The position numbers were made by a program, and so were the translations under genes. 64,000 nucleotides of DNA from positions 1-64,000 of the forward strand of contig JAHEYU010000026.1 of assembly GCA_023251435.1 (NCBI GenBank), given 5' to 3'. This DNA comes from Bacteroidota bacterium (lineage in GTDB: Bacteria; Bacteroidota; Bacteroidia; Bacteroidales; Prolixibacteraceae). Below the pieces are notes generated by a model. The model saw only the letters and a program-made list of their open reading frames with translations, had not been told where the DNA came from and ran no database searches. Shown piece after piece: positions 1 to 64,000 of the stretch (its first letter is position 1; every line of letters starts with the position of its first letter).

Positions 1-184
1 CTTTACCGGGCACGAATACCTGCCCTGGTTTAACCTCTATAACATGAATGGCCGCATGTACGACCCGCTGGTGGCAAGGTTTTTAAGCCCCGACAATGTA
101 ATCCAAAACCCGACATCGACACAGAATTACAACCGCTATTCGTATTGCTTAAACAACCCACTGAAATATATTGATCCAAGTGGG
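1..184 (+). repeat. RHS core repeat, copy 1
   Basis: Positions 1-184 match 1570-1753 with about 11 mismatches by hand alignment and no gaps. Both copies encode the RHS core up to the DPSG motif, after which the sequences diverge completely. The repeat may extend left of the window. Confidence 0.9.
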
Positions 185-919
185 TACTACGTTAATAATT
201 TTGGCCGGAATGTAAAGCATAGAGGATATTATTTAAATGATGCTTTTAGCAATGATGATAGCGACAATTTTGGCAGTCGTATTGGCGGAGGAAATTTCAA
301 AAGCCCTGGGCAAGGAGATAATGGTCCTGGGGCAAATGGTGTTTATTACGATTGGTATAGCAACTCTTATCGTTCAACCGCTCCCGGAAATGAGGAAGTG
401 GATTGGGGCTATGCTTCAAGTGTTACGCAACGTTATGCATCTGAAACTTACACGATCACTCAGACAGCGAGTTCTCTTGATGGTGGCATTACATTTATTG
501 GTAATGGAAATTATTCTCTTGTAAGACTTGGTAATGGAGTTGAATCAACGGGTCTTTATCCAACTTTTACTATTACTGATTTAAGACAAGGAGAAGGTGA
601 TCCAATTACTGGAATGCCTCCTTCACTAGGAATGGGGCGAATAGTAAAAGGAGTTGATATAGTGAAAAAGACTGTTGTTATTGGTGAGAGTATGGCACAA
701 CGTGTTATACCTTATGCAGAAAAATATGGGTTTAAATATTTCAACCCAAGAGGAACTAATCCTGCCAATTGGATGAAAAATCAAATTCAATGGATTAGAA
801 GACAAATTCAAGATCCAGGAACTCGAATTATCGATTATGGACCAGATCTAAGCAGGCCTGTTCGTAGTGAATATTATCTAAAAGAATTAGAAATGTTAAA
901 AAAATACTTGGGACTTTAA
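2..919 (+). CDS. RHS repeat-associated core protein with variable C-terminal toxin-like tip (5' partial)
   Basis: The reading frame is open to the left edge, so the N-terminus and the YD-repeat shell lie outside the window. The first ~60 residues are the RHS core, with NGRMYDPLVARFLSPDN and NPLKYIDPSG, the hallmark that precedes the self-cleaved variable tip. After the core the sequence changes to a Gly/Asn/Ser-rich linker. The last ~75 residues form a compact domain with the pattern IGESMAQRV, YGFKYFNPR, NQIQWIRRQI and DYGPD. From memory this resembles a recurrent C-terminal domain of polymorphic toxins, but I cannot name the family. In RHS proteins the tip is the effector, released from the shell into a neighbouring cell. 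The next gene starts 12 bp downstream and would be the immunity gene by position. RHS assignment is firm; the toxic activity is inference. Confidence 0.85.
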   Translation, partial: FTGHEYLPWFNLYNMNGRMYDPLVARFLSPDNVIQNPTSTQNYNRYSYCLNNPLKYIDPSGYYVNNFGRNVKHRGYYLNDAFSNDDSDNFGSRIGGGNFKSPGQGDNGPGANGVYYDWYSNSYRSTAPGNEEVDWGYASSVTQRYASETYTITQTASSLDGGITFIGNGNYSLVRLGNGVESTGLYPTFTITDLRQGEGDPITGMPPSLGMGRIVKGVDIVKKTVVIGESMAQRVIPYAEKYGFKYFNPRGTNPANWMKNQIQWIRRQIQDPGTRIIDYGPDLSRPVRSEYYLKELEMLKKYLGL

Positions 920-931
920 AACGATACAGAG

Positions 932-1138
932 ATGGAAAAATTTGATGAAAAAAAAGCAATATTAAAATTAATACTTTCAAACAAAAAGGGAGTAACCAAA
1001 GAAAATATTATCGAATATCTGGATTATATTAATAAAGTTAGATACTCAGATAATGAAGTAGAAGTCTTTTTGACTGATTTAAATGGACAGAACAAAGTAA
1101 AAAATATAGAAGGGTTCTGGGTTTCGTCTAAAGAGTAA
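932..1138 (+). CDS. Small acidic/basic protein, candidate immunity protein for the upstream RHS tip
   Basis: This 68-residue protein has no signal peptide or membrane segment and is rich in Lys, Glu and Asn. It reads like a small winged-helix or helical domain (KKAILKLILSNKKGVTKENIIEYL, then a WVSS end), but I do not recognise a family. It starts with ATG 12 bp after the RHS stop codon, in the place where polymorphic toxin systems encode the cognate immunity protein, and a terminator-like hairpin follows about 100 bp later. The immunity role is inferred from position and size only. The composition is AT-rich like the toxin tip and unlike the GC-richer RHS core, as expected for an exchangeable toxin/immunity module. 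Confidence 0.55.
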   Translation: MEKFDEKKAILKLILSNKKGVTKENIIEYLDYINKVRYSDNEVEVFLTDLNGQNKVKNIEGFWVSSKE

Positions 1139-1235
1139 TTTGTAGCTTCCAATCACGTACTACCCCCTCGGTTGAACGATAGCGGCAATGAAGGGGTATT
1201 GGTTTAAAGTGTTTGTAGCGCAAATATTCATAAAG

Positions 1236-1265
1236 GAAGCTGCCCGCGAGGGTGGCTTCTTTTTA
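1236..1265 (+). terminator. Hairpin with T-run after RHS cassette 1
   Basis: GAAGC-TGCCC pairs with GGGTG-GCTTC (two G-T wobbles) around a GCGA loop and is followed by TTTTT. A related hairpin with similar flanks lies at 3214-3245 after the second RHS cassette, so the intergenic segment seems to have been duplicated with the cassette. Confidence 0.6.
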
Positions 1266-1345
1266 AACTTTTGTTAACTTGGCAACGCGTTCTTTGAAAC
1301 TGATAATCAAAACTTTCTCCCTTCAGGGGAAGGGGGCTTTATTAT

Positions 1346-2545
1346 TTGGGCAACATTAACCATCAGGTAAATACTTCGAACTTGGTAGTGGGCGAGTATA
1401 ACTTTGATGCGTGTTCAGTGAAACTTGGTTTTTGTGAGTGTAGCGAAACGAAAACCGAAGTTGAACTAATCCCGAAGAGCGAAGCGGGTCGGGAGGGAAG
1501 AAGGCGCAGCGCCGACGACTGGAGCTATACCCTTGATGCCAACGACCTGGCTTTGTTTGCCGGGCGCGGCTTTACCGGGCACGAACACCTGCCTTGGTTT
1601 AACCTCTATAACATGAATGGCCGCATGTACGACCCGCTGGTGGCAAGGTTTTTAAGCCCCGACAATGTAATCCAAAACCCAACATCAACGCAAAATTACA
1701 ACCGCTATTCGTATTGTTTAAACAACCCGCTGAAATATACTGATCCGAGCGGGAATACCTACAAACAATATATGAAAGCAACCTACGGTGAAGGAAATTA
1801 TTATTACCGAGGTGATGCTCCGGGTTCATGGGGGCCTTACAATAGAAATGGCGGTGGTGGCATTAATGGGTATTCAAACGACTTCGGTCGTACTCGTTCT
1901 TCCGGCCCTCCTTATTTTGACCGAGTTCCTTCTCGTAAGGTGGACGCTGAAACTACATGGATACCAATATGCTTCTTTTACTATGACGAAAATGGGAAGC
2001 CTATGGTAAATGAACGTGGTAACAGCGCAGAGGCTTGGACTTTTGAAGTAACTAATCCCAATTCATCATGGAGTGCGACAAAAGGCATTACTTCGAATAC
2101 GGATGTTACGCAAGGACAGCGGGGGCAATACCCAATAGACAGCCCTTATATTTCATCGGATTATGGAATGCGTAATGGAGAAATGCATAATGGTATTGAT
2201 TTTGTTAATCAACAAAAAGGTGCTGTAGATGGTAAACCTGTATATTCTGTTTCTGACGGAAAAGTTGTACGTTTAGTTACTTCACCTGATGGGAATAGGG
2301 CAGGTGTTAGGGTTAGAATCCAAGCAACCAATGGATATCAATATAATTACTTTCACTTACAAGATGGTTCTAACTCACATTTAAAATCCGATATGACAAT
2401 TAATAAAGGTGATACTATCGGAAAAGTGGGCAATACGGGAGTCTCCCGTGGTGCACATTTGCATTTTGAAATTTGGGCTCCAAATGGAACCAAAGTTAAT
2501 CCATATGATATTTATCCAGCTTTATACAATATACCACATCGTTAA
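1346..2545 (+). CDS. Orphan RHS cassette: RHS core with M23 metallopeptidase tip
   Basis: The 399-residue frame starts at a TTG. The frame is open only back to a stop at 1304, so the large RHS shell is missing. Residues ~95-138 are the RHS core, almost identical to the upstream cassette. The C-terminal ~130 residues form an M23 (lysostaphin/LytM-like) peptidase with the zinc motifs HNGID and HLHFEI, which cleaves peptidoglycan cross-bridges. Between start and core lies a run that repeats AGCGAAGCG-like words (about 1430-1520). With no shell, signal peptide or good start site, this is probably a displaced tip that becomes active only when recombined onto the upstream RHS gene. It could instead be an expressed fragment. 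Domain calls are firm; the 'orphan cassette' reading is inference. Confidence 0.75.
   Translation: MGNINHQVNTSNLVVGEYNFDACSVKLGFCECSETKTEVELIPKSEAGREGRRRSADDWSYTLDANDLALFAGRGFTGHEHLPWFNLYNMNGRMYDPLVARFLSPDNVIQNPTSTQNYNRYSYCLNNPLKYTDPSGNTYKQYMKATYGEGNYYYRGDAPGSWGPYNRNGGGGINGYSNDFGRTRSSGPPYFDRVPSRKVDAETTWIPICFFYYDENGKPMVNERGNSAEAWTFEVTNPNSSWSATKGITSNTDVTQGQRGQYPIDSPYISSDYGMRNGEMHNGIDFVNQQKGAVDGKPVYSVSDGKVVRLVTSPDGNRAGVRVRIQATNGYQYNYFHLQDGSNSHLKSDMTINKGDTIGKVGNTGVSRGAHLHFEIWAPNGTKVNPYDIYPALYNIPHR
1570..1753 (+). repeat. RHS core repeat, copy 2
   Basis: Second copy of the ~184-bp core described at 1-184. It is followed by a different tip (M23 peptidase). Such a shared core is a ready substrate for homologous recombination that would exchange tips. 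Confidence 0.9.
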
Positions 2546-2556
2546 TAATCAAAGCT

Positions 2557-3099
2557 ATGAAATATATATATATATTCTTGGTTTTACTTTACACATGCAG
2601 TAATACAAATGTTAAAAGTCCAAAAGTTGTTCTGGATCAGCAATCATTGAACGAAGAAGGAAATGGTTCTTGTGTTTTTAAAGTTATCAACAACGACGTT
2701 GTTAAATATATTTTTACCATTGATATTTTTCATTCTGATACAACATCATTGAAATCAATATTTAAAACATGTCCGAATATTAAAGTTTTAAAGGAAAAGG
2801 GAGTTTATGATGATATTGAATATATAAATTTTGTATTTGAAACCCCCAACGTTTATGTGAAATTCTTTAAAAGCAGCGAAGGTTTGTATATTGATAAAGC
2901 TTTAATCAAGGGGGATGAAATCAAATTATATAAAAACAGTACAATTGGAATGCATAAAAGAGATTTTTGTAAATTATTTTCATTAGAGGATACCTCTTGC
3001 GATACGATTGTAGTAGTAGATGAAGACCAGACCCTTAGTTTGAATTTTATTTTTAATCAGAAATACCTAAAGCAACTTGAGATAAAAGCTTCAGAATAA
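2557..3099 (+). CDS. Lipoprotein-like protein, candidate immunity to the M23 tip
   Basis: This 180-residue protein begins with a short hydrophobic segment ending in YTC (MKYIYIFLVLLYTC), which reads as a weak lipoprotein signal. The mature part mixes acidic and hydrophobic strands and has Cys residues in its second half. I do not recognise a family. It starts 11 bp after the M23-bearing RHS cassette, where the immunity gene of a polymorphic toxin pair normally sits. An envelope-anchored immunity protein would suit a peptidoglycan-cleaving toxin, since the target is periplasmic. That role is inference; the signal sequence and gene order are observed. Confidence 0.55.
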   Translation: MKYIYIFLVLLYTCSNTNVKSPKVVLDQQSLNEEGNGSCVFKVINNDVVKYIFTIDIFHSDTTSLKSIFKTCPNIKVLKEKGVYDDIEYINFVFETPNVYVKFFKSSEGLYIDKALIKGDEIKLYKNSTIGMHKRDFCKLFSLEDTSCDTIVVVDEDQTLSLNFIFNQKYLKQLEIKASE

Positions 3100-3156
3100 A
3101 TCATACATCCCCGCCCCAGCTACTGCGGATATGTCTAAAAGCTTACAACCGCTGGT

Positions 3157-3173
3157 GCTGATTTGCAATCAGC
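3157..3173. repeat. Palindrome GCTGATT-TGC-AATCAGC
   Basis: Perfect 7-bp stem with a 3-nt loop. Flanking CTAAAAGC (3135-3142) and CTTTTAG (3173-3179) could extend the pairing with an internal bulge. The arms share the CTGATT/AATCAG words of the palindrome at 3380-3402. Confidence 0.6.
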
Positions 3174-3213
3174 TTTTAGCTCAGGATTTATAATCCTATT
3201 TTGAAATTGAAAC

Positions 3214-3245
3214 AACGAAGCTGCCTTTTTACAGGCGGCTTCGTT
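3214..3245 (+). terminator. Hairpin after RHS cassette 2
   Basis: AACGAAGC-TGCC pairs with GGCG-GCTTCGTT around an AT-rich loop. It lacks a strong T-tract directly after the stem, so termination is uncertain. Flanks resemble those of the hairpin at 1236-1265, including a shared TTTTGTTAACTT word downstream. Confidence 0.5.
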
Positions 3246-3355
3246 GGCTAAGTTTTGTTAACTTAGCTTTGCGCTTTTAGAAAGGTAATATTCTCGTTTA
3301 GCCAAATTTGGGCGAAGAAGTAAATTTTTGGAAAGGATTTAATGATTACAGGAAG

Positions 3356-3370
3356 CGGATCACAGATCCG
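3356..3370. repeat. Palindrome CGGATC-ACA-GATCCG
   Basis: Perfect 6-bp stem with an ACA loop, ten bases before another ACA-loop palindrome. It belongs to the cluster of short interspersed palindromes in this gap. Confidence 0.7.
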
Positions 3371-3379
3371 TTGCAAAGA

Positions 3380-3402
3380 GGTGCTGATTACAAATCAGCA
3401 CC
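3380..3402. repeat. Palindrome GGTGCTGATT-ACA-AATCAGCACC
   Basis: Perfect 10-bp stem with an ACA loop. The central GATTACAAATC core is close to that of the palindrome lying inside a coding sequence at 17853-17870, which suggests a family of miniature palindromic elements. Confidence 0.75.
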
Positions 3403-3461
3403 AGCCGCTTGGAACAACTTGGTACATATCCGGAGGAGAAGGTTAAGCAATCAAAACCAAA

Positions 3462-3491
3462 AAGGAGTCTATCATTGCTGATAAACTCCTT
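3462..3491 (-). terminator. Terminator of the beta-barrel gene at 3537-4403
   Basis: AAGGAGTCTATCA pairs with TGATAAACTCCTT (one mismatch) around a TTGC loop. Read on the minus strand the stem is followed by TTTTTGGTTTT, a good rho-independent terminator just past the stop codon at 3537. Confidence 0.75.
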
Positions 3492-3536
3492 CCATTGTTT
3501 CTGAACTATTTGCTGTTTAATCCAAAATTTAATTGT

Positions 3537-4403
3537 CTAATCTAAAAAACTAATACCGATTGTGAATGGTGTAAGTTCAGGCCCTTTACCTGCCTGGAAA
3601 AGCGGGGTAAGGCTGTAGTTGGCAAATAGGCTAACGTCTTTGTAACCAACGCGGGCTGTGGCCGAGTATTTAAACGAGTTAAGATTGAATCCGTTACGGT
3701 CTTTGTCTTTCACGTCGCCATGTTTCACTTTTGTATGCGAACCAATTTTTACACCGCCAATTACACCGGCGTTAATGTGTAACCTGCCTTCGTTTTGATT
3801 GACAGGAATCTGAAATTCGAGCAGCAACGGAACGGTGAGGTACGAAACTGCCAGTTTTGTTTTCGACAGGTTGTCGTAATCCAGCAAAACAGGTTCAGTT
3901 CTTTCGGGTCCCCGTGCAATTGTATATGGATTTTCGAACCGGTAACTGTTAAAACTTAAGCCCATTCCGGAAACAAGGCCGACATAAGATTTAGCAAGGC
4001 CAATGTTCAGTTCGTAAAAATTGAGATCGAATTCCATCGACTTGCCCTGGTTAAGCGACATAAAATCCTTTTCGGTATACATACTGTAATCAGGTTTGTC
4101 AAAGGCATTGAATCCGAATTCGACTCCTTCCCAGTGACCGTTGAATTTACCCGACTTGTCTTTTTTGTGTTTGTCTTTTCCCCAGCGGATTTCAGTTCCA
4201 TCTTCGTTGTCAATAACTTTTACATCTTTCTTTCCAATCCGTACAATGGTGGTATCCTTGTCGCCTGACAGTTCAAGGGTATCCGGTACGAGGTTAGTTT
4301 CGTCAGAAATTGTAAGTGAATTTAAGTCGGCTGATATTTCCTGCGCCTTTAGGTTTAAAGTAAATACTGCGACTGCGATGAATGATAAAATAAATTGTTT
4401 CAT
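3537..4403 (-). CDS. Outer-membrane beta-barrel protein (PorT/OMP_b-brl-like)
   Basis: The 288-residue protein has a clear signal peptide (MKQFILSFIAVAVFTLNLKAQ). Next comes an acidic, Lys/Asp-rich soluble stretch (to ~90), then alternating amphipathic strands (GVEFGFNAF, FYELNIGLA, LHINAGVIGGVKIGS, SATARVGYKDVSLFANYSLTPLF) ending in a hydrophobic C-terminal strand. This fits small Bacteroidota outer-membrane barrels such as the outer membrane beta-barrel families related to PorT. It is 61 bp downstream of an anti-sigma-like gene and an ECF sigma gene on the same strand, so the three may form one envelope-stress unit with the barrel as a target. A terminator follows at 3462-3491. The barrel assignment is good; ligand and role are unknown. 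Confidence 0.75.
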   Translation of the reverse strand: MKQFILSFIAVAVFTLNLKAQEISADLNSLTISDETNLVPDTLELSGDKDTTIVRIGKKDVKVIDNEDGTEIRWGKDKHKKDKSGKFNGHWEGVEFGFNAFDKPDYSMYTEKDFMSLNQGKSMEFDLNFYELNIGLAKSYVGLVSGMGLSFNSYRFENPYTIARGPERTEPVLLDYDNLSKTKLAVSYLTVPLLLEFQIPVNQNEGRLHINAGVIGGVKIGSHTKVKHGDVKDKDRNGFNLNSFKYSATARVGYKDVSLFANYSLTPLFQAGKGPELTPFTIGISFLD

Positions 4404-4464
4404 GGCTGTTTGTTTTAAAATTTGCCGGTATGACGGCGAGCTATTTCGAAATGTTACAGCCCAT

Positions 4465-5508
4465 TTATTTTTTTTGCAAGGGAATTGAAAAAGCCATTAA
4501 ACGGCTTTCGAATTCGAGACTCGAGACTTTACCTTCTTTAACGCTGTATCCAATACGATCGCCCGAAATCTCGGAAGCAACGTTTAGCCCGGTTTGTAAA
4601 ATTCGCTGAGCCGAAAGAAAACCTTCGTTGGTCACTTTTTTTGCCCGGCTTGCCAGAAACTCTTCAACCGACATTATATTTCGCGGATCGTTTATTTTCT
4701 CTATATTAATTGAACGCGAAACTGCCAGCCGGTTCTCATCTGTTTCAGCTTCGAGCATGGCATAAATCGGTTTTATTTCATTCATTTCAGTAATATCACG
4801 TTCCGGGTAATCCGTTCCAGGTTCGGGATTTTGTTCCTGTTTTCGGGTAGTCTTTTTCTGACGGACTGTTGGTTTATTATCAGCTAACACAACAGGTTTT
4901 TCAACGGAAGTATTTTCCTGAATATTTTCCTTCGGTTCAATCTGAATATTAGCAGATTCTGTCGTTTTAGGTTTCAGCGAAGCTATTTCCTGAACAACGC
5001 CTGGGCCAACCTGTTGATTTCCGGTTTGAAACAAAGAGCTGATTCCCCAAACCAAAACAATCACTGCTGCTGCGCGCGCTGCCCAGTTCATGAAAACGAC
5101 AGTTCCCGACTTTCGGTATAACTTCTGTTTATTCTGAAATTTTATTCCGGTATCGGCAACCAACCGGGTTTTGGCAAATAATCCGATTTCCTTTTGCAAT
5201 TCAGGGCGACCGGCGATATATGTTTCAAACGATTCACGTTCTTCATCTTTCAGGTCGCCTTCAATAAAGGCAACAGCTTTGCGTTCAAAAGCGGCTTTTT
5301 CGTCGTGTGCCGATTTGTATAAATGCTGTTTGCCTGCAAAAACTACTTGTTCTTCAGGCAATTGAATGTTTTCGAACAGATGCAATTCCTCTTTCAGATC
5401 GGGATTTAATTCCAGAAAATCCAGAAACTGATCGATCATGTTTTCATCAAGGTTACCTTCGAGGTAATCCAGAAAAAACGGTTCGTAATTATCCCTGGTT
5501 ATCATCAT
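4465..5508 (-). CDS. Anti-sigma-like transmembrane protein with duplicated N-terminal domain
   Basis: The 347-residue protein has two related N-terminal copies. Residues ~7-62 read FFLDYLEGNLDEN...LNPDLKEELHLFE...KQHLYK; residues ~75-130 read AVAFIEGDLKDEE...RPELQKEIGLFAK...KQKLYRK. One transmembrane segment follows (~135-158, NWAARAAAVIVLVWGISSLF), then a charged, probably periplasmic region. The gene overlaps the ECF sigma gene by 4 bp, the usual arrangement of sigma and membrane anti-sigma factor. The N-terminal modules lack zinc ligands but resemble the short helical sigma-binding repeats of Bacteroidota anti-sigma proteins. Function by context: sequesters the sigma factor at the inner membrane until an envelope signal releases it. 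It is not a FecR-type protein as far as I can see. Confidence 0.65.
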   Translation of the reverse strand: MMITRDNYEPFFLDYLEGNLDENMIDQFLDFLELNPDLKEELHLFENIQLPEEQVVFAGKQHLYKSAHDEKAAFERKAVAFIEGDLKDEERESFETYIAGRPELQKEIGLFAKTRLVADTGIKFQNKQKLYRKSGTVVFMNWAARAAAVIVLVWGISSLFQTGNQQVGPGVVQEIASLKPKTTESANIQIEPKENIQENTSVEKPVVLADNKPTVRQKKTTRKQEQNPEPGTDYPERDITEMNEIKPIYAMLEAETDENRLAVSRSINIEKINDPRNIMSVEEFLASRAKKVTNEGFLSAQRILQTGLNVASEISGDRIGYSVKEGKVSSLEFESRLMAFSIPLQKK

Positions 5509-5990
5509 ACTACCATCTCCATTTTACCGATGTAATTTTTCAGGAAAACCCTGGCGCGGAATATATAAACCTTTACCTGGGCTTCGCTTAGTGAAGTTAC
5601 ATCGCCTATTTCCTTGTACGAGTATCCTTCGTAATCGCGCAGCAGAATAACGGTCCGTTGAATGTCGGGCAATCGTTTTACTGCTTCGTTCAGTACTTCT
5701 TTCAAATCAGTGTATTGTTCATCGTGCACATCTTCCGGAATCTGGTAATCTTCCATGTAGGTCTGGCGTTTATCTTTCCTGATAACATCGATCATAGTGT
5801 GGTAAGCCGTTGTGAATAAGTACGATTTAACTTTTTCGTAGTTCACATTGCCTGCATTCCGCCACAATTTCTCGTAACTATCCTGAACGATGTCGCGGGC
5901 GCGCTCTTCGTCCCTGATGTTTTTCAGGATAAACCGGTAAACGTTATCTGAATACAAATCAACCGCCTGGTTGTATTCTTTTGATGTCAT
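5505..5990 (-). CDS. ECF RNA polymerase sigma factor
   Basis: This 161-residue protein has the two-domain layout of group 4 sigma factors. Region 2 spans ~10-75 (NVYRFILKNIRDEERARDIVQDSYEKLWRN, binding core polymerase and the -10 element). Region 4 spans ~105-155 (LPDIQRTVILLRDYEGYSYKEIGDVTSLSEAQVKVYIFRARVFLK, a helix-turn-helix for -35 recognition). It is translationally coupled to the anti-sigma-like gene by a 4-bp overlap. It probably drives its own operon, including the outer-membrane barrel downstream. Start chosen at the ATG giving the canonical N-terminus. High confidence in family; regulon unknown. Confidence 0.9.
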   Translation of the reverse strand: MTSKEYNQAVDLYSDNVYRFILKNIRDEERARDIVQDSYEKLWRNAGNVNYEKVKSYLFTTAYHTMIDVIRKDKRQTYMEDYQIPEDVHDEQYTDLKEVLNEAVKRLPDIQRTVILLRDYEGYSYKEIGDVTSLSEAQVKVYIFRARVFLKNYIGKMEMVV

Positions 5991-6034
5991 TCTGAATCAC
6001 TTACTGTTTTTTTTATTGTAAGACGATCAGCGTT

Positions 6035-7663
6035 TCATTTTGTTACAGTTCCCAAAGAATTTTCCTGAAGTGGGGTTTTTGACTTATCAATTGCCTGTAG
6101 CAGAACATTATCGATGTTTTTGATAATTGGGTAAAAACCTTCTTCGCCAAGAATATTACGGGCAACGTAAGCTTTTACCTGATGATCGATTATTTTGGAG
6201 GAAGTTTTCAGGTCTTCATTGCTTGCTTTAACACCTTTTTGAGCAGCAAAATCCACGAATTGCTGCAAAAGACCGGCATTTTTAAAGTATTTTTCGAATT
6301 CAGAAATGGTAGTCAATTTCGAAAGTGTTTTTCGGTTCGAATCGGCAAAATCGAGTGCAAACTGATAAACCAGCCCTTTTTGGGTAATTTTCGAATAGTA
6401 GTTCGAGAATCCCAGCGTATCAGCCGGAACAAACAAATCGGGCATAATACCGCCGCCGCCATAAACGGTTCTTCCGGCAGAGGTGGTGTATTTTAGCGAA
6501 TCGGAAAACTGAATACTGTCGGCTTGCTGAAATTCGCCATGAATTGCTCTGGCCATAATGTCTTTATAATATTCGTCGTTTCCTTTGTCGTATGGTTTTT
6601 GTATAGAGCGGCCACTTGGTGTGTAATAGCGGGCAACAGTCAGTCGGAGGGCGCTGCCATCGCGAAACTCTATTTGTTCCTGAACCAATCCTTTTCCAAA
6701 CGAGCGGCGTCCGATAACCCAGCCCCGGTCGTTGTCCTGAATAGCTCCTGCAAAAATTTCACTTGCCGAAGCCGAGAAATCGTCGATAAGTACCACAATG
6801 CCTTTATCGCGGTAAGTACCTCTGCTGTCGGCATTAAAAGTTTTTCGAGGTTGCGAATTTCCCTGAGTATAAACTATGAGCTCACCTTTTTCAAGGAATT
6901 CATTCACGATTTTAATGACGGCGTTTAAGTATCCACCTCCGTTTCCGCGTAAATCAACTATTACATTTTTCATTCCGAGTTGTGAAAGCTTTTCCATCCC
7001 TACCATGAATTCCTGATAGGTTTGCTCTCCAAAGCGGCTTACTTTGATGTATCCGGTGGTCTCGTCTATCATGTAACTGACATCAACACTGAAAATCGGA
7101 ATTTCACCCCTTGTAATTTCAAATTTGAAAAGATCTTTAAAACCCTTTCGCTTTATTCCGACATTAACTTTGGTGCCTTTTTCGCCCCGAAGTTTCGAAA
7201 GTACTTTTTCATTTTTAAGATCTTTTTCCGCAAGCAGCGTATCGTTTACAGTTACAATACGGTCGCCTGGTAAAATTCCCAGTTTTGCCGATGGTCCTCC
7301 CGAAATTACTTCAACCACCATTACCGTGTCGTTTTGAATGGAAAACTGTACACCGATTCCTCCGAAATTTCCCCGCATTTCTTCTTCAACGCCAACCATT
7401 TCTTTGGGTGGAATATAGGCCGTATGTGGATCTAAATTTTTCAGGAGCTGTGGAATCGTTTTTTCTATCAACGAATCAACAGAGATGGAATCGACATAAG
7501 AATTGTTGATAAGTTCGATTACCGCATCCAGTTTGTTCGGCTGCGACATCGAGAACGATGACTCGCTGTCTCCAGCATTTCTCGACAGTTTGTTCCCGAT
7601 TATGATGCCGGTAATAACTGCCAAAGCCAGCAGCAGAGGGATATAAAGTTTTGTATTCTTCAT
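6035..7663 (-). CDS. S41 family C-terminal processing peptidase
   Basis: This 542-residue protein has an N-terminal membrane anchor (LYIPLLLALAVITGIIIG) facing the periplasm. A PDZ domain follows (~85-175, GGIGVQFS...GPSAKLGILPGDRIVTVN), then the S41 catalytic domain (~190-375). The block DDFSASASEIFAGA near residues 295-307 carries the catalytic serine, and FGKGLVQ (322-328) carries the catalytic lysine. The C-terminal ~150 residues are helical, as in many Bacteroidota Ctp proteases. Such enzymes cleave C-termini of periplasmic and envelope proteins. It lies 20 bp from the dCMP deaminase gene upstream on the same strand and is probably co-transcribed. Confident family call; substrate unknown. 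Confidence 0.93.
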   Translation of the reverse strand: MKNTKLYIPLLLALAVITGIIIGNKLSRNAGDSESSFSMSQPNKLDAVIELINNSYVDSISVDSLIEKTIPQLLKNLDPHTAYIPPKEMVGVEEEMRGNFGGIGVQFSIQNDTVMVVEVISGGPSAKLGILPGDRIVTVNDTLLAEKDLKNEKVLSKLRGEKGTKVNVGIKRKGFKDLFKFEITRGEIPIFSVDVSYMIDETTGYIKVSRFGEQTYQEFMVGMEKLSQLGMKNVIVDLRGNGGGYLNAVIKIVNEFLEKGELIVYTQGNSQPRKTFNADSRGTYRDKGIVVLIDDFSASASEIFAGAIQDNDRGWVIGRRSFGKGLVQEQIEFRDGSALRLTVARYYTPSGRSIQKPYDKGNDEYYKDIMARAIHGEFQQADSIQFSDSLKYTTSAGRTVYGGGGIMPDLFVPADTLGFSNYYSKITQKGLVYQFALDFADSNRKTLSKLTTISEFEKYFKNAGLLQQFVDFAAQKGVKASNEDLKTSSKIIDHQVKAYVARNILGEEGFYPIIKNIDNVLLQAIDKSKTPLQENSLGTVTK

Positions 7664-7683
7664 TTTTGTAAATTCTAATTTTA

Positions 7684-8124
7684 TTAGTTTTCCAGATCAA
7701 TCCGGATAATTTCGATGTTCGCTTTTTTCAACAAATCAATTCCGTCTTCGAGCCGGTAGTTATCGTAAAAAACAACTCTTCGTATTCCAGCCTGAATAAT
7801 CAGCTTTGAACACTCAAGGCAGGGAGATGATGTAACATATAGAGTTGCCCCATCGCTGCTGTTATTCGATTTTGCAACTTTGGTAATGGCATTTGCTTCG
7901 GCATGTAAAACGTATGGAAAGGTGCGGTTGTTCTCGTCTTCACAATTATTTTCGAAACCCGATGGGGTTCCGTTATATCCATCAGAAATAATCATTTTAT
8001 CTTTTACCAGCAAAGCGCCTACCTGCCTGCGTTTGCAGTACGAATTCTGTGCCCATACTGAGGCCATTTTCAGATATCGCTGGTCGAGCAAAAATTGCTT
8101 GTTTTCATTTGTTTTTAATTCCAT
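7684..8124 (-). CDS. dCMP deaminase family protein
   Basis: The 146-residue enzyme belongs to the cytidine/deoxycytidylate deaminase superfamily. It has the zinc-binding and catalytic motif HAEANAI (His and the proton-shuttle Glu) and the second zinc motif PCLEC. The N-terminal part (YLKMASVWAQNSYCKRRQVGALLV) and DGYNGTPSGFEN are typical of dCMP deaminases, which convert dCMP to dUMP for thymidylate synthesis. It sits directly upstream of the S41 peptidase gene with a 20-bp gap, a neighbourhood often seen in Bacteroidota. Length and motifs are complete. Confidence 0.92.
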   Translation of the reverse strand: MELKTNENKQFLLDQRYLKMASVWAQNSYCKRRQVGALLVKDKMIISDGYNGTPSGFENNCEDENNRTFPYVLHAEANAITKVAKSNNSSDGATLYVTSSPCLECSKLIIQAGIRRVVFYDNYRLEDGIDLLKKANIEIIRIDLEN

Positions 8125-8195
8125 GGCTTTATAAAATGTAAAGAATTTGGTCCAAAAATAACGTTAGATGAGTACTTACCGGGTCAATCATATTA

Positions 8196-8229
8196 CAAAA
8201 AACGTCCATCTTAATTCAGATGAACGTTT
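8196..8229 (-). terminator. Terminator of the receiver gene at 8256-8630
   Basis: AAACGT-C-CATCT pairs with AGATG-A-ACGTTT around a TAATTC loop. Read on the minus strand it is followed by TTTTTT, immediately after the receiver stop codon at 8256. Confidence 0.75.
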
Positions 8230-8255
8230 CTGTTATATGTTTTTCAAAGGAATAG

Positions 8256-8630
8256 TTATTTCAGGTATTTCTCGGCAATGATCAAAAGATCTTTTGATTT
8301 AATTGGTTTGGCCAGATAATCGTCACATCCGGCATCCAGAGCTTTTTCGCGATCGTCTGACATTGCGAAAGCAGTCTGAGCAATTATCGGAAGTTCAGGA
8401 TATTTTTTCTTCAATATTTTAGTGGCTTCATAACCATTCATTTCGGGCATTTGCAAGTCCATAAATACAAGATCCATAACATCTTCCCTGTCGCAAATAT
8501 CAACTGCTTCGATGCCATTTTTTGCCCAAAATACATGCGCATTTAATTTGCTTAGAACAGCTTTCACATATAGAAAATTTGACTCAACATCTTCGGCAAT
8601 AAGTATTGCCGGATTTTTCTTATCGTTCAT
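8256..8630 (-). CDS. Single-domain response regulator (receiver)
   Basis: I chose the ATG at 8630 (124 residues, MNDKKNPAILIAEDVESN) because it is preceded by a GGAAG motif and gives a standard receiver N-terminus. The frame stays open upstream to 8747, but the extra 39 residues look non-coding. The receiver has the acidic pair (AEDVESN), the phospho-acceptor Asp in VFMDLQMPEMNGYEA, the Thr/Ser position (QTAFA) and the conserved Lys in LAKPIK. There is no output domain. Proteins of this type work as phospho-signal shuttles or bind a partner; the closest kinase here is tens of kb away. It is monocistronic with its own terminator. Confidence 0.85.
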   Translation of the reverse strand: MNDKKNPAILIAEDVESNFLYVKAVLSKLNAHVFWAKNGIEAVDICDREDVMDLVFMDLQMPEMNGYEATKILKKKYPELPIIAQTAFAMSDDREKALDAGCDDYLAKPIKSKDLLIIAEKYLK

Positions 8631-8832
8631 TTTTTCTTCCTGTTGTTGTTTATAAATTGAACTTACCAAATGTATTGAAACATTCTTTGAAATACTATGC
8701 TTTGAAAAAGAATTTTTAGTTTCTAATTTATTTCTGCCTTCTAACAATATTTTATCCCTGATTTTTAAACAAATAAAAGACTTGATTGTCTTTTAATTTA
8801 GAACTTAATTAGAAATTTTAAAACTACAAGGA

Positions 8833-9387
8833 ATGAAAAAATTATTCTTATTGCTCGTTGTTTTTGCGCTTGTTTTGGTTAATAGAGCCGAAGCCAGACC
8901 CATTGCCATAAAAATACAAGTATTATATGGCTCGCTTGATGATAAGGGAGTTTGCCACTATGAATCTGGAATTTGCGGCATAATAATTTCCTGGAGAACG
9001 GCCTCAAATTCGCCAGATTCAAACTCTGAAATTCTGGAAGCAAAGGGCGAAATTGTAAATAATATGCTTGTTCTGAATTTGCCGAAAGGAATTAATGAAA
9101 AAGGAAGAAACGCCCGTGGTGATTATTCATTTTCAATTCTTAAAGAAATGATCATTGAACCGGATTTGGCCAAAGAACTAGGAGTAGAAAAATTAGTGAT
9201 AGCTCCCGGAAAATATGAGTTTAAAGGAAATACGCTGGCTTTAAAAATTGTGAGCCCAAGAGATCCGGCTTCGGGTCAGGCAACGGGTAAAAGAAGCAAT
9301 ATTGCCATCGACGAGCCAGGTGTGCATAAAGAAACTAAGCCAAAAAGTACGGTTAAACCAAGCTACGACCTAAAAGAGAACAAATAA
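8833..9387 (+). CDS. Secreted protein of unknown function, paralogue 1
   Basis: This 184-residue protein has a signal peptide (MKKLFLLLVVFALVLVNRAEA). The mature part carries two Cys in an early GVCHYESGICGIIISWRT block, then GEIVNNMLVLNLPKGINEKGRNARGDYSF and APGKYEFKGNTLALKIVSPRD. The C-terminal ~40 residues are charged and probably disordered. It is clearly paralogous to the next gene (9416-9898) along most of its length, so the pair arose by tandem duplication. I do not recognise a family. Export to the periplasm or beyond is supported by the signal peptide only. Confidence 0.7.
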   Translation: MKKLFLLLVVFALVLVNRAEARPIAIKIQVLYGSLDDKGVCHYESGICGIIISWRTASNSPDSNSEILEAKGEIVNNMLVLNLPKGINEKGRNARGDYSFSILKEMIIEPDLAKELGVEKLVIAPGKYEFKGNTLALKIVSPRDPASGQATGKRSNIAIDEPGVHKETKPKSTVKPSYDLKENK

Positions 9388-9415
9388 TTTTATAAACAAT
9401 TAAATCAAAACAATT

Positions 9416-9898
9416 ATGAAAAAGCTATTCGTGTTACTCGTGTTATTTTCGTTGATATTTGGTTTAAAATCAGAAGCTAAACCAGCAAAATTTTCGATCA
9501 AAATAAATTGGGGCTCTTTAGAAAAGGGAGTATGCAACCCTTCAGAATTTGGAATTTGCAGTATTATTATTTCATTGAGAACAGTTGGCACTTCAGGAGC
9601 AACTGATTCTGAAGTATATGATGTACAAGGTGAAATTGCAAATAATATGCTCATCATTAATTTACCGAAAGGTATAAATGAAAAGGGGAAAAATGCCCGT
9701 GGTCAATATGCTTTTACGGTACCAAAAGAAATGGTTCTTGAACAAGGTCTGGCAAAAGAACTTGGCTTCGAAAAACTGAGTATCGCTCCCGGAAATTACG
9801 AGTTTAAGGGTAATGTGCTTGCCTTAAAAATAGTAAGCCCCAGAGATGCAGCTTCGGGACTTCCTACAGGGAAAAGACAACATGGCACGGTCAAATAA
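9416..9898 (+). CDS. Secreted protein of unknown function, paralogue 2
   Basis: This 160-residue protein has a signal peptide (MKKLFVLLVLFSLIFGLKSEA) and shares the GVCNPSEFGICSIIISLRT, GINEKGKNARGQYAF and APGNYEFKGNVLALKIVSPRD blocks with the preceding gene. The two conserved Cys could form a disulphide. It lacks the charged C-terminal extension of paralogue 1. It begins 28 bp after paralogue 1 and is probably in the same operon as the following outer-membrane gene. Function not recognised. Confidence 0.7.
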   Translation: MKKLFVLLVLFSLIFGLKSEAKPAKFSIKINWGSLEKGVCNPSEFGICSIIISLRTVGTSGATDSEVYDVQGEIANNMLIINLPKGINEKGKNARGQYAFTVPKEMVLEQGLAKELGFEKLSIAPGNYEFKGNVLALKIVSPRDAASGLPTGKRQHGTVK

Positions 9899-9994
9899 TG
9901 GTCGTCGAAAAATAAGGCTTTGATCATTCAGTCAGAATATTGACAGTTGTGCATATTCGCGAATCAGAATATTTACAAATCTACTTTTCAGGAT

Positions 9995-10903
9995 ATGAAG
10001 TACCGGACAATTCTAATATTTTTCACGATCCTCGCTGGAATATCGCTTCAATGCCAGGCTAATACATTGTTTGAAAAAGAATTTCTTACAAATTCAAAAG
10101 ATACAACAGAAACAGATAGCAGTGAAAAAATTGTAAAATTCACTATCCGTCCAAGTGTTGGTCTTACTTATGGTGATTCTAACATCGATGGTGAAAGAAT
10201 TACTAATCTGCAATGGCTGGCAACTGTCAATTCTGACTTTACATTCATAAGTCGGAAGTTTGATTTATCCTCTACTTTGTTTATGCAATATGGACAAAAA
10301 AAAGAAGAAGGTCAGGATCCGGTAAAATTGCAGGATGCTTTTATTTTATCGGTCACGCCATCAATTCCGCTGATAAAACTTCCTCCGATCAGGTTGTTTT
10401 TAGAAACCACTGCCGAAACAAACCTCGGTAAAGGCTTCATTGATGAGAATCCGACAAGTTTTCTGGATCCGCTGTTTCTTTATCAAACGCTGTTTATTGG
10501 TCAAAAGCACTATTCGTTTCAGAAAGAAGACAAAACAACCTGGGAGTTGACTTACGGCGTAGGATATGCCTTTCAGCAAACACTGAATAAGAATTTTGAA
10601 ATTGAACACGATTTAGTGGGTAATAATTCCAGTTTTGAGTCTGGGTTTAGCGGCATTATTGAATTCAATGTAAAATCACAAATAACAGAAACAATCAATT
10701 TTGTGCTGAACGCCAAAGCAGTAGCATTATCGAGAGAGAATTTCTTTCAGGATTTTGACGCAAGCCGAAGGTCGGTTCTCGTTAGGTCGGGCTTATTCAT
10801 TAATAAAATTGGGATTGAATACAATTACCATCAGGTTCACGACCTTAATTTATCTGAAAATGCAATGGTCGATCAGTCGATCATGCTTACTATTAGTTTT
10901 TAA
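9995..10903 (+). CDS. Outer-membrane beta-barrel protein (DUF3078-like)
   Basis: I chose the ATG at 9995 (302 residues) because it begins a signal peptide (MKYRTILIFFTILAGISLQCQA); the frame is open upstream to 9947. The mature protein is built of amphipathic strands (FTIRPSVGLTYGDS, LQWLATVNSDFTF, FDLSSTLFMQYGQKKEEG, INFVLNAKAVALS) and ends with QSIMLTISF, a typical outer-membrane C-terminal strand with terminal Phe. The LSSTLFMQYGQ...EEG segment recalls DUF3078/DUF481-type barrels, but that label is tentative. It follows the two secreted paralogues and precedes the repeat protein at 10949, so these may act together at the surface. Confidence 0.65.
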   Translation: MKYRTILIFFTILAGISLQCQANTLFEKEFLTNSKDTTETDSSEKIVKFTIRPSVGLTYGDSNIDGERITNLQWLATVNSDFTFISRKFDLSSTLFMQYGQKKEEGQDPVKLQDAFILSVTPSIPLIKLPPIRLFLETTAETNLGKGFIDENPTSFLDPLFLYQTLFIGQKHYSFQKEDKTTWELTYGVGYAFQQTLNKNFEIEHDLVGNNSSFESGFSGIIEFNVKSQITETINFVLNAKAVALSRENFFQDFDASRRSVLVRSGLFINKIGIEYNYHQVHDLNLSENAMVDQSIMLTISF

Positions 10904-10948
10904 GGAAACTTAAACTGCCCATCAAAAAAACATTTTAACAACACGATT

Positions 10949-11422
10949 ATGAAAGCAAAGATCAGATTTTCAATTATTTTAATGTTTCTTTTTGCCGCTT
11001 TTCTGGTAAATGGACAGGAGGCTCAAAAAACTGAACCTGCTCCTTCAGGTTCAGGAACAAAGGCACAGGATCACAATTCAACGAGAAGCAACAAAACGGC
11101 GAGTTCGATTGCTCCCGACAATACTTCTGAAGGCGGGGAAACTAATTCTTTGAAAGCGAATCACAAACCAGCTGCGGCAGAGCCAGGTCAGGGCACTGTT
11201 GAGAAAAAAAAGGGATACGAATACTACAAAGCTCAATCTGATATGAATTCGACGGGGTCACAAAGTAAAGCGCAAGATCATAATTCAACCCGAAGTAATA
11301 AAACAGCCAGTAAAGTAGCTGAAGATCCAGGCTCTGGAGAAGGCAATTCCAAAGCAATTGACGATAAAACGGATAAGAGTTCGGCAGCCAGGGGAACCAA
11401 GCCAAAACCCAAATTTCCGTAA
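10949..11422 (+). CDS. Secreted low-complexity protein with internal repeat
   Basis: This 157-residue protein has a signal peptide (to ~22) and a hydrophilic, Ser/Thr/Lys/Gly-rich mature part that looks disordered. The 15-residue block KAQDHNSTRSNKTAS occurs identically at residues 38-52 and 107-121. The DNA copies (11060-11104 and 11267-11311) differ at several synonymous sites, so the peptide sequence has been kept by selection. No Cys and no known domain. It may be a cell-surface or matrix protein linked to the barrel protein upstream; that is inference. Confidence 0.65.
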   Translation: MKAKIRFSIILMFLFAAFLVNGQEAQKTEPAPSGSGTKAQDHNSTRSNKTASSIAPDNTSEGGETNSLKANHKPAAAEPGQGTVEKKKGYEYYKAQSDMNSTGSQSKAQDHNSTRSNKTASKVAEDPGSGEGNSKAIDDKTDKSSAARGTKPKPKFP

Positions 11423-11775
11423 TTGATACCGATTGAAGAAATATAATAGTCCAATCTTCGCACACTCGATTGGACTTAACATTTCTATTCATCGGCATTA
11501 TACCAGAATGGGTTTGTACTTATTTAGATTTGCATTTAGTATAACAAAAACCACCAAAATACGGTGGTTTTTTTTTGAAATATTTTTTCATAAAACGTAC
11601 CTCCTGAATTACAAATTTTCGGACTATACTCGCTGACCAGGCATTCAAATACTTGAAAATAAATGAATTTTGCTCAAAAGCATGTTTATAATCATATAAC
11701 CGCGACAAGTTTTCTTTCTAACTTTAATAGACATTTTCTGCATAGCCTTAAATCGCACCTCAAAAACATAGAATT
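11423..11775. other. 353-bp gap, terminator but no gene
   Basis: It holds a strong terminator (11546-11576) and the upstream region of the malic enzyme gene. Short frames on both strands here have no coding character. I see no recognisable RNA gene. Confidence 0.6.
11546..11576 (+). terminator. Rho-independent terminator of the 8833-11422 gene group
   Basis: AAAACCACC pairs with GGTGGTTTT around an AAAATAC loop and runs into nine Ts. Because the 5' flank is A-rich, it could also terminate minus-strand transcription. Confidence 0.85.
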
Positions 11776-14046
11776 ATGGCTAAAATTACGAAAGAAGACG
11801 CCCTCCGCTATCATGCAGAAGGCCGTCCCGGAAAACTGGAAGTAGTTACAACAAAACCGCACAGTACCCAACGCGATCTTTCACTGGCCTATTCGCCCGG
11901 AGTAGCGCATCCCTGTCTGGAAATTGAAAAGAATTTTGAAGATATCTACAAATATACTTCAAAAGGGAACCTTGTTGCGGTAATATCCAATGGAACGGCC
12001 GTACTCGGCCTGGGCGATATTGGCGCGGGAGCTGGTAAACCTGTGATGGAGGGCAAAGGTTTTCTTTTTAAAATTTTTGCCGACATCGATGTTTTCGACA
12101 TTGAAGTGGAAACAAAAGACATCGATCAGTTTGTCGAAACTGTTAAAAACATCGCGGTTACCTTCGGTGGTATCAATCTTGAAGATATTAAAGCGCCGGA
12201 ATGTTTTGAAATCGAAGAAAGGTTGAAACGTGAAATTCAAATTCCTCTGATGCACGACGATCAGCATGGAACAGCCATTATTTGTTCGGCAGGAATACTG
12301 AATGCGCTTGAACTGTCGGGTAAAAAACTTAATGAAGTAAAAATTGTGATGAATGGGGCAGGAGCAGCTGCCATCGCTTGTGCGAATCTAATTGTTTCAC
12401 TTGGAGCAAAGATCGAAAATATAGTGATGCTGGATTCGAAAGGAGTACTAAGAAAAGATCGCACAGACCTCAATAATTATAAACTGAAATTTGCTACCGC
12501 CCTCGATGTTAGAACTTTGGATGATGCGTTGAAAGGGGCAGACCTTTTCCTTGGCTTATCGAAAGCCGATGTTGTTACCAAAGAAATGGTGAAATCAATG
12601 GCAAAGAATCCCATCATATTTGCAATGGCCAATCCCGATCCTGAAATAACCTACGATGAAGCAATGTCGGTTCGTGATGATTTAATCATGGCAACCGGGC
12701 GTTCCGATTTCCCGAATCAGGTGAACAATGTGCTTGGCTTTCCATATATTTTCCGTGGTGCGCTTGATGTTCGGGCAACCTGCATTAACGAAGAAATGAA
12801 ACTGGCTGCTGTTTATGCCCTTGCAAGTCTTGCCAAAGAAGTGGTTCCCGAAACTGTTAGCAAAGCTTACAATGTTACAAATTTAATTTTCGGGAGAGAT
12901 TATATTATCCCCAAGCCGCTCGACCCGAGGCTTATTACTACTGTTGCGCCTGCGGTTGCCAGGGCTGCAATGGAAAGCGGAGTTGCCCGAAGGCCAATTG
13001 AGGACTGGGGACAATACAAACTTGAACTTAGCCAGCGGCTTGGGTTAGACAACCAGTTGCTGCATGGAATTGTAATAAAAGCAAAACAAAATCCGAAAAA
13101 AGTAGTATTTGCCGAAGGAAACAACCTAAAGGTACTGAGAGCAGCAAACGAGGTTTTGCACGATGGAATTGCTTTTCCAATTCTGTTGGGGAATGTTGCT
13201 GAGATTAAACAACTGATAGCCGATAACCATCTCGATTTAAACAGTGTTCCAATTCTCGATCCGCATTCTCCTGAAACCGAAGATATACGGAAATCGTTTG
13301 CCGGCTTAATCTGGCAGAAACGTCAGCGCAAAGGACTTACTTTGGAGGAAGCTTATGAACTGACTTTCAACCGCAATTATTATGGGATTATGATGGTTGA
13401 TACAGGATTGGCTGATGCAATGATTTCAGGAGTTACAAGCCATTACGGAGATGTAATGAGCCCGGCGCTTAAATTAATCGGTCCCAAGCCAAACACTAAT
13501 CATATTTCGAGCATGTATGTGGTAATGACAAAAAAAGGTCCTCTTTTCTTTGCCGATACCACTGTTAATCTTGATCCGGAAGTTCAGACACTCATCGAAA
13601 CTACCTTGCTGACGGCTGAAGAAGTCAGAAAATTCAATATTGAACCTGTAATTGCCATGGTGTCGTACTCAAATTTTGGTTCGGTTAAATCGTCGGAGCA
13701 TACCAGAACGCTGGATCGGGTGCGAAAAACAATCGCATTTCTGCACCAAAACCACCCCGAACTAATTGTAGATGGAGAGATTCAGATGAATTTTGCACTC
13801 AATAAAGAGATGCGAAGTCAAAAATTTCCGTTTACACAATTGGAAAACAGGGATGTTAATACGATCATATTCCCAAACCTTACTTCAGGAAATATTGCCT
13901 ACAAGTTGATGCAGGAAATTGGCGGTGCTGAAGTTGTCGGCCCGATTCTGATGGGCATGAAAAAGCCCATTCATGTTGTGCCAATTGAATGTTCGGTGCG
14001 CGAAATTGTAAACATGACAACCATTGCAGTGGTGGATGCGCAATGA
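11776..14046 (+). CDS. maeB: NADP-dependent malic enzyme with phosphotransacetylase-like C-terminal domain
   Basis: The 756-residue protein has the MaeB two-part layout. The N-terminal ~420 residues are malic enzyme, with the YSPGVAHPC motif, [15 protein letters not shown], the metal/substrate block [27 protein letters not shown] and the NAD(P)-binding [12 protein letters not shown]. The C-terminal ~320 residues are a phosphotransacetylase (PTA_PTB) domain. It oxidatively decarboxylates malate to pyruvate with NADP; the PTA-like part is usually regulatory rather than catalytic in this family. The length matches MaeB. The gene is alone, after a strong upstream terminator. High confidence. Confidence 0.95.
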
Positions 14047-14412
14047 TAGAATATAAGGCGTTTTCAGCAAAAACTAACATTCAATAAGAAGTAACAAAAC
14101 TGATTGGAATGCAATCAAGAGATATATTCTGGATTGGAAATGTTACCAGTCTTCCTCAAAAGTTCAGTTGAAAATAGACGGCGACATTTGGGATGGAAGC
14201 AGCCATGCCGGGCAGTTAATTCTCATGGTTGCTCCCCGGAAAATTCCTGTGGATGAATTGCGGTGGGGTAATTACATTCATAAAATACTTTACCTGTATT
14301 TCGGCGCCCTATTTCCCTCCCGATAACCCCGAAATAAACATAGACAATGGCAGCTTGACATTTTCAGCATGCACCGATGTAATATTTGATTATTATAAAA
14401 AGAGGGCACCTG
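14047..14412. other. 366-bp gap with an unclassified open stretch
   Basis: One plus-strand frame is open from 14078 to a stop at 14324-14326 (about 82 codons) without a good start. Its translation has coding-like composition (KVQLKIDGDIWDGSSHAGQ, KIPVDELRWGNYIHKILYLY) but matches no family I know. It may be a remnant of a decayed gene. Otherwise nothing is visible. Confidence 0.35.
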
Positions 14413-16041
14413 TTATTCAGTGATTATCTTCACATCCTTGAACATGAAAGGATTGTCACTCAGCCTTAATACCTTTCCGCTAGCCGTGGTCACCTTCCGG
14501 AGAATGACTTCCCTGGTTTTGATATATGGGAACTTCTCCACGTAGGATTCGTCCGTCATCTTTGGATTAAAATTTGCAAAAATGGCTGGCCCCTGATAGT
14601 TCTCCGGATGTTGGGAGTCGTCGATACGGAGGTTTTCTATGGTGATCCGTTCAGGCATATAACAGGTGTAGCCAAAATCATGCTGCCCTGAATAGGAGCC
14701 GGCGATTAGGCTGGCAGTGGTTGGTTTACCGCCTGCGGGCACAAAAACGCAGTTACGAATGACGAGTTCTCCCTGCCATGTACTGCCGTAGTCAGAACGT
14801 AGGTTGATGAAGCTTCTTCCGCGGACGGTGGTGTTCTCCACGGTAAAGGTCCCGCTGCCGATGGCGTTGATTCCCATGTGTCCCAGCGTTGAATTGCGGA
14901 TGGTGGCATTGGCAACTCCCATGTGGGCATCGAACCGGGAAAAAATGCAATTGTCTAAAACAAGATTCTTGCAGAAGTTGGACCCCATGATTCCCCAATA
15001 CCTGCTGTCGTCGATGTCGTTCGTTTGGCGGCAGTTCACGAATGAGACATTAAGTGCCCGGTTAAGAGAGATGTCATAGGTACCCATTGAGACCGAAACT
15101 CCGGCAGAGCCAATTGTCTGATACATTTTGTGTCCGGTAAGGGTGGAGTTCTGAACGGTCACGTAAGAGCAATCTCCGACTGTGATGAATCCACCGTAAG
15201 GTGCGCCCTGCTCTCCTTCTCCGGTGACACGGTGTTCCAAACCATCAACAAGTACATTGGAGCGTCTGATCGCAATGCCCCGGCTGTAGTAGGTGTACTT
15301 CGATTCTGCTTTGTTGGCTATTGTGGTAAATCGTCCTCCGGAGATGGTCAGCTTCGTCTCATCAATCGGAAGGGCCGTGATGTCAGTAATCTGGTCAAAA
15401 TCCCAGATGATCGGAGCATCCATATTCACGTTGCCAGCTTTGTCAACGATAAAGATATCTGTCTGCGAAGATCCATTGTTTTGATTCGGTCCAAAACGAA
15501 TGTAACGTTTTACGTTGGAATTGGTGACAGTGACGATGCAGGTTCCGGGCAAAGCAACGTTAATTTTCTCCTGATTTCTTTTAAGAGCTGAAACCCCTTC
15601 AAGTTTGAACGATTGTAAACCTGAACTAACCAGAAAAACATGTGCATTGCGGTTTTCGACATCGGTATCGTCAATGATAAAGGCAGCCTTGCCGAAATCT
15701 GTGTTTGTCTGAATGACTGCAGTGCGGTTCTTCCCACTGATATAGTAGGTGGCGCCCTCGTCGGCTTTTACCGAAAGGCCATGCTGATTGGCAATTTCAT
15801 GAGCCGCAGCAATAGCGTCTATGTCGTCTGTTTTTCCATCGCCCCTGGCACCAAAGTCACTGTAGCGAACAAATCCATTGGCTTTTAATTTTTGGAGAAC
15901 CTCTTTGGAAATACTTATTATTAATTCTCCATTTTCTTTTGTGCTTACCTGAATTTTTTCGGACAAATTTTCGGGTTTGCAGTGTGCCATTATGAATAGG
16001 CTGAAAAATAAGAAGAAAAATAGAAGTGCGTATTTTATCAT
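14413..16041 (-). CDS. Secreted right-handed beta-helix protein (pectate-lyase-superfamily)
   Basis: This 542-residue protein has an N-terminal export signal (ALLFFFLFFSLFIMAHC); the Cys could be a lipidation site, but the lipobox is weak. The block YSDFGARGDGKTDDIDAIAAAHEIA (~60-85) is the N-terminal signature of pectate-lyase-superfamily/GH28-like beta-helix proteins. From ~200 on come repeated short strands with N-rich turns (VTVQNSTLTGH, LVLDNCIFSRFD, ATIRNSTLGHMG, FTVENTTVRG), i.e. a right-handed parallel beta-helix. I cannot identify catalytic residues with confidence. Expected role: binds or depolymerises a polysaccharide. It faces the exopolysaccharide locus across a 630-bp gap and is transcribed away from it; base composition is GC-richer than its neighbours. 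Confidence 0.75.
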   Translation of the reverse strand: MIKYALLFFFLFFSLFIMAHCKPENLSEKIQVSTKENGELIISISKEVLQKLKANGFVRYSDFGARGDGKTDDIDAIAAAHEIANQHGLSVKADEGATYYISGKNRTAVIQTNTDFGKAAFIIDDTDVENRNAHVFLVSSGLQSFKLEGVSALKRNQEKINVALPGTCIVTVTNSNVKRYIRFGPNQNNGSSQTDIFIVDKAGNVNMDAPIIWDFDQITDITALPIDETKLTISGGRFTTIANKAESKYTYYSRGIAIRRSNVLVDGLEHRVTGEGEQGAPYGGFITVGDCSYVTVQNSTLTGHKMYQTIGSAGVSVSMGTYDISLNRALNVSFVNCRQTNDIDDSRYWGIMGSNFCKNLVLDNCIFSRFDAHMGVANATIRNSTLGHMGINAIGSGTFTVENTTVRGRSFINLRSDYGSTWQGELVIRNCVFVPAGGKPTTASLIAGSYSGQHDFGYTCYMPERITIENLRIDDSQHPENYQGPAIFANFNPKMTDESYVEKFPYIKTREVILRKVTTASGKVLRLSDNPFMFKDVKIITE

Positions 16042-16670
16042 GGATTTAGTTTTTATACTTATTCAATCCGAAAAGATCAATAAGCTGGTTCGGTATTAGA
16101 TTTCCATAAAGATGGTTATAAACTCCCAATTATTGCGCAAACCCAAAAGGATTTTCAATTGGTCGAATTTATAAAACTTAAATGGTGGTTTTAAGTAATA
16201 ATTACAACATAAAGTGGTTTTTTTTAATCAAGTTTATAAAGACTTGTTTCTCCCCACAAATCTATTTCTTTTTGCCACTATGCCATGGTAATCAAATCTT
16301 TTTCTGGAATCTCAGTAGCCCGGCGAACACCATCAGATCAAAACCTTATTTTAATCCTAAAACCGATTTCCCTATACACATTTTTGGCTCCAAATAAAGT
16401 GTATTTGGAATTACTACTCGATATTCTTTAGAAAATATACTTACTGATCAGAATATTTATCTTTACACCCGAATCTTTGGCGAAGTTGCATCTTGCTACT
16501 TAACAGCATATTAATAGTGCCTTTTTACTGAATTAATCTTCTAATCAATCAAAAAAACAGAATTGGTCATAAGTGTTAATCTATTTTATATCTTTATTGC
16601 TTACTTGAATTTTATATTCTTTTATTTCCATCAGTTTTGATTTTTTTTGCGACAATATTATTTCAGGTCT
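16042..16670. other. 629-bp intergenic region upstream of the exopolysaccharide locus
   Basis: AT-rich divergent region between the beta-helix gene (minus) and the exopolysaccharide operon (plus). It should contain both promoters, but I cannot place a convincing Bacteroidota -33/-7 pair. Its short frames have no coding character. No RNA gene recognised. Confidence 0.5.
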
Positions 16671-17426
16671 ATGAAGTATAGTAATTCTTTTATTTCCGCA
16701 ATTTTAATACTATTTAGTTTTTTAAGTATTTCGAAGGTAGTAAGGGCTCAGGATGAATTTCATCCATTAAATTCAGATATTTCTCAAAGTCTTTTGCCTT
16801 TAAATGCATTAATCGATTCGGCATTACAACATGATCCTTATGTGCGTTTTCGCGATTTACAACTCATTGTAAATAATGCCAAACTCAAGGCAGATAAGTC
16901 GCAGTGGGCCAGAAATATGGGTATTCAGACGGATGTCCGTCGCGGGACATTTGATAATTTTTCGACCAACACATCCGAAGGTCAATCTCCTTCACTGTTT
17001 GCAACACGAAGCAGTCAAACCAATTATGGAATAGGCGCATACATCAAATTTCCGATTTATGATATACTTAATCGCAAAAATCAGATCAACCTTGCCCAAA
17101 CAGAACTCGAGCAGGCACAAAGCATGGCCGAAATGCAGCGAAATGAGGTCAGACAGTTGGTAATCAGGCAGTACAACGACTTGGTTTTAAAGCATAGACT
17201 ACTGAAAATTCGAACAAAACATCTCGAAACTGCGAAAGTAAATTACATCATGGTTGAGAAGGAATTTCAGAATGGGGTGGTTGATGTGACTGAATTTTCC
17301 AGGATTTCGGAAATAACGGCTCGTGCCGAATCTGATTTCGAAACAGCACGGATTGATTTCATTACTGCCTATCTTGTTTTAGAAGAAATAGTTGGATTCA
17401 AATTTAATATTACAAACCTGCAATAA
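16671..17426 (+). CDS. Short TolC-like outer-membrane export protein
   Basis: I chose the ATG at 16671 (251 residues), which starts a signal peptide ending at VVRAQ; a TTG 24 bp upstream is less likely. The mature part has the outer-membrane efflux protein pattern: an N-terminal SALQHDPYVRFRDLQLIVNNAKLKADKSQW helix, then long alpha-helical hairpins (AQTELEQAQSMAEMQRNEVRQLVIRQYNDLV; AKVNYIMVEKEFQNGVVDVTEFSRISEITARAE). It is about half the length of a normal TolC, with one of the usual two repeats. It may assemble as a hexamer-like channel or be a periplasmic/outer-membrane partner. It is the first gene of the exopolysaccharide operon, 9 bp before the Wzz/Wzc-like gene, so an export role is likely. 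Confidence 0.75.
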   Translation: MKYSNSFISAILILFSFLSISKVVRAQDEFHPLNSDISQSLLPLNALIDSALQHDPYVRFRDLQLIVNNAKLKADKSQWARNMGIQTDVRRGTFDNFSTNTSEGQSPSLFATRSSQTNYGIGAYIKFPIYDILNRKNQINLAQTELEQAQSMAEMQRNEVRQLVIRQYNDLVLKHRLLKIRTKHLETAKVNYIMVEKEFQNGVVDVTEFSRISEITARAESDFETARIDFITAYLVLEEIVGFKFNITNLQ

Positions 17427-17435
17427 ACCCAAAAT

Positions 17436-19919
17436 ATGAAGGTTCTCGATTTCATACGGCTTATACGCAAACATTTGGTGTTGCTTATGGGTGCGCCCTT
17501 GCTGCTTGCCCTTATTGTAATTCTTCTGACTGATAATCCTGATTATAAATATGCTTCTCAAACAACACTTTATACAGGAATAGCTAGCGGATCGAGTGTT
17601 GAAATGGATAAATCGTTCAACTATTTTGCCAACAATACGGCGTTCGATAACCTGATTAATATTATCAAATCGCGCAATACACAGCAGGAAGTTGCTATTC
17701 GCCTTTTAAGTCAGCACCTGATGTTAAAAGGTCCTGATCCGAAGTTTATTTCTTCAAAATCTTATGCCGAATTAAAAAAAATTACGCCGGAATATATCTA
17801 TTCCTATGTTGTGTCAGAATTACCAGCAAACGACAATCTTCCGGTTCTCCATTCCGGATTACAATCCGGACCCGATTCTCTGCTCAATCAGGAGGCTTTT
17901 TCATTTGGTGAAAGTCAGGAATTAAATTCAAGTGAAGTACCTGAAAGCATCAATCCGGAAGCCTACGAACAGACGGTAAAAAACCTTACAGAATTGATGG
18001 CCGGCAGCGATACCAATTTTGTTTACAAACTGCTGAATTTCCCCAATCCTCATTACTCCTTCAAAGATATCTCGGGAATTAAAGTTCAGCGGATTGGTAC
18101 AAGCGATTTGGTTCAGTTAAACTATGAGAGCGACGATCCGGGCATTTGTCAGCAAACTCTGGCAATTATGACCAATGTATGTGTCAGAAATTTCCGCGAT
18201 GTAAAAGAGAACCGCTCCGACGCCGTGGTAAAATACTTTGAACACCAGCTAAAACTGGCAGCAGCTCGTCTGAAAGTGGCCGAAGACAAACTTCTTGAAT
18301 TCAACAAAGCAAACAACATCATCAACTATTACGAGCAAAGTAAGGCCGTTGCGGTGGTAAAGGAAGATCTGGATGTGGAATACAACAACAAACGCATCAA
18401 TCTGGCTGGTTTACAGGCTGCCATTAAACGCCTGGAAGAAAAGATGGGCATTCAGGAGCAAATTCAGCTGAAGAGTACCAAAATAATGACCACTAAAAAT
18501 CAGCTGGGAGAATTGAATTACCGGATTGCAACTGCCGAAACATATAAAAATCCAGAAAATAATGACTTCAGAAATCTGGCCCAGCTGAAATCTGAAGCTG
18601 AAAAACTTAAAGTAGAGATTAAAGCCGCTGTCGGCGAATTGTATTCGTATGGAAATTCTACGGAAGGGCTTCCATTGAGTACAATTCTGAATGATTGGAT
18701 CAGTAATGTAATTGAAGCCGAAAATATTAAGGCCGGACTGGATGTTCTGGGCGAACGAATCAAAGAGTTTCAGAAACAGTATTCCATCTATGCGCCGGCA
18801 GGAGCAAACATCAAACGTATCGAACGCGAGATATCAGTATCGGAGCAGGAATTTCTGGAAATTCTGCATGGCCTGAACCTGGCCAAGCTAAAGATGCAGG
18901 ACAATGAATTGTCGTCGAATATCAAAGTGGTCGATCTTCCCTATTTTCCCCTGTCGCCGATTCCTACCAAACGAAAGATTTTGGTTTTACTGGCACTTGT
19001 ACTTGGTTTTATCATCGTTTTGGCAAGTGTGCTTTTAGCCGAATATTTTGATCAGACCCTTAAAAATCCAGCTCATGCATCCAACGTTCTAAAATTAGCA
19101 TCCCTTGGCCTTATTCCGAAGATTTTGCTGAAAGTTCCAAAAATCCCGATTTCAACAATTACAAACAGGTTGCTCGAAATTACCATGCAGAATATTGAAC
19201 TCTATTTTAAGCAACACTATTCGGGGAAACAGGTTAAAACACTTTTATTTTTCAGCACCCAGCCACAGGAAGGCAAGTCGGTTATTGCCGGGAATCTGGC
19301 ACTTAGTCTCAGGAATAAAGGGAAAAAGGTTCTGTATCTGAATTATTCCACCGAATCAGTTTCGCACGAGAATGGATCATGGGCGGCGGAAAATACTATT
19401 GATGGCAGTAAAAACAAGCCGGTCAAAATTCAAAAACCATCTTTCTTGAACAAACTGCTGGGTTATCCCGATATCCGGATCGACTATGAAAGTCCTTTTT
19501 TGGCAGAGCCCGAAAAGTATCTTGGAAAACATGAGTTCGTGAAATACCGCATCGATGAATCATTCCAGGGGAAAAGTAATTTTCAGGAATTAGTTGGCCA
19601 AAGTATGTCGGAATTGCCTGAATATGTGTTGATTGAAATTCCTGCCATATTGTTTCACGCCTATCCGGTTGGTTTTGTTGCCGGGATCGATTTGCCGGTC
19701 CTGGTATGCCGGTCGAACAGGGTTTGGTCGGAAGCTGATCAGACTGCCCTGGATACAATTATGAAATTTACCGGGAAAGCCAGTCATTTTATCCTGAATG
19801 GTGTTGAATTACCGGTCATTGAATCGGTTTTGGGCGAATTACCAAAAAAGCGCAGCAAATTCCGAAGAGCAATAAAAAAACTCATTCTTTTTCAGTTCCT
19901 GTCGAGAACCCATTTATAA
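17436..19919 (+). CDS. Wzz/Wzc-like chain-length determinant with degenerate BY-kinase domain
   Basis: The 827-residue inner-membrane protein has a Wzz domain. It shows an N-terminal TM (~15-33, LVLLMGAPLLLALIVILL), a long coiled-coil periplasmic region (~230-490) and a second TM (~505-530, KRKILVLLALVLGFIIVLASVLLAEYF). The cytoplasmic part has a P-loop-like STQPQEGKSVIAGNLA (~604-620). The Walker A' motif is absent, the Walker B-like segment is YVLIEIPAI with Glu in place of Asp, and there is no C-terminal Tyr cluster, so tyrosine-kinase activity is doubtful. It probably controls polymer length and export together with the TolC-like and polymerase genes. An in-frame palindrome lies at 17853-17870 in a loop segment (HSGLQSGPDS). 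Confidence 0.85.
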   Translation: MKVLDFIRLIRKHLVLLMGAPLLLALIVILLTDNPDYKYASQTTLYTGIASGSSVEMDKSFNYFANNTAFDNLINIIKSRNTQQEVAIRLLSQHLMLKGPDPKFISSKSYAELKKITPEYIYSYVVSELPANDNLPVLHSGLQSGPDSLLNQEAFSFGESQELNSSEVPESINPEAYEQTVKNLTELMAGSDTNFVYKLLNFPNPHYSFKDISGIKVQRIGTSDLVQLNYESDDPGICQQTLAIMTNVCVRNFRDVKENRSDAVVKYFEHQLKLAAARLKVAEDKLLEFNKANNIINYYEQSKAVAVVKEDLDVEYNNKRINLAGLQAAIKRLEEKMGIQEQIQLKSTKIMTTKNQLGELNYRIATAETYKNPENNDFRNLAQLKSEAEKLKVEIKAAVGELYSYGNSTEGLPLSTILNDWISNVIEAENIKAGLDVLGERIKEFQKQYSIYAPAGANIKRIEREISVSEQEFLEILHGLNLAKLKMQDNELSSNIKVVDLPYFPLSPIPTKRKILVLLALVLGFIIVLASVLLAEYFDQTLKNPAHASNVLKLASLGLIPKILLKVPKIPISTITNRLLEITMQNIELYFKQHYSGKQVKTLLFFSTQPQEGKSVIAGNLALSLRNKGKKVLYLNYSTESVSHENGSWAAENTIDGSKNKPVKIQKPSFLNKLLGYPDIRIDYESPFLAEPEKYLGKHEFVKYRIDESFQGKSNFQELVGQSMSELPEYVLIEIPAILFHAYPVGFVAGIDLPVLVCRSNRVWSEADQTALDTIMKFTGKASHFILNGVELPVIESVLGELPKKRSKFRRAIKKLILFQFLSRTHL
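17853..17870. repeat. Palindrome TCCGGATT-AC-AATCCGGA inside the Wzz coding sequence
   Basis: A perfect inverted repeat with 8-bp arms lies in a low-complexity, probably disordered insert of the Wzz/Wzc-like protein. Its GGATTACAATCC centre resembles the intergenic palindromes at 3356-3402, so it may be a miniature element tolerated in frame. Confidence 0.65.
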
Positions 19920-19931
19920 AATCAAGCAGCG

Positions 19932-21302
19932 TTGAAAGACACCATAAAAAAGATTGTCAGGGAAGATAATTTTCTGTCGCTGGCCGGAAACCTGGTCATC
20001 GCTTTTTTTGGTTTTGCTGGCTTTGCCATGCTTGCCCGTAGTTTTCCGCTTGGCGTTTTTGGCGAATGGGTTATTTTTATTTCGGCCGGGAGTTTTATTG
20101 AAATGTTTCGGTTTGGAATTACAAATACGGCCATCATCCGGTATTTATCCGGAGCCGAAAAGGAGGAACGCCTTAAATTTATCGGGTCCAACGGATTAAT
20201 CGGACTGGCTGCTACGATCTTTGTTGCCATCCTTCTGGCAGTTTGCAACCTGTTTTTTTCAGAATCAATTAGTCACGCGGGTTACGGATTATTTTTTACC
20301 TGGTATCCATTACTGGCCATTGTCAACCTTCCGTTGAATACGGCCTTGGTAATTTTGCAGGCCGATCGGAAATTCGGACAAATGTTTCTGCTAAAACTGA
20401 TTACCAGCGGAGGCTTTTTTCTGGTTCTCATAATTAATTTCTTTTTTGTAAAGATGAACCTGACACAATTGGTGTGGGCGATGTTGGCCATCAATTTTCT
20501 GGCTTCAGGCACCTGTACAGTTTTGGGTTGGGACGGATTCACCCATCTGCTGAAAGCCTCGCGAAAAACAACGCGGGTGTTGCTCGATTTTGGAAAGTAC
20601 ACCACGTTTACCCTGATTGGAACCAATTTGCTCCGCAGCGCAGATACCCTGATCATCAGTTTAAGTCCGTTGGGAACTGCCGCAGTTGCGTTATACAGCA
20701 TTCCTATTAAGTTGACAGAAATTCAGCAGATTCCGCTTCGGAGTTTTGCAGCTACTGCATTCCCAAAAATGTCGAAAGCCAGTATTCAGAATAATATTCA
20801 GGAAGTAAAAAACCTGTTTTATACTTATTCCGGTGCAATGACCTACCTGTTTGTGTTTATCAGTCTTTTTACCTTTCTGTTTGCCGACTTTTTTGTTCTG
20901 GTTCTCGGCGGACAACAATACCTTGGTGTTGACCCGATAACCGGGTTCAATACCGTTAACATCGTTCGGATATTTTCGCTCTACGGACTTCTTCTGCCCA
21001 TCGACCGCATGACAGGGATCGGCCTCGACAGCATCAACCGGCCCGACAAGAATGCTATAAAAGTTTTTATAATGGTGTCGTTCAATGTAATCGGCGATTT
21101 GATTGCTATATTTATATTTAAGTCGTTATCGATGGTTGCGGTTGCTTCTATCTTTTTTACCATTATCGGAATCTGGTTTGGATTTTATTACCTGAATAAA
21201 GAATTGTCTCTAGAATATCGTTTGATTTTCACAAAGGGGATTGAATTTTATCGAACGATTTACTATAAATTAAGGGCATCACTGATTAAGAAGGCAGAAT
21301 AA
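19932..21302 (+). CDS. Polysaccharide flippase (Wzx/MATE-like)
   Basis: This 456-residue polytopic protein has about 12 hydrophobic segments (e.g. LAGNLVIAFFGFAGFAMLARSFP, GLIGLAATIFVAILLAVCNLFF, MTYLFVFISLFTFLFADFFVLVLGG). The N-terminal pattern and internal two-fold layout match the MOP superfamily of polysaccharide transporters. It would flip undecaprenyl-linked repeat units to the periplasm. The start is TTG at 19932, 12 bp after the previous stop; the next Met is too far inside. Its position between the Wzz-like protein and the polymerase/ligase supports a Wzx/Wzy-dependent pathway. Confidence 0.85.
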   Translation: MKDTIKKIVREDNFLSLAGNLVIAFFGFAGFAMLARSFPLGVFGEWVIFISAGSFIEMFRFGITNTAIIRYLSGAEKEERLKFIGSNGLIGLAATIFVAILLAVCNLFFSESISHAGYGLFFTWYPLLAIVNLPLNTALVILQADRKFGQMFLLKLITSGGFFLVLIINFFFVKMNLTQLVWAMLAINFLASGTCTVLGWDGFTHLLKASRKTTRVLLDFGKYTTFTLIGTNLLRSADTLIISLSPLGTAAVALYSIPIKLTEIQQIPLRSFAATAFPKMSKASIQNNIQEVKNLFYTYSGAMTYLFVFISLFTFLFADFFVLVLGGQQYLGVDPITGFNTVNIVRIFSLYGLLLPIDRMTGIGLDSINRPDKNAIKVFIMVSFNVIGDLIAIFIFKSLSMVAVASIFFTIIGIWFGFYYLNKELSLEYRLIFTKGIEFYRTIYYKLRASLIKKAE

Positions 21303-21331
21303 TATTTTACGGTTTTTCAAATAATATATTT

Positions 21332-22825
21332 ATGCGGGCAAGTAATAACCCATTCGAAAAGTTGACAGGATCGGACCAGTTGCGATCTCCGGTAATGTTT
21401 GCCGGGCTCTTCGTTTTGCTTGCTTTTTCAGCTTTGGTAACCGCGAAAATCGGATTGATCGGAGGCCTTGTATTTCTATCACTTCCATTCGTTTTTGCCT
21501 ACCTGTTTTTGTTATTCCGCATGCCGGTTATTGGTTTGTATTCGGCCATTGTTTTGGGTTTTTTACTGCTGGGAATAGGCCGGTATGTTAAAGGCGTTCC
21601 GATCGGACTGGCCATGGATGGGATGTTGTATCTCACATTTATCGCCCTGTTTTTTAATAAATTTCAGGATAAAATTGACTGGAGGCCGGCATGGAAAGAC
21701 ATTACCATCTTGTCGGCTATCTGGTTTGCCTATTCCGTTTTGCAAATTTTAAATCCGGAAGCCAAAAGTTTCGAGGCCTGGTTTTCAGGTCGCGGAGTTG
21801 GTATGTACATGTTTTTACTGGTTACTTTAACCTTGCTATTTATCGACAGCGAACGCAAATTGAACCTGTTTTTTTATATCTGGGCAGTCTTTTCTGTTCT
21901 TGTTACCCTGAAGGGAATCATGCAGATTCAGTTTGGGGTCGATGCATGGGAAAAGGCATGGCTCGACGAAGGAAATTTCAAAACTCACATCCTTTTCGGT
22001 AAACTTCGGGCATTCTCCTTTTTAAGCGATGCAGGGCAATTTGGTGCCAACCAGGCTTATTCGGGAGTGGTTGCCGGAATCATGTCGATGGCCATGAAAG
22101 ACTGGCGAAAGAAATTGTTTTTTATCGCGGTTTCTCTATTGTCATTTTACGGGATGGTTATCTCCGGAACACGAGGTGCAATTAGCATTCCAGCTGCCGG
22201 GTTTGCACTTTTTTTTATTCTGCGGAAGAATAAAATGGTACTGATTTCTGGTTTTATCATGATGGTAGCCGTCTTCTATTTTTTCAAATTCACAACCATT
22301 GGTCAGGGAAATGATCAGATACGGCGCATGAGAACCGCCTTTGATCCGAATGATGCTTCATTTCAGGTTCGGCTGGAAAATCAACGAATACTGAAAACCT
22401 ATATGGCGTCACGTCCTTTTGGCGGTGGAATCGGTCATGGTGGTGTAAAAGCCCAAAAATACCTGCCCAATGCATTTTTGTCGCAGGTTCCAACAGATAG
22501 TGGATATGTCCTGGTATGGGTTGAAATGGGAATTGTAGGACTTTTGCTGCTTTTGTTTATCCTTTTTTATGTGATCGTTACTTCATCATTCCGGATCATG
22601 TTCCGGATTCGCGATCCAATACTGAAATTAAAGATGGCTGCTCTGACCTGCGGAATGTCTGGGATCATGGTAGCCAATTACGGCAATGCGGTACTTGGAC
22701 AAATGCCGACCAGTATGTTGATTTACATTTCGATGGCGTTGCTGATGAACATGAAATCATTTGATACCAAAGATCCTGAAACCATTCAGGAAAAAATATT
22801 AATTCCAAATTCTTTAACGAGCTAA
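21332..22825 (+). CDS. O-antigen ligase/polymerase (Wzy-like)
   Basis: The 497-residue integral membrane protein has about 11-12 TM segments. It has a large loop with the Wzy_C/O-antigen-ligase pattern: GTRGAISIPAAGFALFFI, then RPFGGGIGHGGVKAQKY...VPTDSGYVLVWVEMGIVGLLLLLFIL. It probably polymerises repeat units in the periplasm or ligates them to an acceptor. It lies between the flippase and galE genes in the same direction with small gaps. The family call is firm; polymerase versus ligase cannot be decided from sequence alone. Confidence 0.85.
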   Translation: MRASNNPFEKLTGSDQLRSPVMFAGLFVLLAFSALVTAKIGLIGGLVFLSLPFVFAYLFLLFRMPVIGLYSAIVLGFLLLGIGRYVKGVPIGLAMDGMLYLTFIALFFNKFQDKIDWRPAWKDITILSAIWFAYSVLQILNPEAKSFEAWFSGRGVGMYMFLLVTLTLLFIDSERKLNLFFYIWAVFSVLVTLKGIMQIQFGVDAWEKAWLDEGNFKTHILFGKLRAFSFLSDAGQFGANQAYSGVVAGIMSMAMKDWRKKLFFIAVSLLSFYGMVISGTRGAISIPAAGFALFFILRKNKMVLISGFIMMVAVFYFFKFTTIGQGNDQIRRMRTAFDPNDASFQVRLENQRILKTYMASRPFGGGIGHGGVKAQKYLPNAFLSQVPTDSGYVLVWVEMGIVGLLLLLFILFYVIVTSSFRIMFRIRDPILKLKMAALTCGMSGIMVANYGNAVLGQMPTSMLIYISMALLMNMKSFDTKDPETIQEKILIPNSLTS

Positions 22826-22835
22826 ATTTCTGATT

Positions 22836-23858
22836 ATGAAAAAAATATTAGTCACAGGCGGTACCGGGTTTATTGGTTCGCATACGGTAGTTGAACTTCA
22901 GCAGGAAGGCTATGAAGTAATTATTGTGGATAATTTTTCCAATTCGTCGATTGATGTTTTGGATAACATTACCCGGATTACAGGGATCAAACCTGCTTTT
23001 GAGGAATTTGACTTGTCGGATCGAATAAAAACAGCTGACTTTTTCAGGAGAAACAAGGATATTGAAGGAATTATTCATTTTGCAGCGTTTAAGGCCGTGG
23101 GCGAATCGATGGAAAAGCCCATTGAGTATTACCAGAACAACGTGGTTTCATTGCTCAACATTCTGGAAAACATGAAAGCTTATGGTATTCGTGATATGGT
23201 TTTCAGTTCTTCATGCACGGTTTATGGTCAGCCCGACGAACTACCGGTTACCGAGCAGGCTCCTATTAAACAGGCATGGTCGCCCTACGGAAATACCAAA
23301 CAGATGTGCGAGGAAATCCTAAGTTTTACCACTTCAGCTTTGCCCATTCGAACCATTGCACTTCGGTATTTTAATCCGATTGGGGCGCACGAATCGGCAT
23401 TAATTGGCGAGTTGCCATTGGGTGTTCCCAATAACCTGGTGCCATTCATTACACAAACGGCAATCGGATTGCGCAAAGTTTTAAGTGTTTTTGGCGATGA
23501 TTACAATACGCCGGATGGCACTGCCATTCGCGATTACATTCATGTGGTCGATATTGCCAAAGCACATGTGGTAGCTATTCAGCGAATGATTGGAGAAAAA
23601 GGAAAATCAGATTTGGAGATTTTCAATTTGGGTACAGGAAACGGATCTTCAGTACTTGAAGTGATTCAGTCGTTCGAGCGAGTTAGCGGCGAGAAATTAA
23701 ATTACCAGATCAAGCCACGGCGTCCGGGAGATGTTGAAAAAGTATGGGCGGATACACGTTTCGCCAACGAAGAACTGGGCTGGAAAGCGGAGCTGGGCAT
23801 GGATGAAATGATGGCTTCAGCATGGAAATGGGAAAAGGCTCTGGCATCAAAAAAATGA
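22836..23858 (+). CDS. galE: UDP-glucose 4-epimerase
   Basis: This 340-residue extended SDR enzyme has the Rossmann motif GGTGFIGSHTVVELQQEG and the catalytic triad: SSSCTVYG (Ser/Thr) with YGNTK (Tyr-x3-Lys). Further GalE-specific blocks are ALRYFNPIGAH, IRDYIHVVDIAKAH and the C-terminal RPGDVEKVWAD. It interconverts UDP-glucose and UDP-galactose with bound NAD. It lies inside the exopolysaccharide operon and would supply UDP-Gal for the glycosyltransferases that follow. Length is standard. Confidence 0.94.
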   Translation: MKKILVTGGTGFIGSHTVVELQQEGYEVIIVDNFSNSSIDVLDNITRITGIKPAFEEFDLSDRIKTADFFRRNKDIEGIIHFAAFKAVGESMEKPIEYYQNNVVSLLNILENMKAYGIRDMVFSSSCTVYGQPDELPVTEQAPIKQAWSPYGNTKQMCEEILSFTTSALPIRTIALRYFNPIGAHESALIGELPLGVPNNLVPFITQTAIGLRKVLSVFGDDYNTPDGTAIRDYIHVVDIAKAHVVAIQRMIGEKGKSDLEIFNLGTGNGSSVLEVIQSFERVSGEKLNYQIKPRRPGDVEKVWADTRFANEELGWKAELGMDEMMASAWKWEKALASKK

Positions 23859-23949
23859 GTTTTCCGGATTAATTTATTCGTATCTTCATAAAGTTAAACA
23901 ACCCAATCAGATCAGTAAGTATTTTTTATAGAACACAAAAACAGATCAC

Positions 23950-25140
23950 ATGAACGGAAGAGATTTTATTATCACCGGGCTGCAGTCCTGGGATATTCCG
24001 ATTGGCTCAAATGCCATTGACATCGCGAGAGAAATTTCAGTAAACAACCGGGTGTTGTATGTGAACACCCCTTTGGATCAAATGACCCTGATGAGAAATC
24101 AGATTAAACCTGAAATGATGCACCGCCTCGATGTTCTGAAGAAAAAACTCGATCCTCTGCGCAAGATTTCAGATTCCCTTTGGGTGCTTGATCTTCCTTT
24201 TTCAATTTGGTCGGTTAACGGACTGCCAGATGGTTTTCTATTCGATTTTTTTAACCGCCTGAACAACCAAAAGATATTCAATTACGTGCGAAAAGTGGCT
24301 GCTGAACTGAACTTCAAAGATTACATCCATTTTATCGACAACGACATTTACCGCAGTTTCTATTCAAAAGAATGCCTGAAACCAGCTCTTTCGGTTTATT
24401 ATCGCCGCGATAACCTGCAACCATACGAATACTGGAATAAACATGTTGGCCGGCTGGAACCACTGATCATCGAAAAGAGCGATGTAGTAGTCTGCAATTC
24501 ACCGCAATACGCCGATTTTTCAAGGCCATTCAATCCGAAAAGTTACGACATTGGTCAGGGCGTCGATCTGTCGGCCTACAATCCGGATTTGGAATATGAG
24601 CTGCCTAAAGAATTCAAATCCATTCCTGAACCACGAATCGGATACATTGGCGACATCAACAGCCTGCGTCTCGACCCGGATTTGTTGCACGATCTGGCAA
24701 AAAGCAAACCAGATTATTCGTTTGTCATTATCGGCGGCGAGGATAAAGTTTTTAAAGAACACGCCCTTCACAGCTTGAAGAATGTGTATTTTCCCGGAAG
24801 CATCGCCAAAAATACTGTTCCGCAATACATGTCGGCCCTGCAGGTTTGCCTCAATCCGCAGAAACTGAACGAAATTACCAATGGGAACTATCCGCGTAAA
24901 GTGGACGAATACCTGGCAATGGGGAAATCGGTAATCGCCACTAAAACAGCTACCATGGATTTGTTCCGTGATCATGCTTACTTGTGTCTGGGTGTTGCCG
25001 AATATCAGGAAGCCGTTGAAAAAGCGATTCAGGATACCGATCCCTCCAATCGTGCCGAACGAATTCGTTTTGCCAGGTCGCACAGCTGGAAAAACAATGT
25101 AGAAGCCATTTACAGTCATATTCAGGAATTAAACCAATAA
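23950..25140 (+). CDS. Glycosyltransferase (GT-B fold, GT4/TuaH-like)
   Basis: The 396-residue cytosolic protein has an N-terminal Rossmann part (FIITGLQSWDIPIGSNAIDIAREISVNNRVLYVNTP). The C-terminal GT-B donor-binding part has PRIGYIGDINSLRLDPDLLHDL, YFPGSIAKNTVPQYMSALQVCLNP and NYPRKVDEYLAMGKSVIATKTATMDLF, where the Lys/Glu segment contacts the nucleotide-sugar phosphate. It resembles glycosyltransferases of teichuronic-acid and capsule loci. Donor and acceptor cannot be read from sequence. It sits 91 bp after galE and 10 bp before the PRTase-HAD gene. Confidence 0.8.
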   Translation: MNGRDFIITGLQSWDIPIGSNAIDIAREISVNNRVLYVNTPLDQMTLMRNQIKPEMMHRLDVLKKKLDPLRKISDSLWVLDLPFSIWSVNGLPDGFLFDFFNRLNNQKIFNYVRKVAAELNFKDYIHFIDNDIYRSFYSKECLKPALSVYYRRDNLQPYEYWNKHVGRLEPLIIEKSDVVVCNSPQYADFSRPFNPKSYDIGQGVDLSAYNPDLEYELPKEFKSIPEPRIGYIGDINSLRLDPDLLHDLAKSKPDYSFVIIGGEDKVFKEHALHSLKNVYFPGSIAKNTVPQYMSALQVCLNPQKLNEITNGNYPRKVDEYLAMGKSVIATKTATMDLFRDHAYLCLGVAEYQEAVEKAIQDTDPSNRAERIRFARSHSWKNNVEAIYSHIQELNQ

Positions 25141-25150
25141 CACAACGACT

Positions 25151-26092
25151 ATGTATTACCGGAACATTGCAGACATGAACAAGATAATCCTCAAGCGATT
25201 GAGTATTCTTCCGCGCGATTTCGATCTGATTGTAGGAGTTCCCAGAAGCGGAATGCTTCCGGCCAATTTGCTGGCTCTGTACATGAACCGGCCTTATACC
25301 GACATCCATTCGTTCCTGAACGGCCACATTTACAAAGCCGGAGCACGCGGCCAGTTTTTCGATATCAAAGAGTTTAAAAAAGTGCTGGTGGTCGACGACA
25401 GTGTTGCTTCGGGTTCGGCAATGGATAAAGTGAAGGAAAGCCTGAAAGATCTGTCGGCGCAGTTCTCGTTCAGCTACTGCGCCGTTTATGTGATTCCCGG
25501 AAAGGAAAAAACGGTTGATTATTTCTTTGAAGTGGTTCCGCTTCCCAGGTATTTCCAGTGGAATATCATGAACCACACCACACTCGAAAAAGCCTGTTTC
25601 GACATCGACGGCGTGTTGTGCGTTGACCCTACCGAGGATCAAAACGACGATGGCCCGATTTATACCGATTTTGTACTGAATGCCCCGCCACTGTTCATTC
25701 CCGGCGCTAAAATTGGTACCATTGTCACTTCGCGGCTCGAAAAATACCGCAAGGAAACCGAAGCCTGGCTTCAGAAATATAACATCAGATACAACGAGTT
25801 GGTGATGATTGACCTTCCAAATAAGGAAGCGCGTCAAAAAGCAAATAATCATGCCACCCACAAAGCCAAAACTTACGCTTCGGGGCCATTTGTTTTGATG
25901 ATTGAAAGCGACATGGGACAAGCATTGGAGATTAACCGGATCACCAAAAAACCGGTTCTCTGTACCGAAAATTTCGAAATGATTTACGATTCAGAATCAA
26001 TGCTGTACAACCTGAAAAGCGGAAAATATTTTCCATCGCTCCGGATTTTTGCACTAAAAGTCAGGGACAAGATCAGGAAAATGAGAAAGTGA
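25151..26092 (+). CDS. Phosphoribosyltransferase-HAD hydrolase fusion
   Basis: This 313-residue protein has two domains. Residues ~20-130 form a type I phosphoribosyltransferase, with the VGVPRSGMLPANLLA entry strand and the PRPP-binding loop VLVVDDSVASGSAM. Residues ~150-290 resemble a HAD phosphatase, with ACFDIDGVLCVDPT (DxDG nucleophile motif), TIVTSRLEKYR (motif II Thr) and a helix-rich C-terminus. I know no characterised enzyme with this exact architecture in a polysaccharide locus. A plausible role is making or recycling a phosphoribosyl-derived sugar donor: PRPP-dependent transfer followed by dephosphorylation, as in decaprenylphosphoryl-ribose pathways. That is inference. It is tightly placed (10 bp) after one glycosyltransferase gene and 76 bp before another. 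Confidence 0.75.
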   Translation: MYYRNIADMNKIILKRLSILPRDFDLIVGVPRSGMLPANLLALYMNRPYTDIHSFLNGHIYKAGARGQFFDIKEFKKVLVVDDSVASGSAMDKVKESLKDLSAQFSFSYCAVYVIPGKEKTVDYFFEVVPLPRYFQWNIMNHTTLEKACFDIDGVLCVDPTEDQNDDGPIYTDFVLNAPPLFIPGAKIGTIVTSRLEKYRKETEAWLQKYNIRYNELVMIDLPNKEARQKANNHATHKAKTYASGPFVLMIESDMGQALEINRITKKPVLCTENFEMIYDSESMLYNLKSGKYFPSLRIFALKVRDKIRKMRK

Positions 26093-26168
26093 GAAAATCT
26101 AATCCTGACTTTCTCTCTGGTTAAATTATCAGAACTCCGGAAGTTTACATTCTTTCAAAAATTGAATT

Positions 26169-27383
26169 ATGAGCGCCGAATACTTGTTAGCTTTCAATAT
26201 TTTGCAGGTCATCCTGATGATCATTTTGGGACTTGCAGTTTTTTACATTTTCGTGTTTGCATTTGCAGGCTTGTTTTACCGTCAGAAAGCTTACCCAAAA
26301 TCAACTAAAAACAGAAAGTTTGCTGTTCTGATTCCAGGTTACAAAGAGGACGAAGTTATCATAGAGGTTGCCCGTGAAGCCTTGCTTCAGGAATATCCAG
26401 CCGATTGTTTTGATGTAATTATCATTGCCGATTCTTTTCAATCCGGCACGCTGGCTAAGCTGAAAGCTTTGCCGATAAAGGTGATCGAGGTGTCTTTTGA
26501 GAAAAGCACCAAGTCGAAAGCGCTCAACAAGGCCATGGAACAACTGGATGAGAACTACGACATTGCCGTGGTTTTGGATGCCGATAACCTGATGGCAAAC
26601 GACTTCCTTTCAAAAATGAATGCGGCTTTCGAACATGATTTTATTGCCATTCAGGGACACCGGGCTGCTAAAAACATGAACACATCGTTGGCGGTGCTTG
26701 ATGCAGTAAGTGAAGAAATCAACAACCATATTTTCAGAAAAGGTCACCGGGCGCTTGGACTTTCGTCAGCAATTATTGGTTCAGGAATGGCGTTCAAATA
26801 TCCGTTCTTCAAAAACCTAATGTCAACAGTTACTGCGGTTGGTGGATTTGACAAGGAAATTGAATTAAAAATGCTGAAAGACGGCCATGAAATCGAATAC
26901 CTTGATGATGCACTGGTTTTCGACGAGAAGGTACAAAAGGCTGAAGTGTTCAGCAACCAGCGCCGCCGCTGGCTCTCGGCACAACTGCATTATTTCAGGA
27001 AGGATTTTCTGAATTCGCTGAAAGATCTTTTACTGAAAGGCAACCTCGATTATTTCGATAAAGCCATCCAGTTTATTCAGCCTCCCCGAATTCTTCTGCT
27101 TGGTGCAGTTCTATTTTTCGGCGCCGTTTTTATAGCAGCCAATTGGATGCTTGACAATCAAGGAGTTTATTTATTAGGTTGGGTAAAATTGGTTTTAGCC
27201 TGTTTATTGGCATTTCTTTTTTCGGTTCCCCGCGCATTTTACAATTTTAAAACAGCCAAAGCCCTGGCCAGTTTGCCAAAAGGAATGCTGCTGATGCTTG
27301 GATCGTTACTAAAAATTAAAGGCGCCAACAAACAGTTTATTCATACCCAGCACGGGACTTCAAAACCGGATTCAAAACCATAA
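26169..27383 (+). CDS. Membrane glycosyltransferase family 2
   Basis: The 404-residue protein has an N-terminal TM (~10-35), a GT-A domain and two or three C-terminal TMs. The GT-A part shows FAVLIPGYKEDEVI, VLDADNLM (DxD metal site) and QRRRWLSAQ (the Q/RxxRW motif of processive GT2 enzymes such as cellulose and hyaluronan synthases). It may therefore be processive, or add single sugars at the membrane face. Its position within the exopolysaccharide operon supports repeat-unit or backbone synthesis. Next gene starts 10 bp downstream. Confidence 0.85.
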   Translation: MSAEYLLAFNILQVILMIILGLAVFYIFVFAFAGLFYRQKAYPKSTKNRKFAVLIPGYKEDEVIIEVAREALLQEYPADCFDVIIIADSFQSGTLAKLKALPIKVIEVSFEKSTKSKALNKAMEQLDENYDIAVVLDADNLMANDFLSKMNAAFEHDFIAIQGHRAAKNMNTSLAVLDAVSEEINNHIFRKGHRALGLSSAIIGSGMAFKYPFFKNLMSTVTAVGGFDKEIELKMLKDGHEIEYLDDALVFDEKVQKAEVFSNQRRRWLSAQLHYFRKDFLNSLKDLLLKGNLDYFDKAIQFIQPPRILLLGAVLFFGAVFIAANWMLDNQGVYLLGWVKLVLACLLAFLFSVPRAFYNFKTAKALASLPKGMLLMLGSLLKIKGANKQFIHTQHGTSKPDSKP

Positions 27384-27393
27384 ACGAATAATC

Positions 27394-28560
27394 ATGAAGA
27401 TAGGAATTGAAGCACAGCGCATCTTCCGGAAGAAAAAACACGGCATGGACATGGTTGCCCTCGAACTGATCCGGAATTTGCAGATCATCGATCACGAAAA
27501 CGAATATGTGGTTTTTGTGGCTCCTGATGAGGACGATCGGGTTATTCAGGAAACACCTAATTTTAAGATTGTGCGGCTCGATGGTGGATTTTATCCGCTG
27601 TGGGAGCAAATTGCCCTGCCACGCGCAGCAAAAAAAGAAGGCTGCCAGGTTTTGCATTGCACATCGAACACCGCACCGCTTTTCACCAGCATCCCCATCA
27701 TCGATATTCTCCATGATATTATTTACATGGAGCACAGTTACCTCAAAATACTGAAAGGAACAGGCACTCCGTACCAGAAATTCGGAAATATCTACCGGAA
27801 AATGATCGTACCACGAATTGTGCGAAAAAGTAAAGTGATTACCACCGTTTCGCATTTTGAAAAAAACAGGATTGGAGAATTTTTCGGAATAAAGGGCGAT
27901 CAGCGGCTGAAAGCAGTTTATAACGGATTTAGCGCACATTTTAAGCCGACAACCGACTCTGTTGAACGAAAACGTGTTAAAGAAAAATACCATCTGCCCG
28001 ACCATTTTTTCTTTTTCCTCGGAAATACCGATCCGAAGAAGAATACCAAAGGAACGTTGAAAGCTTTTTCTGATTTTCTGAAGCAAAGCACAGTCGATTA
28101 CAAACTGGTGATGCTTGATTACGACCGCTCTGAACTCGAAAAAATTCTGGCCGAAATTGGCGATCCCGGATTGATTGAAAAGATTGTGCTGACTGGTTAT
28201 GTTGTTAATACCGATTTGCCGGGAATTTATTCGCAATGCGAAATATTTCTGTATCCGTCGCTGCGCGAAAGCTTTGGTATTCCGATGCTCGAAGCCATGG
28301 GATGCGGTGCTCCGGTTATTACCTCAACCACTTCGTCGATGCCGGAAGTGGCCGGCGATGCGGCGTTTTTGATCGATCCGTTTAAACCGGAAGAAATTAC
28401 AGCTGCCATCATCAGGATTTTAGCTGATAACCAATTAAGGGCGGAATTGATCAGGAAAGGATTTGTTCAGGCCGCTAAATTTTCGTGGAAAGCGATGGCG
28501 GAACAATTCGTTGAAATTTACCGCGAAATGGAATCAGAAATTAAACTGAAAGCAAACTGA
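27394..28560 (+). CDS. Glycosyltransferase family 4
   Basis: This 388-residue GT-B enzyme has an N-terminal acceptor domain (GIEAQRIFRKKKHGMDMVALELIRNLQ) with VLHCTSNTAP and VITTVSHFEKNRI. The C-terminal donor domain has FFLGNTDPKKNTKGTLKAFSDF, VLTGYVVNTDLPGIYSQCEIFLYPSLRESFGIPMLEAMGCGAPVITS, i.e. the ESFGIPMLEAMGCG signature of GT4 (retaining, GDP- or UDP-sugar). It is co-directional, with the FkbM gene starting 2 bp after its stop codon, which suggests translational coupling. Sugar specificity is unknown. Confidence 0.9.
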   Translation: MKIGIEAQRIFRKKKHGMDMVALELIRNLQIIDHENEYVVFVAPDEDDRVIQETPNFKIVRLDGGFYPLWEQIALPRAAKKEGCQVLHCTSNTAPLFTSIPIIDILHDIIYMEHSYLKILKGTGTPYQKFGNIYRKMIVPRIVRKSKVITTVSHFEKNRIGEFFGIKGDQRLKAVYNGFSAHFKPTTDSVERKRVKEKYHLPDHFFFFLGNTDPKKNTKGTLKAFSDFLKQSTVDYKLVMLDYDRSELEKILAEIGDPGLIEKIVLTGYVVNTDLPGIYSQCEIFLYPSLRESFGIPMLEAMGCGAPVITSTTSSMPEVAGDAAFLIDPFKPEEITAAIIRILADNQLRAELIRKGFVQAAKFSWKAMAEQFVEIYREMESEIKLKAN

Positions 28561-28561
28561 T

Positions 28562-29350
28562 TTGAAAAAACTACTGACATATTTCTGGTACCTTTTCGAA
28601 TACCTGAAACACGGTGATTTCAGATCGGTAATTGCTTCAATTAACTATTTGCTGTTCCGGAAATCGCATAAAAAAGATCGTATCATCCAGACCTCAACAG
28701 GTAAATTCTATTGCCGGAAACAGACCAACGATTTTCAGTTTGCCAACTTTCGCTATGAATGGGGAGTTAAAAGATTTATGCTCGACCGGATTTCAGACTT
28801 TAATGTTTTCGTCGATGGCGGTGCATGTACCGGAGAATATGGTGTATGGCTCTCGCAGCAGAGTATTCGTTGTATTGCCTTTGAACCAGTTCAAAATAAT
28901 TACGAGACCATTTTGAAAAATCTGGAATTGAACGGATTAAGTGAGAAGATAACTGCATTGCCATTTGGTTTGGGTGACCGCAATATGAAGGTAAATTTTG
29001 CTTTCAATCCGGTAAATACTGGCTCAAGCCATATTACATCAAGTACGGAAGGCAGTCAATTCAGCTCTGAAATCAGGACATTTGATTCTTTTCTTCCTGA
29101 ATTGAATATTAATATTGACGACAGGATACTTTTTAAGCTCGATGTGGAGGGAATGGAAGCGGAAGTCATCAACGGGGCGGCTGACTTTATCAGAAAATTC
29201 CCGAATATCCTATTCATTCTCGAAGTCAAACATTCAGGCCGTGAAAGGGTAATTGAGGCGCTGAACACGCTGGCTGTTTTCGAAATAGGTGATGTAGATG
29301 AATACAATATTTTCGCAAAAAAGATTAATAATCATCCAATAATAACATGA
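28562..29350 (+). CDS. FkbM family SAM-dependent methyltransferase
   Basis: The 262-residue protein starts at TTG right after the upstream GT4 stop. The core motifs are VFVDGGACTGEYGVWLSQ (SAM-binding motif I), CIAFEPVQNNYETILKNLELNG (motif II, Glu for ribose), and ILFKLDVEGMEAEVINGA, typical of FkbM methyltransferases. In exopolysaccharide loci such enzymes O-methylate sugar hydroxyls and may cap or decorate chains. The position between two glycosyltransferases supports that role. The target hydroxyl is unknown. Confidence 0.85.
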   Translation: MKKLLTYFWYLFEYLKHGDFRSVIASINYLLFRKSHKKDRIIQTSTGKFYCRKQTNDFQFANFRYEWGVKRFMLDRISDFNVFVDGGACTGEYGVWLSQQSIRCIAFEPVQNNYETILKNLELNGLSEKITALPFGLGDRNMKVNFAFNPVNTGSSHITSSTEGSQFSSEIRTFDSFLPELNINIDDRILFKLDVEGMEAEVINGAADFIRKFPNILFILEVKHSGRERVIEALNTLAVFEIGDVDEYNIFAKKINNHPIIT

Positions 29351-29354
29351 AGCT

Positions 29355-30545
29355 ATGACTGCACTGAAGATCATTTTCTGGGCTTTGTTTTTCATCGTTT
29401 TCTATGCCTATCTTGGGTATGGCATTTTATTGTTTGTGCTGGTTCGCCTTAAAAGAATGTTTGCCGGTAAAAAACCTGCAGGCTTCGTGAATAACTATGA
29501 ACCCGATGTAACCCTGTTTATAGCAGCCTATAATGAAAGGGATTTTGTGGATGCAAAAATCAAGAATTCCAGAGAGTTGGAATATCCGGCAGAAAAGCTT
29601 CATATTGTCTGGGTGACTGATGGCTCGGACGATGGAACTCCGGAAGTACTTAAAAAGTACGATGGCGTTACCGTATATCATCTTCCGGCGCGAAATGGTA
29701 AAATTGGAGCCATGAACCGGGGTATGAAATTCGTTACAACTCCCGTGGTTGTTTTTTGTGATGCCAATACCATGTTGGGAAATGAGTCGATCAGGCGGAT
29801 TGTAAACCTGTTCAGCAATCCGAAAGTTGGATGCGTATCGGGCGAAAAGCGTATTTTCAGTAAAGATAAAGATGCAGCGGCTGGCGCTGGCGAAGGTTTG
29901 TACTGGAAATACGAATCGACCCTGAAAAAATGGGATGCCGAACTTTATTCGGTGGTTGGAGCTGCCGGTGAATTGTTTGCCATACGAACGGAATTGTATC
30001 AGGAAGTTGAAAAGGATACCTTGCTCGACGATTTTATTATTTCGCTTCGGGTTGCTCAAAAAGGATACACCATTCAATACGATCCTGATGCGTACGCCAT
30101 CGAATCGGCTTCGGCCAATGTGAAAGAAGAACTAAAGCGGAAAGTGCGCATATCGGCCGGTGGAATTCAGTCGGTGGTAAGGCTTCATTCGCTTCTAAAC
30201 ATTTTTAAATATGGAACGTTGTCGTTTCAGTACATTTCGCATCGGGTTTTGCGCTGGACACTGGCGCCTATAAGTTTGTTACTGATGATTCCAACAGGAT
30301 TATTCATTGCTATCGATAAAGGAATTTTTTCGTTACAGTTTTATCCGGTTTTATTCTGGCTTCAGGTTTTGTTTTATCTGGCAGCCTTGTTGGGTTGGTA
30401 CCTCGAAAACCGGTCGGTAAAAGTGAAGATTTTGTTTGTTCCCTATTATTTCTTCATCATGAACCTTTCTGTTTTTCTGGGTTTCTTCCGGTACTTAAAA
30501 AAGGCGCAGTCGGTAAACTGGGAAAGAGCAAAACGCGGGAATTAA
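29355..30545 (+). CDS. Membrane glycosyltransferase family 2
   Basis: This 396-residue protein has an N-terminal TM (~5-28), a GT-A domain and three C-terminal TMs. Motifs are TLFIAAYNERDFVDAKI, WVTDGSDDGTPEVL, VVFCDANTM (DxN-type metal site) and LLDDFIISLRV; KRKVRISAGG occupies the place of the QxxRW motif. It resembles the EpsL/IcaA-type GT2 group, with a modified processivity motif. It is probably an inverting transferase of the repeat unit. It lies 4 bp after the FkbM gene and 10 bp before the beta-helix gene, within one operon. Confidence 0.85.
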   Translation: MTALKIIFWALFFIVFYAYLGYGILLFVLVRLKRMFAGKKPAGFVNNYEPDVTLFIAAYNERDFVDAKIKNSRELEYPAEKLHIVWVTDGSDDGTPEVLKKYDGVTVYHLPARNGKIGAMNRGMKFVTTPVVVFCDANTMLGNESIRRIVNLFSNPKVGCVSGEKRIFSKDKDAAAGAGEGLYWKYESTLKKWDAELYSVVGAAGELFAIRTELYQEVEKDTLLDDFIISLRVAQKGYTIQYDPDAYAIESASANVKEELKRKVRISAGGIQSVVRLHSLLNIFKYGTLSFQYISHRVLRWTLAPISLLLMIPTGLFIAIDKGIFSLQFYPVLFWLQVLFYLAALLGWYLENRSVKVKILFVPYYFFIMNLSVFLGFFRYLKKAQSVNWERAKRGN

Positions 30546-30555
30546 AAGCATTTCA

Positions 30556-32223
30556 GTGAGGAAAAATAGAATTCTGGCCTATCTTTTTTTGATGTTGCTG
30601 AACCTTTATGTTTCAGCCAAATCTTCCAGTTTGATTGTTGATGCCCGGACTAATCTCATCGATGGCAGCACTTTGCCATATAGCCAGCTAATTGCCGGCG
30701 ACACAATATTCCTGCTTTCAGGGAATTGGGATAATCTTTTAATCAGGAATTTTAAGGGAGCAGCCGGAAAACCAATTGTATTCGTCAATAAAAACGGTGT
30801 TGTCAGATTTGATACCAGCCATAACTATGCTATTTCGGTGCAGAATTGCCAGTTTTTTAAAATTACCGGAACAGGGAGTTCCGATTTTTACGGTATTCAG
30901 GTGGATCGTGTTGAAAATGGCACCGGTATTGGAATTGGAGGCTTAAGTTCCGATTTTGAGATCGACCACATTTCAATTAAAAATGTCCCAATTGCAGGAA
31001 TTTATGCGAAAACTGATCCCGATTGCTCACTGATTTCGATTCGCGGGAAATTTATTCAGATGAACACTTTGATTCATGACAATTACATTGAAAATGCCGG
31101 AAATGAGGGATTGTATATCGGAAGTACAAATTATTTCGGGCAAACGGTTAAATGCAATGGGAAAGATACCCTGCTTCTTCCATCCTTGCTCGAAGGGGTG
31201 AAAGTTTACAACAACATCATAAAATACTCCGGATGGGATGGGATTCAGGTAAGTTCGGCGATGAAAAACTGCGAAGTTTTTGGCAACCTGATTTTATTCG
31301 ACAGTCAGGCGGAAATCCCGAATCAAATGTCAGGAATAATACTCGGGGGAGGTTCTAAATGTGATTGTTATAACAACAATATCGCTAATGGGAAAGGCGA
31401 TGGGATTGAAAACCATGGGCTGGGAGGGAACACGATTTTTAACAACATCATTGTAAATGCCGGAAGAACCTATTATCCGGAAGATTTTAGTTCGTCACGA
31501 ATGAAGCATGGCATTTTTGTGTCAGATGTCTCTACCGAAAATGACTCCTCATTTTATATTCGAAATAATACGATTATCAATCCAAAATCGGATGGAATAC
31601 GGTTTTCAAGTGTAAACAGCCGTCATAACCAGATTGCATCAAATGCGATCATCAATCCCGGGCATTTCGATTATTACGAAAATGGCAACACCCGTTTTAA
31701 GGGAGTTGATTCATACGCGATGATTCCTGATGCCAGCGCAGATGTTGATATCCGAAACAATTATTTTGCCCGGAATTTATTGAATGCAGGTATGACAGCC
31801 GATTATTCGCTTGTGAAGAATTCGCCATTGATTGATACTGGATATTCCGGATGGCCAAACATAACTTTCGATTTTTATAACAATCCACGCCCAATTGGGA
31901 AAGCTCCTGATATCGGGGCTTACGAGTATGATCCTAAAACAGGTAGCACGATTATTCCGGATAGTCAATCAGGAATAGTTGTATTTCCAAATCCGGCAAA
32001 GGATGAATTGTTCGTAAGGCTTCAGTCTGAATCGAAATCCGATTTAGTCTTTTCGGTATTCAGCCTTTCAGGAATGAAAATCCTAAGCAAAGAAAACTTC
32101 GGAATAAATGGAGGTGAAAACACAATTAAGATAAATCTCACCGGTTTAAATCCGGGAATTTACCTGTATTCAGTCAGAAATAATAAACTGGTTTTCACCG
32201 GAAAATTAGTAAAAACGAAATAG
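30556..32223 (+). CDS. Secreted beta-helix protein with type IX secretion sorting domain
   Basis: The 555-residue protein starts at GTG and has a signal peptide (RILAYLFLMLLNLYVSAKS). Residues ~60-430 form a right-handed parallel beta-helix with repeated short strands (FEIDHISIKNVPIAGIY, LIHDNYIENAGNEGLYIG, VKVYNNIIKYSGWDGIQVS, NTIFNNIIVNAGRTYY). The last ~80 residues are a type IX secretion sorting domain (VVFPNPAKDELFVRL, INLTGLNPGIYLYSV...FTGKLVKTK), so it should be exported across the outer membrane and anchored to the surface. Being last in the exopolysaccharide operon, it may bind, trim or modify the polymer outside the cell. It converges on the minus-strand arm with a 3-bp gap. Confidence 0.85.
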   Translation: MRKNRILAYLFLMLLNLYVSAKSSSLIVDARTNLIDGSTLPYSQLIAGDTIFLLSGNWDNLLIRNFKGAAGKPIVFVNKNGVVRFDTSHNYAISVQNCQFFKITGTGSSDFYGIQVDRVENGTGIGIGGLSSDFEIDHISIKNVPIAGIYAKTDPDCSLISIRGKFIQMNTLIHDNYIENAGNEGLYIGSTNYFGQTVKCNGKDTLLLPSLLEGVKVYNNIIKYSGWDGIQVSSAMKNCEVFGNLILFDSQAEIPNQMSGIILGGGSKCDCYNNNIANGKGDGIENHGLGGNTIFNNIIVNAGRTYYPEDFSSSRMKHGIFVSDVSTENDSSFYIRNNTIINPKSDGIRFSSVNSRHNQIASNAIINPGHFDYYENGNTRFKGVDSYAMIPDASADVDIRNNYFARNLLNAGMTADYSLVKNSPLIDTGYSGWPNITFDFYNNPRPIGKAPDIGAYEYDPKTGSTIIPDSQSGIVVFPNPAKDELFVRLQSESKSDLVFSVFSLSGMKILSKENFGINGGENTIKINLTGLNPGIYLYSVRNNKLVFTGKLVKTK

Positions 32224-32226
32224 GGT

Positions 32227-33426
32227 TTACACCGTGTCTTTCTGGAAAAGTGCCGGGATTGTTCTTAAAATCAGGTTCAAATCATAGAAAAACGAATAGT
32301 TATTTCCGGCGAAGTGATCGGCATATTCATTGTCGAGGCGCATGCGTTCTTCTTCCGACATATCGCCACCTCTTCCACGAAGTTCAACCTGCCATAGTCC
32401 GGTTATTCCCGGAGGAGCTAAAAATCGTTTCGACATGGCATCTTTAGTTAATAATTCTGCCTCATAAACCGGAAGTGGCCGGTTTCCAACAATCGACATA
32501 TCACCTTTCAGTACATTGATCAATTGAGGAAGTTCGTCGATACTGGTATTTCGGATTATCTTACCAACTTTGGTAATACGCGGATCATCAACAATTTTAA
32601 TAAATGCCGATTTCGATTTGGCAACTTCCTTTTTCTGAACGCTGTACCAGTAATCACAAATGTTGTGATTACGGATATGCAAAATTGGTGAACAGGTTTG
32701 GCCTTCAGGCAATTCGCTGCATTTTGGGCATGGAAGTGAAAAGTCGATTTCAGCTTGTTTTGCTGCTGTGTTATATTGATTTTTATCTTTTGCAAGTTTA
32801 CTTAATTCTGAATCAGAACCCGTTCTCATCGAACGAAGTTTATAAAAATCGAAAGGCTTACGGCCAACTCTTTTCGAGATATAATACACTTTCCCTTTCG
32901 ATTCGAGCCTGATTGCCAATACGATAATTAATAGAATGGGTGAAAGAAAGAGTAATGCAAAAAAGGAAACCAACACATCGAATATCCTTTTGGTAACTGG
33001 CATTTTATAGGGAATTTCCTTTTTAATTTCACCGGTTGAGGTAGTTAGCTTCTTGCGGAATTGACAAAGAAACTCAAGTCTGCCAGTCAAATCTGAAACG
33101 GATGGAAGCGGGGTTACGAAAAAATCATCAATGCCCTGATTAAATGCGTCTTTAAAAAGTTCATCCTTAAATTCATTGGCTACCAAAAGAAACGGAATTT
33201 CATTGAATTTTGGACGATTGCGTACCCATTGAAACATTTGAAATCCATCGCCTCCCGGTATTATTGCCTCACAAATAATGGCATCGGGATTTTCCTCATT
33301 ACGAAGAAAGTTTTCTGCCTGCATTGCATTTTCAGCATGAATAAAAGAAACAACCGGAGTATCGGTTAATGAATCTTTATTCTCTTTTGATTTGCCGATA
33401 TATAGAATTTTCAAATTATTTTCCAT
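32227..33426 (-). CDS. Pseudo-receiver fused to undecaprenyl-phosphate sugar transferase, with Cys-rich insert
   Basis: The 399-residue protein has a receiver-like N-terminal domain (~5-125). The acidic pocket is missing (IGKSKEN) and the phospho-acceptor Asp is replaced by Glu in IICEAIIPGGDGF (E53), so it is a pseudo-receiver. Next come a TM (~149-172) and a bacterial sugar transferase (WbaP/WcaJ family) domain with KRVGRK, FYKLRSM, RNTSIDELPQLINVLKGDMSIVGNRPLP and PGITGLWQV. This family transfers the first sugar-1-phosphate to undecaprenyl phosphate. Residues 233-257 form an insert with C233, C236, C245, H254 and C257, which could bind zinc. It is last in the minus-strand arm, next to two receiver genes. 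Enzyme family is firm; regulation through the pseudo-receiver is inference. Confidence 0.9.
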   Translation of the reverse strand: MENNLKILYIGKSKENKDSLTDTPVVSFIHAENAMQAENFLRNEENPDAIICEAIIPGGDGFQMFQWVRNRPKFNEIPFLLVANEFKDELFKDAFNQGIDDFFVTPLPSVSDLTGRLEFLCQFRKKLTTSTGEIKKEIPYKMPVTKRIFDVLVSFFALLFLSPILLIIVLAIRLESKGKVYYISKRVGRKPFDFYKLRSMRTGSDSELSKLAKDKNQYNTAAKQAEIDFSLPCPKCSELPEGQTCSPILHIRNHNICDYWYSVQKKEVAKSKSAFIKIVDDPRITKVGKIIRNTSIDELPQLINVLKGDMSIVGNRPLPVYEAELLTKDAMSKRFLAPPGITGLWQVELRGRGGDMSEEERMRLDNEYADHFAGNNYSFFYDLNLILRTIPALFQKDTV

Positions 33427-33483
33427 AATTGGATTCCTTCATTTAGTAAAAATACTAACCCAGAATTTGATTTAATCCGTTAA

Positions 33484-33870
33484 TTACCATTTAATTGCGT
33501 AGTGAATCGGGAATAGATTTTTCTTAATCAATTCATCCAGTTCTTCCGGGTTGAATGGCTTGGTAAGAAAATCCTGAGCGCCGAGGCGATAGCATTTAAC
33601 CCTTTCCTTGCTTGCCTCTGTTCCTGACAACATAATTACAGGAGTGTGTTTGGTATAGCCACGCTGACGCATTTTCTCCAGAAATTCATAACCATCAATA
33701 TTTGGCATCTGCACATCGCAAATGATTAAATCAGGGAGATTCCCTTCGAGCCATTCAAGCGCCTGGAGACCATCATTTTTACTTACTACATCATAATTGG
33801 CCGATAGAAAATTTTCAAGTATGAGGCAAATGCTCTCTTCATCGTCAATAACCAAAATTTTATGCTTCAT
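33484..33870 (-). CDS. Single-domain response regulator, tandem copy B
   Basis: This 128-residue receiver has the acidic pair in LVIDDEESICLILE, acceptor Asp in LIICDVQMPNIDGYEF, Ser in MLSGTEAS and Lys in LTKPFNPEEL. There is no output domain. It is a close paralogue of the next receiver gene (33900-34271), from which it is separated by 29 bp; most substitutions are in the surface helices. It sits between the sugar-transferase gene (whose own receiver is degenerate) and the nucleotide-sugar genes, so a protein-protein regulatory role in polymer initiation is plausible. Confidence 0.88.
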   Translation of the reverse strand: MKHKILVIDDEESICLILENFLSANYDVVSKNDGLQALEWLEGNLPDLIICDVQMPNIDGYEFLEKMRQRGYTKHTPVIMLSGTEASKERVKCYRLGAQDFLTKPFNPEELDELIKKNLFPIHYAIKW

Positions 33871-33899
33871 GTGATTTCTTGATAAAAAGTTAAAAATAG

Positions 33900-34271
33900 C
33901 TATAGGTTCGGGGAAAGATTCTTCCTGATCAGTTCTTCAAGCTCTTTAAAATTAAAAGGTTTTGTAAGAAAACCTTGTGCACCAAGGCGGTAACATTTCA
34001 CCCCTTCCTTATTGGCTTCACCAGCCGACAGCATGATTACCGGAGTATTTTTGTTATTGCCCAGCTGTCGCACTTTTTCAAGGAACTGATAACCATCAAT
34101 ATTTGGCATCTGCACATCTGAAATGATTAAATCGGGGAGATTTCCTTCGAGCCATTCTAGTGCTTTGTGGCCATCATTTTTAATTACGACATCATAATTG
34201 GGAGATAGAAATTTTTCAAGTATGAGGCAAATGCTCACCTGATCATCAATAACCAAAATTTTATGCTTCAT
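33900..34271 (-). CDS. Single-domain response regulator, tandem copy A
   Basis: The 123-residue receiver has the acidic pair (LVIDDQVSICLILE, one acid fewer than copy B), acceptor Asp in LIISDVQMPNIDGYQF, Ser in MLSAGEA and Lys in LTKPFNFKEL. It is nearly identical to copy B in its first 60 residues, so the pair is a recent tandem duplication. It has no DNA-binding domain. It lies 32 bp downstream of the UDP-glucuronate decarboxylase gene on the same strand. The partner kinase is not in the immediate neighbourhood; the closest are at 39957 and 42136. Confidence 0.88.
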   Translation of the reverse strand: MKHKILVIDDQVSICLILEKFLSPNYDVVIKNDGHKALEWLEGNLPDLIISDVQMPNIDGYQFLEKVRQLGNNKNTPVIMLSAGEANKEGVKCYRLGAQGFLTKPFNFKELEELIRKNLSPNL

Positions 34272-34303
34272 TTCATTTCAGGTTTTGATTTTCGGCAGAC
34301 AGT

Positions 34304-35248
34304 TTAATTGGAAGCTAGCAGTTGGTCAAAATATTCGATGGTTTTAATGAGTCCTTCGCGCAACGGAACTTTTGGCTCCCAATTACCAAGCTTTTCTTTG
34401 GCCAGCGAAATGTCAGGTTGTCGCTGTGTCGGATCATCAGCGGGTAAAGGTAAATAAACAATTTTCGAGGCCGATCCGGTGAGTTCAATGATATTTTGTG
34501 CCAGTTCGAGCATGGTAAATTCTCCTGGATTACCAATGTTTACCGGTCCTGTAAAATCATCGCCGGTAGCCATCATTCGAATCATTCCTTCAACCAAATC
34601 TGATACATACTGGAAACTTCTTGTTTGTTTGCCATCACCAAAGATGGTAATATCCTGGCCCTTCAGTGCCTGTACTATAAAATTCGAAACAACTCTTCCA
34701 TCATCTGGTTCCATTTTCGGACCATAGGTATTGAATATGCGAATGATCTTGATCCGGACGTTATTTTGAGTGTGGTAATTTACAAAAAGTGATTCAGCAC
34801 AACGTTTTCCTTCGTCGTAGCATGAGCGGATTCCAATCGGATTAACATGTCCCCAGTAGTCTTCGGTTTGCGGATGTACATTCGGATCGCCGTAAACTTC
34901 ACTGGTGGAGGCCTGAAGGATTTTTGCACGGATCCGTTTTGCCAGTCCGAGCATATTTACGGCTCCCATTACCGAGGTCTTGATTGTTTTAATCGGATTG
35001 TATTGATAATGAACCGGTGAAGCAGGACAGGCAAGGTTGTAAATTTCATCTACTTCAATGTAGTAAGGCATCGTAACATCATGCCTGATCAACTCAAAAT
35101 AAGGATTATCAAGCAAATGGACAATTTTGGTTTTTTTACCGGTAAAGTAATTATCCATACAAACGACTTCATTACCCTCGTTCAGGAGTCTTTCACAAAG
35201 ATGCGAGCCAACAAACCCGGCACCACCTGTTACTAATATTCGTTTCAT
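34304..35248 (-). CDS. UDP-glucuronate decarboxylase (UDP-xylose synthase)
   Basis: This 314-residue extended SDR enzyme has [18 protein letters not shown] (NAD site), [58 protein letters not shown] (catalytic Tyr and Lys) and [10 protein letters not shown]. These blocks are characteristic of UXS, which converts UDP-glucuronate to UDP-xylose. It lies directly downstream of UDP-glucose dehydrogenase (11-bp gap), so the two genes would give UDP-Glc to UDP-GlcA to UDP-Xyl, supplying pentose or uronic acid for the exopolysaccharide. Confidence 0.93.
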
Positions 35249-35259
35249 GTTGCTAAATT

Positions 35260-36588
35260 TTAAATTCGAACAGGTTTCCGGCCAATACTGTAATAGTTGA
35301 ATTTTGTCTCTTTCATTTCTTCAGGTTCATAAATATTACGGCCATCGAAAATGGTTTTTGTTTTCAGGAGTTTTTCTATTACACGGAAGTTCGGCATTCT
35401 GAATTCGGGCCATTCGGTAACAATAATTAATGCATCGGCATCAATACAGGCATCATATTCGTCTTTGGCATAGGCAATTGTATCGCCCAATATCCGGTGA
35501 GCCTCTTCTTTGGCGACCGGATCATAAGCAACGATAGATGCTCCTTCTTTTAGCAACAGATCAATGATTACCAGAGATGGAGCTTCACGCATATCATCGG
35601 TTTTAGGTTTAAATGCTAAACCCCACATTCCAAATTTGAGACCTTTCAAATTTTCACCAAAATGTGATTTTATTTTTCCAATCAGTACTTCCTTTTGCCT
35701 GTAATTTACTGCTTCAACAGCTTTCAAAATATCGAGTGAATGACCATATTCATCGGCAGTTCTAACCAGTGCCTGTACATCTTTGGGGAAGCATGAACCT
35801 CCATAACCTGTCCCCGGATAGATAAACTTATTCCCGATACGTGCATCCGAACCGATTCCCTTTCGAACCATGCCTACATCGGCGCCAACCAGTTCGCACA
35901 AATTGGCAATGTCGTTCATAAAACTGATTTTGGTGGCCAGCATCGAGTTGGCCGCATATTTAGTCATCTCAGAAGATGAAATATCCATAAAAAGTATAGG
36001 ATGTCCGTTTAACAGAAATGCTTTGTATAATTTTCTCATGGTTTTTTCTGCTTCGGGCGATTCGACACCTACCACTATGCGGTCGGGTTTGAGAAAATCA
36101 TCAATGGCACTTCCTTCTTTCAGAAATTCAGGGTTTGAGGCTACGTCGAAAGGAATGTTTTCATTTCGTTTAATTAGTTCCTCCTGAATAGCTGCTTTCA
36201 CTTTCATTGAAGTACCTACCGGAACAGTGCTTTTGGTCACGATCACCATGTAATGATCCATGTATTTGCCAATTTCACGGGCAACACCCAAAACATATTT
36301 CAAATCAGCGCTTCCATCTTCGTCAGGTGGAGTGCCAACAGCAATAAATACCGCTTCTGAATCTAACAGACTATCTTTCAAGCTGGTGGTAAACGAAAGC
36401 CTGCCCTTATCAACATTGCGTTTAAAAATATCTTCTAATCCTGGTTCATAAATTGGGATTTTACCGTTGTTTAACAGGTTGATTTTGCGTTCATCCACAT
36501 CCACACAAACAACGTCAATCCCTGTTTCCGAAAAACAGGTTCCTGATACCAAACCGACATATCCTGTGCCAACTACCGAGATTTTCAT
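35260..36588 (-). CDS. ugd: UDP-glucose 6-dehydrogenase
   Basis: The 442-residue enzyme has the N-terminal Rossmann motif [42 protein letters not shown] and [10 protein letters not shown]. Downstream are the substrate-binding [23 protein letters not shown], the catalytic-Cys block [16 protein letters not shown] and the C-terminal [17 protein letters not shown]. It oxidises UDP-glucose to UDP-glucuronate with two NAD+. It is first in the minus-strand arm (ugd, UXS, receiver, receiver, sugar transferase). Full length, all catalytic residues present. Confidence 0.95.
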
Positions 36589-36619
36589 AAGCTTGAATTT
36601 AAAGTATTTAAACTGTGTA

Positions 36620-36648
36620 GGTTATAATTATTTATTGGTTATAATTAT
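36620..36648. repeat. Direct repeat GGTTATAATTAT, two copies 17 bp apart
   Basis: Copies lie at 36620-36631 and 36637-36648, about 32-60 bp upstream of the ugd start codon. Spacing and position suit a transcription-factor site or promoter element of the minus-strand exopolysaccharide arm. The sequence is very AT-rich, so chance duplication is possible. Confidence 0.35.
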
Positions 36649-36840
36649 ATTTAGCTGTTGATCCATCAAACCATCATAAAAGTAAAAAATATAATTAACT
36701 AATTCCAGACTTTCATGTCGATAGCCAATATTTTATTTTATGATTGTAAATTCCTCTAAATGAAAAATGAAAGGGTTCAAAAATATCGATATGAATAATT
36801 TACAGACATTCAATATTCGTCGAATTTTCAGATTTCCAAA

Positions 36841-38787
36841 TTAGTTTAGGTATCCATTATCTCTGTATCCGGGCAAATTGATATACCAGTCGGGATATTG
36901 AACACCAGCTGATTTTGCCCAATCAACAAATTTCAGGTATCCTCGATTTATGGGGGACTTTTCACTGGGAATAGAAAAACCGCCCGATATATTAATGGCC
37001 CAGGGTAAATTTTGTGCCGACCGGTAGTAAAATCCACTAGAGGGTCTGGAGTAATCAGCAGCCTGTCCAAAATAGGAAAAGTCGGCTCCGGATGTTGGCG
37101 GATTATCCGGGAGATGGATTTCGAGTCCTCTGTTTTGATTTACTACCATAAACGGATTATATGGATAACCTCCCAATAATGAAGGCGAAATCGCTGATTT
37201 GAAAACCACAGTGATCGTTAGCGTTTTTCCTTTCACATCCCAAGCATCATCAAAAGCAAAAATGATTGCATTACTCCTGCCACTTTCGACACCGTTTGAA
37301 GCGATATTCAAATATTTTCGGGTGTATTTCGTTCCGGTTACACTATCTACCGAAGATGCCGGAACTGGCAATTCAATTCCAAAACCATTTCGGTAAGATG
37401 CACCAACATTACTGATGGTTACTCTGATATTCAGGGCTTTTAAAAGGTTACTCGCATCGGTTATTGTTCCAAACTGGTAATCAACAACCAAGTCATTAAA
37501 ATCGTAATCGCCCTTGCTGGGCCACATATCCTCGAAAGCCAAAGATCCGGATGAGCCGTTTCCACCGCCATTGTTAAAAGCCTTGTTCGGATCGAGCGGA
37601 TATTGATCCATACTGTCAATTATTCCATCACCATCAGTATCAACCGGAGAAATTGTATTATTTACATTTGATAAATCAGCTGATGCCAAACGATCAAGTG
37701 TAATATAGAAAACGGCATCGTTAAAGTCATTGTCACAACCGGGAGAACTACGGGGGGTATCTTCAAACCCCAATACAATAACTTCATTTTGAATATCTTT
37801 CAAAAGCACCATGTGCTGGTTTAATGCTGAATTTGGCTCTGTATTGAATGAAGCAACCGAATAGTACATTCCTTGTGTGTCCTTAACCTGTTTGGTTTTT
37901 TTATCCCATCCGTTGGGAACTAAAAACCAGCCAATAACCGTATTTGCAGGAAATTCTCCTAAAAGTACTTTGTCGCCGCTATGTAATGATCCGCCGCTTC
38001 CGGGCGTTGATGCATTCGGAAATATTATTTTGTGCTGAGTATTAACTGGCTTGGAACCATCATAAATAAAATAACCCAATGCGCTGGTTAAGTCAGTTCC
38101 TTCACCGGCAAAAGTGACATAAACCTTTGTCTTTTCTTTGAGCACTAAATTAGACTGTTTCCCACTTTCCATGAAAGCTGGTTTGGTTAAGGGTACCGAA
38201 ATCCCTTCAGGTAAAGTTTGATTTAAATTGCTTAACAATGATTCCCAGGCGTGGTCGTTGACCTGGAAAAGGTAACCAGGATAGCCATTGGCAGTATAGG
38301 CTCCCATATATGAAAATGCATCAACCTGAGCTGATTTCAAATTTGTTCCGTAATTAAAGTCGGTTTCTCTGGGTGTATTGAAATTTACATTGTAATCATA
38401 AAATATTTTGTTCTGTTTAATTGCTAAACTAACTTTCCTCTCCAATCCAATTGATTTTGAATAAATATACACTGAATCAACTATTACTGGGACAGTTATT
38501 TCCATCAAGTATTTGTTGTTATCGTCAAATGTTCCCTTTGAAACAAATACTTCGGTTTGGGTTGTGTTTTTATAATATATTTCGAAGATAGATCCACGTA
38601 ATTTGGCGGGTGCATTAAGATTAACCTCTACGCTTTTCGTGGTTGAAAAATCAAATCTGGAAGGAAATTCAATTTTGTCCAGCGATAGATTTGCATCATT
38701 TGGTTTAATGTCATTTATATTCTTTTGACAATTCGAAAAAACAAATAAAACGAACAGCGAAACTAAAATATGGTTAAATGTTTTCAT
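36841..38787 (-). CDS. LruC domain-containing surface lipoprotein
   Basis: The 648-residue protein has a lipoprotein-type signal ending at FVFSNC. The middle part contains VLGFEDTPRSSPGCDNDFNDAVFYI (DUF4114-like) and then a DTDGDGIIDSMDQYPLDP calcium-binding thrombospondin-type-3-like loop. The C-terminal LruC/DUF4842 region has AFEDMWPSKGDYDFNDLVVDYQF. LruC-domain proteins are Bacteroidota surface proteins of unclear function, often calcium-binding. It is transcribed toward the exopolysaccharide arm and away from the NO-signalling operon, and could be an adhesin linked to biofilm matrix. That role is inference. Confidence 0.85.
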   Translation of the reverse strand: MKTFNHILVSLFVLFVFSNCQKNINDIKPNDANLSLDKIEFPSRFDFSTTKSVEVNLNAPAKLRGSIFEIYYKNTTQTEVFVSKGTFDDNNKYLMEITVPVIVDSVYIYSKSIGLERKVSLAIKQNKIFYDYNVNFNTPRETDFNYGTNLKSAQVDAFSYMGAYTANGYPGYLFQVNDHAWESLLSNLNQTLPEGISVPLTKPAFMESGKQSNLVLKEKTKVYVTFAGEGTDLTSALGYFIYDGSKPVNTQHKIIFPNASTPGSGGSLHSGDKVLLGEFPANTVIGWFLVPNGWDKKTKQVKDTQGMYYSVASFNTEPNSALNQHMVLLKDIQNEVIVLGFEDTPRSSPGCDNDFNDAVFYITLDRLASADLSNVNNTISPVDTDGDGIIDSMDQYPLDPNKAFNNGGGNGSSGSLAFEDMWPSKGDYDFNDLVVDYQFGTITDASNLLKALNIRVTISNVGASYRNGFGIELPVPASSVDSVTGTKYTRKYLNIASNGVESGRSNAIIFAFDDAWDVKGKTLTITVVFKSAISPSLLGGYPYNPFMVVNQNRGLEIHLPDNPPTSGADFSYFGQAADYSRPSSGFYYRSAQNLPWAINISGGFSIPSEKSPINRGYLKFVDWAKSAGVQYPDWYINLPGYRDNGYLN

Positions 38788-38910
38788 ATCACTTAAAATT
38801 AACTTTTCTGAAACAAATATCCAATAATAAGTTCTTCGGATTAAAAATATTCGATCAGTGGGAATTTACTGTCGACGAATTTTCATTTTGTGCTGATAGA
38901 TGAAATGAAG

Positions 38911-39624
38911 TTAAAGCAGGTTCAGACGATTAATCAGTTCATCTCGGTTCGTGCGGCTTACAGGTATCACTGTTTTTTCGATGAGTACGCTATTGTCTTC
39001 AATATCAACAATCTTTTTAACGTTGATGATGTATGAACGATGCACCTGAACAAATAGTTCCGGAGGAAGTTTATCCTTTATTTTTTTAATGGTGGAGTGG
39101 ACCGTAAAATTCTTTTTTTCGGTATTTATCTGGATGTAATCGCCTTTTGACTCTACAAATAAAATTCCTGAATATTCAATTTTTATTAGCCGACGGTCAA
39201 TATTCACATACAATTCGGTTTCAGGATCGGAGGAATTGGCCTGAACTGCTGCCTGTGAAGTCTTTTTGTCAGGATTAAAAAGCTGTGCTTTTCTCACTGC
39301 CTTGTCGAATCGTTCCTGAGAAAGCGGCTTGGTTAAATAATCGACTATACATTCATATTCGAAGGCATCGATGGCAAAATTGCGGTCGGAAGTGGTGAGT
39401 ATAATTTTGGGAGGCGATTTCAGGGTTTGAATAAAGTCGAAACCAGAAAAATCGGGCATGTGGATATCCAGAAAAATAAGATCGATTGTATTTTGGTTAA
39501 GAAATTTGATGGCTTGCATACCATTCGGGAAAGCAGCAACCAAGTTCAGTTCCTTATTATTGGAGATTAATTTTTCAAGTACGACCCGAGCCATTTCTTC
39601 ATCGTCAATAACGATACAATTCAT
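38911..39624 (-). CDS. LytTR-family response regulator (DNA-binding)
   Basis: This 237-residue protein has an N-terminal receiver (~1-115): CIVIDDEEMARVVL, acceptor Asp in LIFLDIHMPDFSGFDF, Thr in ILTTSDR and Lys in YLTKPLSQ. The C-terminal LytTR DNA-binding domain (~138-237) has LYVNIDRRLIKIEYSGILFVESKGDYIQI, VHSTIKKIKDKLPPELFVQVHRSYIIN and VIPVSRTNRDEL. It is the last gene, and the only evident transcriptional output, of the operon that starts with the receiver and H-NOX genes. It follows the Hpt gene by 10 bp. It probably activates genes in response to the phosphorelay; LytTR sites are paired direct repeats, which I cannot locate by eye. Confidence 0.93.
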   Translation of the reverse strand: MNCIVIDDEEMARVVLEKLISNNKELNLVAAFPNGMQAIKFLNQNTIDLIFLDIHMPDFSGFDFIQTLKSPPKIILTTSDRNFAIDAFEYECIVDYLTKPLSQERFDKAVRKAQLFNPDKKTSQAAVQANSSDPETELYVNIDRRLIKIEYSGILFVESKGDYIQINTEKKNFTVHSTIKKIKDKLPPELFVQVHRSYIINVKKIVDIEDNSVLIEKTVIPVSRTNRDELINRLNLL

Positions 39625-39634
39625 AAAACTAAGT

Positions 39635-39955
39635 TTAGGATTCCCTGATGAAGGCTACCATGCTGTTCAAAATTTCGTCGAACTGCTGCTGAAGACTGGT
39701 GTTTCCTTCTTTCAGTTCATTCTCGAAATCGATCGCTGTTTGGTAGCCTTTTTCAAGCCCTAAGATACTAATTTTATGTTTTAACTTATGGACATTTTCT
39801 GAAGCTTTATGGAGCCTTAATTCCTTCAGGTTTCCCTGGTATTCATCAATTTCATGAAATATTTCTTTTCTGATCACTCCCAGGAGTTTTTCCTCGAAAG
39901 CAAGATCGCCTCCCGAAAGCTCCTTAATGTAGTTCAAGTTTGGTTGTTCTTCCAT
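39635..39955 (-). CDS. Hpt (histidine phosphotransfer) domain protein
   Basis: I chose the ATG at 39955 (106 residues, MEEQPNLNYIKELSGG); upstream in-frame sequence to 40042 overlaps the kinase gene and looks non-coding. The protein is all helical and has the Hpt signature ENVHKLKHKISILGL, with H56 as the likely phospho-acceptor, although the usual KG after HxL is KH here. It would relay phosphate between a receiver and the LytTR regulator encoded 10 bp downstream. A free Hpt between two kinases and a response regulator points to a multi-step phosphorelay. Confidence 0.82.
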   Translation of the reverse strand: MEEQPNLNYIKELSGGDLAFEEKLLGVIRKEIFHEIDEYQGNLKELRLHKASENVHKLKHKISILGLEKGYQTAIDFENELKEGNTSLQQQFDEILNSMVAFIRES

Positions 39956-39956
39956 G

Positions 39957-40997
39957 TTATTTTTTTTGTAAGGTAAAATTAAAAGCACTGCCTTTGCCGA
40001 TCTCGCTTTCCAAATAGATCTGACCGCCATAATATCCGACAATCTTTTTGACGATTGAAAGTCCTATCCCGGTAGCCATCTGGTCGTTTTCAAGTTTTTC
40101 AAATATCTGGAAAATTTTATCGTGGTACTCTGCCGAGATTCCTTTGCCGTTGTCTTTGACGGTAAATAACCAAAACGAATCCATTTCTTTAACTGAAACT
40201 TCAACAATTCCCTTCTCCTTGTCGATGCTTTTAACGGCATTCTGAATAAGGTTCTGGAACAACTGCTGCAGCCTGAATCTATCACCCTTAATTACCGGTA
40301 ATTCGTTTTTGATGAATACCTCCACATGCTTCGGTTTGAAAACAATCTGAATCACCTCTGAAACCAAATGATTTAAATCAACTTCGTAAATCCCAAGTTC
40401 GGCCTGGTCGATGGTTGAGTAGTTAAGAATTCCATTGATTAGTGCATCCATCTTTCCCAAATTTTCAAGGATCAGATTAAAATTTACACTACACTTTTTG
40501 TTAATAATATCCTTATTATCTTCCAATATCCAGTTTACCAGCGAGTCGATGCTTCGTAAAGGCGATTTCAAGTCGTGCGAAACCATGTGTGCATAATCTG
40601 AAAGAACCTGATTTTTTATTTCGAGATTATGAAGCAATTCCTCACGCTGCCTGTTCACTAAAATAATCTCGGTAGCCTGTTCATTGATAAAACGGACCAG
40701 ATCAATACCCCCCTTTGTAGTTACATCAGGATCTGACGAATTAATTTTCAGCGTGGTAACCAATTCATTCAGCGTATTTAATATTCTCTTCTGGCTTTCA
40801 GCTTCTTCACGAAGTTTGGTGTTGGCCTCGAAAAGTTCGTCGGAACTGATTTTCATTGCCCGCTGTGACATATTCAGGTAATCTTCGAAATTGTTATAGG
40901 AACTTTCAACGGCCTCCACGAATTTTTTAAAATCCTGATTCTGTTGCAATTCCGAAGGTGCATATTTTCTTAGTTGTCTCTCAAGTAAAGGATTCAC
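39957..40997 (-). CDS. Cytosolic sensor histidine kinase without sensor domain
   Basis: This 346-residue protein has an N-terminal helical/coiled-coil region (~1-120). The HisKA block YAHMVSHDLKSPLRSIDSLVNWI carries the phospho-His near residue 135, and the HATPase domain has FQNLIQNAVKS (N box), VKDNGKGISAEYHDKIFQIF (G1) and ATGIGLSIVKKIVGYYGG (G2). There is no TM, PAS or GAF domain. It lies 1 bp after the FIST gene, the usual place for a kinase controlled by a separate FIST sensor. Its kinase core is closely similar to that of the HNOBA-PAS kinase upstream, so the two are paralogues. Confidence 0.92.
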   Translation of the reverse strand: MNPLLERQLRKYAPSELQQNQDFKKFVEAVESSYNNFEDYLNMSQRAMKISSDELFEANTKLREEAESQKRILNTLNELVTTLKINSSDPDVTTKGGIDLVRFINEQATEIILVNRQREELLHNLEIKNQVLSDYAHMVSHDLKSPLRSIDSLVNWILEDNKDIINKKCSVNFNLILENLGKMDALINGILNYSTIDQAELGIYEVDLNHLVSEVIQIVFKPKHVEVFIKNELPVIKGDRFRLQQLFQNLIQNAVKSIDKEKGIVEVSVKEMDSFWLFTVKDNGKGISAEYHDKIFQIFEKLENDQMATGIGLSIVKKIVGYYGGQIYLESEIGKGSAFNFTLQKK

Positions 40998-40998
40998 A

Positions 40999-42132
40999 CT
41001 ATTCGCTGATTAAAGTTAAAGTCATGGTTTGATTATGCAGTTCGCAGGTATTTTCGCCATGGAAAGGAGCAATTTCGCCGTACGAATAAAAACCACCGAT
41101 TTTCGTTTCCTTTCCAATCAGTTCAACCACCTCTTCGATTTCTTCCTCCACCCGTTGATCCATCACCATCTTCCGGCCTACACAGCTTACCAGAAAGGCA
41201 AACTCGGGTTTGGTTTTCCGTTCGAGCATCGCCAGTCTTGCAGCTTCTGAAGCACCTGCCGAGATACTGTCAACTGATACCATCATGAGCTGAACCACCG
41301 AATTTTCGGGAACATCACCAGCCAGGATCATGGCTTTATTTTCGAAATCGATCCCTAGAATGGTGCGAACCACTGGTATCTTCTTCCCCGGAATCATCAC
41401 ATTTAACGGATACAAAAGGGCTGATTGGGGAAGTTCTGCAGCTTTATCACCGAGATATTTGATGTAAATGTCGAGCGCTGGTTGATTGTCGAGTTCATAA
41501 AGAATGTTCTGCGACGATTTGGTAATGATTCGGTCAGGACCAAACGGGAACCACCCGCCAAAACTGGCGAAGGAGATTTCAAGTGCATCACCGTAAAGAC
41601 CAATAGCAACGACTTCCCCAATTTTGGGATTTTCCTTGTATGAAACCAGCGTTTTTTCAAATCGCGGACCATCGCCGCAAATTCCTCCGGTCAAATCTAC
41701 CGAAGCATCCAGTCCAAGTTCCATTCCTTCAATAATTGAACTTCCATTCACAAAGCTTCCTTCCGAAATAACCAGAACATGTTTCAGGTTTTCCCTGGGC
41801 AACGACTTCGACAAAGAAACACCAAGTGCAACAGTATCTTTCTGATAGTCGAGGATATTTGCTGTTTTAACGATGAAGCGGCTCTTTTCGAATTCGATGG
41901 CCGTAATGGCAATTGATTCGTCGTTCACATAAGGGCCAATAATTTCGCCTGCCGATGAACCAAAGATCAGATGTTCATAGGGAAATTGAGCCCGAATGTC
42001 ATCAATTACAGCTGTATCCTCCAAAAGATAACGATCTGCAAAAACCAGTACCAAAGGATTCTTCAACTCCATTTTTTCAGTCGAATATTCCCAATCTTTT
42101 CCTTTTAATTTCTTTGCTTGTAAAATTTTCAT
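40999..42132 (-). CDS. FIST domain sensory protein
   Basis: This 377-residue soluble protein matches FIST_N followed by FIST_C. FIST_N shows LVLVFADRYLLEDTAVIDDIRAQFP, LIFGSSAGEIIG and SEGSFVNGSSIIEG; FIST_C shows GGICGDGPRFEKTLV, ALYPLNVMIPG, GASEAARLA, EFAFLVSCVGRKMVMDQRVEEEIEEV and IGGFYSYGEIAPF. FIST proteins are predicted ligand (amino-acid-type small molecule) sensors that signal through two-component proteins. The gene lies 3 bp after the HNOBA-kinase gene and 1 bp before another kinase. The role of FIST next to an H-NOX system is, as far as I know, predicted rather than shown. Confidence 0.92.
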   Translation of the reverse strand: MKILQAKKLKGKDWEYSTEKMELKNPLVLVFADRYLLEDTAVIDDIRAQFPYEHLIFGSSAGEIIGPYVNDESIAITAIEFEKSRFIVKTANILDYQKDTVALGVSLSKSLPRENLKHVLVISEGSFVNGSSIIEGMELGLDASVDLTGGICGDGPRFEKTLVSYKENPKIGEVVAIGLYGDALEISFASFGGWFPFGPDRIITKSSQNILYELDNQPALDIYIKYLGDKAAELPQSALLYPLNVMIPGKKIPVVRTILGIDFENKAMILAGDVPENSVVQLMMVSVDSISAGASEAARLAMLERKTKPEFAFLVSCVGRKMVMDQRVEEEIEEVVELIGKETKIGGFYSYGEIAPFHGENTCELHNQTMTLTLISE

Positions 42133-42135
42133 GGT

Positions 42136-45100
42136 CTATTTTTTTATACTGAAATAAAATGTGGTTCCCTTGCCCAGTTCACTTTCCAGCCAGATTTCGC
42201 CTTCGTATGATTCCACTACTTTTTTTACGATATTCAGGCCGATTCCGGTTGATTTTTCATTGTTCCCAAGTGTGCTGAATATCTTAAAAATTTTTTCGTG
42301 GTGTTCTTTGGCAATCCCAATCCCATTGTCTTTTACCGAGAAGATAAAGTGCGAGTTATTCTCCTTATAGTCGATTTCGATCCGTCCTTCACTTTTATCG
42401 GTGTAAGTAACAGCATTGCTAATCAGGTTTTGGAAAAGCTGCTGCATCCGGGTTGCATCGGCATCGATTACCGGCAACCGGTTTAAAACCGTAACCTTGA
42501 TGTGAGCCGGAATATAGATCAATTCCAGGATTCCTTTGATTATAGCGTTCAGATCGACTTTTTCGCGTACTGAACTTCCTTTATCGATGCTCGAATATTT
42601 CAGGATGCTTTCAATCAGATGATCCATTTTCTCCACCTTAAGCTGCATCAGCTGGAGGTTTCGTAGGCTTTCCTCTCCAAGTTTCTCCTTGAAATCTTCC
42701 ATCGTCCAGCTCAGTAGTGCCGATATATTTCTTAAAGGTGATTTCAGATCATGCGAAACGATGTGTGCATATTCATTTAAATGTTCGTTCTGAATTGCCA
42801 GGTTCTTTAACAGCATTTCTTTCTGGCTCTCCAATTTCTTCATGTGTGTGATATCCAGGTGAATACCAATTGAGCCAACAATTTTGCCATTCACGTCATA
42901 ATTTGGTGCACCACTTATTAGCCAGTATCTTTTTTTTTCGTTTTTAATCTGAACCTTTACTTCATAAGAATCAGAAATGCTTTTTTTCCTTAGTTCATTT
43001 TTACTTTCAATTAATTCTTTGTTCTCTGCACTTATAAAAAGGTCGGAGGCTTTCTTTCCATACAATTCTTCAAGTTCATAACCACTCATGATACAAAATT
43101 GGTGGTTGGCATATTGAATTTTCTCATCATTGTCAACTTCAAGCAATCCCAAATTAATATTTGCAATAATGTTGCGGTATTTTTCTTCTTTTCTTTTGAT
43201 GGCTTCTTCAGCATTTTTCTGCTCGGTAATATCAGTATGAGTACCAATAATTTTGAGCGGTTTTCCCTCTTTATCCTTTTCAATCACAACTCCACGGTCG
43301 AGTACCCATTTTATATTGCCATTTTTATGCAACATTCTATATTCCAAAACATGAAAATCACTTTCACCGCTTCGGCATTTTTTATCATTTTCAACCAGAA
43401 GGTGCAGGTCGTCTGGATGAACACTATTCCACCATATTGAATTATTTTCGGTTGTTTCGTCAAAGGTGTACCCTAATAAATTGTTGATCGGGCTTGAAAA
43501 CGTTGTCATTGCAGTTTGAAAATCGTATTCCCAAACATTATCACCGATTTTTTCAAGAGCTAAACGAAATCTGCTTTCAAACTCTTTCAATTTTTGCTGA
43601 GTTTCTTTTTCGCGGGTTATGTCTTCCTCTATTGCAAAGTATTTAATAATGTTATTGTCCTTGTCTTTAAGTGCCTGTCCCTGAATGCGAAGCCAATAAG
43701 GTCTCCCTGTCCGGTGATAATTTAATATTTCGCAAACAAATGGTTCACCAGCATGAATCTGTTTTCTCAAATAGGCAATAGTTTCCGGATTGGTATCTTT
43801 TCCCTGAAGGAATTTGCCTGGCTTTGTATTCTTAATTTCTTCCAACGAATAACCAGTCATCTCCTCAAAACTCTTGTTCACCCATTCTACTTTTCCATCT
43901 TTATTCGAAATTACCACACCATTTGTATTTTCTGCAGCAATTGACGAAAGAATATTCAATTGGTTTTCTCTTTCCTTTTCAAGTGTAATATCTTCAATCA
44001 TTGCAAAATAGTTTATCACCTTTCCTATTTTATCCAGCGTTGGCTGTCCTTTGCATCTGCTCCAAAACCAGCTTCCATCTTTTCTTGAATGAATTAGTTC
44101 AATGTTAAAGGATTTACCCGAGTAGAAGGCCTGCCTCATTTCCCGAATTTCCTTTTTATCTGTCAATTCGCTTTTGCCGGGTTCAATGGGTGTTCGCCCT
44201 ATTATTTCTTCAATTTTATAGCCTGTTAATTTGAAATATCCCTCATTGGCATAAATTATCCTGCCTTTCGAGTCGGTAAAAAGAACACCATTTTCATTTG
44301 CACTTGCTAATAGTGACAGTTGTTTTATCTGTTCCTCATTCTTTTTCTGAGCTGTTATGTCGCGTCCATAAATGTTATAATACCCATATTGGGGAAGAGA
44401 TTTTATTACAAACGAATAAGTTTTATCCTCAAAATCAGCCTCGACAACTTCTCTTTCGGCATTGACATCGAGTTGTGTGGCTATTTTTTGCCAAAATTCA
44501 ATTTTACTGTATTCCGTTTCATAAAAAGTAAACTTCGTAAAACTTTCAGCTGCCGGATTTTCTTTCAGTATTTTCCCGGAAGAATTTATACGAATTAACG
44601 GATCGGGATTTTGCATAGGGAATAAGGCTATGTCTTGTATTTCCCTGGCAGCTTTTTTCAGATCGTTCTTTTGTTTATTGATAGTTTCAAGGAGTACCTT
44701 AAGATCCGAATTGGTAATCTCCTGAGTTTTTAAAACATGTAAAAGATCAATCATGGGATCATGCAATGCGAAATCGTTCAGATTGAGGTTGTTGTCTAAA
44801 ACATTTTCGATTGATCCGAACCAGGGAGTCATCAGAAATAACCATTGATCGTTGGCTTGAATGTATTCAAGTTGACCACGCAATACGATTGATTTGTTCA
44901 AATGACATTCGATTATCAGGACCTGATTAGTTAGTTTCTTAAACGATTCGATGGATAAATCTTCAACCTTTGGGCGACTTAGCATGAAACTGGATTCGAA
45001 TGGTTTTCCCTTGCAATCGGGCAGTAATTTGAAAAGGGTTTTTCCACACGAAACCACCAAATGGTTGCAATCAATTAAGATGTAAAACGGGAATAACCGG

Positions 45101-45147
45101 TTGAACTGTTCTTCGTTAAAAGCGAATGTGTTTTCCATATTTTTCAC
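42136..45147 (-). CDS. HNOBA-multiPAS sensor histidine kinase
   Basis: The 1003-residue protein has no TM. Residues ~10-165 match the HNOBA (haem-NO-binding-associated) domain of guanylate cyclases, with NHLVVSCGKTLFKLLPD, FLMTPWFGSIENVLDNNLNLNDFALHDPMIDLLHVL and a coiled coil (LETINKQKNDLKKAAREIQ). Five PAS domains follow (~170-270, 275-395, 400-520, 525-645, 650-770). The kinase core has YAHIVSHDLKSPLRNISALL (HisKA, His near 805), FQNLISNAVTY, VKDNGIGIAKEHHEKIF and STGIGLNIVKKVVESYEG. It overlaps the H-NOX gene by 4 bp. HNOBA domains pair with H-NOX to relay NO binding, so this is the likely NO-controlled kinase. The third PAS resembles a LOV domain without the photoactive Cys. Confidence 0.93.
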   Translation of the reverse strand: MKNMENTFAFNEEQFNRLFPFYILIDCNHLVVSCGKTLFKLLPDCKGKPFESSFMLSRPKVEDLSIESFKKLTNQVLIIECHLNKSIVLRGQLEYIQANDQWLFLMTPWFGSIENVLDNNLNLNDFALHDPMIDLLHVLKTQEITNSDLKVLLETINKQKNDLKKAAREIQDIALFPMQNPDPLIRINSSGKILKENPAAESFTKFTFYETEYSKIEFWQKIATQLDVNAEREVVEADFEDKTYSFVIKSLPQYGYYNIYGRDITAQKKNEEQIKQLSLLASANENGVLFTDSKGRIIYANEGYFKLTGYKIEEIIGRTPIEPGKSELTDKKEIREMRQAFYSGKSFNIELIHSRKDGSWFWSRCKGQPTLDKIGKVINYFAMIEDITLEKERENQLNILSSIAAENTNGVVISNKDGKVEWVNKSFEEMTGYSLEEIKNTKPGKFLQGKDTNPETIAYLRKQIHAGEPFVCEILNYHRTGRPYWLRIQGQALKDKDNNIIKYFAIEEDITREKETQQKLKEFESRFRLALEKIGDNVWEYDFQTAMTTFSSPINNLLGYTFDETTENNSIWWNSVHPDDLHLLVENDKKCRSGESDFHVLEYRMLHKNGNIKWVLDRGVVIEKDKEGKPLKIIGTHTDITEQKNAEEAIKRKEEKYRNIIANINLGLLEVDNDEKIQYANHQFCIMSGYELEELYGKKASDLFISAENKELIESKNELRKKSISDSYEVKVQIKNEKKRYWLISGAPNYDVNGKIVGSIGIHLDITHMKKLESQKEMLLKNLAIQNEHLNEYAHIVSHDLKSPLRNISALLSWTMEDFKEKLGEESLRNLQLMQLKVEKMDHLIESILKYSSIDKGSSVREKVDLNAIIKGILELIYIPAHIKVTVLNRLPVIDADATRMQQLFQNLISNAVTYTDKSEGRIEIDYKENNSHFIFSVKDNGIGIAKEHHEKIFKIFSTLGNNEKSTGIGLNIVKKVVESYEGEIWLESELGKGTTFYFSIKK

Positions 45148-45686
45148 CAGTTAACTCTAAAGATCTCATGTTCGCTTCCTGTATCCCGACTTTGAATCAG
45201 TTCGAGTTGTACCGGCTCATCGTACATTTTCCCCAAACCTGTTAACAATCCTCTTACAAACTCTTGCAATCCAATTCGTTTTGAAAAATAATGCACATAA
45301 AGGCTCTTTTCTTCGATGTTACTGATTTGAAATTCAGGAGGAGTCAGCTTGGGATAAATAAGCATGATTCGGTTATGAAATGCTGGCAGATTTAAAAGAA
45401 ATTCTTTTAGTGTATGACCTCCGGCAGCCATCAGACCGCCATATTTTTCCTTGCCTGTTTTTAACACCCACCATTCGCCAAATGCTTGCAACACCTCGGC
45501 TATCGGCATATTCATTTCTTCTGAAACTGCTCCTGCCAACTGGTAGGTTATGTTATCGTCGTAGGGTTCGTTGCTGATAAAAAAATCGATATCAATGCCA
45601 CTTCGGTCTTTAATGGCTTCCCATTTTTCATCGCCAAAATTGGCTTTTACAAGGTCTTCAATGGCTTTATTAACGATTCCGTACAT
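45144..45686 (-). CDS. H-NOX haem nitric-oxide sensor protein
   Basis: This 180-residue protein is a complete H-NOX domain: MYGIVNKAIEDLVKANFGDEKW, LLNLPAFHNRIMLIYP with the proximal haem ligand H104, and the haem-propionate motif Y133-x-S135-x-R137. No Tyr is present in the stretch after the YxSxR motif (138-158), where O2-binding H-NOX proteins carry a distal Tyr, so an NO-selective sensor is more likely. The gene overlaps the HNOBA-PAS-kinase gene by 4 bp. In characterised bacteria, stand-alone H-NOX proteins control an adjacent kinase or cyclase on NO binding. High confidence in family and haem residues. Confidence 0.95.
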   Translation of the reverse strand: MYGIVNKAIEDLVKANFGDEKWEAIKDRSGIDIDFFISNEPYDDNITYQLAGAVSEEMNMPIAEVLQAFGEWWVLKTGKEKYGGLMAAGGHTLKEFLLNLPAFHNRIMLIYPKLTPPEFQISNIEEKSLYVHYFSKRIGLQEFVRGLLTGLGKMYDEPVQLELIQSRDTGSEHEIFRVNW

Positions 45687-45770
45687 AGCTGAATTTTTAC
45701 TTAATTCTCAATTGAAAAATGAAATTCTTCCCGGTAAATCAGAAGGACGCTTTATGACTGCATCCGGGAT

Positions 45771-46208
45771 TCAGACCTGAATGAGTTCGTTGATACTCCA
45801 GTATTCCATTACCCGTTTTAATTTCTGAACGTAATCTTCGTATTTCAGTGGCTTTATAACGTACCCTGCAATGCCAATCTTATAGCATTCCAGAATATCC
45901 TTATGATTGGCTGAAGTAGTTAAAACTATTGTTGGTAAATATTTTAAAACAGGGTCGGCCTTTAAGATCCGAAGAAACTCGATTCCACTGATTTTGGGCA
46001 TATTCAGATCAAGAAAAATAATGTCAGGCAACTGATCCCTTTTTTTTAGAATTTCCAGGGCCAATTCCCCGTTTCTGGCTTCTACGATCTGGTGTGGTAA
46101 ACCTAAGGAACTGATGGTCCGGTTTACCTTCATGATCTCAATTGTGTCGTCTTCTATGAGCAAAATCGATAATTTTCTTTCCATCACAAGATGATTAATA
46201 GTTTTCAT
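45771..46208 (-). CDS. Single-domain response regulator (Rcp1-like)
   Basis: The 145-residue receiver has the Rcp1-type layout: LSILLIEDDTIEIMKVNRTISSLG, acceptor Asp in IIFLDLNMPKISGIEFL, Thr in VLTTSAN and Lys in YVIKPLKYEDYV. The start may instead be the Met at 46184; neither has a clear ribosome site. It is the first gene of the signalling operon, 84 bp before H-NOX. With no output domain, it fits as the intermediate receiver of a kinase-receiver-Hpt-LytTR relay. That order is inference. Confidence 0.88.
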   Translation of the reverse strand: MKTINHLVMERKLSILLIEDDTIEIMKVNRTISSLGLPHQIVEARNGELALEILKKRDQLPDIIFLDLNMPKISGIEFLRILKADPVLKYLPTIVLTTSANHKDILECYKIGIAGYVIKPLKYEDYVQKLKRVMEYWSINELIQV

Positions 46209-46618
46209 TAAACGCTAAATCTGGCCAAAAGAAAGATAGAAGTGCGAATATTTCGATTAAAAATACGATTTCCTTCGACGGATTGCAAATTAGTATCGAT
46301 GATTGGCAAAATCTCATTTATGGAAGAAGCTCTTCTGCGTATTGATTGTATACTTTCATAATCGTAGTTCAATGCACATTACACGACACCAATCAACGTG
46401 CTCATCAATGCCAGCAATGTTTTGAAAAGTTCGGCCATAAAAAGTAAGTCGATTTCGACTTCTTTTTTTTGTGTTGGCTACCATCCGGCAATTAAAAACA
46501 AATCAGAATCGCATGAAAATATGAATTATTTTTCTTGTATCCGAAAGGGCTTATTTAAAATTTCCGTAGTTTGTGCCGCCTATTTCTTTCAGGAATATTC
46601 ATTTTCGAACTATAAAAA
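46209..46618. other. 410-bp divergent intergenic region
   Basis: It lies between the signalling operon (minus) and a FAS1 lipoprotein gene (plus), so it should hold the promoter of the NO-signalling operon. It contains a diverged copy of the dispersed terminator repeat (46414-46470). The short plus-strand frame across it has no coding character. Confidence 0.5.
46414..46470 (+). repeat. Dispersed terminator repeat, diverged copy
   Basis: GCAATGTTTTGAAAAG, then TTCGGCCATAAAAAG, matches the first part of the repeats at 49756 and 61597. It ends in a hairpin AAGTCGA-TT-TCGACTT (46446-46461) followed by CTTTTTTTT. The hairpin arms differ from the other copies but keep their pairing. Confidence 0.6.
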
Positions 46619-48385
46619 ATGAGAGATCAGAAGATATATTTGCTTCTCCTTGGCATTCTGTTCAGCCTTTTTACAGGTTGTAAGGATGTGTATGAACAGG
46701 ATAAATTTAAAAGACCCGAGTGGCTTCCGGGGAAATTGTATACCGCTGTGTTGGTACAAAAGAATCTAGGCTTGTTCGCTGAATGTTTGCAACTTACAGG
46801 TATGGATACCATCCTCGATGTTTCGGGTAGCTGGACTGTTTTTGCACCCACTGATGAAGCTTTACGGCAATATCTGGCTGAAAATAAATATTCAGGTCTT
46901 TCAGACATCCCCTATAAAGAGCTTGAGAAAATCGTAGAATTCCATATTGTACAGAACCCATGGTCGCTTAGGCAATTGAAAAGTCTGGGTATGAATGGCT
47001 GGCGATTAAAGGGTGATGTAAATTCGTACTCCTACGCTTATAAACGCGAAACAATTTTGAAAAATCCTGACGAAAAGTATTGGATTAAAAGGGAAAATAA
47101 GAAAGAAATCATCGTGAGAGATTCAACCATCGCAGACCAATACAAAAGGGTATTTACTTCATCAAGAAAATTTGTACCCCTGTTTTACGATGAGTATCTA
47201 GCAGTAAATGGGTTAACTTCAAAAGATTACAATTTTTATTTTAATAGAGGCTACGAACCCGGAAATGTATATTATGCGGGAGCCAAAATCATTCAGGCAG
47301 ATATTTTTGCTGAAAACGGATTTGTGCATATTATTGATAGGGTAGTGTACCCGATGCTGAATGCACAGGAACGACTTGAAAAAGAAATGCCCGGTGAAAG
47401 CTATCAGCTCTTTCTGGATATGGTTTATTGGTATTATCCGAAATTTGAACCAAACATGATTGCCACCAATAAACAACCAGGGATAAGATCCGGGGTAATA
47501 GTTGATACCTTATGGGACTTAGATTACGCTGCCCTGGCATTTAATCCTCATAAGGAACGTTTTGATATTATTAATCAAACCCTGGTCAGACACAACGGTT
47601 TGATTGCTCCCACCGATGATGCTTTCAGGCAATTCATCGATGGTGTGCTGACCATTAAGTCAGGATTCCCTCACTGGAACGATAGTAAATCCCTCCCGGC
47701 AGATGTTGTCGATTTTATTGTCGCTCAGAATTTTATTTCCTCTCCACTCTATCCATCAAAAAGTCAATATCAGAAAATATTCAAGGGAACAAGCCGATAC
47801 CATCAGAACGAGGAAGATATTATCAGAACAGATTTCGGGAGCAATTGTACCTTCATTGGGTTAGATTCGTATATTCCCGATCGGGTTTTTACAAGTGTAA
47901 CGGGCCCGGTATTCTGCCGTCCTGTATTCTCTACCTTCCGGCGGGCAATGGTCTATTCGGGCGCCTACGATGCAATAGCCAGCCACAAAGGTAAATTGTA
48001 CTTTTTCCCGATAACTGATAATTCACTGATGGCTGATTCGTCTCTTATCCTGAATTGGATCGATCAGGATAGTTACAATTTCATCGCCTATAACAAGGCC
48101 ACTCATAGAATGGAAGCACTTAGCTCCAATACCCTTAGGAGCTGGATACTAAATCAGGTCGGCACTTCAATAAACAACGCGACCACAGGTAAAGAAACGA
48201 TAAAAACCCTGGGAGGCAAGACAATCACATGGGATCATGCCAACAACACAATTCAGGGCAGCCTTCCAAGCACTTTTGGATATATGGGGGAAGTGGTTGT
48301 AACCAACTCTCCATTTCCGCTCGATGAGCCCACAGATAATGGTAAGAGTCTGACTGTTAAAAGCTGGTTTAAGTTTGGAAATTGA
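46619..48385 (+). CDS. FAS1 (fasciclin) domain lipoprotein
   Basis: The 588-residue protein has a lipoprotein signal ending in LFTGC. A first FAS1 domain (~35-240) shows LFAECLQLTGMDTIL, WTVFAPTDEALRQYL and EFHIVQ, and ends with GFVHIIDRVVYP. A second FAS1-like region (~260-450) shows FDIINQTLVRHNGLIAPTDDAFRQFI, and the C-terminal ~130 residues look like a third, shorter FAS1 unit. FAS1 domains mediate adhesion to polysaccharide or protein. The first domain carries a ~100-residue insertion. It converges with another FAS1 lipoprotein gene at 48428-49489. In Bacteroidota such proteins are surface or periplasmic lipoproteins, sometimes with SusC/D partners; none is seen here. Confidence 0.85.
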   Translation: MRDQKIYLLLLGILFSLFTGCKDVYEQDKFKRPEWLPGKLYTAVLVQKNLGLFAECLQLTGMDTILDVSGSWTVFAPTDEALRQYLAENKYSGLSDIPYKELEKIVEFHIVQNPWSLRQLKSLGMNGWRLKGDVNSYSYAYKRETILKNPDEKYWIKRENKKEIIVRDSTIADQYKRVFTSSRKFVPLFYDEYLAVNGLTSKDYNFYFNRGYEPGNVYYAGAKIIQADIFAENGFVHIIDRVVYPMLNAQERLEKEMPGESYQLFLDMVYWYYPKFEPNMIATNKQPGIRSGVIVDTLWDLDYAALAFNPHKERFDIINQTLVRHNGLIAPTDDAFRQFIDGVLTIKSGFPHWNDSKSLPADVVDFIVAQNFISSPLYPSKSQYQKIFKGTSRYHQNEEDIIRTDFGSNCTFIGLDSYIPDRVFTSVTGPVFCRPVFSTFRRAMVYSGAYDAIASHKGKLYFFPITDNSLMADSSLILNWIDQDSYNFIAYNKATHRMEALSSNTLRSWILNQVGTSINNATTGKETIKTLGGKTITWDHANNTIQGSLPSTFGYMGEVVVTNSPFPLDEPTDNGKSLTVKSWFKFGN

Positions 48386-48427
48386 ATTGGACACGCTGCA
48401 TTTCCGAAGAGTTTTCACTTTAAATTC

Positions 48428-49489
48428 TTATCGCAACTCTTCATAATACATTAAGTCTGAGATCGAATGAACAGGACCTGTGCCGGTGAGGTTGTTACAG
48501 CCCTCTGCTATTGGATGGATATAGTCGATCACCGTTATTTCACCCGATTTTGAGATTATCACTTTATAGGTAACAACCCCTCGATTGATCTTGACATCCA
48601 ACCCAACAGTAATGGTTAATTGAGTGCCGCTCAAAGTGTTGTATTTTTGGGTGCCCCAATTCAAATCATTCATGTAATATTCTCCGCTCAAGATATGATA
48701 GGCCGCGAACTGGTAAAATCTATTTGTTGTGTTCGTAAGCGAGATCCCTGGAGTTGCAATTCGGTTTATAAGGTCTTGTACATTATTAATTCCGTAGCGG
48801 TGGTAAACACTGTCGGGTTCTGCAAACAGTGTATATTTACTCCAGGTCAGTTTTTTCTTTATTCCTGAAAGCTCCATTGCCTTTGCCAGGATTGAATACT
48901 CATTTTGTTGCTGAAGCCATTCATAACCTAAAATATCTACTGGTTGCAGAACCTCTGAAATAACATGGATGTAGCCATTGGTCATTTCCATATTTGGTTT
49001 GATAATTGGCGCAAGATTATTCATTTTAATAAGCTGACTATCAGCAACTGCAAAAAAGCTGGCTACCAGCCTGTCATCTGTAAGAGTGCGGTCTATCAAT
49101 GCTCCGTCAGGAAAATCGGCAGTGTGTAATTTTCTGTTTAAAGTATGGTAACGCGTTAGCCTTTTTACAAAGCTTGTGTCCTTCAATAATACTTCAAAAT
49201 TTTCATATTTCTGATTCTGTTTTATGAAATGATCAATCGCTTCATCAGTAGGTAAAAAAAGAGTATAATTATCACCATTAGGATTGTAGGCATAGAGCGT
49301 GTTCAACATCTTTCCTTCAACCAATAACCTGTAGGATTTTGAATATTTATTTTTATTTTTTACAAGGAATTGGCTGATTGTTTGTGATTTATCATCACCC
49401 CAGGTGAGCGAATCCGAATCCGATTCACAAGATGTTATGACCGCCAGTAAAATTATCCATAGTACTAAGAACCTTATTTTTAAAGGCAT
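48428..49489 (-). CDS. FAS1 (fasciclin) domain lipoprotein
   Basis: I chose the ATG at 49489 (353 residues), which gives a standard lipoprotein signal (MPLKIRFLVLWIILLAVITSC). The frame is open upstream to a TTG at 49549 with an ATG at 49543. Two FAS1 domains are visible. The first (~25-180) has YRLLVEGKMLNTLYAYNP, YTLFLPTDEAIDHFI, RYHTLNRKLHTADF and YIHVISEVLQP; the second (~190-330) has YSILAKAMELSGIKKKL, YTLFAEPDSVY and YHILSGEYY. It is convergent with the larger FAS1 gene, 42 bp tail to tail, and likely acts with it on the cell surface. Confidence 0.82.
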   Translation of the reverse strand: MPLKIRFLVLWIILLAVITSCESDSDSLTWGDDKSQTISQFLVKNKNKYSKSYRLLVEGKMLNTLYAYNPNGDNYTLFLPTDEAIDHFIKQNQKYENFEVLLKDTSFVKRLTRYHTLNRKLHTADFPDGALIDRTLTDDRLVASFFAVADSQLIKMNNLAPIIKPNMEMTNGYIHVISEVLQPVDILGYEWLQQQNEYSILAKAMELSGIKKKLTWSKYTLFAEPDSVYHRYGINNVQDLINRIATPGISLTNTTNRFYQFAAYHILSGEYYMNDLNWGTQKYNTLSGTQLTITVGLDVKINRGVVTYKVIISKSGEITVIDYIHPIAEGCNNLTGTGPVHSISDLMYYEELR

Positions 49490-49549
49490 CTGAATAACCA
49501 ATAGCCGACGACTCCAATACCTGACACCTTTTAATATATTCATATCCAA

Positions 49550-50139
49550 TTACTGATGACGTTTATTCCCTGCTGTTAGGGAAGCATTCAATTGAAGTTA
49601 CAATTGTTTGCTTCCCAATTCTCTTATCGCAGCCAATATTACGACTATATACTCAATATATCAATTGTCAAATGTGTTTTTGAAATACGATGTGCCGCAA
49701 TAACAAGTAAAGAATTATCTGGATAAATTAAGTCAGAAATACATTGTGTCCGCCAGCAAGGTTTTGAAAAGTCCGGGCATAAAAAAAGAGGTCGAAAATG
49801 ACCTCTTTTTTGTTTTTGCTCCCCTAATTGATGGAAGTTGCAATGCTATTTATTCCTTTCACCTGATAGTAAGTTCCCAAATCTTACAATGCCGAGTTTT
49901 TGATAATGTATTTTCAGATCATTCTTGAGACGGTTTACCAACAGAAAAAACAAAACCATTGTCTATGGCAAAATCAGGAACTGCAATTGAAATAATTTGA
50001 TTCCTTGATTTTTTTCATCTGCAAGGCTGTTCATTTTTAAGAAACAATAATAAAATCATTCCGTGGTACAACTTTAATCTATATTTCCACTGAATAAATT
50101 GCCTATTTTCCTAATTTCGTTCACCTAATTCAATATGAC
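49550..50139. other. 590-bp intergenic region upstream of the caspase island
   Basis: It holds the 88-bp dispersed repeat with hairpin (49756-49843) and, to its right, about 300 bp of AT-rich sequence that must contain the promoter of the caspase/sigma operon. I see no gene and no clear promoter motif. Confidence 0.5.
49756..49843 (+). repeat. Dispersed 88-bp terminator repeat, copy A
   Basis: Identical to 61597-61684 except for two bases. It includes the hairpin AAAAAAAGAGGTC-GAAAAT-GACCTCTTTTTT (49781-49811), which works as a terminator on both strands, and ends in GATGGAAGTTGCAA. One frame across it reads QQGFEKSGHKKRGRK then stop, and the diverged copy at 46414 keeps QQCFEKFGHKK then stop. 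The element may therefore be the 3' end of a lost or mobile gene. Confidence 0.85.
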
Positions 50140-51018
50140 ATGCGATTTTGTGCGACCGTATTAATTTTGTTCGTTGCTTTATTAACAGTTGAATCTCAAA
50201 CGAAAAGGGCTTTATTAGTTGGCATTGGAGAATATCCTTCTGAAACAGGATGGTCTGCTATTCACGGAGACAATGATGTTCCATTGATTTCAGATGTCCT
50301 TATAAAAAGGGGGTTTGCTCCTGAAAATATAGATAAATTGACCAACAATCAGGCAACAAAGAAGAAAATAATGGAAAGCCTGAAAAAACTTAAAACACGA
50401 GCAAATCCAAATGACATTATTTATATCCATTTTTCAACTCATGGGCAACAAGTTACCGATATTGATGGGGACGAGGAAGATGGTTTCGACGAAGCAATAA
50501 TTCCCTTTGATGCATCTAAAGCATTCAACAAAGGCAGCTATGAAGGAGAAAATCACCTTGTTGATGATGAGTTAAATAGCGTTTTGTCGGAGATAAGAGC
50601 AAAAATCGGAAAATCAGGAACATTGCTAGTTGTAGTTGATGCTTGCCATAGTGGGGATTCCACCAGAGGAGAAACGGATGTGAATGACAGTATTGTTATT
50701 AGGGGTACCAATGAGGTATTTAATATCGGAGCCAAACGAGATTTTAAAGTAAAATCAGTAGTCAAAAAAATCGACTGGGTGGAAATCAGTGCAACTCAAT
50801 CTTATCAGAATAATTACGAATTTAAAATTAATGGTATGTACTATGGCTCATTAAGCTATGCGATTAAGTTGACATTGCCTGAACTGACTTATGGCAGTGA
50901 TTTTACAACTTTGTTCAAGCTTATTCAACAGAAAAGAGAAGAAATGAATGTTTCAAGATACCCGCAGCGACCCATGATGTTAGGAAATAGCTTTTACTTG
51001 AACCAGAAAGTATTTTAA
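50140..51018 (+). CDS. Secreted caspase-like (C14) peptidase
   Basis: This 292-residue protein has a signal peptide (MRFCATVLILFVALLTVESQ). A caspase/metacaspase p20-like domain follows: KRALLVGIGEYP, the catalytic His in YIHFSTHGQQ (H101), DIDGDEEDGFDEAIIPFD, and the catalytic Cys in LLVVVDACHSGDS (C169). The enzymes cleave after basic (metacaspase) or acidic residues and act in stress or cell-death circuits. It is 3 bp upstream of an ECF sigma gene and begins an island that ends with a CHAT protease. The signal peptide suggests action in the periplasm, which is unusual for a suicide protease. Confidence 0.9.
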   Translation: MRFCATVLILFVALLTVESQTKRALLVGIGEYPSETGWSAIHGDNDVPLISDVLIKRGFAPENIDKLTNNQATKKKIMESLKKLKTRANPNDIIYIHFSTHGQQVTDIDGDEEDGFDEAIIPFDASKAFNKGSYEGENHLVDDELNSVLSEIRAKIGKSGTLLVVVDACHSGDSTRGETDVNDSIVIRGTNEVFNIGAKRDFKVKSVVKKIDWVEISATQSYQNNYEFKINGMYYGSLSYAIKLTLPELTYGSDFTTLFKLIQQKREEMNVSRYPQRPMMLGNSFYLNQKVF

Positions 51019-51021
51019 GAA

Positions 51022-51582
51022 ATGGAATTGTCCGACAATGAAATGATTACTGCTATAAGATCAAGAAATGAATTTTTGATCGGTAAAATTTACTCGCTTT
51101 ACAGAAGTGAATTTTACTCGTTTATACGGAAGAGGCTCTGGAAAAGCGAGGATGTTTTGTTGGATATTTATCAGGATGCTTTCATGATTTTGTGCAATAA
51201 AATTTTTGAGAACAAACTTAATGAGAGCACCTTGAAATCATCGTTAAAGACATACCTGTTTGCCGTTGGGATAAATCTGGTTCAAAATATAAATCGAAAA
51301 AAAGGTAGCCTTAATAAAGAAAACATCGATGATCTGCCTGATATTATGGAAGAAGAGTCGGGTTTCGACGAAGAAAATGATAGAATAATTCAAATTGCGG
51401 TTTATAGCATGGGAGAACCTTGCCATACTATTTTGGTCAAACAATACTGGGAAGACAAAAGTGGTGATGAAATTGCTGCCGAGATGAATTATAAGAATAA
51501 GGATGCAGCAAAAACACAGAAATATAAGTGTATCAAGAAATTGAAAAACGAACTGAAAACAAGAATTGTTTATCGAAGCTAA
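51022..51582 (+). CDS. ECF RNA polymerase sigma factor
   Basis: The 186-residue protein has region 2 (~20-85: IGKIYSLYRSEFYSFIRKRLWKSEDVLLDIYQDAFMILCNKIFE) and region 4 (~125-180: MGEPCHTILVKQYWEDKSGDEIAAEMNYKNKDAAKTQKYKCIKKLK, helix-turn-helix). It lies 3 bp after the caspase-like gene and 9 bp before an anti-sigma-like membrane protein, so the three are one operon. This points to a caspase-linked sigma switch: protease activity could free the sigma factor. It might drive the small secreted-protein genes that follow. That regulatory link is inference. Confidence 0.9.
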   Translation: MELSDNEMITAIRSRNEFLIGKIYSLYRSEFYSFIRKRLWKSEDVLLDIYQDAFMILCNKIFENKLNESTLKSSLKTYLFAVGINLVQNINRKKGSLNKENIDDLPDIMEEESGFDEENDRIIQIAVYSMGEPCHTILVKQYWEDKSGDEIAAEMNYKNKDAAKTQKYKCIKKLKNELKTRIVYRS

Positions 51583-51591
51583 ATAATTGAA

Positions 51592-52233
51592 ATGGAAGAT
51601 AATCGGATATTGGAACAGGAAATTGACCGTTACCTCGATGGTTCAATGACCCGGGAGGAAAAGCAGGCTTTTGATCGAAGATTAGCTAATGATGCTGAAC
51701 TTCGAAAAGAAGTTGATTTGCAGCAAGCAATTATTAAAGCAGTGCGAAAAGAACAACTCGAAAGAATTATCAAAAGAGAGGAAAACGTTATCCGTAAAAG
51801 GAACATTCGCAAAATCGTCATTTCTTTTGGTTCATTGGCTATTGCTGCTTCATTGGTCGGATTCTTTTACATGGGATACATGAATAATTGCGAAAACCTA
51901 TATGGACGGTATTATCAAAGCTATACTATTTCGGAAATACCTTCGAGGGGTGACGAAAAGTTGACCTTCACTAAATCTGATTCAATTTTCTTTAATGCAC
52001 TCCAAAATCTGGAGAGTGGACAAAATAAGCCAGCAATCAGACTATTGGAGGAACTTAACAGTTCTTCAACCGAAATGCTTGCAGCTTCAGGCGATGCAAT
52101 CAAGTGGTATCTTTCGCTGGCTTATTTAAAAAACGGGCAAAAGAAAAAAGCAAAAATTTTACTTCACAATTTAGCCGGGAACAACCTTAGCGAATACAAA
52201 TCAAAAGCTATGGCATTACTTAAAGAGCTTTAA
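51592..52233 (+). CDS. Anti-sigma-like membrane protein with TPR-like periplasmic part
   Basis: The 213-residue protein has an N-terminal helical module (~8-50, IDRYLDGSMTREEKQAFDRRLANDAELRKEVDLQ) like each repeat of the anti-sigma-like protein at 4465-5508. A charged linker, one TM (~75-97, IVISFGSLAIAASLVGFFYMG) and a periplasmic region of ~115 residues with helical pairs (NALQNLESGQNKPAIRLLEEL; IKWYLSLAYLKNGQKKKAKILLHNLA) follow, i.e. TPR-like. By position (9 bp after the ECF gene) it should hold the sigma factor at the membrane and sense a partner through the TPR-like domain. The periplasmic caspase-like protease is an attractive candidate to cleave it. Confidence 0.7.
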   Translation: MEDNRILEQEIDRYLDGSMTREEKQAFDRRLANDAELRKEVDLQQAIIKAVRKEQLERIIKREENVIRKRNIRKIVISFGSLAIAASLVGFFYMGYMNNCENLYGRYYQSYTISEIPSRGDEKLTFTKSDSIFFNALQNLESGQNKPAIRLLEELNSSSTEMLAASGDAIKWYLSLAYLKNGQKKKAKILLHNLAGNNLSEYKSKAMALLKEL

Positions 52234-52305
52234 TCATTAGTCAAATCAATTTTATATGCCTGATTATTAGCCACATAATTCTTTTCAAAAAAAAACATTG
52301 TTTCA

Positions 52306-52383
52306 GGTTACTTTTCCTGCTTCATGACATTAAAGGGTATAAACAAAATTTCAAATCGTTTAACCTCAAAATTTAGTATCATG
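52306..52383 (+). promoter_or_regulatory. Conserved leader, copy 1 (upstream of secreted-protein gene 52381)
   Basis: GGTTACTTTT, a short gap, then ATGACATTAAAGG, a CAAA/TTTCAAA-rich stretch and ATGAAAAC aligns with 59829-59906 upstream of another small secreted-protein gene. Both start 75 bp before an ATG that opens a signal peptide. This looks like a shared promoter/5'-UTR, possibly for the ECF sigma factor encoded at 51022-51582. Confidence 0.45.
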
Positions 52384-52809
52384 AAAACTACCAGAATTTT
52401 ATTGACCATCGCTTTTGCTGTTGCAAGTTTGTTTTCACAGGCACAGTACCGTAAAAACGGAATGCCGGATATGCGTTACGGCGTGAACAGATCATACAGT
52501 AGTTCCTCAGTTTCATCTTATTCCATGCCATCAGTTAGGTACCAAAGCGGGTACGTTAAAAGCAATGGAACCTATGTTCAACCTCATTTCAAAACTACAA
52601 GTAACTACACCAACCTCGACAATTATTCCACCGTGGAAAACACCAACCCATATACAGGAGCAAGAGGCACAAAGGCAACTGATTATTCTCCCAATACGAA
52701 AAACTACGGCAGTGGAAGCGCAATTTATAGCGGATCGAGGGGTGGGCAGTATTACATAAACAGCAATGGAAATAAAACCTACATCCCTAAATTACCTTCA
52801 GGTTTCTGA
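52381..52809 (+). CDS. Small secreted Tyr/Ser-rich protein
   Basis: I chose the ATG at 52381 (142 residues), which opens a signal peptide (MKTTRILLTIAFAVASLFSQAQ); the frame is open upstream to 52324. The mature part is rich in Ser, Tyr, Asn and Gly (SSSSVSSYSMPS, YVKSNGTYVQPHFKT, NPYTGARGTKATDYSPN, GSRGGQYYINSNGNKTYIPK). The segment VKSNGTYVQPHFKTTSN recalls short 'Xaa-GYxRSNGTYVxPH' repeats in secreted proteins. No catalytic motif. It follows the sigma/anti-sigma genes and shares a leader sequence with the gene at 59904. Confidence 0.7.
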   Translation: MKTTRILLTIAFAVASLFSQAQYRKNGMPDMRYGVNRSYSSSSVSSYSMPSVRYQSGYVKSNGTYVQPHFKTTSNYTNLDNYSTVENTNPYTGARGTKATDYSPNTKNYGSGSAIYSGSRGGQYYINSNGNKTYIPKLPSGF

Positions 52810-52848
52810 TATTAACCGAAAGATTTTTTAAACTTTAACTCAAAAACC

Positions 52849-53406
52849 ATGCTCCAAAAACTCTTCATTCTATTGGTCATGCTTCCCATGAGTATGCTGG
52901 GACAAACAAAATTTACCAGCAAGAAATACAACTATTCCTTTGTCATCCCCAAAGGTTGGCATCAAAAAGACCAAATAATCAATCCGGATGTCGATGCGAA
53001 GATTGTTGATGGGAAAGGGAATTCATTTATTGTAACAGTAAATACTTTTCAAACCGCGACTGACTTAAACGCGAGGCAACAATTTGAAGAGTTGTCAGAT
53101 CAGGAAATGGAAGAACAGTTTAATGCCCTGTATTCCAATGCAAAAATTGTAAAGCGAGGAATCATTAATATTGCACAAACAGAATTCTATTACCTTCATT
53201 TGTTTACATCGTATTCAAACGGGGTGAATTTGTACCATAAACTGTTCTTTTATAGTGAAGGTTATAAAATGTTGACGATTGATGCCGCATCATTTGAGAG
53301 CGATATCGACAAGACCACATCCTATTTTTCGGTGATGCTTTCCACTTTTGAATTTTTGATTCCGAACAACCAACCCAAAGCAACTCCTATATTTAGGGAA
53401 CTTTAA
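52849..53406 (+). CDS. Secreted protein of unknown function
   Basis: The 185-residue protein has a signal peptide (MLQKLFILLVMLPMSMLGQ). The mature N-terminus KFTSKKYNYSFVIPKGWHQKDQIIN matches the start of PsbP/'DUF1795'-like lipid-accommodating folds, which begin with a YSFxxPxGW motif. The rest alternates short strands and helices without Cys. That fold assignment is tentative. It is 39 bp after the previous secreted-protein gene and likely in the same transcription unit. The same weak YQTFPSAGLKVICDC-like opening appears in the lipoprotein at 60385. Confidence 0.65.
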   Translation: MLQKLFILLVMLPMSMLGQTKFTSKKYNYSFVIPKGWHQKDQIINPDVDAKIVDGKGNSFIVTVNTFQTATDLNARQQFEELSDQEMEEQFNALYSNAKIVKRGIINIAQTEFYYLHLFTSYSNGVNLYHKLFFYSEGYKMLTIDAASFESDIDKTTSYFSVMLSTFEFLIPNNQPKATPIFREL

Positions 53407-53524
53407 ATATCGCGGATTTGGAAAAAGAATAAAAATATGATCAGGATTGATGTTTCTTTGCCGGAAATGGCTTAATTTTAAAAACAAAACCAAATATTTA
53501 GCCACTGTATTAAAACAATCTGTT

Positions 53525-54199
53525 ATGAAAAAGACCTTCATCCTTTTGCTCACATTTGGGCTATTCATCACCGCACTGGCACAGGAAACAAAACCAGTAA
53601 GTAAAAACAAACCATCAGAAGATGTGACAAACTTACAGTTAGCCAATGATTTAGCCAGGTATGGCTTCAAAACCTTTTCTGCTGATGCATTGATTCAGGC
53701 TGCAAAGATTATGGGCAGCGTAAAGACACAGGATTTAAAGTATGAATCATTTAAACAGGAACCTGCCCCAAAAGAACAGGCCACTAAAAAAAGCAATGAA
53801 GGATATGATCTGGCAAGCATTTTGGCTGCCGCAAAGAAATATGCCGATGGTGACCCCAAATTACTGGCTTCGATTGCCGAAATTGAAAAGGCGAATCAGG
53901 CTACCCGAGGAAGGGTTGGAGGCCCGGGTGAAAAATATGCTTATGCCTATGGAAATACTACTGATACGTATGAGATTAACTTTATTGCCGGACGACTGGC
54001 CGAAATTTCAGTTAGTGGCGATGGGGATACCGACCTCGATTTATATGTCTATGATTCGAACTTAAATATAGTTGCAGAGGATGCCGACTACACCGACAAA
54101 TGCTATGTAAGCTGGGTTCCTGCATGGACAGGTAAGTTTATAGTAAGAATTGCGAATCGGGGACCTATTCTAAACAAATATCATTTGGTGACCAATTAA
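53525..54199 (+). CDS. Secreted protein with C-terminal PPC-type domain
   Basis: I chose the ATG at 53525 (224 residues), which opens a signal peptide (MKKTFILLLTFGLFITALAQ); upstream in-frame sequence to 53447 looks non-coding. Residues ~30-120 are helical and Ala/Lys-rich. The last ~90 residues match a bacterial pre-peptidase (PPC) beta-sandwich: EKYAYAYGNTTDTYEINFIAGRLAEISVSGDGDTDLDLYVYDSN, ending WTGKFIVRIANRG. PPC domains normally sit at the ends of secreted proteases; here no protease domain is present. It may be a surface or extracellular partner of the caspase/CHAT proteases encoded nearby, which is speculation. Confidence 0.72.
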   Translation: MKKTFILLLTFGLFITALAQETKPVSKNKPSEDVTNLQLANDLARYGFKTFSADALIQAAKIMGSVKTQDLKYESFKQEPAPKEQATKKSNEGYDLASILAAAKKYADGDPKLLASIAEIEKANQATRGRVGGPGEKYAYAYGNTTDTYEINFIAGRLAEISVSGDGDTDLDLYVYDSNLNIVAEDADYTDKCYVSWVPAWTGKFIVRIANRGPILNKYHLVTN

Positions 54200-54247
54200 A
54201 GAATTGTTACAAATTTTATGAAGAGGCAAAACTTAAAATAATGTTGA

Positions 54248-54278
54248 GAAGGTTTTTGACGAATTTTTAAAAACCTTC
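54248..54278 (+). terminator. Hairpin after the PPC-domain gene
   Basis: GAAGGTTTTT pairs with AAAAACCTTC (10 bp, perfect) around a GACGAATTTTT-type loop. There is no T-tract after the stem, so it may be a structural element rather than a strong terminator. Confidence 0.45.
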
Positions 54279-54433
54279 ACAATTAATTTAAATTAAGGCC
54301 TGTTTCTAAGTATTGATTGTGGGGAAAAATGACTTTCAAAAAAGGGCTAAAAACTATTTCCCAAGGAGGAACGATGTCCAGCATGAAGATTCGTATTAAC
54401 TTGGCGTGATGATTTACTGCAACCCTTGCTATT

Positions 54434-55264
54434 ATGACAGAAATTGAGAGGATTATACAAGAGATAGAAAATGTTGATTTGAAGTGCGAAAATGCCATAA
54501 GTGTCATTCAAACAATTGTGTCAACTAAACTCAAACAACTGCCAATTTTTATATCCGTTTTGGAATTAGGGGAATCTCTAGTTCGTTCGCGCTATTTATT
54601 AGATAATGAGGACTATCATCGGACTATTCAAGATTTTTCATATAACCCAAATCCGGCGAATATTATAATTGGCAGAGCAAATTTGGAAGGACAACAGATA
54701 TTTTATGGATCCAGATATCGAGTGACTTCTTTAGCAGAAGTTAGATTTATTTATGCAAACCGTGAAAAGGAATCTGCACTTTATTCGCTAGGACGATGGG
54801 ATGTTAAAGAAAAATTACAACTTGCTACAATCATAACACCGGAATTAATCCGTAAGTATAATACTAAAGAATTGTTTGGGCTAGCGGACTTTATTGAACA
54901 GACAGAAAAAGAGACCGAAAATGATCCTGAACTAAAGGGTTTTATCGTTTTGTATAAATATTTAGCACATAAATATACCGAACCAATCCGAGAAGGAGAA
55001 GCATATAAATATAAAATAACGGCGGTATTTTCAAATTTCATTTACTCGAAACTTCAAATTGCTGATGGTATTTTATTCCAAAGTGTTCAATACCCGGAAA
55101 ATTACAATGTATCACTTAAAAAAGAAGTTATTGATCAACAAAAAGTGCAATTAACTTTTGCCGTAAGACAGAAATATGTTCGTACAGTAGGACTGAATTA
55201 TTTTGAAGATGAATCAATTCAGGCAAAGAAAATTGATTATGAAAGTTCAATTGTAACGTGGTAA
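54434..55264 (+). CDS. Cytosolic protein with RES-like segment
   Basis: The 276-residue protein has no signal peptide or TM. It starts with a coiled-coil helix (EIERIIQEIENVDLKCENAISVIQ). The segment NIIIGRANLEGQQIFYGSRYRVTSLAEVRF (~75-105) resembles the N-terminal active-site block of RES-domain proteins, where Arg in RxN and Glu in LAE bind NAD+ for degradation or ADP-ribosylation. The remaining part is mixed and ends in QVQLTF-like strands. RES assignment is tentative: I see the first block but not the downstream Ser motif. It lies 25 bp before the CHAT gene and shares its orientation, so co-function is likely. Confidence 0.55.
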   Translation: MTEIERIIQEIENVDLKCENAISVIQTIVSTKLKQLPIFISVLELGESLVRSRYLLDNEDYHRTIQDFSYNPNPANIIIGRANLEGQQIFYGSRYRVTSLAEVRFIYANREKESALYSLGRWDVKEKLQLATIITPELIRKYNTKELFGLADFIEQTEKETENDPELKGFIVLYKYLAHKYTEPIREGEAYKYKITAVFSNFIYSKLQIADGILFQSVQYPENYNVSLKKEVIDQQKVQLTFAVRQKYVRTVGLNYFEDESIQAKKIDYESSIVTW

Positions 55265-55289
55265 GAGCTGAAACACAAACTAAACATTT

Positions 55290-58025
55290 ATGGCTTTATC
55301 TAACGAACTTGGTCAAGTATCTGACAATTTGCGTGATACTGTAATTAATTTACATTCACTGCAAGCAATCTTCAAGCGTTTGTTAATTTCTATAACCTTT
55401 AGGCAGTGGATTCATACGTGTCTTATTGCAATTATTCTGCTGGTAAGTTTTTTAGGGGCCTATACACAGGAATCCCAGATAAAAAAGGCTGTTTTTGAAC
55501 ATATTATTAACGCAGACAATTCAAAATACCAACAAAATTTAGATTCCTTAAAAAGCCTCAAGGAGCAGATTTTAAATTACAAAAATTTAGACGATTATCA
55601 TAAAGTACTAAAAATTAGCGAAGAATATATTGAATTACTGAAAGGGATTTCTGGTGGAATTGATCCTGATTATATAATGATCCTCGAAGATTTAGCCACA
55701 ATGTATTCGCGCAATGGTGATTACTTGGAAGCGTTAGAAATAAGAATGGAAGTAGTTCAATTCCAAAAGGAAGCTTTAGGTGAAAAAAACAAGGATTTTC
55801 TTACAAGTCTTGCGAATCTAGGGGTTGCATATTCAAAACTCGGTCAATATCAGAAAGCTTTGGAAATCAAACTGAAGGTTGTTGAGATTGGAAAAGAGAT
55901 TTTTGGAGAAAAACATCCGAGTTATTTATTGAACCTGAACAATTTGGCTTATACTTATTCTGACCTTAATGAAGACCAGAAAGCCTTGGAAATTAGCCTG
56001 AAAATAATAGAATTGGGTAACCAGGTATTTAGTGAAAAAGATCCAGATTACTTGACATGTAAGAGTAACCTTGCTTCAATATACCTGAGATTAGGTGATT
56101 ATCAAAAAGCTTTTGATATTAGCTTGGATGTTTGGGAAATACGCAAAGAAGTTCTTGGAGAAAGACACCCAGATTATTTTCAAAGCATGAGTTTCCTTGA
56201 AAGATTATATTACGGTATTGGTGATTTTGACACCTCATATGACGCTTGTAGATTTAATGTTAGATGGACAAAAGAAATATTAGGCGACAATCACCCCGAC
56301 TATCTAGTTAGGTTGAACAATCTATCTCTAACTGAATTCAGATTAATGAAATATGATTCTGCAGAATATCATTTTAGTGAAATGCTTTTGAGAACTCAGA
56401 AAATGGTATTTAAGAATATAAGTCTGATGACCGAAACTCAAAGAGCTCTGTATTGGAGAACTATTAAAAATTATTTTTATCCGTTTCCCATGTTTTTGGA
56501 AAAAAGATTGAAAATACATCCAGAAGGTACAATCGATGCTTATAATTATACTCTCTTTGCAAAAGGCCTATTACTAAATACATCAATCGATTTCAATCAG
56601 CTAATTGCTGAAAAAGGTTCCGCCGAAGCCAAAGCAAAATTCGATGAATTAAAATCACTTCGGTTGCGAATTCAAAAACTCAATGAAAAACCAATTGACG
56701 AGCGATTTTTGAATGTTGATTCTTTGGAAAATGTAGCACAGCAAAAAGAAACCGGGTTGGTTAAAATCTCAAAAGAGTACGGCGACTATACCCGCAACCT
56801 AAAAATTAACTGGAAAGATGTTCAGGCAAAACTCGAAGAAAAAGATGTTGCCATCGAGTTTGTGGAATACCCAACCTTAACCGATACAGTTAAATATGCT
56901 GCATTGGTTCTGCGTAAAGGATGGTCATATCCTAAAATGATTTCACTTTTCCGGAAAGATCAGATTGAAGAACTGATCAAACAGGATAAAAACAAAGTCT
57001 ATGCGAATGGCTATGTGGGCAAACAGATCAAAAAGCTAATCTGGAACCCTTTGGAAGATTTTATTTCGCCCGGAGAACGGGTTTATTTCTCACCTGCTGG
57101 AATTTACCACCAACTGGCCATCGAAAATCTGGCGGTAAACGATTCCGCTACTTTGGCCGATCAATATCAAATGTACAGGTTATCGTCAACTAAAGAACTT
57201 GTAACGAAAAGCATAAGGACAAAACATAAATCAGCCGCTCTGTATGGTGGGCTGCAATACGATTTGGATTCGGTTAAAATGGTAGCCGAAAGCAAAAAAT
57301 ATCATACTGGCGAAAACCTGCTGGCTTTTCGGGGATATTCAAACGATACCACTGTTAGAAAGGGATGGGAATATCTTGGCGGTACACTCCAGGAAGTGGA
57401 ACAAATCAACCGGATGATGAATGACAAGCAATACCTTGTTGCAGAATTTACCGGCGAAAAAGGTAACGAAGAATCGTTCAAAGCCTTATCTGGAAAGAGT
57501 CCTGAAATTATACACATTGCCACGCATGGTTTTTTCCTGCCCATTGAAGACAGCCGGAAAAACCAGTTTATGCAAATGAGGATGGGCGATCAAAGGGAAT
57601 CGGGTAGCGGAGTTGATCCGATGTTACGTTCAGGCTTAATGCTTGCCGGTGGAAACAAAGCCTGGCAAGGAGAAGAAGTACCTGAAACTATTGAAGACGG
57701 CGTACTGACGGCTAGGGAAATCAGCCGAATGGATTTACGAGGTACTGATTTAGTGGTGCTTTCAGCCTGTGAAACAGGGTTGGGCGAAGTTTCAAGTGAA
57801 GGTGTTTTTGGGTTGCAACGGTCGTTTAAACAAGCTGGGGTTAAAAACTTGATCATGAGTCTTTGGGAAGTGAGCGACCAGGCTACCAGTTTTATGATGA
57901 CAGAATTTTACGCCAACCTTTTATCGGGCGATGATTTGAAAACAGCTTTTGTTGCAGCCAAACAAAAGTGCAAACAGAAATTCCCCGAACCGCAATACTG
58001 GGCAGCGTTTGTGTTGCTAAATTAA
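55290..58025 (+). CDS. TPR-CHAT protease
   Basis: This 911-residue protein has an N-terminal cytosolic stretch, one TM (~38-57, IHTCLIAIILLVSFLGAY) and about six 42-residue kinesin-light-chain-type TPR repeats (~125-370; e.g. NLGVAYSKLGQYQKALEIKLKVVEIGKEIFGEKHPSY). A linker helix region follows, then a CHAT caspase-fold domain (~600-911). CHAT catalytic residues are H746 in IHIATHGFF and C827 in LSACETGLGEV. CHAT proteases with TPR sensors cut partner proteins in cell-death or defence systems such as the gRAMP/TPR-CHAT complex. Here the gene lies between a RES-like gene and an FRG-domain gene, which are candidate partners or substrates. Protease family is firm; targets are unknown. Confidence 0.93.
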   Translation: MALSNELGQVSDNLRDTVINLHSLQAIFKRLLISITFRQWIHTCLIAIILLVSFLGAYTQESQIKKAVFEHIINADNSKYQQNLDSLKSLKEQILNYKNLDDYHKVLKISEEYIELLKGISGGIDPDYIMILEDLATMYSRNGDYLEALEIRMEVVQFQKEALGEKNKDFLTSLANLGVAYSKLGQYQKALEIKLKVVEIGKEIFGEKHPSYLLNLNNLAYTYSDLNEDQKALEISLKIIELGNQVFSEKDPDYLTCKSNLASIYLRLGDYQKAFDISLDVWEIRKEVLGERHPDYFQSMSFLERLYYGIGDFDTSYDACRFNVRWTKEILGDNHPDYLVRLNNLSLTEFRLMKYDSAEYHFSEMLLRTQKMVFKNISLMTETQRALYWRTIKNYFYPFPMFLEKRLKIHPEGTIDAYNYTLFAKGLLLNTSIDFNQLIAEKGSAEAKAKFDELKSLRLRIQKLNEKPIDERFLNVDSLENVAQQKETGLVKISKEYGDYTRNLKINWKDVQAKLEEKDVAIEFVEYPTLTDTVKYAALVLRKGWSYPKMISLFRKDQIEELIKQDKNKVYANGYVGKQIKKLIWNPLEDFISPGERVYFSPAGIYHQLAIENLAVNDSATLADQYQMYRLSSTKELVTKSIRTKHKSAALYGGLQYDLDSVKMVAESKKYHTGENLLAFRGYSNDTTVRKGWEYLGGTLQEVEQINRMMNDKQYLVAEFTGEKGNEESFKALSGKSPEIIHIATHGFFLPIEDSRKNQFMQMRMGDQRESGSGVDPMLRSGLMLAGGNKAWQGEEVPETIEDGVLTAREISRMDLRGTDLVVLSACETGLGEVSSEGVFGLQRSFKQAGVKNLIMSLWEVSDQATSFMMTEFYANLLSGDDLKTAFVAAKQKCKQKFPEPQYWAAFVLLN

Positions 58026-58061
58026 AATGCCAATTCATTAATTTTTAAATTCTTAGTAAAG

Positions 58062-58928
58062 ATGAGTAATTTCCCTTTTGATAATTGTGCAAAATCTAAA
58101 GCAGACTTTGAAATAATAATTCGACAGGTTACAGATTATATGGTAAATATGGAGTACAGAGGTTTTAACCTTACAGGTTTATTTCGAGGTCAAGGTCGAG
58201 ATTGTTGGAAACTTATTCCAAAAATCGCTAGACAGTACAAAAAAATTGAATTAATTGAAAAGACAGAGTATGAAATTGTCAATGATTTCTACAACTGTAT
58301 GATTGATGAAGATTTGATGGATGCAATAAATAACGGACTTAAAAGAGTAAAATATGAAAAAGACTGGCTTCTGATACAGCAAGCTCAACATTATGAATTA
58401 CCGACAAGATTTCTTGATTGGTCAGGAGCTTGGAAAACTGCACTTTGTTTCGCTGTTGCCGATGAATGGGATGATAACTGCCCTGGACACTTTTGGATTT
58501 GTCTGGTGCCTGATAAATTTTGGATAGGTGCCGGTAATAGTGCATATTTGGAAGAAGATCCTTTCAAATACGAGAAAACAATCTTTCTAAATTCTTCGAT
58601 GCCACATTCTGGGAACCCGCTAATCCAGATTGCACAAAGAAGAAAAGGTACACAAAATGGGAGATTTTGTGTTCAGCCATATTCCAAAGTTATCTTTCCA
58701 TTAGAAGAACAAGATGAATATAGACCTTTCCTCCATAAAATAGTAATACCTGCCGATTCAAAAAAACAAATTCGTGAAGAGTTGGCTTCAGAAGGAATTA
58801 CTAAAGAGGCCCTATTTGTCAGTGAACCATTTGATCCTTCAGTCGCAGTGAGATACAAAGAAATAGCTGAAAAAGTAAAAGTAATAATAGAAAAGCTTTC
58901 AGTAAAGTATGCAATAGCCGTATCTTAA
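58062..58928 (+). CDS. FRG domain-containing protein
   Basis: The 288-residue cytosolic protein has the FRG signature: LFRGQGRDCWKLIPKIAR (~45-62) and LLIQQAQHYELPTRFLDWSGAWKTALCFAV (~103-132), followed by VQPYSKVIFP and a C-terminal helix-rich region. FRG proteins occur in phage-defence and mobile islands; their biochemical activity is not settled. The conserved RGQ and QH...LPTRxLDW residues suggest an active site, perhaps nucleotide-related. The gene is 36 bp after the CHAT gene in the same direction, so the two are likely one functional unit. Confidence 0.85.
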   Translation: MSNFPFDNCAKSKADFEIIIRQVTDYMVNMEYRGFNLTGLFRGQGRDCWKLIPKIARQYKKIELIEKTEYEIVNDFYNCMIDEDLMDAINNGLKRVKYEKDWLLIQQAQHYELPTRFLDWSGAWKTALCFAVADEWDDNCPGHFWICLVPDKFWIGAGNSAYLEEDPFKYEKTIFLNSSMPHSGNPLIQIAQRRKGTQNGRFCVQPYSKVIFPLEEQDEYRPFLHKIVIPADSKKQIREELASEGITKEALFVSEPFDPSVAVRYKEIAEKVKVIIEKLSVKYAIAVS

Positions 58929-58947
58929 ATTATTAAAACAAATTCTC

Positions 58948-59151
58948 ATGGATAGTGATTATAAAGTTATTAAGAAGTTTCAAGTCTATTCAATCCAGGA
59001 CTGCCATGCTCCATCATTTAATAAAATTTCTGGATTGCAAGTGGGAAATCCTATTCCCAATGAAACTTATGAAGAAGCTTTTGAATGGATACAAATTAAT
59101 GGGGCAAGACAAGTTGATTATACGATAATTGAGGTATATAGAAAGCTTTAA
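58948..59151 (+). CDS. Small hypothetical protein
   Basis: This 67-residue protein (MDSDYKVIKKFQVYSIQDCHAPSF...EEAFEWIQINGARQVDYTIIEVYRKL) has no signal peptide or TM. It mixes a short beta hairpin start and an amphipathic helix end, with Cys19 and His20. I do not recognise it. It starts 20 bp after the FRG gene and could be a small partner or antitoxin of it. Co-direction and spacing are the only evidence. Confidence 0.55.
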   Translation: MDSDYKVIKKFQVYSIQDCHAPSFNKISGLQVGNPIPNETYEEAFEWIQINGARQVDYTIIEVYRKL

Positions 59152-59153
59152 AG

Positions 59154-59336
59154 TTGCGCATTTTCCATGTTCAGAATGCCGATGGAAGAGCTAAATTCCA
59201 GGTTTCACCAAAAATAAAATTGCTGGCAAACAAAGGCTTAAAGTCGTCTGACCTTAAACTGGCACAAGCGGTTATCGAAGAAAATGAAACAAACATTATT
59301 CACGCGTGGGAGGCATTTCATGGAAAAGCAGAATGA
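59154..59336 (+). pseudogene. N-terminally truncated DUF4160 protein
   Basis: The frame begins at a TTG and encodes ~60 residues. RIFHVQNADGRAKFQVSPKIKLLANKGLKSSDLKLAQAVIEENETNIIHAWEAFHG matches the C-terminal two thirds of DUF4160 proteins, which normally start with an EFFGIxIxMYxxDHxPxHxHV segment. That N-terminal part is missing, and an in-frame stop lies just upstream at 59139-59141. It is followed by an overlapping DUF2442 gene, the usual DUF4160/DUF2442 pair. It is either a remnant or a minimal active copy. Confidence 0.6.
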
Positions 59337-59766
59337 TTTGAAAATAGAAAAGGTGTGGTTTGACGATGAGAAAATCTACATCCTTACCAATGATGGAACG
59401 GAGAAAAGCCATCCGTTGCTTTGGTTCAAACGCTTGTGGAATGCAAGCCCCGAACAACGCTATCGTTATGAATTAAGCAAATGGCGCGACTCAATACATT
59501 GGCCGGAGTTGGGCGAAGATTTAAGCCTGGAAGGTTTCTATACCTTCAATAAAGACGAAATTGAGAAGCAGGAAAACGAGGTTGCCCGTATTTTCAACAA
59601 CTTCCCATCAATCAACGTCAGCAAATTTGCGGAGCGGGCAAAAATCAACCGAAGTTTGCTGGCAAGCTATGTATGTAATGAAAAGAAACCCGGGCAGAGA
59701 AACAGAAAACAAATTGAAAAAGCCCTGCATGAGCTTGGTAGAGAGCTGCTTTCAGTAAAATTATAA
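59320..59766 (+). CDS. DUF2442 protein with C-terminal helix-turn-helix
   Basis: I chose the ATG at 59320 (148 residues), giving MEKQNDLKIEKVWFDDEKIYILTNDGTEKSHPLLWFKRLWNA. This is the DUF2442 pattern (KI...VWFDD..I.I.L.DG....PL.WFPRL..A). The C-terminal ~60 residues (INVSKFAERAKINRSLLASYVCNEKKPGQRNRKQIEKALHELG) form a Xre/HTH-like domain that may bind DNA. It overlaps the truncated DUF4160 gene by 17 bp. DUF4160/DUF2442 pairs are common in Bacteroidota and behave like small toxin-antitoxin-like modules of unknown mechanism. The partner's truncation suggests decay of this copy. Confidence 0.78.
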   Translation: MEKQNDLKIEKVWFDDEKIYILTNDGTEKSHPLLWFKRLWNASPEQRYRYELSKWRDSIHWPELGEDLSLEGFYTFNKDEIEKQENEVARIFNNFPSINVSKFAERAKINRSLLASYVCNEKKPGQRNRKQIEKALHELGRELLSVKL

Positions 59767-59810
59767 GTTACGCTGCGGAACAAGCAAAGTAAAAAATATC
59801 AAAAATGTAA

Positions 59811-59843
59811 AAAAAGTAATCCAATTCGGGTTACTTTTTTTTT
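59811..59843 (+). terminator. Rho-independent terminator after the DUF2442 gene
   Basis: AAAGTAATCC pairs with GGGTTACTTT (one T-G wobble) around AATTC, followed by a run of Ts. It ends the FRG/DUF unit and lies just before the next secreted-protein gene. Confidence 0.85.
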
Positions 59844-59906
59844 GCTATGACATTAAAGGTCAAAATCAAATTTCAAAATCGTAAAATCTTTAAATTTATT
59901 CTTATG
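59829..59906 (+). promoter_or_regulatory. Conserved leader, copy 2 (upstream of secreted-protein gene 59904)
   Basis: GGTTACTTTT...GCT-ATGACATTAAAGG...TTTCAAA...ATGAAAAC aligns with 52306-52383. The left end of this copy overlaps the 3' arm of the preceding terminator, so that part of the match could be coincidental. The ATGACATTAAAGG word and the spacing to the start codon are the strongest part. Confidence 0.4.
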
Positions 59907-60365
59907 AAAACAATCATCCTTGCAATTTTCCTGTTGATTTCAGCACGGTCATTCTCCCAAAAGTTCTATTTGGGCGAAGAGTTAATCCCAAATTCTAAAG
60001 AATATAAACTTCTCTGCATATCCTCCGAAACAGGTGTGCATACCTATCAATTTATCGGCATTCTTACTGATAAATATTTCTTTGAAAGAGAGATTGGAGA
60101 TATAATTGTTGGAATTAAGAATGGAATTATTGTAACTACGGTCTATAACGTAATTCCCAAACCGGGTGATGTTGGAGTTCCAAAGTCAATAATTGACTTA
60201 ATTCAAAGCAATTTACCCTTTCCTTTGAAAAACATCAATGGCATTTATGCTGTGAATATCGACAATGAAACTATTTCTATAAGTCGTAGCAATAATCCCC
60301 TTACCTTTCATAAAGACAGAATTGCATTTATGAATACAGTAAAGCAAAGCATTTTAAGACAATAA
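59904..60365 (+). CDS. Secreted protein of unknown function
   Basis: I chose the ATG at 59904 (153 residues), which opens a signal peptide (MKTIILAIFLLISARSFSQ). The mature part starts with KFYLGEELIPNSKEYKLLCIS and has alternating strands and one Cys, with no known domain. The frame is open upstream to 59847 within the conserved leader. It follows the island terminator and is 19 bp before the lipoprotein gene at 60385, so it may belong to the same regulon as the secreted proteins at 52381-54199. Confidence 0.65.
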   Translation: MKTIILAIFLLISARSFSQKFYLGEELIPNSKEYKLLCISSETGVHTYQFIGILTDKYFFEREIGDIIVGIKNGIIVTTVYNVIPKPGDVGVPKSIIDLIQSNLPFPLKNINGIYAVNIDNETISISRSNNPLTFHKDRIAFMNTVKQSILRQ

Positions 60366-60384
60366 ATCATTATCCCATACAACT

Positions 60385-60912
60385 ATGAAAAAAATACTAG
60401 CCATTATTATGCTCGTTGCCATAACTGGGTGTGCATTTTCGCAAAACAGCTACCAGACTTTTCCTTCGGCTGGTTTAAAGGTGATATGTGATTGCAAACT
60501 ACGGAGCAATTCAGTATTTATCGAAGCTGCAAATTCACAAGGTATTAACAATATTATTGCTGCATTAATCTGTGCAGAAAATGAAAATGATCCGGAAACC
60601 GGTGTTATCGTCAATATCAATGTATATGATGAATCAGCAAGTTTTAATAAATTCAAAACAACTCTCCATGAATATCTTAAAAAGAAATTGTTGGAAAAAT
60701 ATGCTTCTAATCTAGCCCAGGCCGGGTTCAGCTATGAATATATTACCTTTCAGGGTGAAACAGCCTTGGAATATACATTTGATCAATATGGTGTTCCAAC
60801 CAAGGCATTGATGTTTTATAAGAACCAAAAGTCATATTTACTTCAGGTTGCTTCGCGAAGCAGCTTTATTACAAAGTATAACTTGCTGAAGAACAGCTTT
60901 AAGCTGATTTAA
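60385..60912 (+). CDS. Putative lipoprotein of unknown function
   Basis: The 175-residue protein has a lipoprotein signal with the lipobox ITGC (MKKILAIIMLVAITGC). The mature part starts SFSQNSYQTFPSAGLKVICDCKL with a CDC motif, then helices and strands (NIIAALICAENENDPETGVIVNINVY, YITFQGETALEYTFDQYGVPTKALMFYKN). The overall pattern recalls the secreted protein at 52849, so the two may share a fold. No catalytic motif seen. Probably membrane-anchored. Confidence 0.65.
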   Translation: MKKILAIIMLVAITGCAFSQNSYQTFPSAGLKVICDCKLRSNSVFIEAANSQGINNIIAALICAENENDPETGVIVNINVYDESASFNKFKTTLHEYLKKKLLEKYASNLAQAGFSYEYITFQGETALEYTFDQYGVPTKALMFYKNQKSYLLQVASRSSFITKYNLLKNSFKLI

Positions 60913-60968
60913 GGTCTTAAAATACTGATGCCAGGTATTAGGTTGTAACTTTAGTTTATATCAAAAGA

Positions 60969-61559
60969 ATGGAACACCAATTACAAAAACTAAACTCGAT
61001 GAAAAATTTATATACAGTGCTGATAAACAAATACATTAAACTGATTGCGATTGTACTTACTTTAGTTTGTTCCGGTTTTAAAATCGAAAGAGACATGGCC
61101 AACTTATCTCTTGGAAAGTCAAATACGATATCGTCATTTGAAGGTTTTTCACAGCAAAAAGAGGTAAATAAAAAGCGCTCCAGCCCAAAAATTGAACCAG
61201 ATTGGATTGTGTTTATTGATAGTAAGTCAGTTAATGCCAAAAGAAAAAACACCAGTGAAATAATAGGGAAATGGTATGGCAAGTGGTATAATTATGAACG
61301 TGACTTTGACAGGGGGACTGTTGATTGGATACCGCCACATCCTGAAAAACAAAAAATAATTCTGTTGATTATTGGAGATAAAGGATTACCCCGTCCTTTG
61401 AAAAAAGGAAAAGCCTTTGTTTGGAAAGGGGGCAGAGAGTTTATTTTTATCAGAAAGTTTGATAGAACTCAAACACATGAGCAGCTCAAAAGGCAGTTTG
61501 GACTGACATATTTTAGTTTTGGACTTTCAAAAGCTGTATCATTTGAACAAGTAGAATAG
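60969..61559 (+). CDS. Membrane-anchored/secreted protein of unknown function
   Basis: The 196-residue protein may start at 60969 or at the Met at 60999. A hydrophobic segment (LIAIVLTLVCSGF, ~26-38) acts as signal or membrane anchor. The rest is basic and aromatic (EIIGKWYGKWYNYERDFDRGTVDWIPPHPEKQKIILLIIGDKGLPRPL; FVWKGGREFIFIRKFDRTQTHEQLKRQFG). I do not recognise a family. It is the last gene of the island and ends 37 bp before the second copy of the 88-bp repeat. Confidence 0.6.
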   Translation: MEHQLQKLNSMKNLYTVLINKYIKLIAIVLTLVCSGFKIERDMANLSLGKSNTISSFEGFSQQKEVNKKRSSPKIEPDWIVFIDSKSVNAKRKNTSEIIGKWYGKWYNYERDFDRGTVDWIPPHPEKQKIILLIIGDKGLPRPLKKGKAFVWKGGREFIFIRKFDRTQTHEQLKRQFGLTYFSFGLSKAVSFEQVE

Positions 61560-61596
61560 CTAAATTCCCTATTCACCCATGATCCAATTGTTGTCT

Positions 61597-61684
61597 GCAA
61601 GGTTTTGAAAAGTCCGGGCATAAAAAAAGAGGTCGAAAATGACCTCTTTTTTATTTTTGCTCCCCTAATGGATGGAAGTTGCAA
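61597..61684 (+). repeat. Dispersed 88-bp terminator repeat, copy B
   Basis: Same as 49756-49843 except for two bases, same orientation. The hairpin lies at 61622-61652, and the T-run would end transcription of the gene at 60969-61559. The two near-identical copies bracket the caspase/CHAT island (about 11.8 kb between them). Confidence 0.85.
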
Positions 61685-61736
61685 CATGATTTGTGAATAT
61701 TTGGTATAAATTATCACCAACTTGATCCAATTATTC

Positions 61737-61853
61737 TCAATAAATTACTTCACTTTTTACCTGTTTAATCAATCTCAGTGCCTCGTTTGCATAATTAAAT
61801 TGTGAGCACCAATTTTCACATCTTTTCTTTATTTCAGGATTCACATATTTATC
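61737..61853 (-). pseudogene. C-terminal gene fragment next to IS-like end
   Basis: On the minus strand the frame reads DKYVNPEIKKRCENWCSQFNY, then ANEALRLIKQVKSEVIY and a stop, about 38 codons, with an in-frame stop at its 5' edge (61854-61856) where the IS-like repeat begins. It looks like the tail of a truncated gene. The family is not recognised. Confidence 0.4.
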
Positions 61854-61859
61854 CTATGG

Positions 61860-61961
61860 ATAATCCGGACTATGCTGACCCCCCATTTCTCCGGAGATTC
61901 ATTAGTTTTTTCGGGTTTTTCGCGCATCGTTTGTGTGACAATCCGGCAGATACTGACCCCC
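61860..61961. mobile_element. IS-like terminal repeats (possible IS21-type end remnant)
   Basis: AATCCGGnnnATRCTGACCCCC occurs twice as a direct repeat, at 61860-61883 and 61938-61961 (19 of 24 positions identical, 78 bp apart). The palindrome TCTCCGGAGA lies between (61888-61897). IS21-family ends carry multiple short repeats of this kind, and CTGACCCCC words are common there. No transposase gene is left in the window, so this is a remnant or an end of a deleted element. The family label is tentative. Confidence 0.45.
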
Positions 61962-61962
61962 T

Positions 61963-62142
61963 TTGAAGTTGCAAAACAAATTAAAGGAAATAGACCTTAG
62001 CATCAATGTGATAAGAAATGATGGGAGACAGATATTCTTAGAAAGCCAGCCACAAAATTTCACTCGAATTCTACACGACTATTCAGATGAACGAAAAGGG
62101 TTTGTAATATGGAAAGATTTACTTGAAGAAATATTGTTGTAG
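61963..62142 (+). pseudogene. C-terminal gene fragment after IS-like end
   Basis: The frame from TTG 61963 to the stop at 62140-62142 encodes 59 residues (KLQNKLKEIDLSINVIRNDG, then RQIFLESQPQNFTRILHDYS, then DERKGFVIWKDLLEEILL). It has good coding character but no upstream start other than this TTG, and begins exactly at the IS-like repeat. It is probably the 3' end of a truncated gene; it could also be a small intact protein. Confidence 0.4.
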
Positions 62143-62249
62143 TCCGCAAAAAAGAATTCTCCCGCAGAACGTAAAGCCTTTTTTTACAGTCTCCTACGAT
62201 GACATATTTATTATTGATATTTATCTATTTCACGTTATTTCTTTCATCG

Positions 62250-63350
62250 TCATTCTGTTTCTTTTGTTAATAATTGTACGGTATGGTACCAGTAATAGAA
62301 TGAAGATTTATCCGATTGTCGCTTTAACCGGTTCAAAAAGTTCCAATCCGGATTTTCAATATTCAATTGGGTTACATCCTCACCTTGATAGTATTGAATT
62401 TGTGTTAAATCGTTCTTTAAAATTTTTGATGCCAGGTAACTGATTTTAGCTGTAGCCACAATAGCATCATCAATACGAAAATTGCCCGACATCAGAAATC
62501 CTGTACCAAATGCAATAATTCCTTTTTGCAGTTGAGTGAACTTATTTTTTTCATCAGCATTTCCATTACCTTGTTTGGCAAATATGAGACAAGTATCAAT
62601 AGTGTCATATAAAACTTGATTTGAGGTTAAGTTTTGATTTTCGTTTTTTCGATATTCAATTTCCTGTTCAGCAAAAGTTCTGAAGCTTCTTGCTACAGTT
62701 TCCATATTTTGAATTTGGTCAAAAAGCTTGCTTAAATCAAAAAGTTGTTTGCAAATTTCCATTGTAAACGATTGTCCTCTTTTCAAATATGGAATGCCAA
62801 TTGTATTTGGAGCAAACGCTGTTAATTTGTCCCCGGTAATGGCATCAATAGAAGGAACTGTAACTATGGTCTCCGATTCAGTTTCAATCCATTTGGTTCT
62901 AATGGCTTTTCCTATGGTTTCAGGATATATAGAAACTTCAATAAGAACGTCCAACAGAATTTTTCCGGGATATTTTGTCTTTAAGGCAGTATCATACGAA
63001 AATACATAATGTGCTTTAGGTACTCCTGGTTTATAGCTGCGATTCTCGTCTAACTCAAAGGATTTGAAGTTGGAAGTTTCAATTACTTTGCTTAGTACAC
63101 TTTCCAGTTCTTCTTTCTCTGCATTACATATAATATCAATATCTATTGAAAAACGATTCCCTTCTTCCAGTAGTAATACTAAGCTGGTACCGCCTTTAAA
63201 AGTAAAATCTAATCCATTTACTTTCAATTGCTCCAGCATATGCAAGGCATAAATCATCTTTTCAAGGATAATTTTATCAATTCTTCTGTGGGCCTTTTGC
63301 TTCTTAAATGAATCGAGCCATTCTTCACTAAAACACTTCTCTTTAATCAT
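62250..63350 (-). CDS. AbiEii/AbiGii-family nucleotidyltransferase toxin
   Basis: I chose the ATG at 63350 (366 residues, MIKEKCFSEEWLDSFKKQKAHRR), overlapping the antitoxin stop by 8 bp; a TTG at 63368 also keeps the frame. The nucleotidyltransferase motifs are FTFKGGTSLVLLLEEG (KGGTSL) and RFSIDIDII (DxD metal site), with later GDKLTAFAPNTIG and YLKRGQ. AbiEii toxins are DUF1814 enzymes that transfer nucleotides to tRNA or similar targets, and form type IV toxin-antitoxin and phage-abortive systems with AbiEi. Complete motifs suggest an active enzyme. Confidence 0.9.
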   Translation of the reverse strand: MIKEKCFSEEWLDSFKKQKAHRRIDKIILEKMIYALHMLEQLKVNGLDFTFKGGTSLVLLLEEGNRFSIDIDIICNAEKEELESVLSKVIETSNFKSFELDENRSYKPGVPKAHYVFSYDTALKTKYPGKILLDVLIEVSIYPETIGKAIRTKWIETESETIVTVPSIDAITGDKLTAFAPNTIGIPYLKRGQSFTMEICKQLFDLSKLFDQIQNMETVARSFRTFAEQEIEYRKNENQNLTSNQVLYDTIDTCLIFAKQGNGNADEKNKFTQLQKGIIAFGTGFLMSGNFRIDDAIVATAKISYLASKILKNDLTQIQYYQGEDVTQLNIENPDWNFLNRLKRQSDKSSFYYWYHTVQLLTKETE

Positions 63351-63999
63351 CAATAATATCTTTAACAAGGTGGGACATGTTATTTACCAAAAAAGATTTT
63401 AAATCTTGCTCTTTCTCCCTTCTTCTTGCATAACTAAATAACTTTGTGAAGTTAATGGTATATGTATTTATCGCATTTTCGTAGATATGAACCAGTTCTG
63501 CTCCTTGAGAGAAATAAAAAAGCTTTTCTTCGGCAAAGAGGTCAACAAGTATTTTTTCAATTAATGGTGTATAGAATCTGATTTTTCTCTCAGTTCGTAT
63601 CCCAATTGGAGATCGGGTAATTAGCTTTTTAATTATCAAGGGCTGATTACTTTCTGATATATAAAAGTTAATGGCCTTTTCGTCAGGATTTAAATAAATG
63701 TCATTCTTGAAACTATCTTTCAGTTCATAATAAAGAGATTCAATGAATTCTTTTTCTACTTCAATAAATAACATTTTTTTACTTGCTTGGTGTTGAGAGA
63801 ATTCATTTATCCAATCTATTTCCCATATGCAGTACTTTATATCTTTAAACTTGTCATTTATTCTTTTGGCGATTTTATATATCTCCTGCGAAATCTCTGG
63901 TCTATATTTTGGCTTATATGATATAACATAAAGACCTCGCATTATAGATTTTAAGATGTTTCTATTTTTTAAATCATAGACTCTCCACCCGAAGGTTCC
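63343..63999 (-). CDS. AbiEi-like antitoxin/regulator (runs off right edge)
   Basis: The frame is open to the right edge of the window. The in-window part begins GTFGWRVYDLKNRNILKSIMRGLYVISYKPKY, the winged-helix signature of AbiEi antitoxins (W.xYDL....L.R...G.Y). An internal Met at 63942 is therefore not the true start. Residues further on are mixed alpha/beta (EKILVDLFAEEKLFYFSQGAELVHIYENA) and end in KDIIDD. In type IV systems AbiEi neutralises the toxin indirectly and autoregulates the operon by DNA binding. The gene overlaps the toxin gene by 8 bp, showing translational coupling. Confidence 0.8.
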   Translation of the reverse strand, partial: GTFGWRVYDLKNRNILKSIMRGLYVISYKPKYRPEISQEIYKIAKRINDKFKDIKYCIWEIDWINEFSQHQASKKMLFIEVEKEFIESLYYELKDSFKNDIYLNPDEKAINFYISESNQPLIIKKLITRSPIGIRTERKIRFYTPLIEKILVDLFAEEKLFYFSQGAELVHIYENAINTYTINFTKLFSYARRREKEQDLKSFLVNNMSHLVKDIIDD

Positions 64000-64000
64000 T

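Follow-up and report, generated by a model that had tools for sequence, protein, structure and literature searches.

A conserved H-NOX/FIST gene cassette in Bacteroidota, predicted to form a two-input phosphorelay acting on a neighbouring exopolysaccharide locus

We describe a seven-gene signalling cassette of Bacteroidota which probably encodes a phosphorelay of four steps that receives two inputs and is dedicated to the matrix locus next to it. The cassette lies at positions 38911-46208 of the window, the whole 64-kb stretch of DNA analysed (contig JAHEYU010000026.1 of a Bacteroidota bacterium, Prolixibacteraceae), with all seven open reading frames on the minus strand. Comparison of related loci at the sequence level reveals that the cassette is conserved, that changes of the H-NOX protein are matched by changes in kinase 1, that a direct repeat goes with the LytTR regulator, and that copies of this repeat are clustered at the locus.

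Results

The initial annotation had interpreted the genes as an H-NOX/HNOBA/FIST phosphorelay operon, and Pfam analysis confirmed that all open reading frames are in place and carry the expected domains. They are as tightly packed as had been proposed, with intergenic gaps, from the receiver to the LytTR gene, of 84, -4, 3, 1, 1 and 10 bp.

45771..46208, minus strand: free single-domain receiver, predicted second step of the relay (Pfam Response_reg, 78.6 bits)
45144..45686, minus strand: H-NOX sensor of the Alr2278/sGC-like type (PF07700 (HNOB), 161.5 bits; curated cut-off 25.5)
42136..45147, minus strand: kinase 1, with HNOBA (PF07701, 73.2 bits; cut-off 23.4), several PAS, HisKA and HATPase domains (Pfam)
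40999..42132, minus strand: sensor protein with both FIST_N and FIST_C (Pfam, 131.5 and 113.3 bits)
39957..40997, minus strand: kinase 2, HisKA/HATPase, no sensor domain called (Pfam)
39635..39955, minus strand: Hpt phosphotransfer protein (Pfam Hpt, 22.5 bits, below the cut-off of 24.6)
38911..39624, minus strand: LytTR response regulator, output (Response_reg, 67.7 bits; LytTR, 71.0 bits)

The best PDB match of the H-NOX protein is Alr2278 (176.5 bits). The haem signature of H-NOX proteins comprises a proximal histidine and a YxSxR motif, and the corresponding residues are present as His104 and as YFSKR from residue 133. In kinase 1, four PAS_9 stretches are called in addition to HNOBA; the fifth PAS domain that had been assigned stems from sequence reading and has no Pfam call. 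No receiver domain is called in either kinase, as had been stated, and the two cores share 46% identity over 259 amino acids, in keeping with the suggested paralogy.

The FIST protein had been taken as a separate small-molecule input. Such an input is not required, since NosP, an NO-sensing haemoprotein, is likewise a FIST protein according to the parts of PMC12570481 consulted. By analogy, the FIST protein of the cassette may be a second, NosP-like NO sensor, and both inputs might thus be NO. NosP proteins are, in the same parts of that source, paired with a kinase without a recognised sensor domain, the same layout as that of FIST and kinase 2, and the remainder of the cassette is centred on a haem NO sensor family. 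On the other side, the protein scores far below the cut-off of the NosP equivalog model of NCBIfam (46.3 versus 450 bits), FIST-kinase pairs also occur in cassettes devoid of H-NOX (L060, L062 and L074), and the predicted fold, while closest to FBXO22 structures, has weaker matches that include Toblerone-fold cyclic amide hydrolases. A PDB search with the FIST sequence gave no match. We regard the chances as evenly divided that, as a variant of the main model, FIST senses a small molecule rather than NO and the cassette acts as an NO/metabolite gate.

The residues expected to carry the phosphoryl group are conserved, from which a His-Asp-His-Asp transfer is predicted. The aspartate motif LDLNMP is present in all 23 cassettes holding a receiver gene, the histidine motif VHK.KHK of the Hpt in 24 of 24, the LytTR aspartate in 19 of 19 and the H-box of kinase 1 in 24 of 24, while the motif search matched the H-box of kinase 2 in 22 of 24 and did not find it in L059 and L060. 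The Hpt is the weakest annotation among the seven. Its predicted model (pLDDT 91) displays a helical bundle fold with the conserved histidine, and the best PDB matches are Hpt domains (3myf: probability 1.00, TM 0.77, E-value only 0.019). One locus (L020) encodes a single HNOBA protein that combines the kinase with a receiver and a weak Hpt.

The receiver, kinase 1, FIST, kinase 2 and Hpt genes occur together in all 19 relatives with full context, and the complete gene set is found in three further genomes of the class (L110-L112), which indicates that the cassette is more than a chance assembly and upholds the proposed split-relay arrangement, in which a pair of kinases is accompanied by a single receiver, Hpt and LytTR. 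The relatives with the cassette include the cultured Cellulophaga omnivescoria W5C (L073). Gene order is identical in 18 of the 19; in L059, the receiver follows kinase 1. H-NOX precedes kinase 1 in 16 relatives, and as it is missing from this slot in the other three, NO cannot be the sole input. LytTR ends the cassette in 15 of the 19 and is absent from four in which the relay genes are kept. The H-NOX slot is occupied by two distant subfamilies, and HNOBA is found in kinase 1 only alongside the Alr2278/sGC-like type (7/7, versus 0/13 with the other type); the FIST tree forces at least two changes of H-NOX type.

Linkage of FIST and kinase 2 to H-NOX, on which the initial annotation had staked its reading, thus extends to other genomes, and an oddity of a single genome is ruled out by the relatives carrying the cassette. 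A general linkage of FIST and H-NOX is also ruled out, as the two are mostly unlinked in the order and class samples. Among 295 genomes of the order, H-NOX occurs in 18, FIST in 30 and both in six, linked only in the genome of the window; among 395 genomes of the class, the numbers are 72 (71 above the cut-off), 103 and 36, with linkage in four, these overlaps having been read by eye in assemblies many of which are fragmented and may hide links. The four linked class genomes carry the closest FIST proteins (at least 59% identity), followed by G560 with a split cassette (56%), and loci with FIST proteins of 45-49% identity (L115-L119) have neither a cassette nor a repeat site above 14 bits. Among 20 FIST-bearing stretches from the order, L042 alone carries the cassette. 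A plasmid search yielded 20 records with FIST; in the two Azospirillum regions examined, FIST is accompanied by a response regulator and a protein with a PAS domain, and no H-NOX is annotated.

In G560, the receiver, H-NOX and kinase (L114) and FIST and kinase 2 (L113) reside on different contigs. This split would suit an arrangement without a single relay, in which kinase 1 targets the free receiver and leads to a separate output, and kinase 2 works with Hpt and LytTR. We consider this unlikely: the kinase cores show the 46% identity given above, kinase 2 lacks a receiver domain by which it could address the Hpt, an operator-like site is present in each half of the G560 split (20.3 and 16.6 bits), and elsewhere the gene set stays together.

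The operator-like site is a direct repeat with a period of 21 bp, which is located upstream of the operon in the window and in relatives with LytTR. Two-turn direct repeats are typical of LytTR-family sites. Phosphorylated LytTR is predicted to bind direct repeats of approximately ACCATTCGTCTACACT, 21 bp apart, with the outer end about 90-125 bp before the start codon. Two candidates were identified in the window.

46271..46307, minus strand: candidate LytTR operator upstream of the operon, degenerate direct repeat, period 21 (14.8 bits)
38847..38904, minus strand: candidate LytTR operator 3' of the LytTR gene, three half-sites, the centre one strong (14.8 and 12.9 bits)

Both are weak, but they are the best copies of the window (14.8 bits being the joint best in 64 kb) and flank the operon, the downstream one being situated 60 bp before the LruC-type gene. 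In 40 shuffles, the maxima averaged 6.9 bits and reached 12.8 bits at most; by plain match count, the upstream site was equalled in 3 of 300 shuffles, and its placement agrees with that in the relatives. The repeat scored 17-43 bits upstream of the 14 training loci (own clade left out of the matrix), 34.7-45.7 bits in the held-out cassettes L110-L112, and -9 to -1 bits upstream of all four loci without LytTR. By plain match count, L069, which has no LytTR, equals the window (19/32), a count reached by 8 of 300 shuffles; a single dimer of 15.3 bits also lies within a coding region in L069, and another in L070. A site 3' of the LytTR gene is present in 7 of 15 LytTR-bearing relatives (L058, L064, L065, L071, L072, L075 and L077), that of L072 partly overlapping an ORF call, and in L114 a 27.4-bit site precedes a 118-amino-acid ORF of unknown kind.

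In 1.1 Mb of two relatives (0.8 Mb out of 4.1 Mb for G601 and a single contig of 305 kb for G536, mostly chosen round the locus), ten out of ten sites above 13 bits were located at the cassette and at neighbouring, mostly exopolysaccharide, genes. Shuffles gave no site above 13 bits and 0.6 per pass above 12 bits. The repeat is thus not a general promoter element, as only ten such sites occur in 1.1 Mb, all at the locus. That it is nevertheless a promoter element or the site of another regulator, with LytTR acting elsewhere, appears improbable: L074 would fit, as it possesses LytTR with an upstream repeat of only 6.2 bits, whereas the confinement of the strong sites to the locus and the low scores of the loci without LytTR argue against it.

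The predicted targets adjoin the cassette.

36841..38787, minus strand: predicted target, LruC-type lipoprotein gene with DUF4114 and DUF4842 (Pfam)
35260..36588, minus strand: exopolysaccharide locus, UDP-glucose/GDP-mannose dehydrogenase (Pfam)
32227..33426, minus strand: exopolysaccharide locus, bacterial sugar transferase with receiver-like N-terminus (Pfam; receiver part just below the cut-off)
16647..30545, plus strand: exopolysaccharide locus, outer membrane efflux protein, Wzy_C ligase, epimerase, glycosyltransferases and others (Pfam; no Pfam family for ORFs 17436-19919 and 19932-21302)

The LruC-type gene is homologous to the gene following LytTR in six relatives (158-165 bits). Eleven genes of the exopolysaccharide locus in all match genes beside the G536 cassette, among them the sugar transferase (486 bits), eight genes of 16647..30545 (187-783 bits) and the dehydrogenase (680 bits), whose G536 counterpart is preceded by an operator-like site. 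No strong repeat site precedes the window's own exopolysaccharide genes, the dehydrogenase included, in the 64-kb scan. The clustering of sites in the relatives supports the exopolysaccharide and LruC genes as targets of LytTR, as had been suggested; for the FAS1 gene, which had also been named, nothing was found beyond an intergenic region in common with the upstream site. As the relay and the exopolysaccharide locus are common to genomes of different orders (the window and G536), they may spread as a unit.

No match to GGDEF, the diguanylate cyclase domain, was obtained in the host genome in a search with positive controls in 8 of 14. The predicted route from NO to exopolysaccharide apparently operates without c-di-GMP, the usual messenger. 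The genome carries Hcp/prismane and NrfA-type genes. A search for PF18764 gave no match in the host or in the controls and therefore says nothing about NosZ.

Discussion

In the model that we favour, NO bound by H-NOX would set the activity of kinase 1 via its HNOBA/PAS region, and FIST would set that of kinase 2, as NosP does with its sensor-less partner kinase. Both kinases, which have a duplicated core in common, would phosphorylate the free receiver, from which phosphate would pass to the Hpt and on to LytTR; phospho-LytTR would then switch the cassette operon itself, together with the secreted LruC/DUF4114 gene and the linked exopolysaccharide genes. Haem, phosphotransfer with its direction, DNA binding and the sign of control are what we infer within this model. 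Most likely, and in our estimate slightly better than even, NO lowers kinase flux and hence matrix expression, following the example of HqsK and VpsS in Vibrio. More tentatively, the locus might be a self-contained exopolysaccharide NO switch of bacteria lacking diguanylate cyclases, in which H-NOX and a NosP-like FIST, unrelated in fold and probably different in range, both sense NO through haem and feed one split phosphorelay whose LytTR regulator acts through the 21-bp direct repeat mainly on its own matrix locus.

As in the split Spo0-type phosphorelay of Bacillus, the kinases and the free receiver are individual proteins, and so are the phosphotransferase and the DNA-binding regulator; the Bacillus relay differs in phosphotransferase fold, inputs and output. 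In the Vibrio H-NOX-HqsK-LuxU-LuxO pathway, H-NOX similarly regulates a kinase without a sensor domain, and a His-Asp-His-Asp relay leads via an Hpt to a transcription factor; HqsK, however, is a hybrid kinase with a receiver, and its Hpt is shared with quorum sensing (PMC6759604 and PMC6769237, sections consulted). In contrast, the cassette of the window has a free receiver, includes a FIST pair in the unit, and has LytTR alongside and the predicted targets adjacent. The NosP-VpsS-LuxU-LuxO pathway of Vibrio cholerae also combines a FIST-type NO sensor, co-transcribed with a sensor-less kinase, with an Hpt and controls polysaccharide (vps), but it employs a hybrid kinase, has its output via quorum-regulatory RNAs, and H-NOX is not described in the unit in the sections of PMC6769237 consulted. 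H-NOX and NosP pathways also meet in Shewanella oneidensis, in a network that, to judge from the title of Nisbett 2019, works on c-di-GMP, whereas the host of the window has no GGDEF match. The nosRPK and nosP-nahK-narR operons share the FIST protein beside a kinase; as described in the parts of PMC12570481 and PMC11237717 consulted, they are two-component systems with c-di-GMP-related output domains and no H-NOX in the operon.

The combined integrator had been set apart from the known H-NOX/kinase and FIST/kinase pairs. FIST is already in print among the hnox neighbours of one H-NOX group, similarity group 1 (PMC8738867, section 10), an account which, as far as consulted, describes no relay, LytTR or operator; the dedicated relay was not found in the literature searched. 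The NO-controlled biofilm pathways in the literature consulted run via c-di-GMP or Vibrio quorum sensing. If the model is true, Bacteroidota without diguanylate cyclases would possess an NO-to-matrix pathway of their own, with sensors, relay, operator and targets in one locus, and signal integration, relay specificity and NO-dependent control of slime would become directly testable. It would also offer a first idea of how the LruC/DUF4114 genes that adjoin the cassette are regulated.

Organization and conservation of the cassette

The initial annotation had described a tightly packed seven-gene unit, which is borne out by the intergenic gaps (84, -4, 3, 1, 1 and 10 bp from 5' to 3') and by the Pfam calls, as every family encoded in the window's cassette passes its cut-off save Hpt (22.5 bits, below the cut-off of 24.6).

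38911-46208, minus strand: cassette in the order receiver, H-NOX, kinase 1, FIST, kinase 2, Hpt, LytTR

The predicted structure of the Hpt protein (pLDDT 91) has Hpt domains as its best PDB matches, with probability 1.00 and TM 0.77 but an E-value of only 0.019 against 3myf, and the motif VHK.KHK is conserved in 24 of 24 cassettes examined. The closest PDB match of the H-NOX protein is Alr2278 (176.5 bits), followed by sGC beta-1 (109 and 105 bits), and both the proximal histidine and the YxSxR motif of H-NOX proteins are retained. The cores of the two kinases are 46% identical over 259 residues and are paralogues, as had been proposed; Pfam called no sensor domain in kinase 2.

A two-row FIST alignment, run once against genome contigs, yielded 20 loci, mostly from Flavobacteriaceae judging by their titles, which were picked up via close FIST relatives and thus provide no measure of frequency; counts are over 19, excluding L066, a 4-kb contig on which the cassette is cut. 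Receiver, kinase 1, FIST, kinase 2 and Hpt occur together in all 19; their arrangement is uniform in 18, L059 having its receiver after kinase 1. H-NOX lies immediately before kinase 1 in 16 loci (absent in L060, L062 and L074), LytTR is next after Hpt in 15 (absent in L068, L069, L070 and L076), and L058 and L077 possess one additional kinase ahead of Hpt. This third kinase, located after kinase 2 (L058 7920-9212, L077 9534-10814) and related to the cassette kinases, may be a further input that was added.

In a class sample of 395 genomes, FIST relatives were found in 103, H-NOX in 72 and both in 36, and the two lie at most 10 kb apart in four of these 36 (the window's own genome, G536, G601 and G606), overlaps being judged by eye and links possibly hidden by fragmented assemblies. 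The latter three carry the complete seven-gene set (L110-L112), while in a further genome, G560, receiver, H-NOX and kinase (L114) reside on a different contig from FIST and kinase 2 (L113). Among 295 genomes of the order, six hold both families, linked only in the window's genome; a second member, G282, has kinase 1, FIST, kinase 2, Hpt and the LytTR start on a cut contig (L042, the same contig as L066). Thus, the survey of co-occurrence that had been suggested finds FIST and kinase 2 linked to H-NOX elsewhere, namely in those 16 loci and in L110-L112. The host also encodes a distant second FIST protein (G000:C53:53316-53894), adjoining a kinase-like ORF (L055).

Coupling of H-NOX to kinase 1

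Two distant H-NOX subfamilies occupy the one cassette slot: an Alr2278/sGC-like kind (window, L058, L061, L063, L064, L077, L110) and a second kind whose best PDB match, tested for L059, is 6bde (202 bits), presumably the Kordia algicida H-NOX. Both keep the His and YxSxR positions (17 aligned rows). Kinase 1 contains HNOBA in 7 of 7 cassettes with the former kind (L110 via phmmer) but in 0 of 13 with the latter (11 via Pfam, L111 and L112 via phmmer); in L074, which lacks H-NOX, HNOBA scores 22.6 bits, below the cut-off of 23.4. On the FIST tree, the H-NOX type has to change three times, with well supported branches forcing two or more of these changes, so that the match between H-NOX type and HNOBA, resting on few independent events, reflects more than one shared ancestor. 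Judged from these sequences, H-NOX appears to work together with kinase 1. In another member of the order (L020 3796-6513), HNOBA, PAS, kinase, receiver and a weak Hpt (17.4 bits, below cut-off) are fused in one protein adjoining H-NOX, as expected if HNOBA, kinase, receiver and Hpt form one relay.

Candidate LytTR operator

A direct repeat of period 21, with a half-site of about ACCATTCGTCTACACT, is located 5' of the receiver gene in relatives. Scored with a weight matrix from 27 half-sites of 14 loci, these training loci reach 17.2-43.2 bits when the clade of the locus being scored is withheld, the untrained cassettes L110, L111 and L112 45.7, 41.2 and 34.7 bits, and the split halves of G560 16.6 and 20.3 bits. 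Upstream of the receiver, the score is -9.3 to -1.0 bits in the four LytTR-lacking loci, 6.2 bits in L074 (with LytTR) and 14.8 bits in the window. The contrast is softer by plain match count, because L069, which lacks LytTR, equals the window at 19/32 (as high in 8/300 and 3/300 shuffles, respectively). L068, L069, L070 and L076 (cassette about 7300-12510) keep the relay genes, with no adjacent LytTR and a low repeat score, and may have lost LytTR and operator together. Separately, L060 has tandem receiver genes (6416-7459) with one operator-like repeat per gene (24.5 and 26.3 bits), and L114 has a 27.4-bit site at 3514-3550, ahead of a 118-aa ORF.

46271-46307: candidate operator before the operon, 14.8 bits, joint best dimer in the 64 kb
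38847-38883: candidate operator directly after the LytTR gene, 60 bp before the next gene, 14.8 bits, joint best in the 64 kb

Best-dimer maxima in 40 shuffles of the window averaged 6.9 bits, the highest being 12.8, so that the window's candidate sites are clear but weak.

Genes associated with the candidate sites

A second site lies 3' of the LytTR gene in 7 of the 15 LytTR-bearing loci (L058, L064, L065, L071, L072, L075, L077) and in L110-L112. The gene after LytTR encodes DUF4114 together with a T9SS sorting tail in L058 and L065 (the two scanned) and DUF6923 together with such a tail in L112; in L075 it carries a T9SS tail. The window's counterpart is homologous to that of six relatives (158-165 bits).

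36841-38787: LruC-type lipoprotein gene (DUF4114/DUF4842), counterpart of the post-LytTR gene

Sites of 33-41 bits occur 305-366 bp 5' of a flippase-like gene in L065, L067, L071, L072 and L073 (Pfam Polysacc_synt_3 in L073, no family in L067, the others assigned by similarity); in L065 and L073 a small gene of STAS type intervenes. Small STAS-type proteins (about 100 aa; one called as STAS by Pfam, the rest judged by resemblance) are found just ahead of exopolysaccharide-type genes at L110 13328-13954, L061 15425, L065 20065 and L073 15588. Weaker sites are found ahead of glycosyltransferase-like genes (backed by Pfam in L061 alone), and some sites fit poorly: one in L062 (20.3 bits) precedes a gene of unclear kind, those in L069 and L070 (15.3 bits) fall within coding regions, and the 27.4-bit site of L114 belongs here as well. 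Comparison supports the proposal that exopolysaccharide and LruC genes are targets, with sites beside such genes in relatives and beside the LruC gene in the window; the 64-kb matrix scan found none as strong as 14.8 bits in front of the window's exopolysaccharide genes.

A larger scan of 1,105,525 bp (the 305-kb G536 contig plus two 400-kb portions of G601, one surrounding the cassette and one elsewhere) returned ten sites above 13 bits, the lowest at 15.6, while five shuffle passes gave none above 13 and 0.6 per pass above 12 bits. All ten fall within G536 60926-81542 and G601 1692965-1715925, spans that were defined afterwards from the sites and make up 3.9% of the scanned sequence; the distant 400 kb of G601 held none above 13 bits. 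In G536 the sites lie in front of the receiver gene, a pair of STAS-type genes, the gene matching window gene 17436, a gene read as phosphoribosyltransferase-like, and a UDP-glucose dehydrogenase match (680 bits to the window gene). Those of G601 lie in front of the receiver gene, a gene resembling the secreted one of L112, a STAS/flippase-like gene pair, a glycosyltransferase-like gene and one for a receiver-domain protein. Eleven genes of the window's exopolysaccharide locus match genes beside the G536 cassette (187-783 bits); the neighbours of the G601 cassette showed no comparable matching. These data suggest a local regulon of the cassette plus neighbouring matrix genes. The window's exopolysaccharide locus also holds two further receiver-like ORFs (33484-33870 and 33900-34271), the former with a close match in the G536 locus (200 bits). 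Two fasciclin (FAS1) genes lie at 46619-48385 and 48428-49549, the first divergent from the operon and sharing its intergenic region with the operator-like site.

Proposed mechanism and host context

One paper reports FIST near hnox for one H-NOX similarity group (PMC8738867), others describe NosP operons (PMC12570481, PMC11237717), and two papers, one of them on Vibrio, mention both H-NOX and LytTR. No published account of this cassette was found among the best 15-20 titles and abstracts per search of the open literature, where subscription papers are mostly missing, so that this is weak evidence of absence. We have filed the cassette as a variant of NO-sensing kinase systems.

Unlike 8 of the 14 control genomes, the host genome (99.92% complete, 2.68% contamination) lacks a GGDEF match. 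It contains genes of the prismane/Hcp and cytochrome c552 (NrfA) families, enzymes with a role connected with nitrite and NO, which is compatible with exposure of the host to these compounds.

In the simplest reading, H-NOX would act on kinase 1 and FIST on kinase 2 as two inputs, and both kinases would pass the signal to the free receiver and from there via Hpt to LytTR and the matrix genes. The phosphorylation motifs are conserved (receiver Asp 23/23, Hpt His 24/24, LytTR Asp 19/19), as is the H-box in kinase 1 (24/24) and kinase 2 (22/24, the search motif used not picking up L059 and L060). Comparative support extends to conservation, the coupling of H-NOX and kinase 1, the occurrence of the repeat with LytTR and local targets; haem, NO, phosphotransfer, DNA binding and the sign of control in the cassette are what we infer. 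In Vibrio, H-NOX or NosP with NO bound is reported to inhibit a kinase feeding an Hpt (PMC6759604, PMC6769237), and because of this analogy we lean slightly towards the expectation that NO would lower matrix expression here as well.
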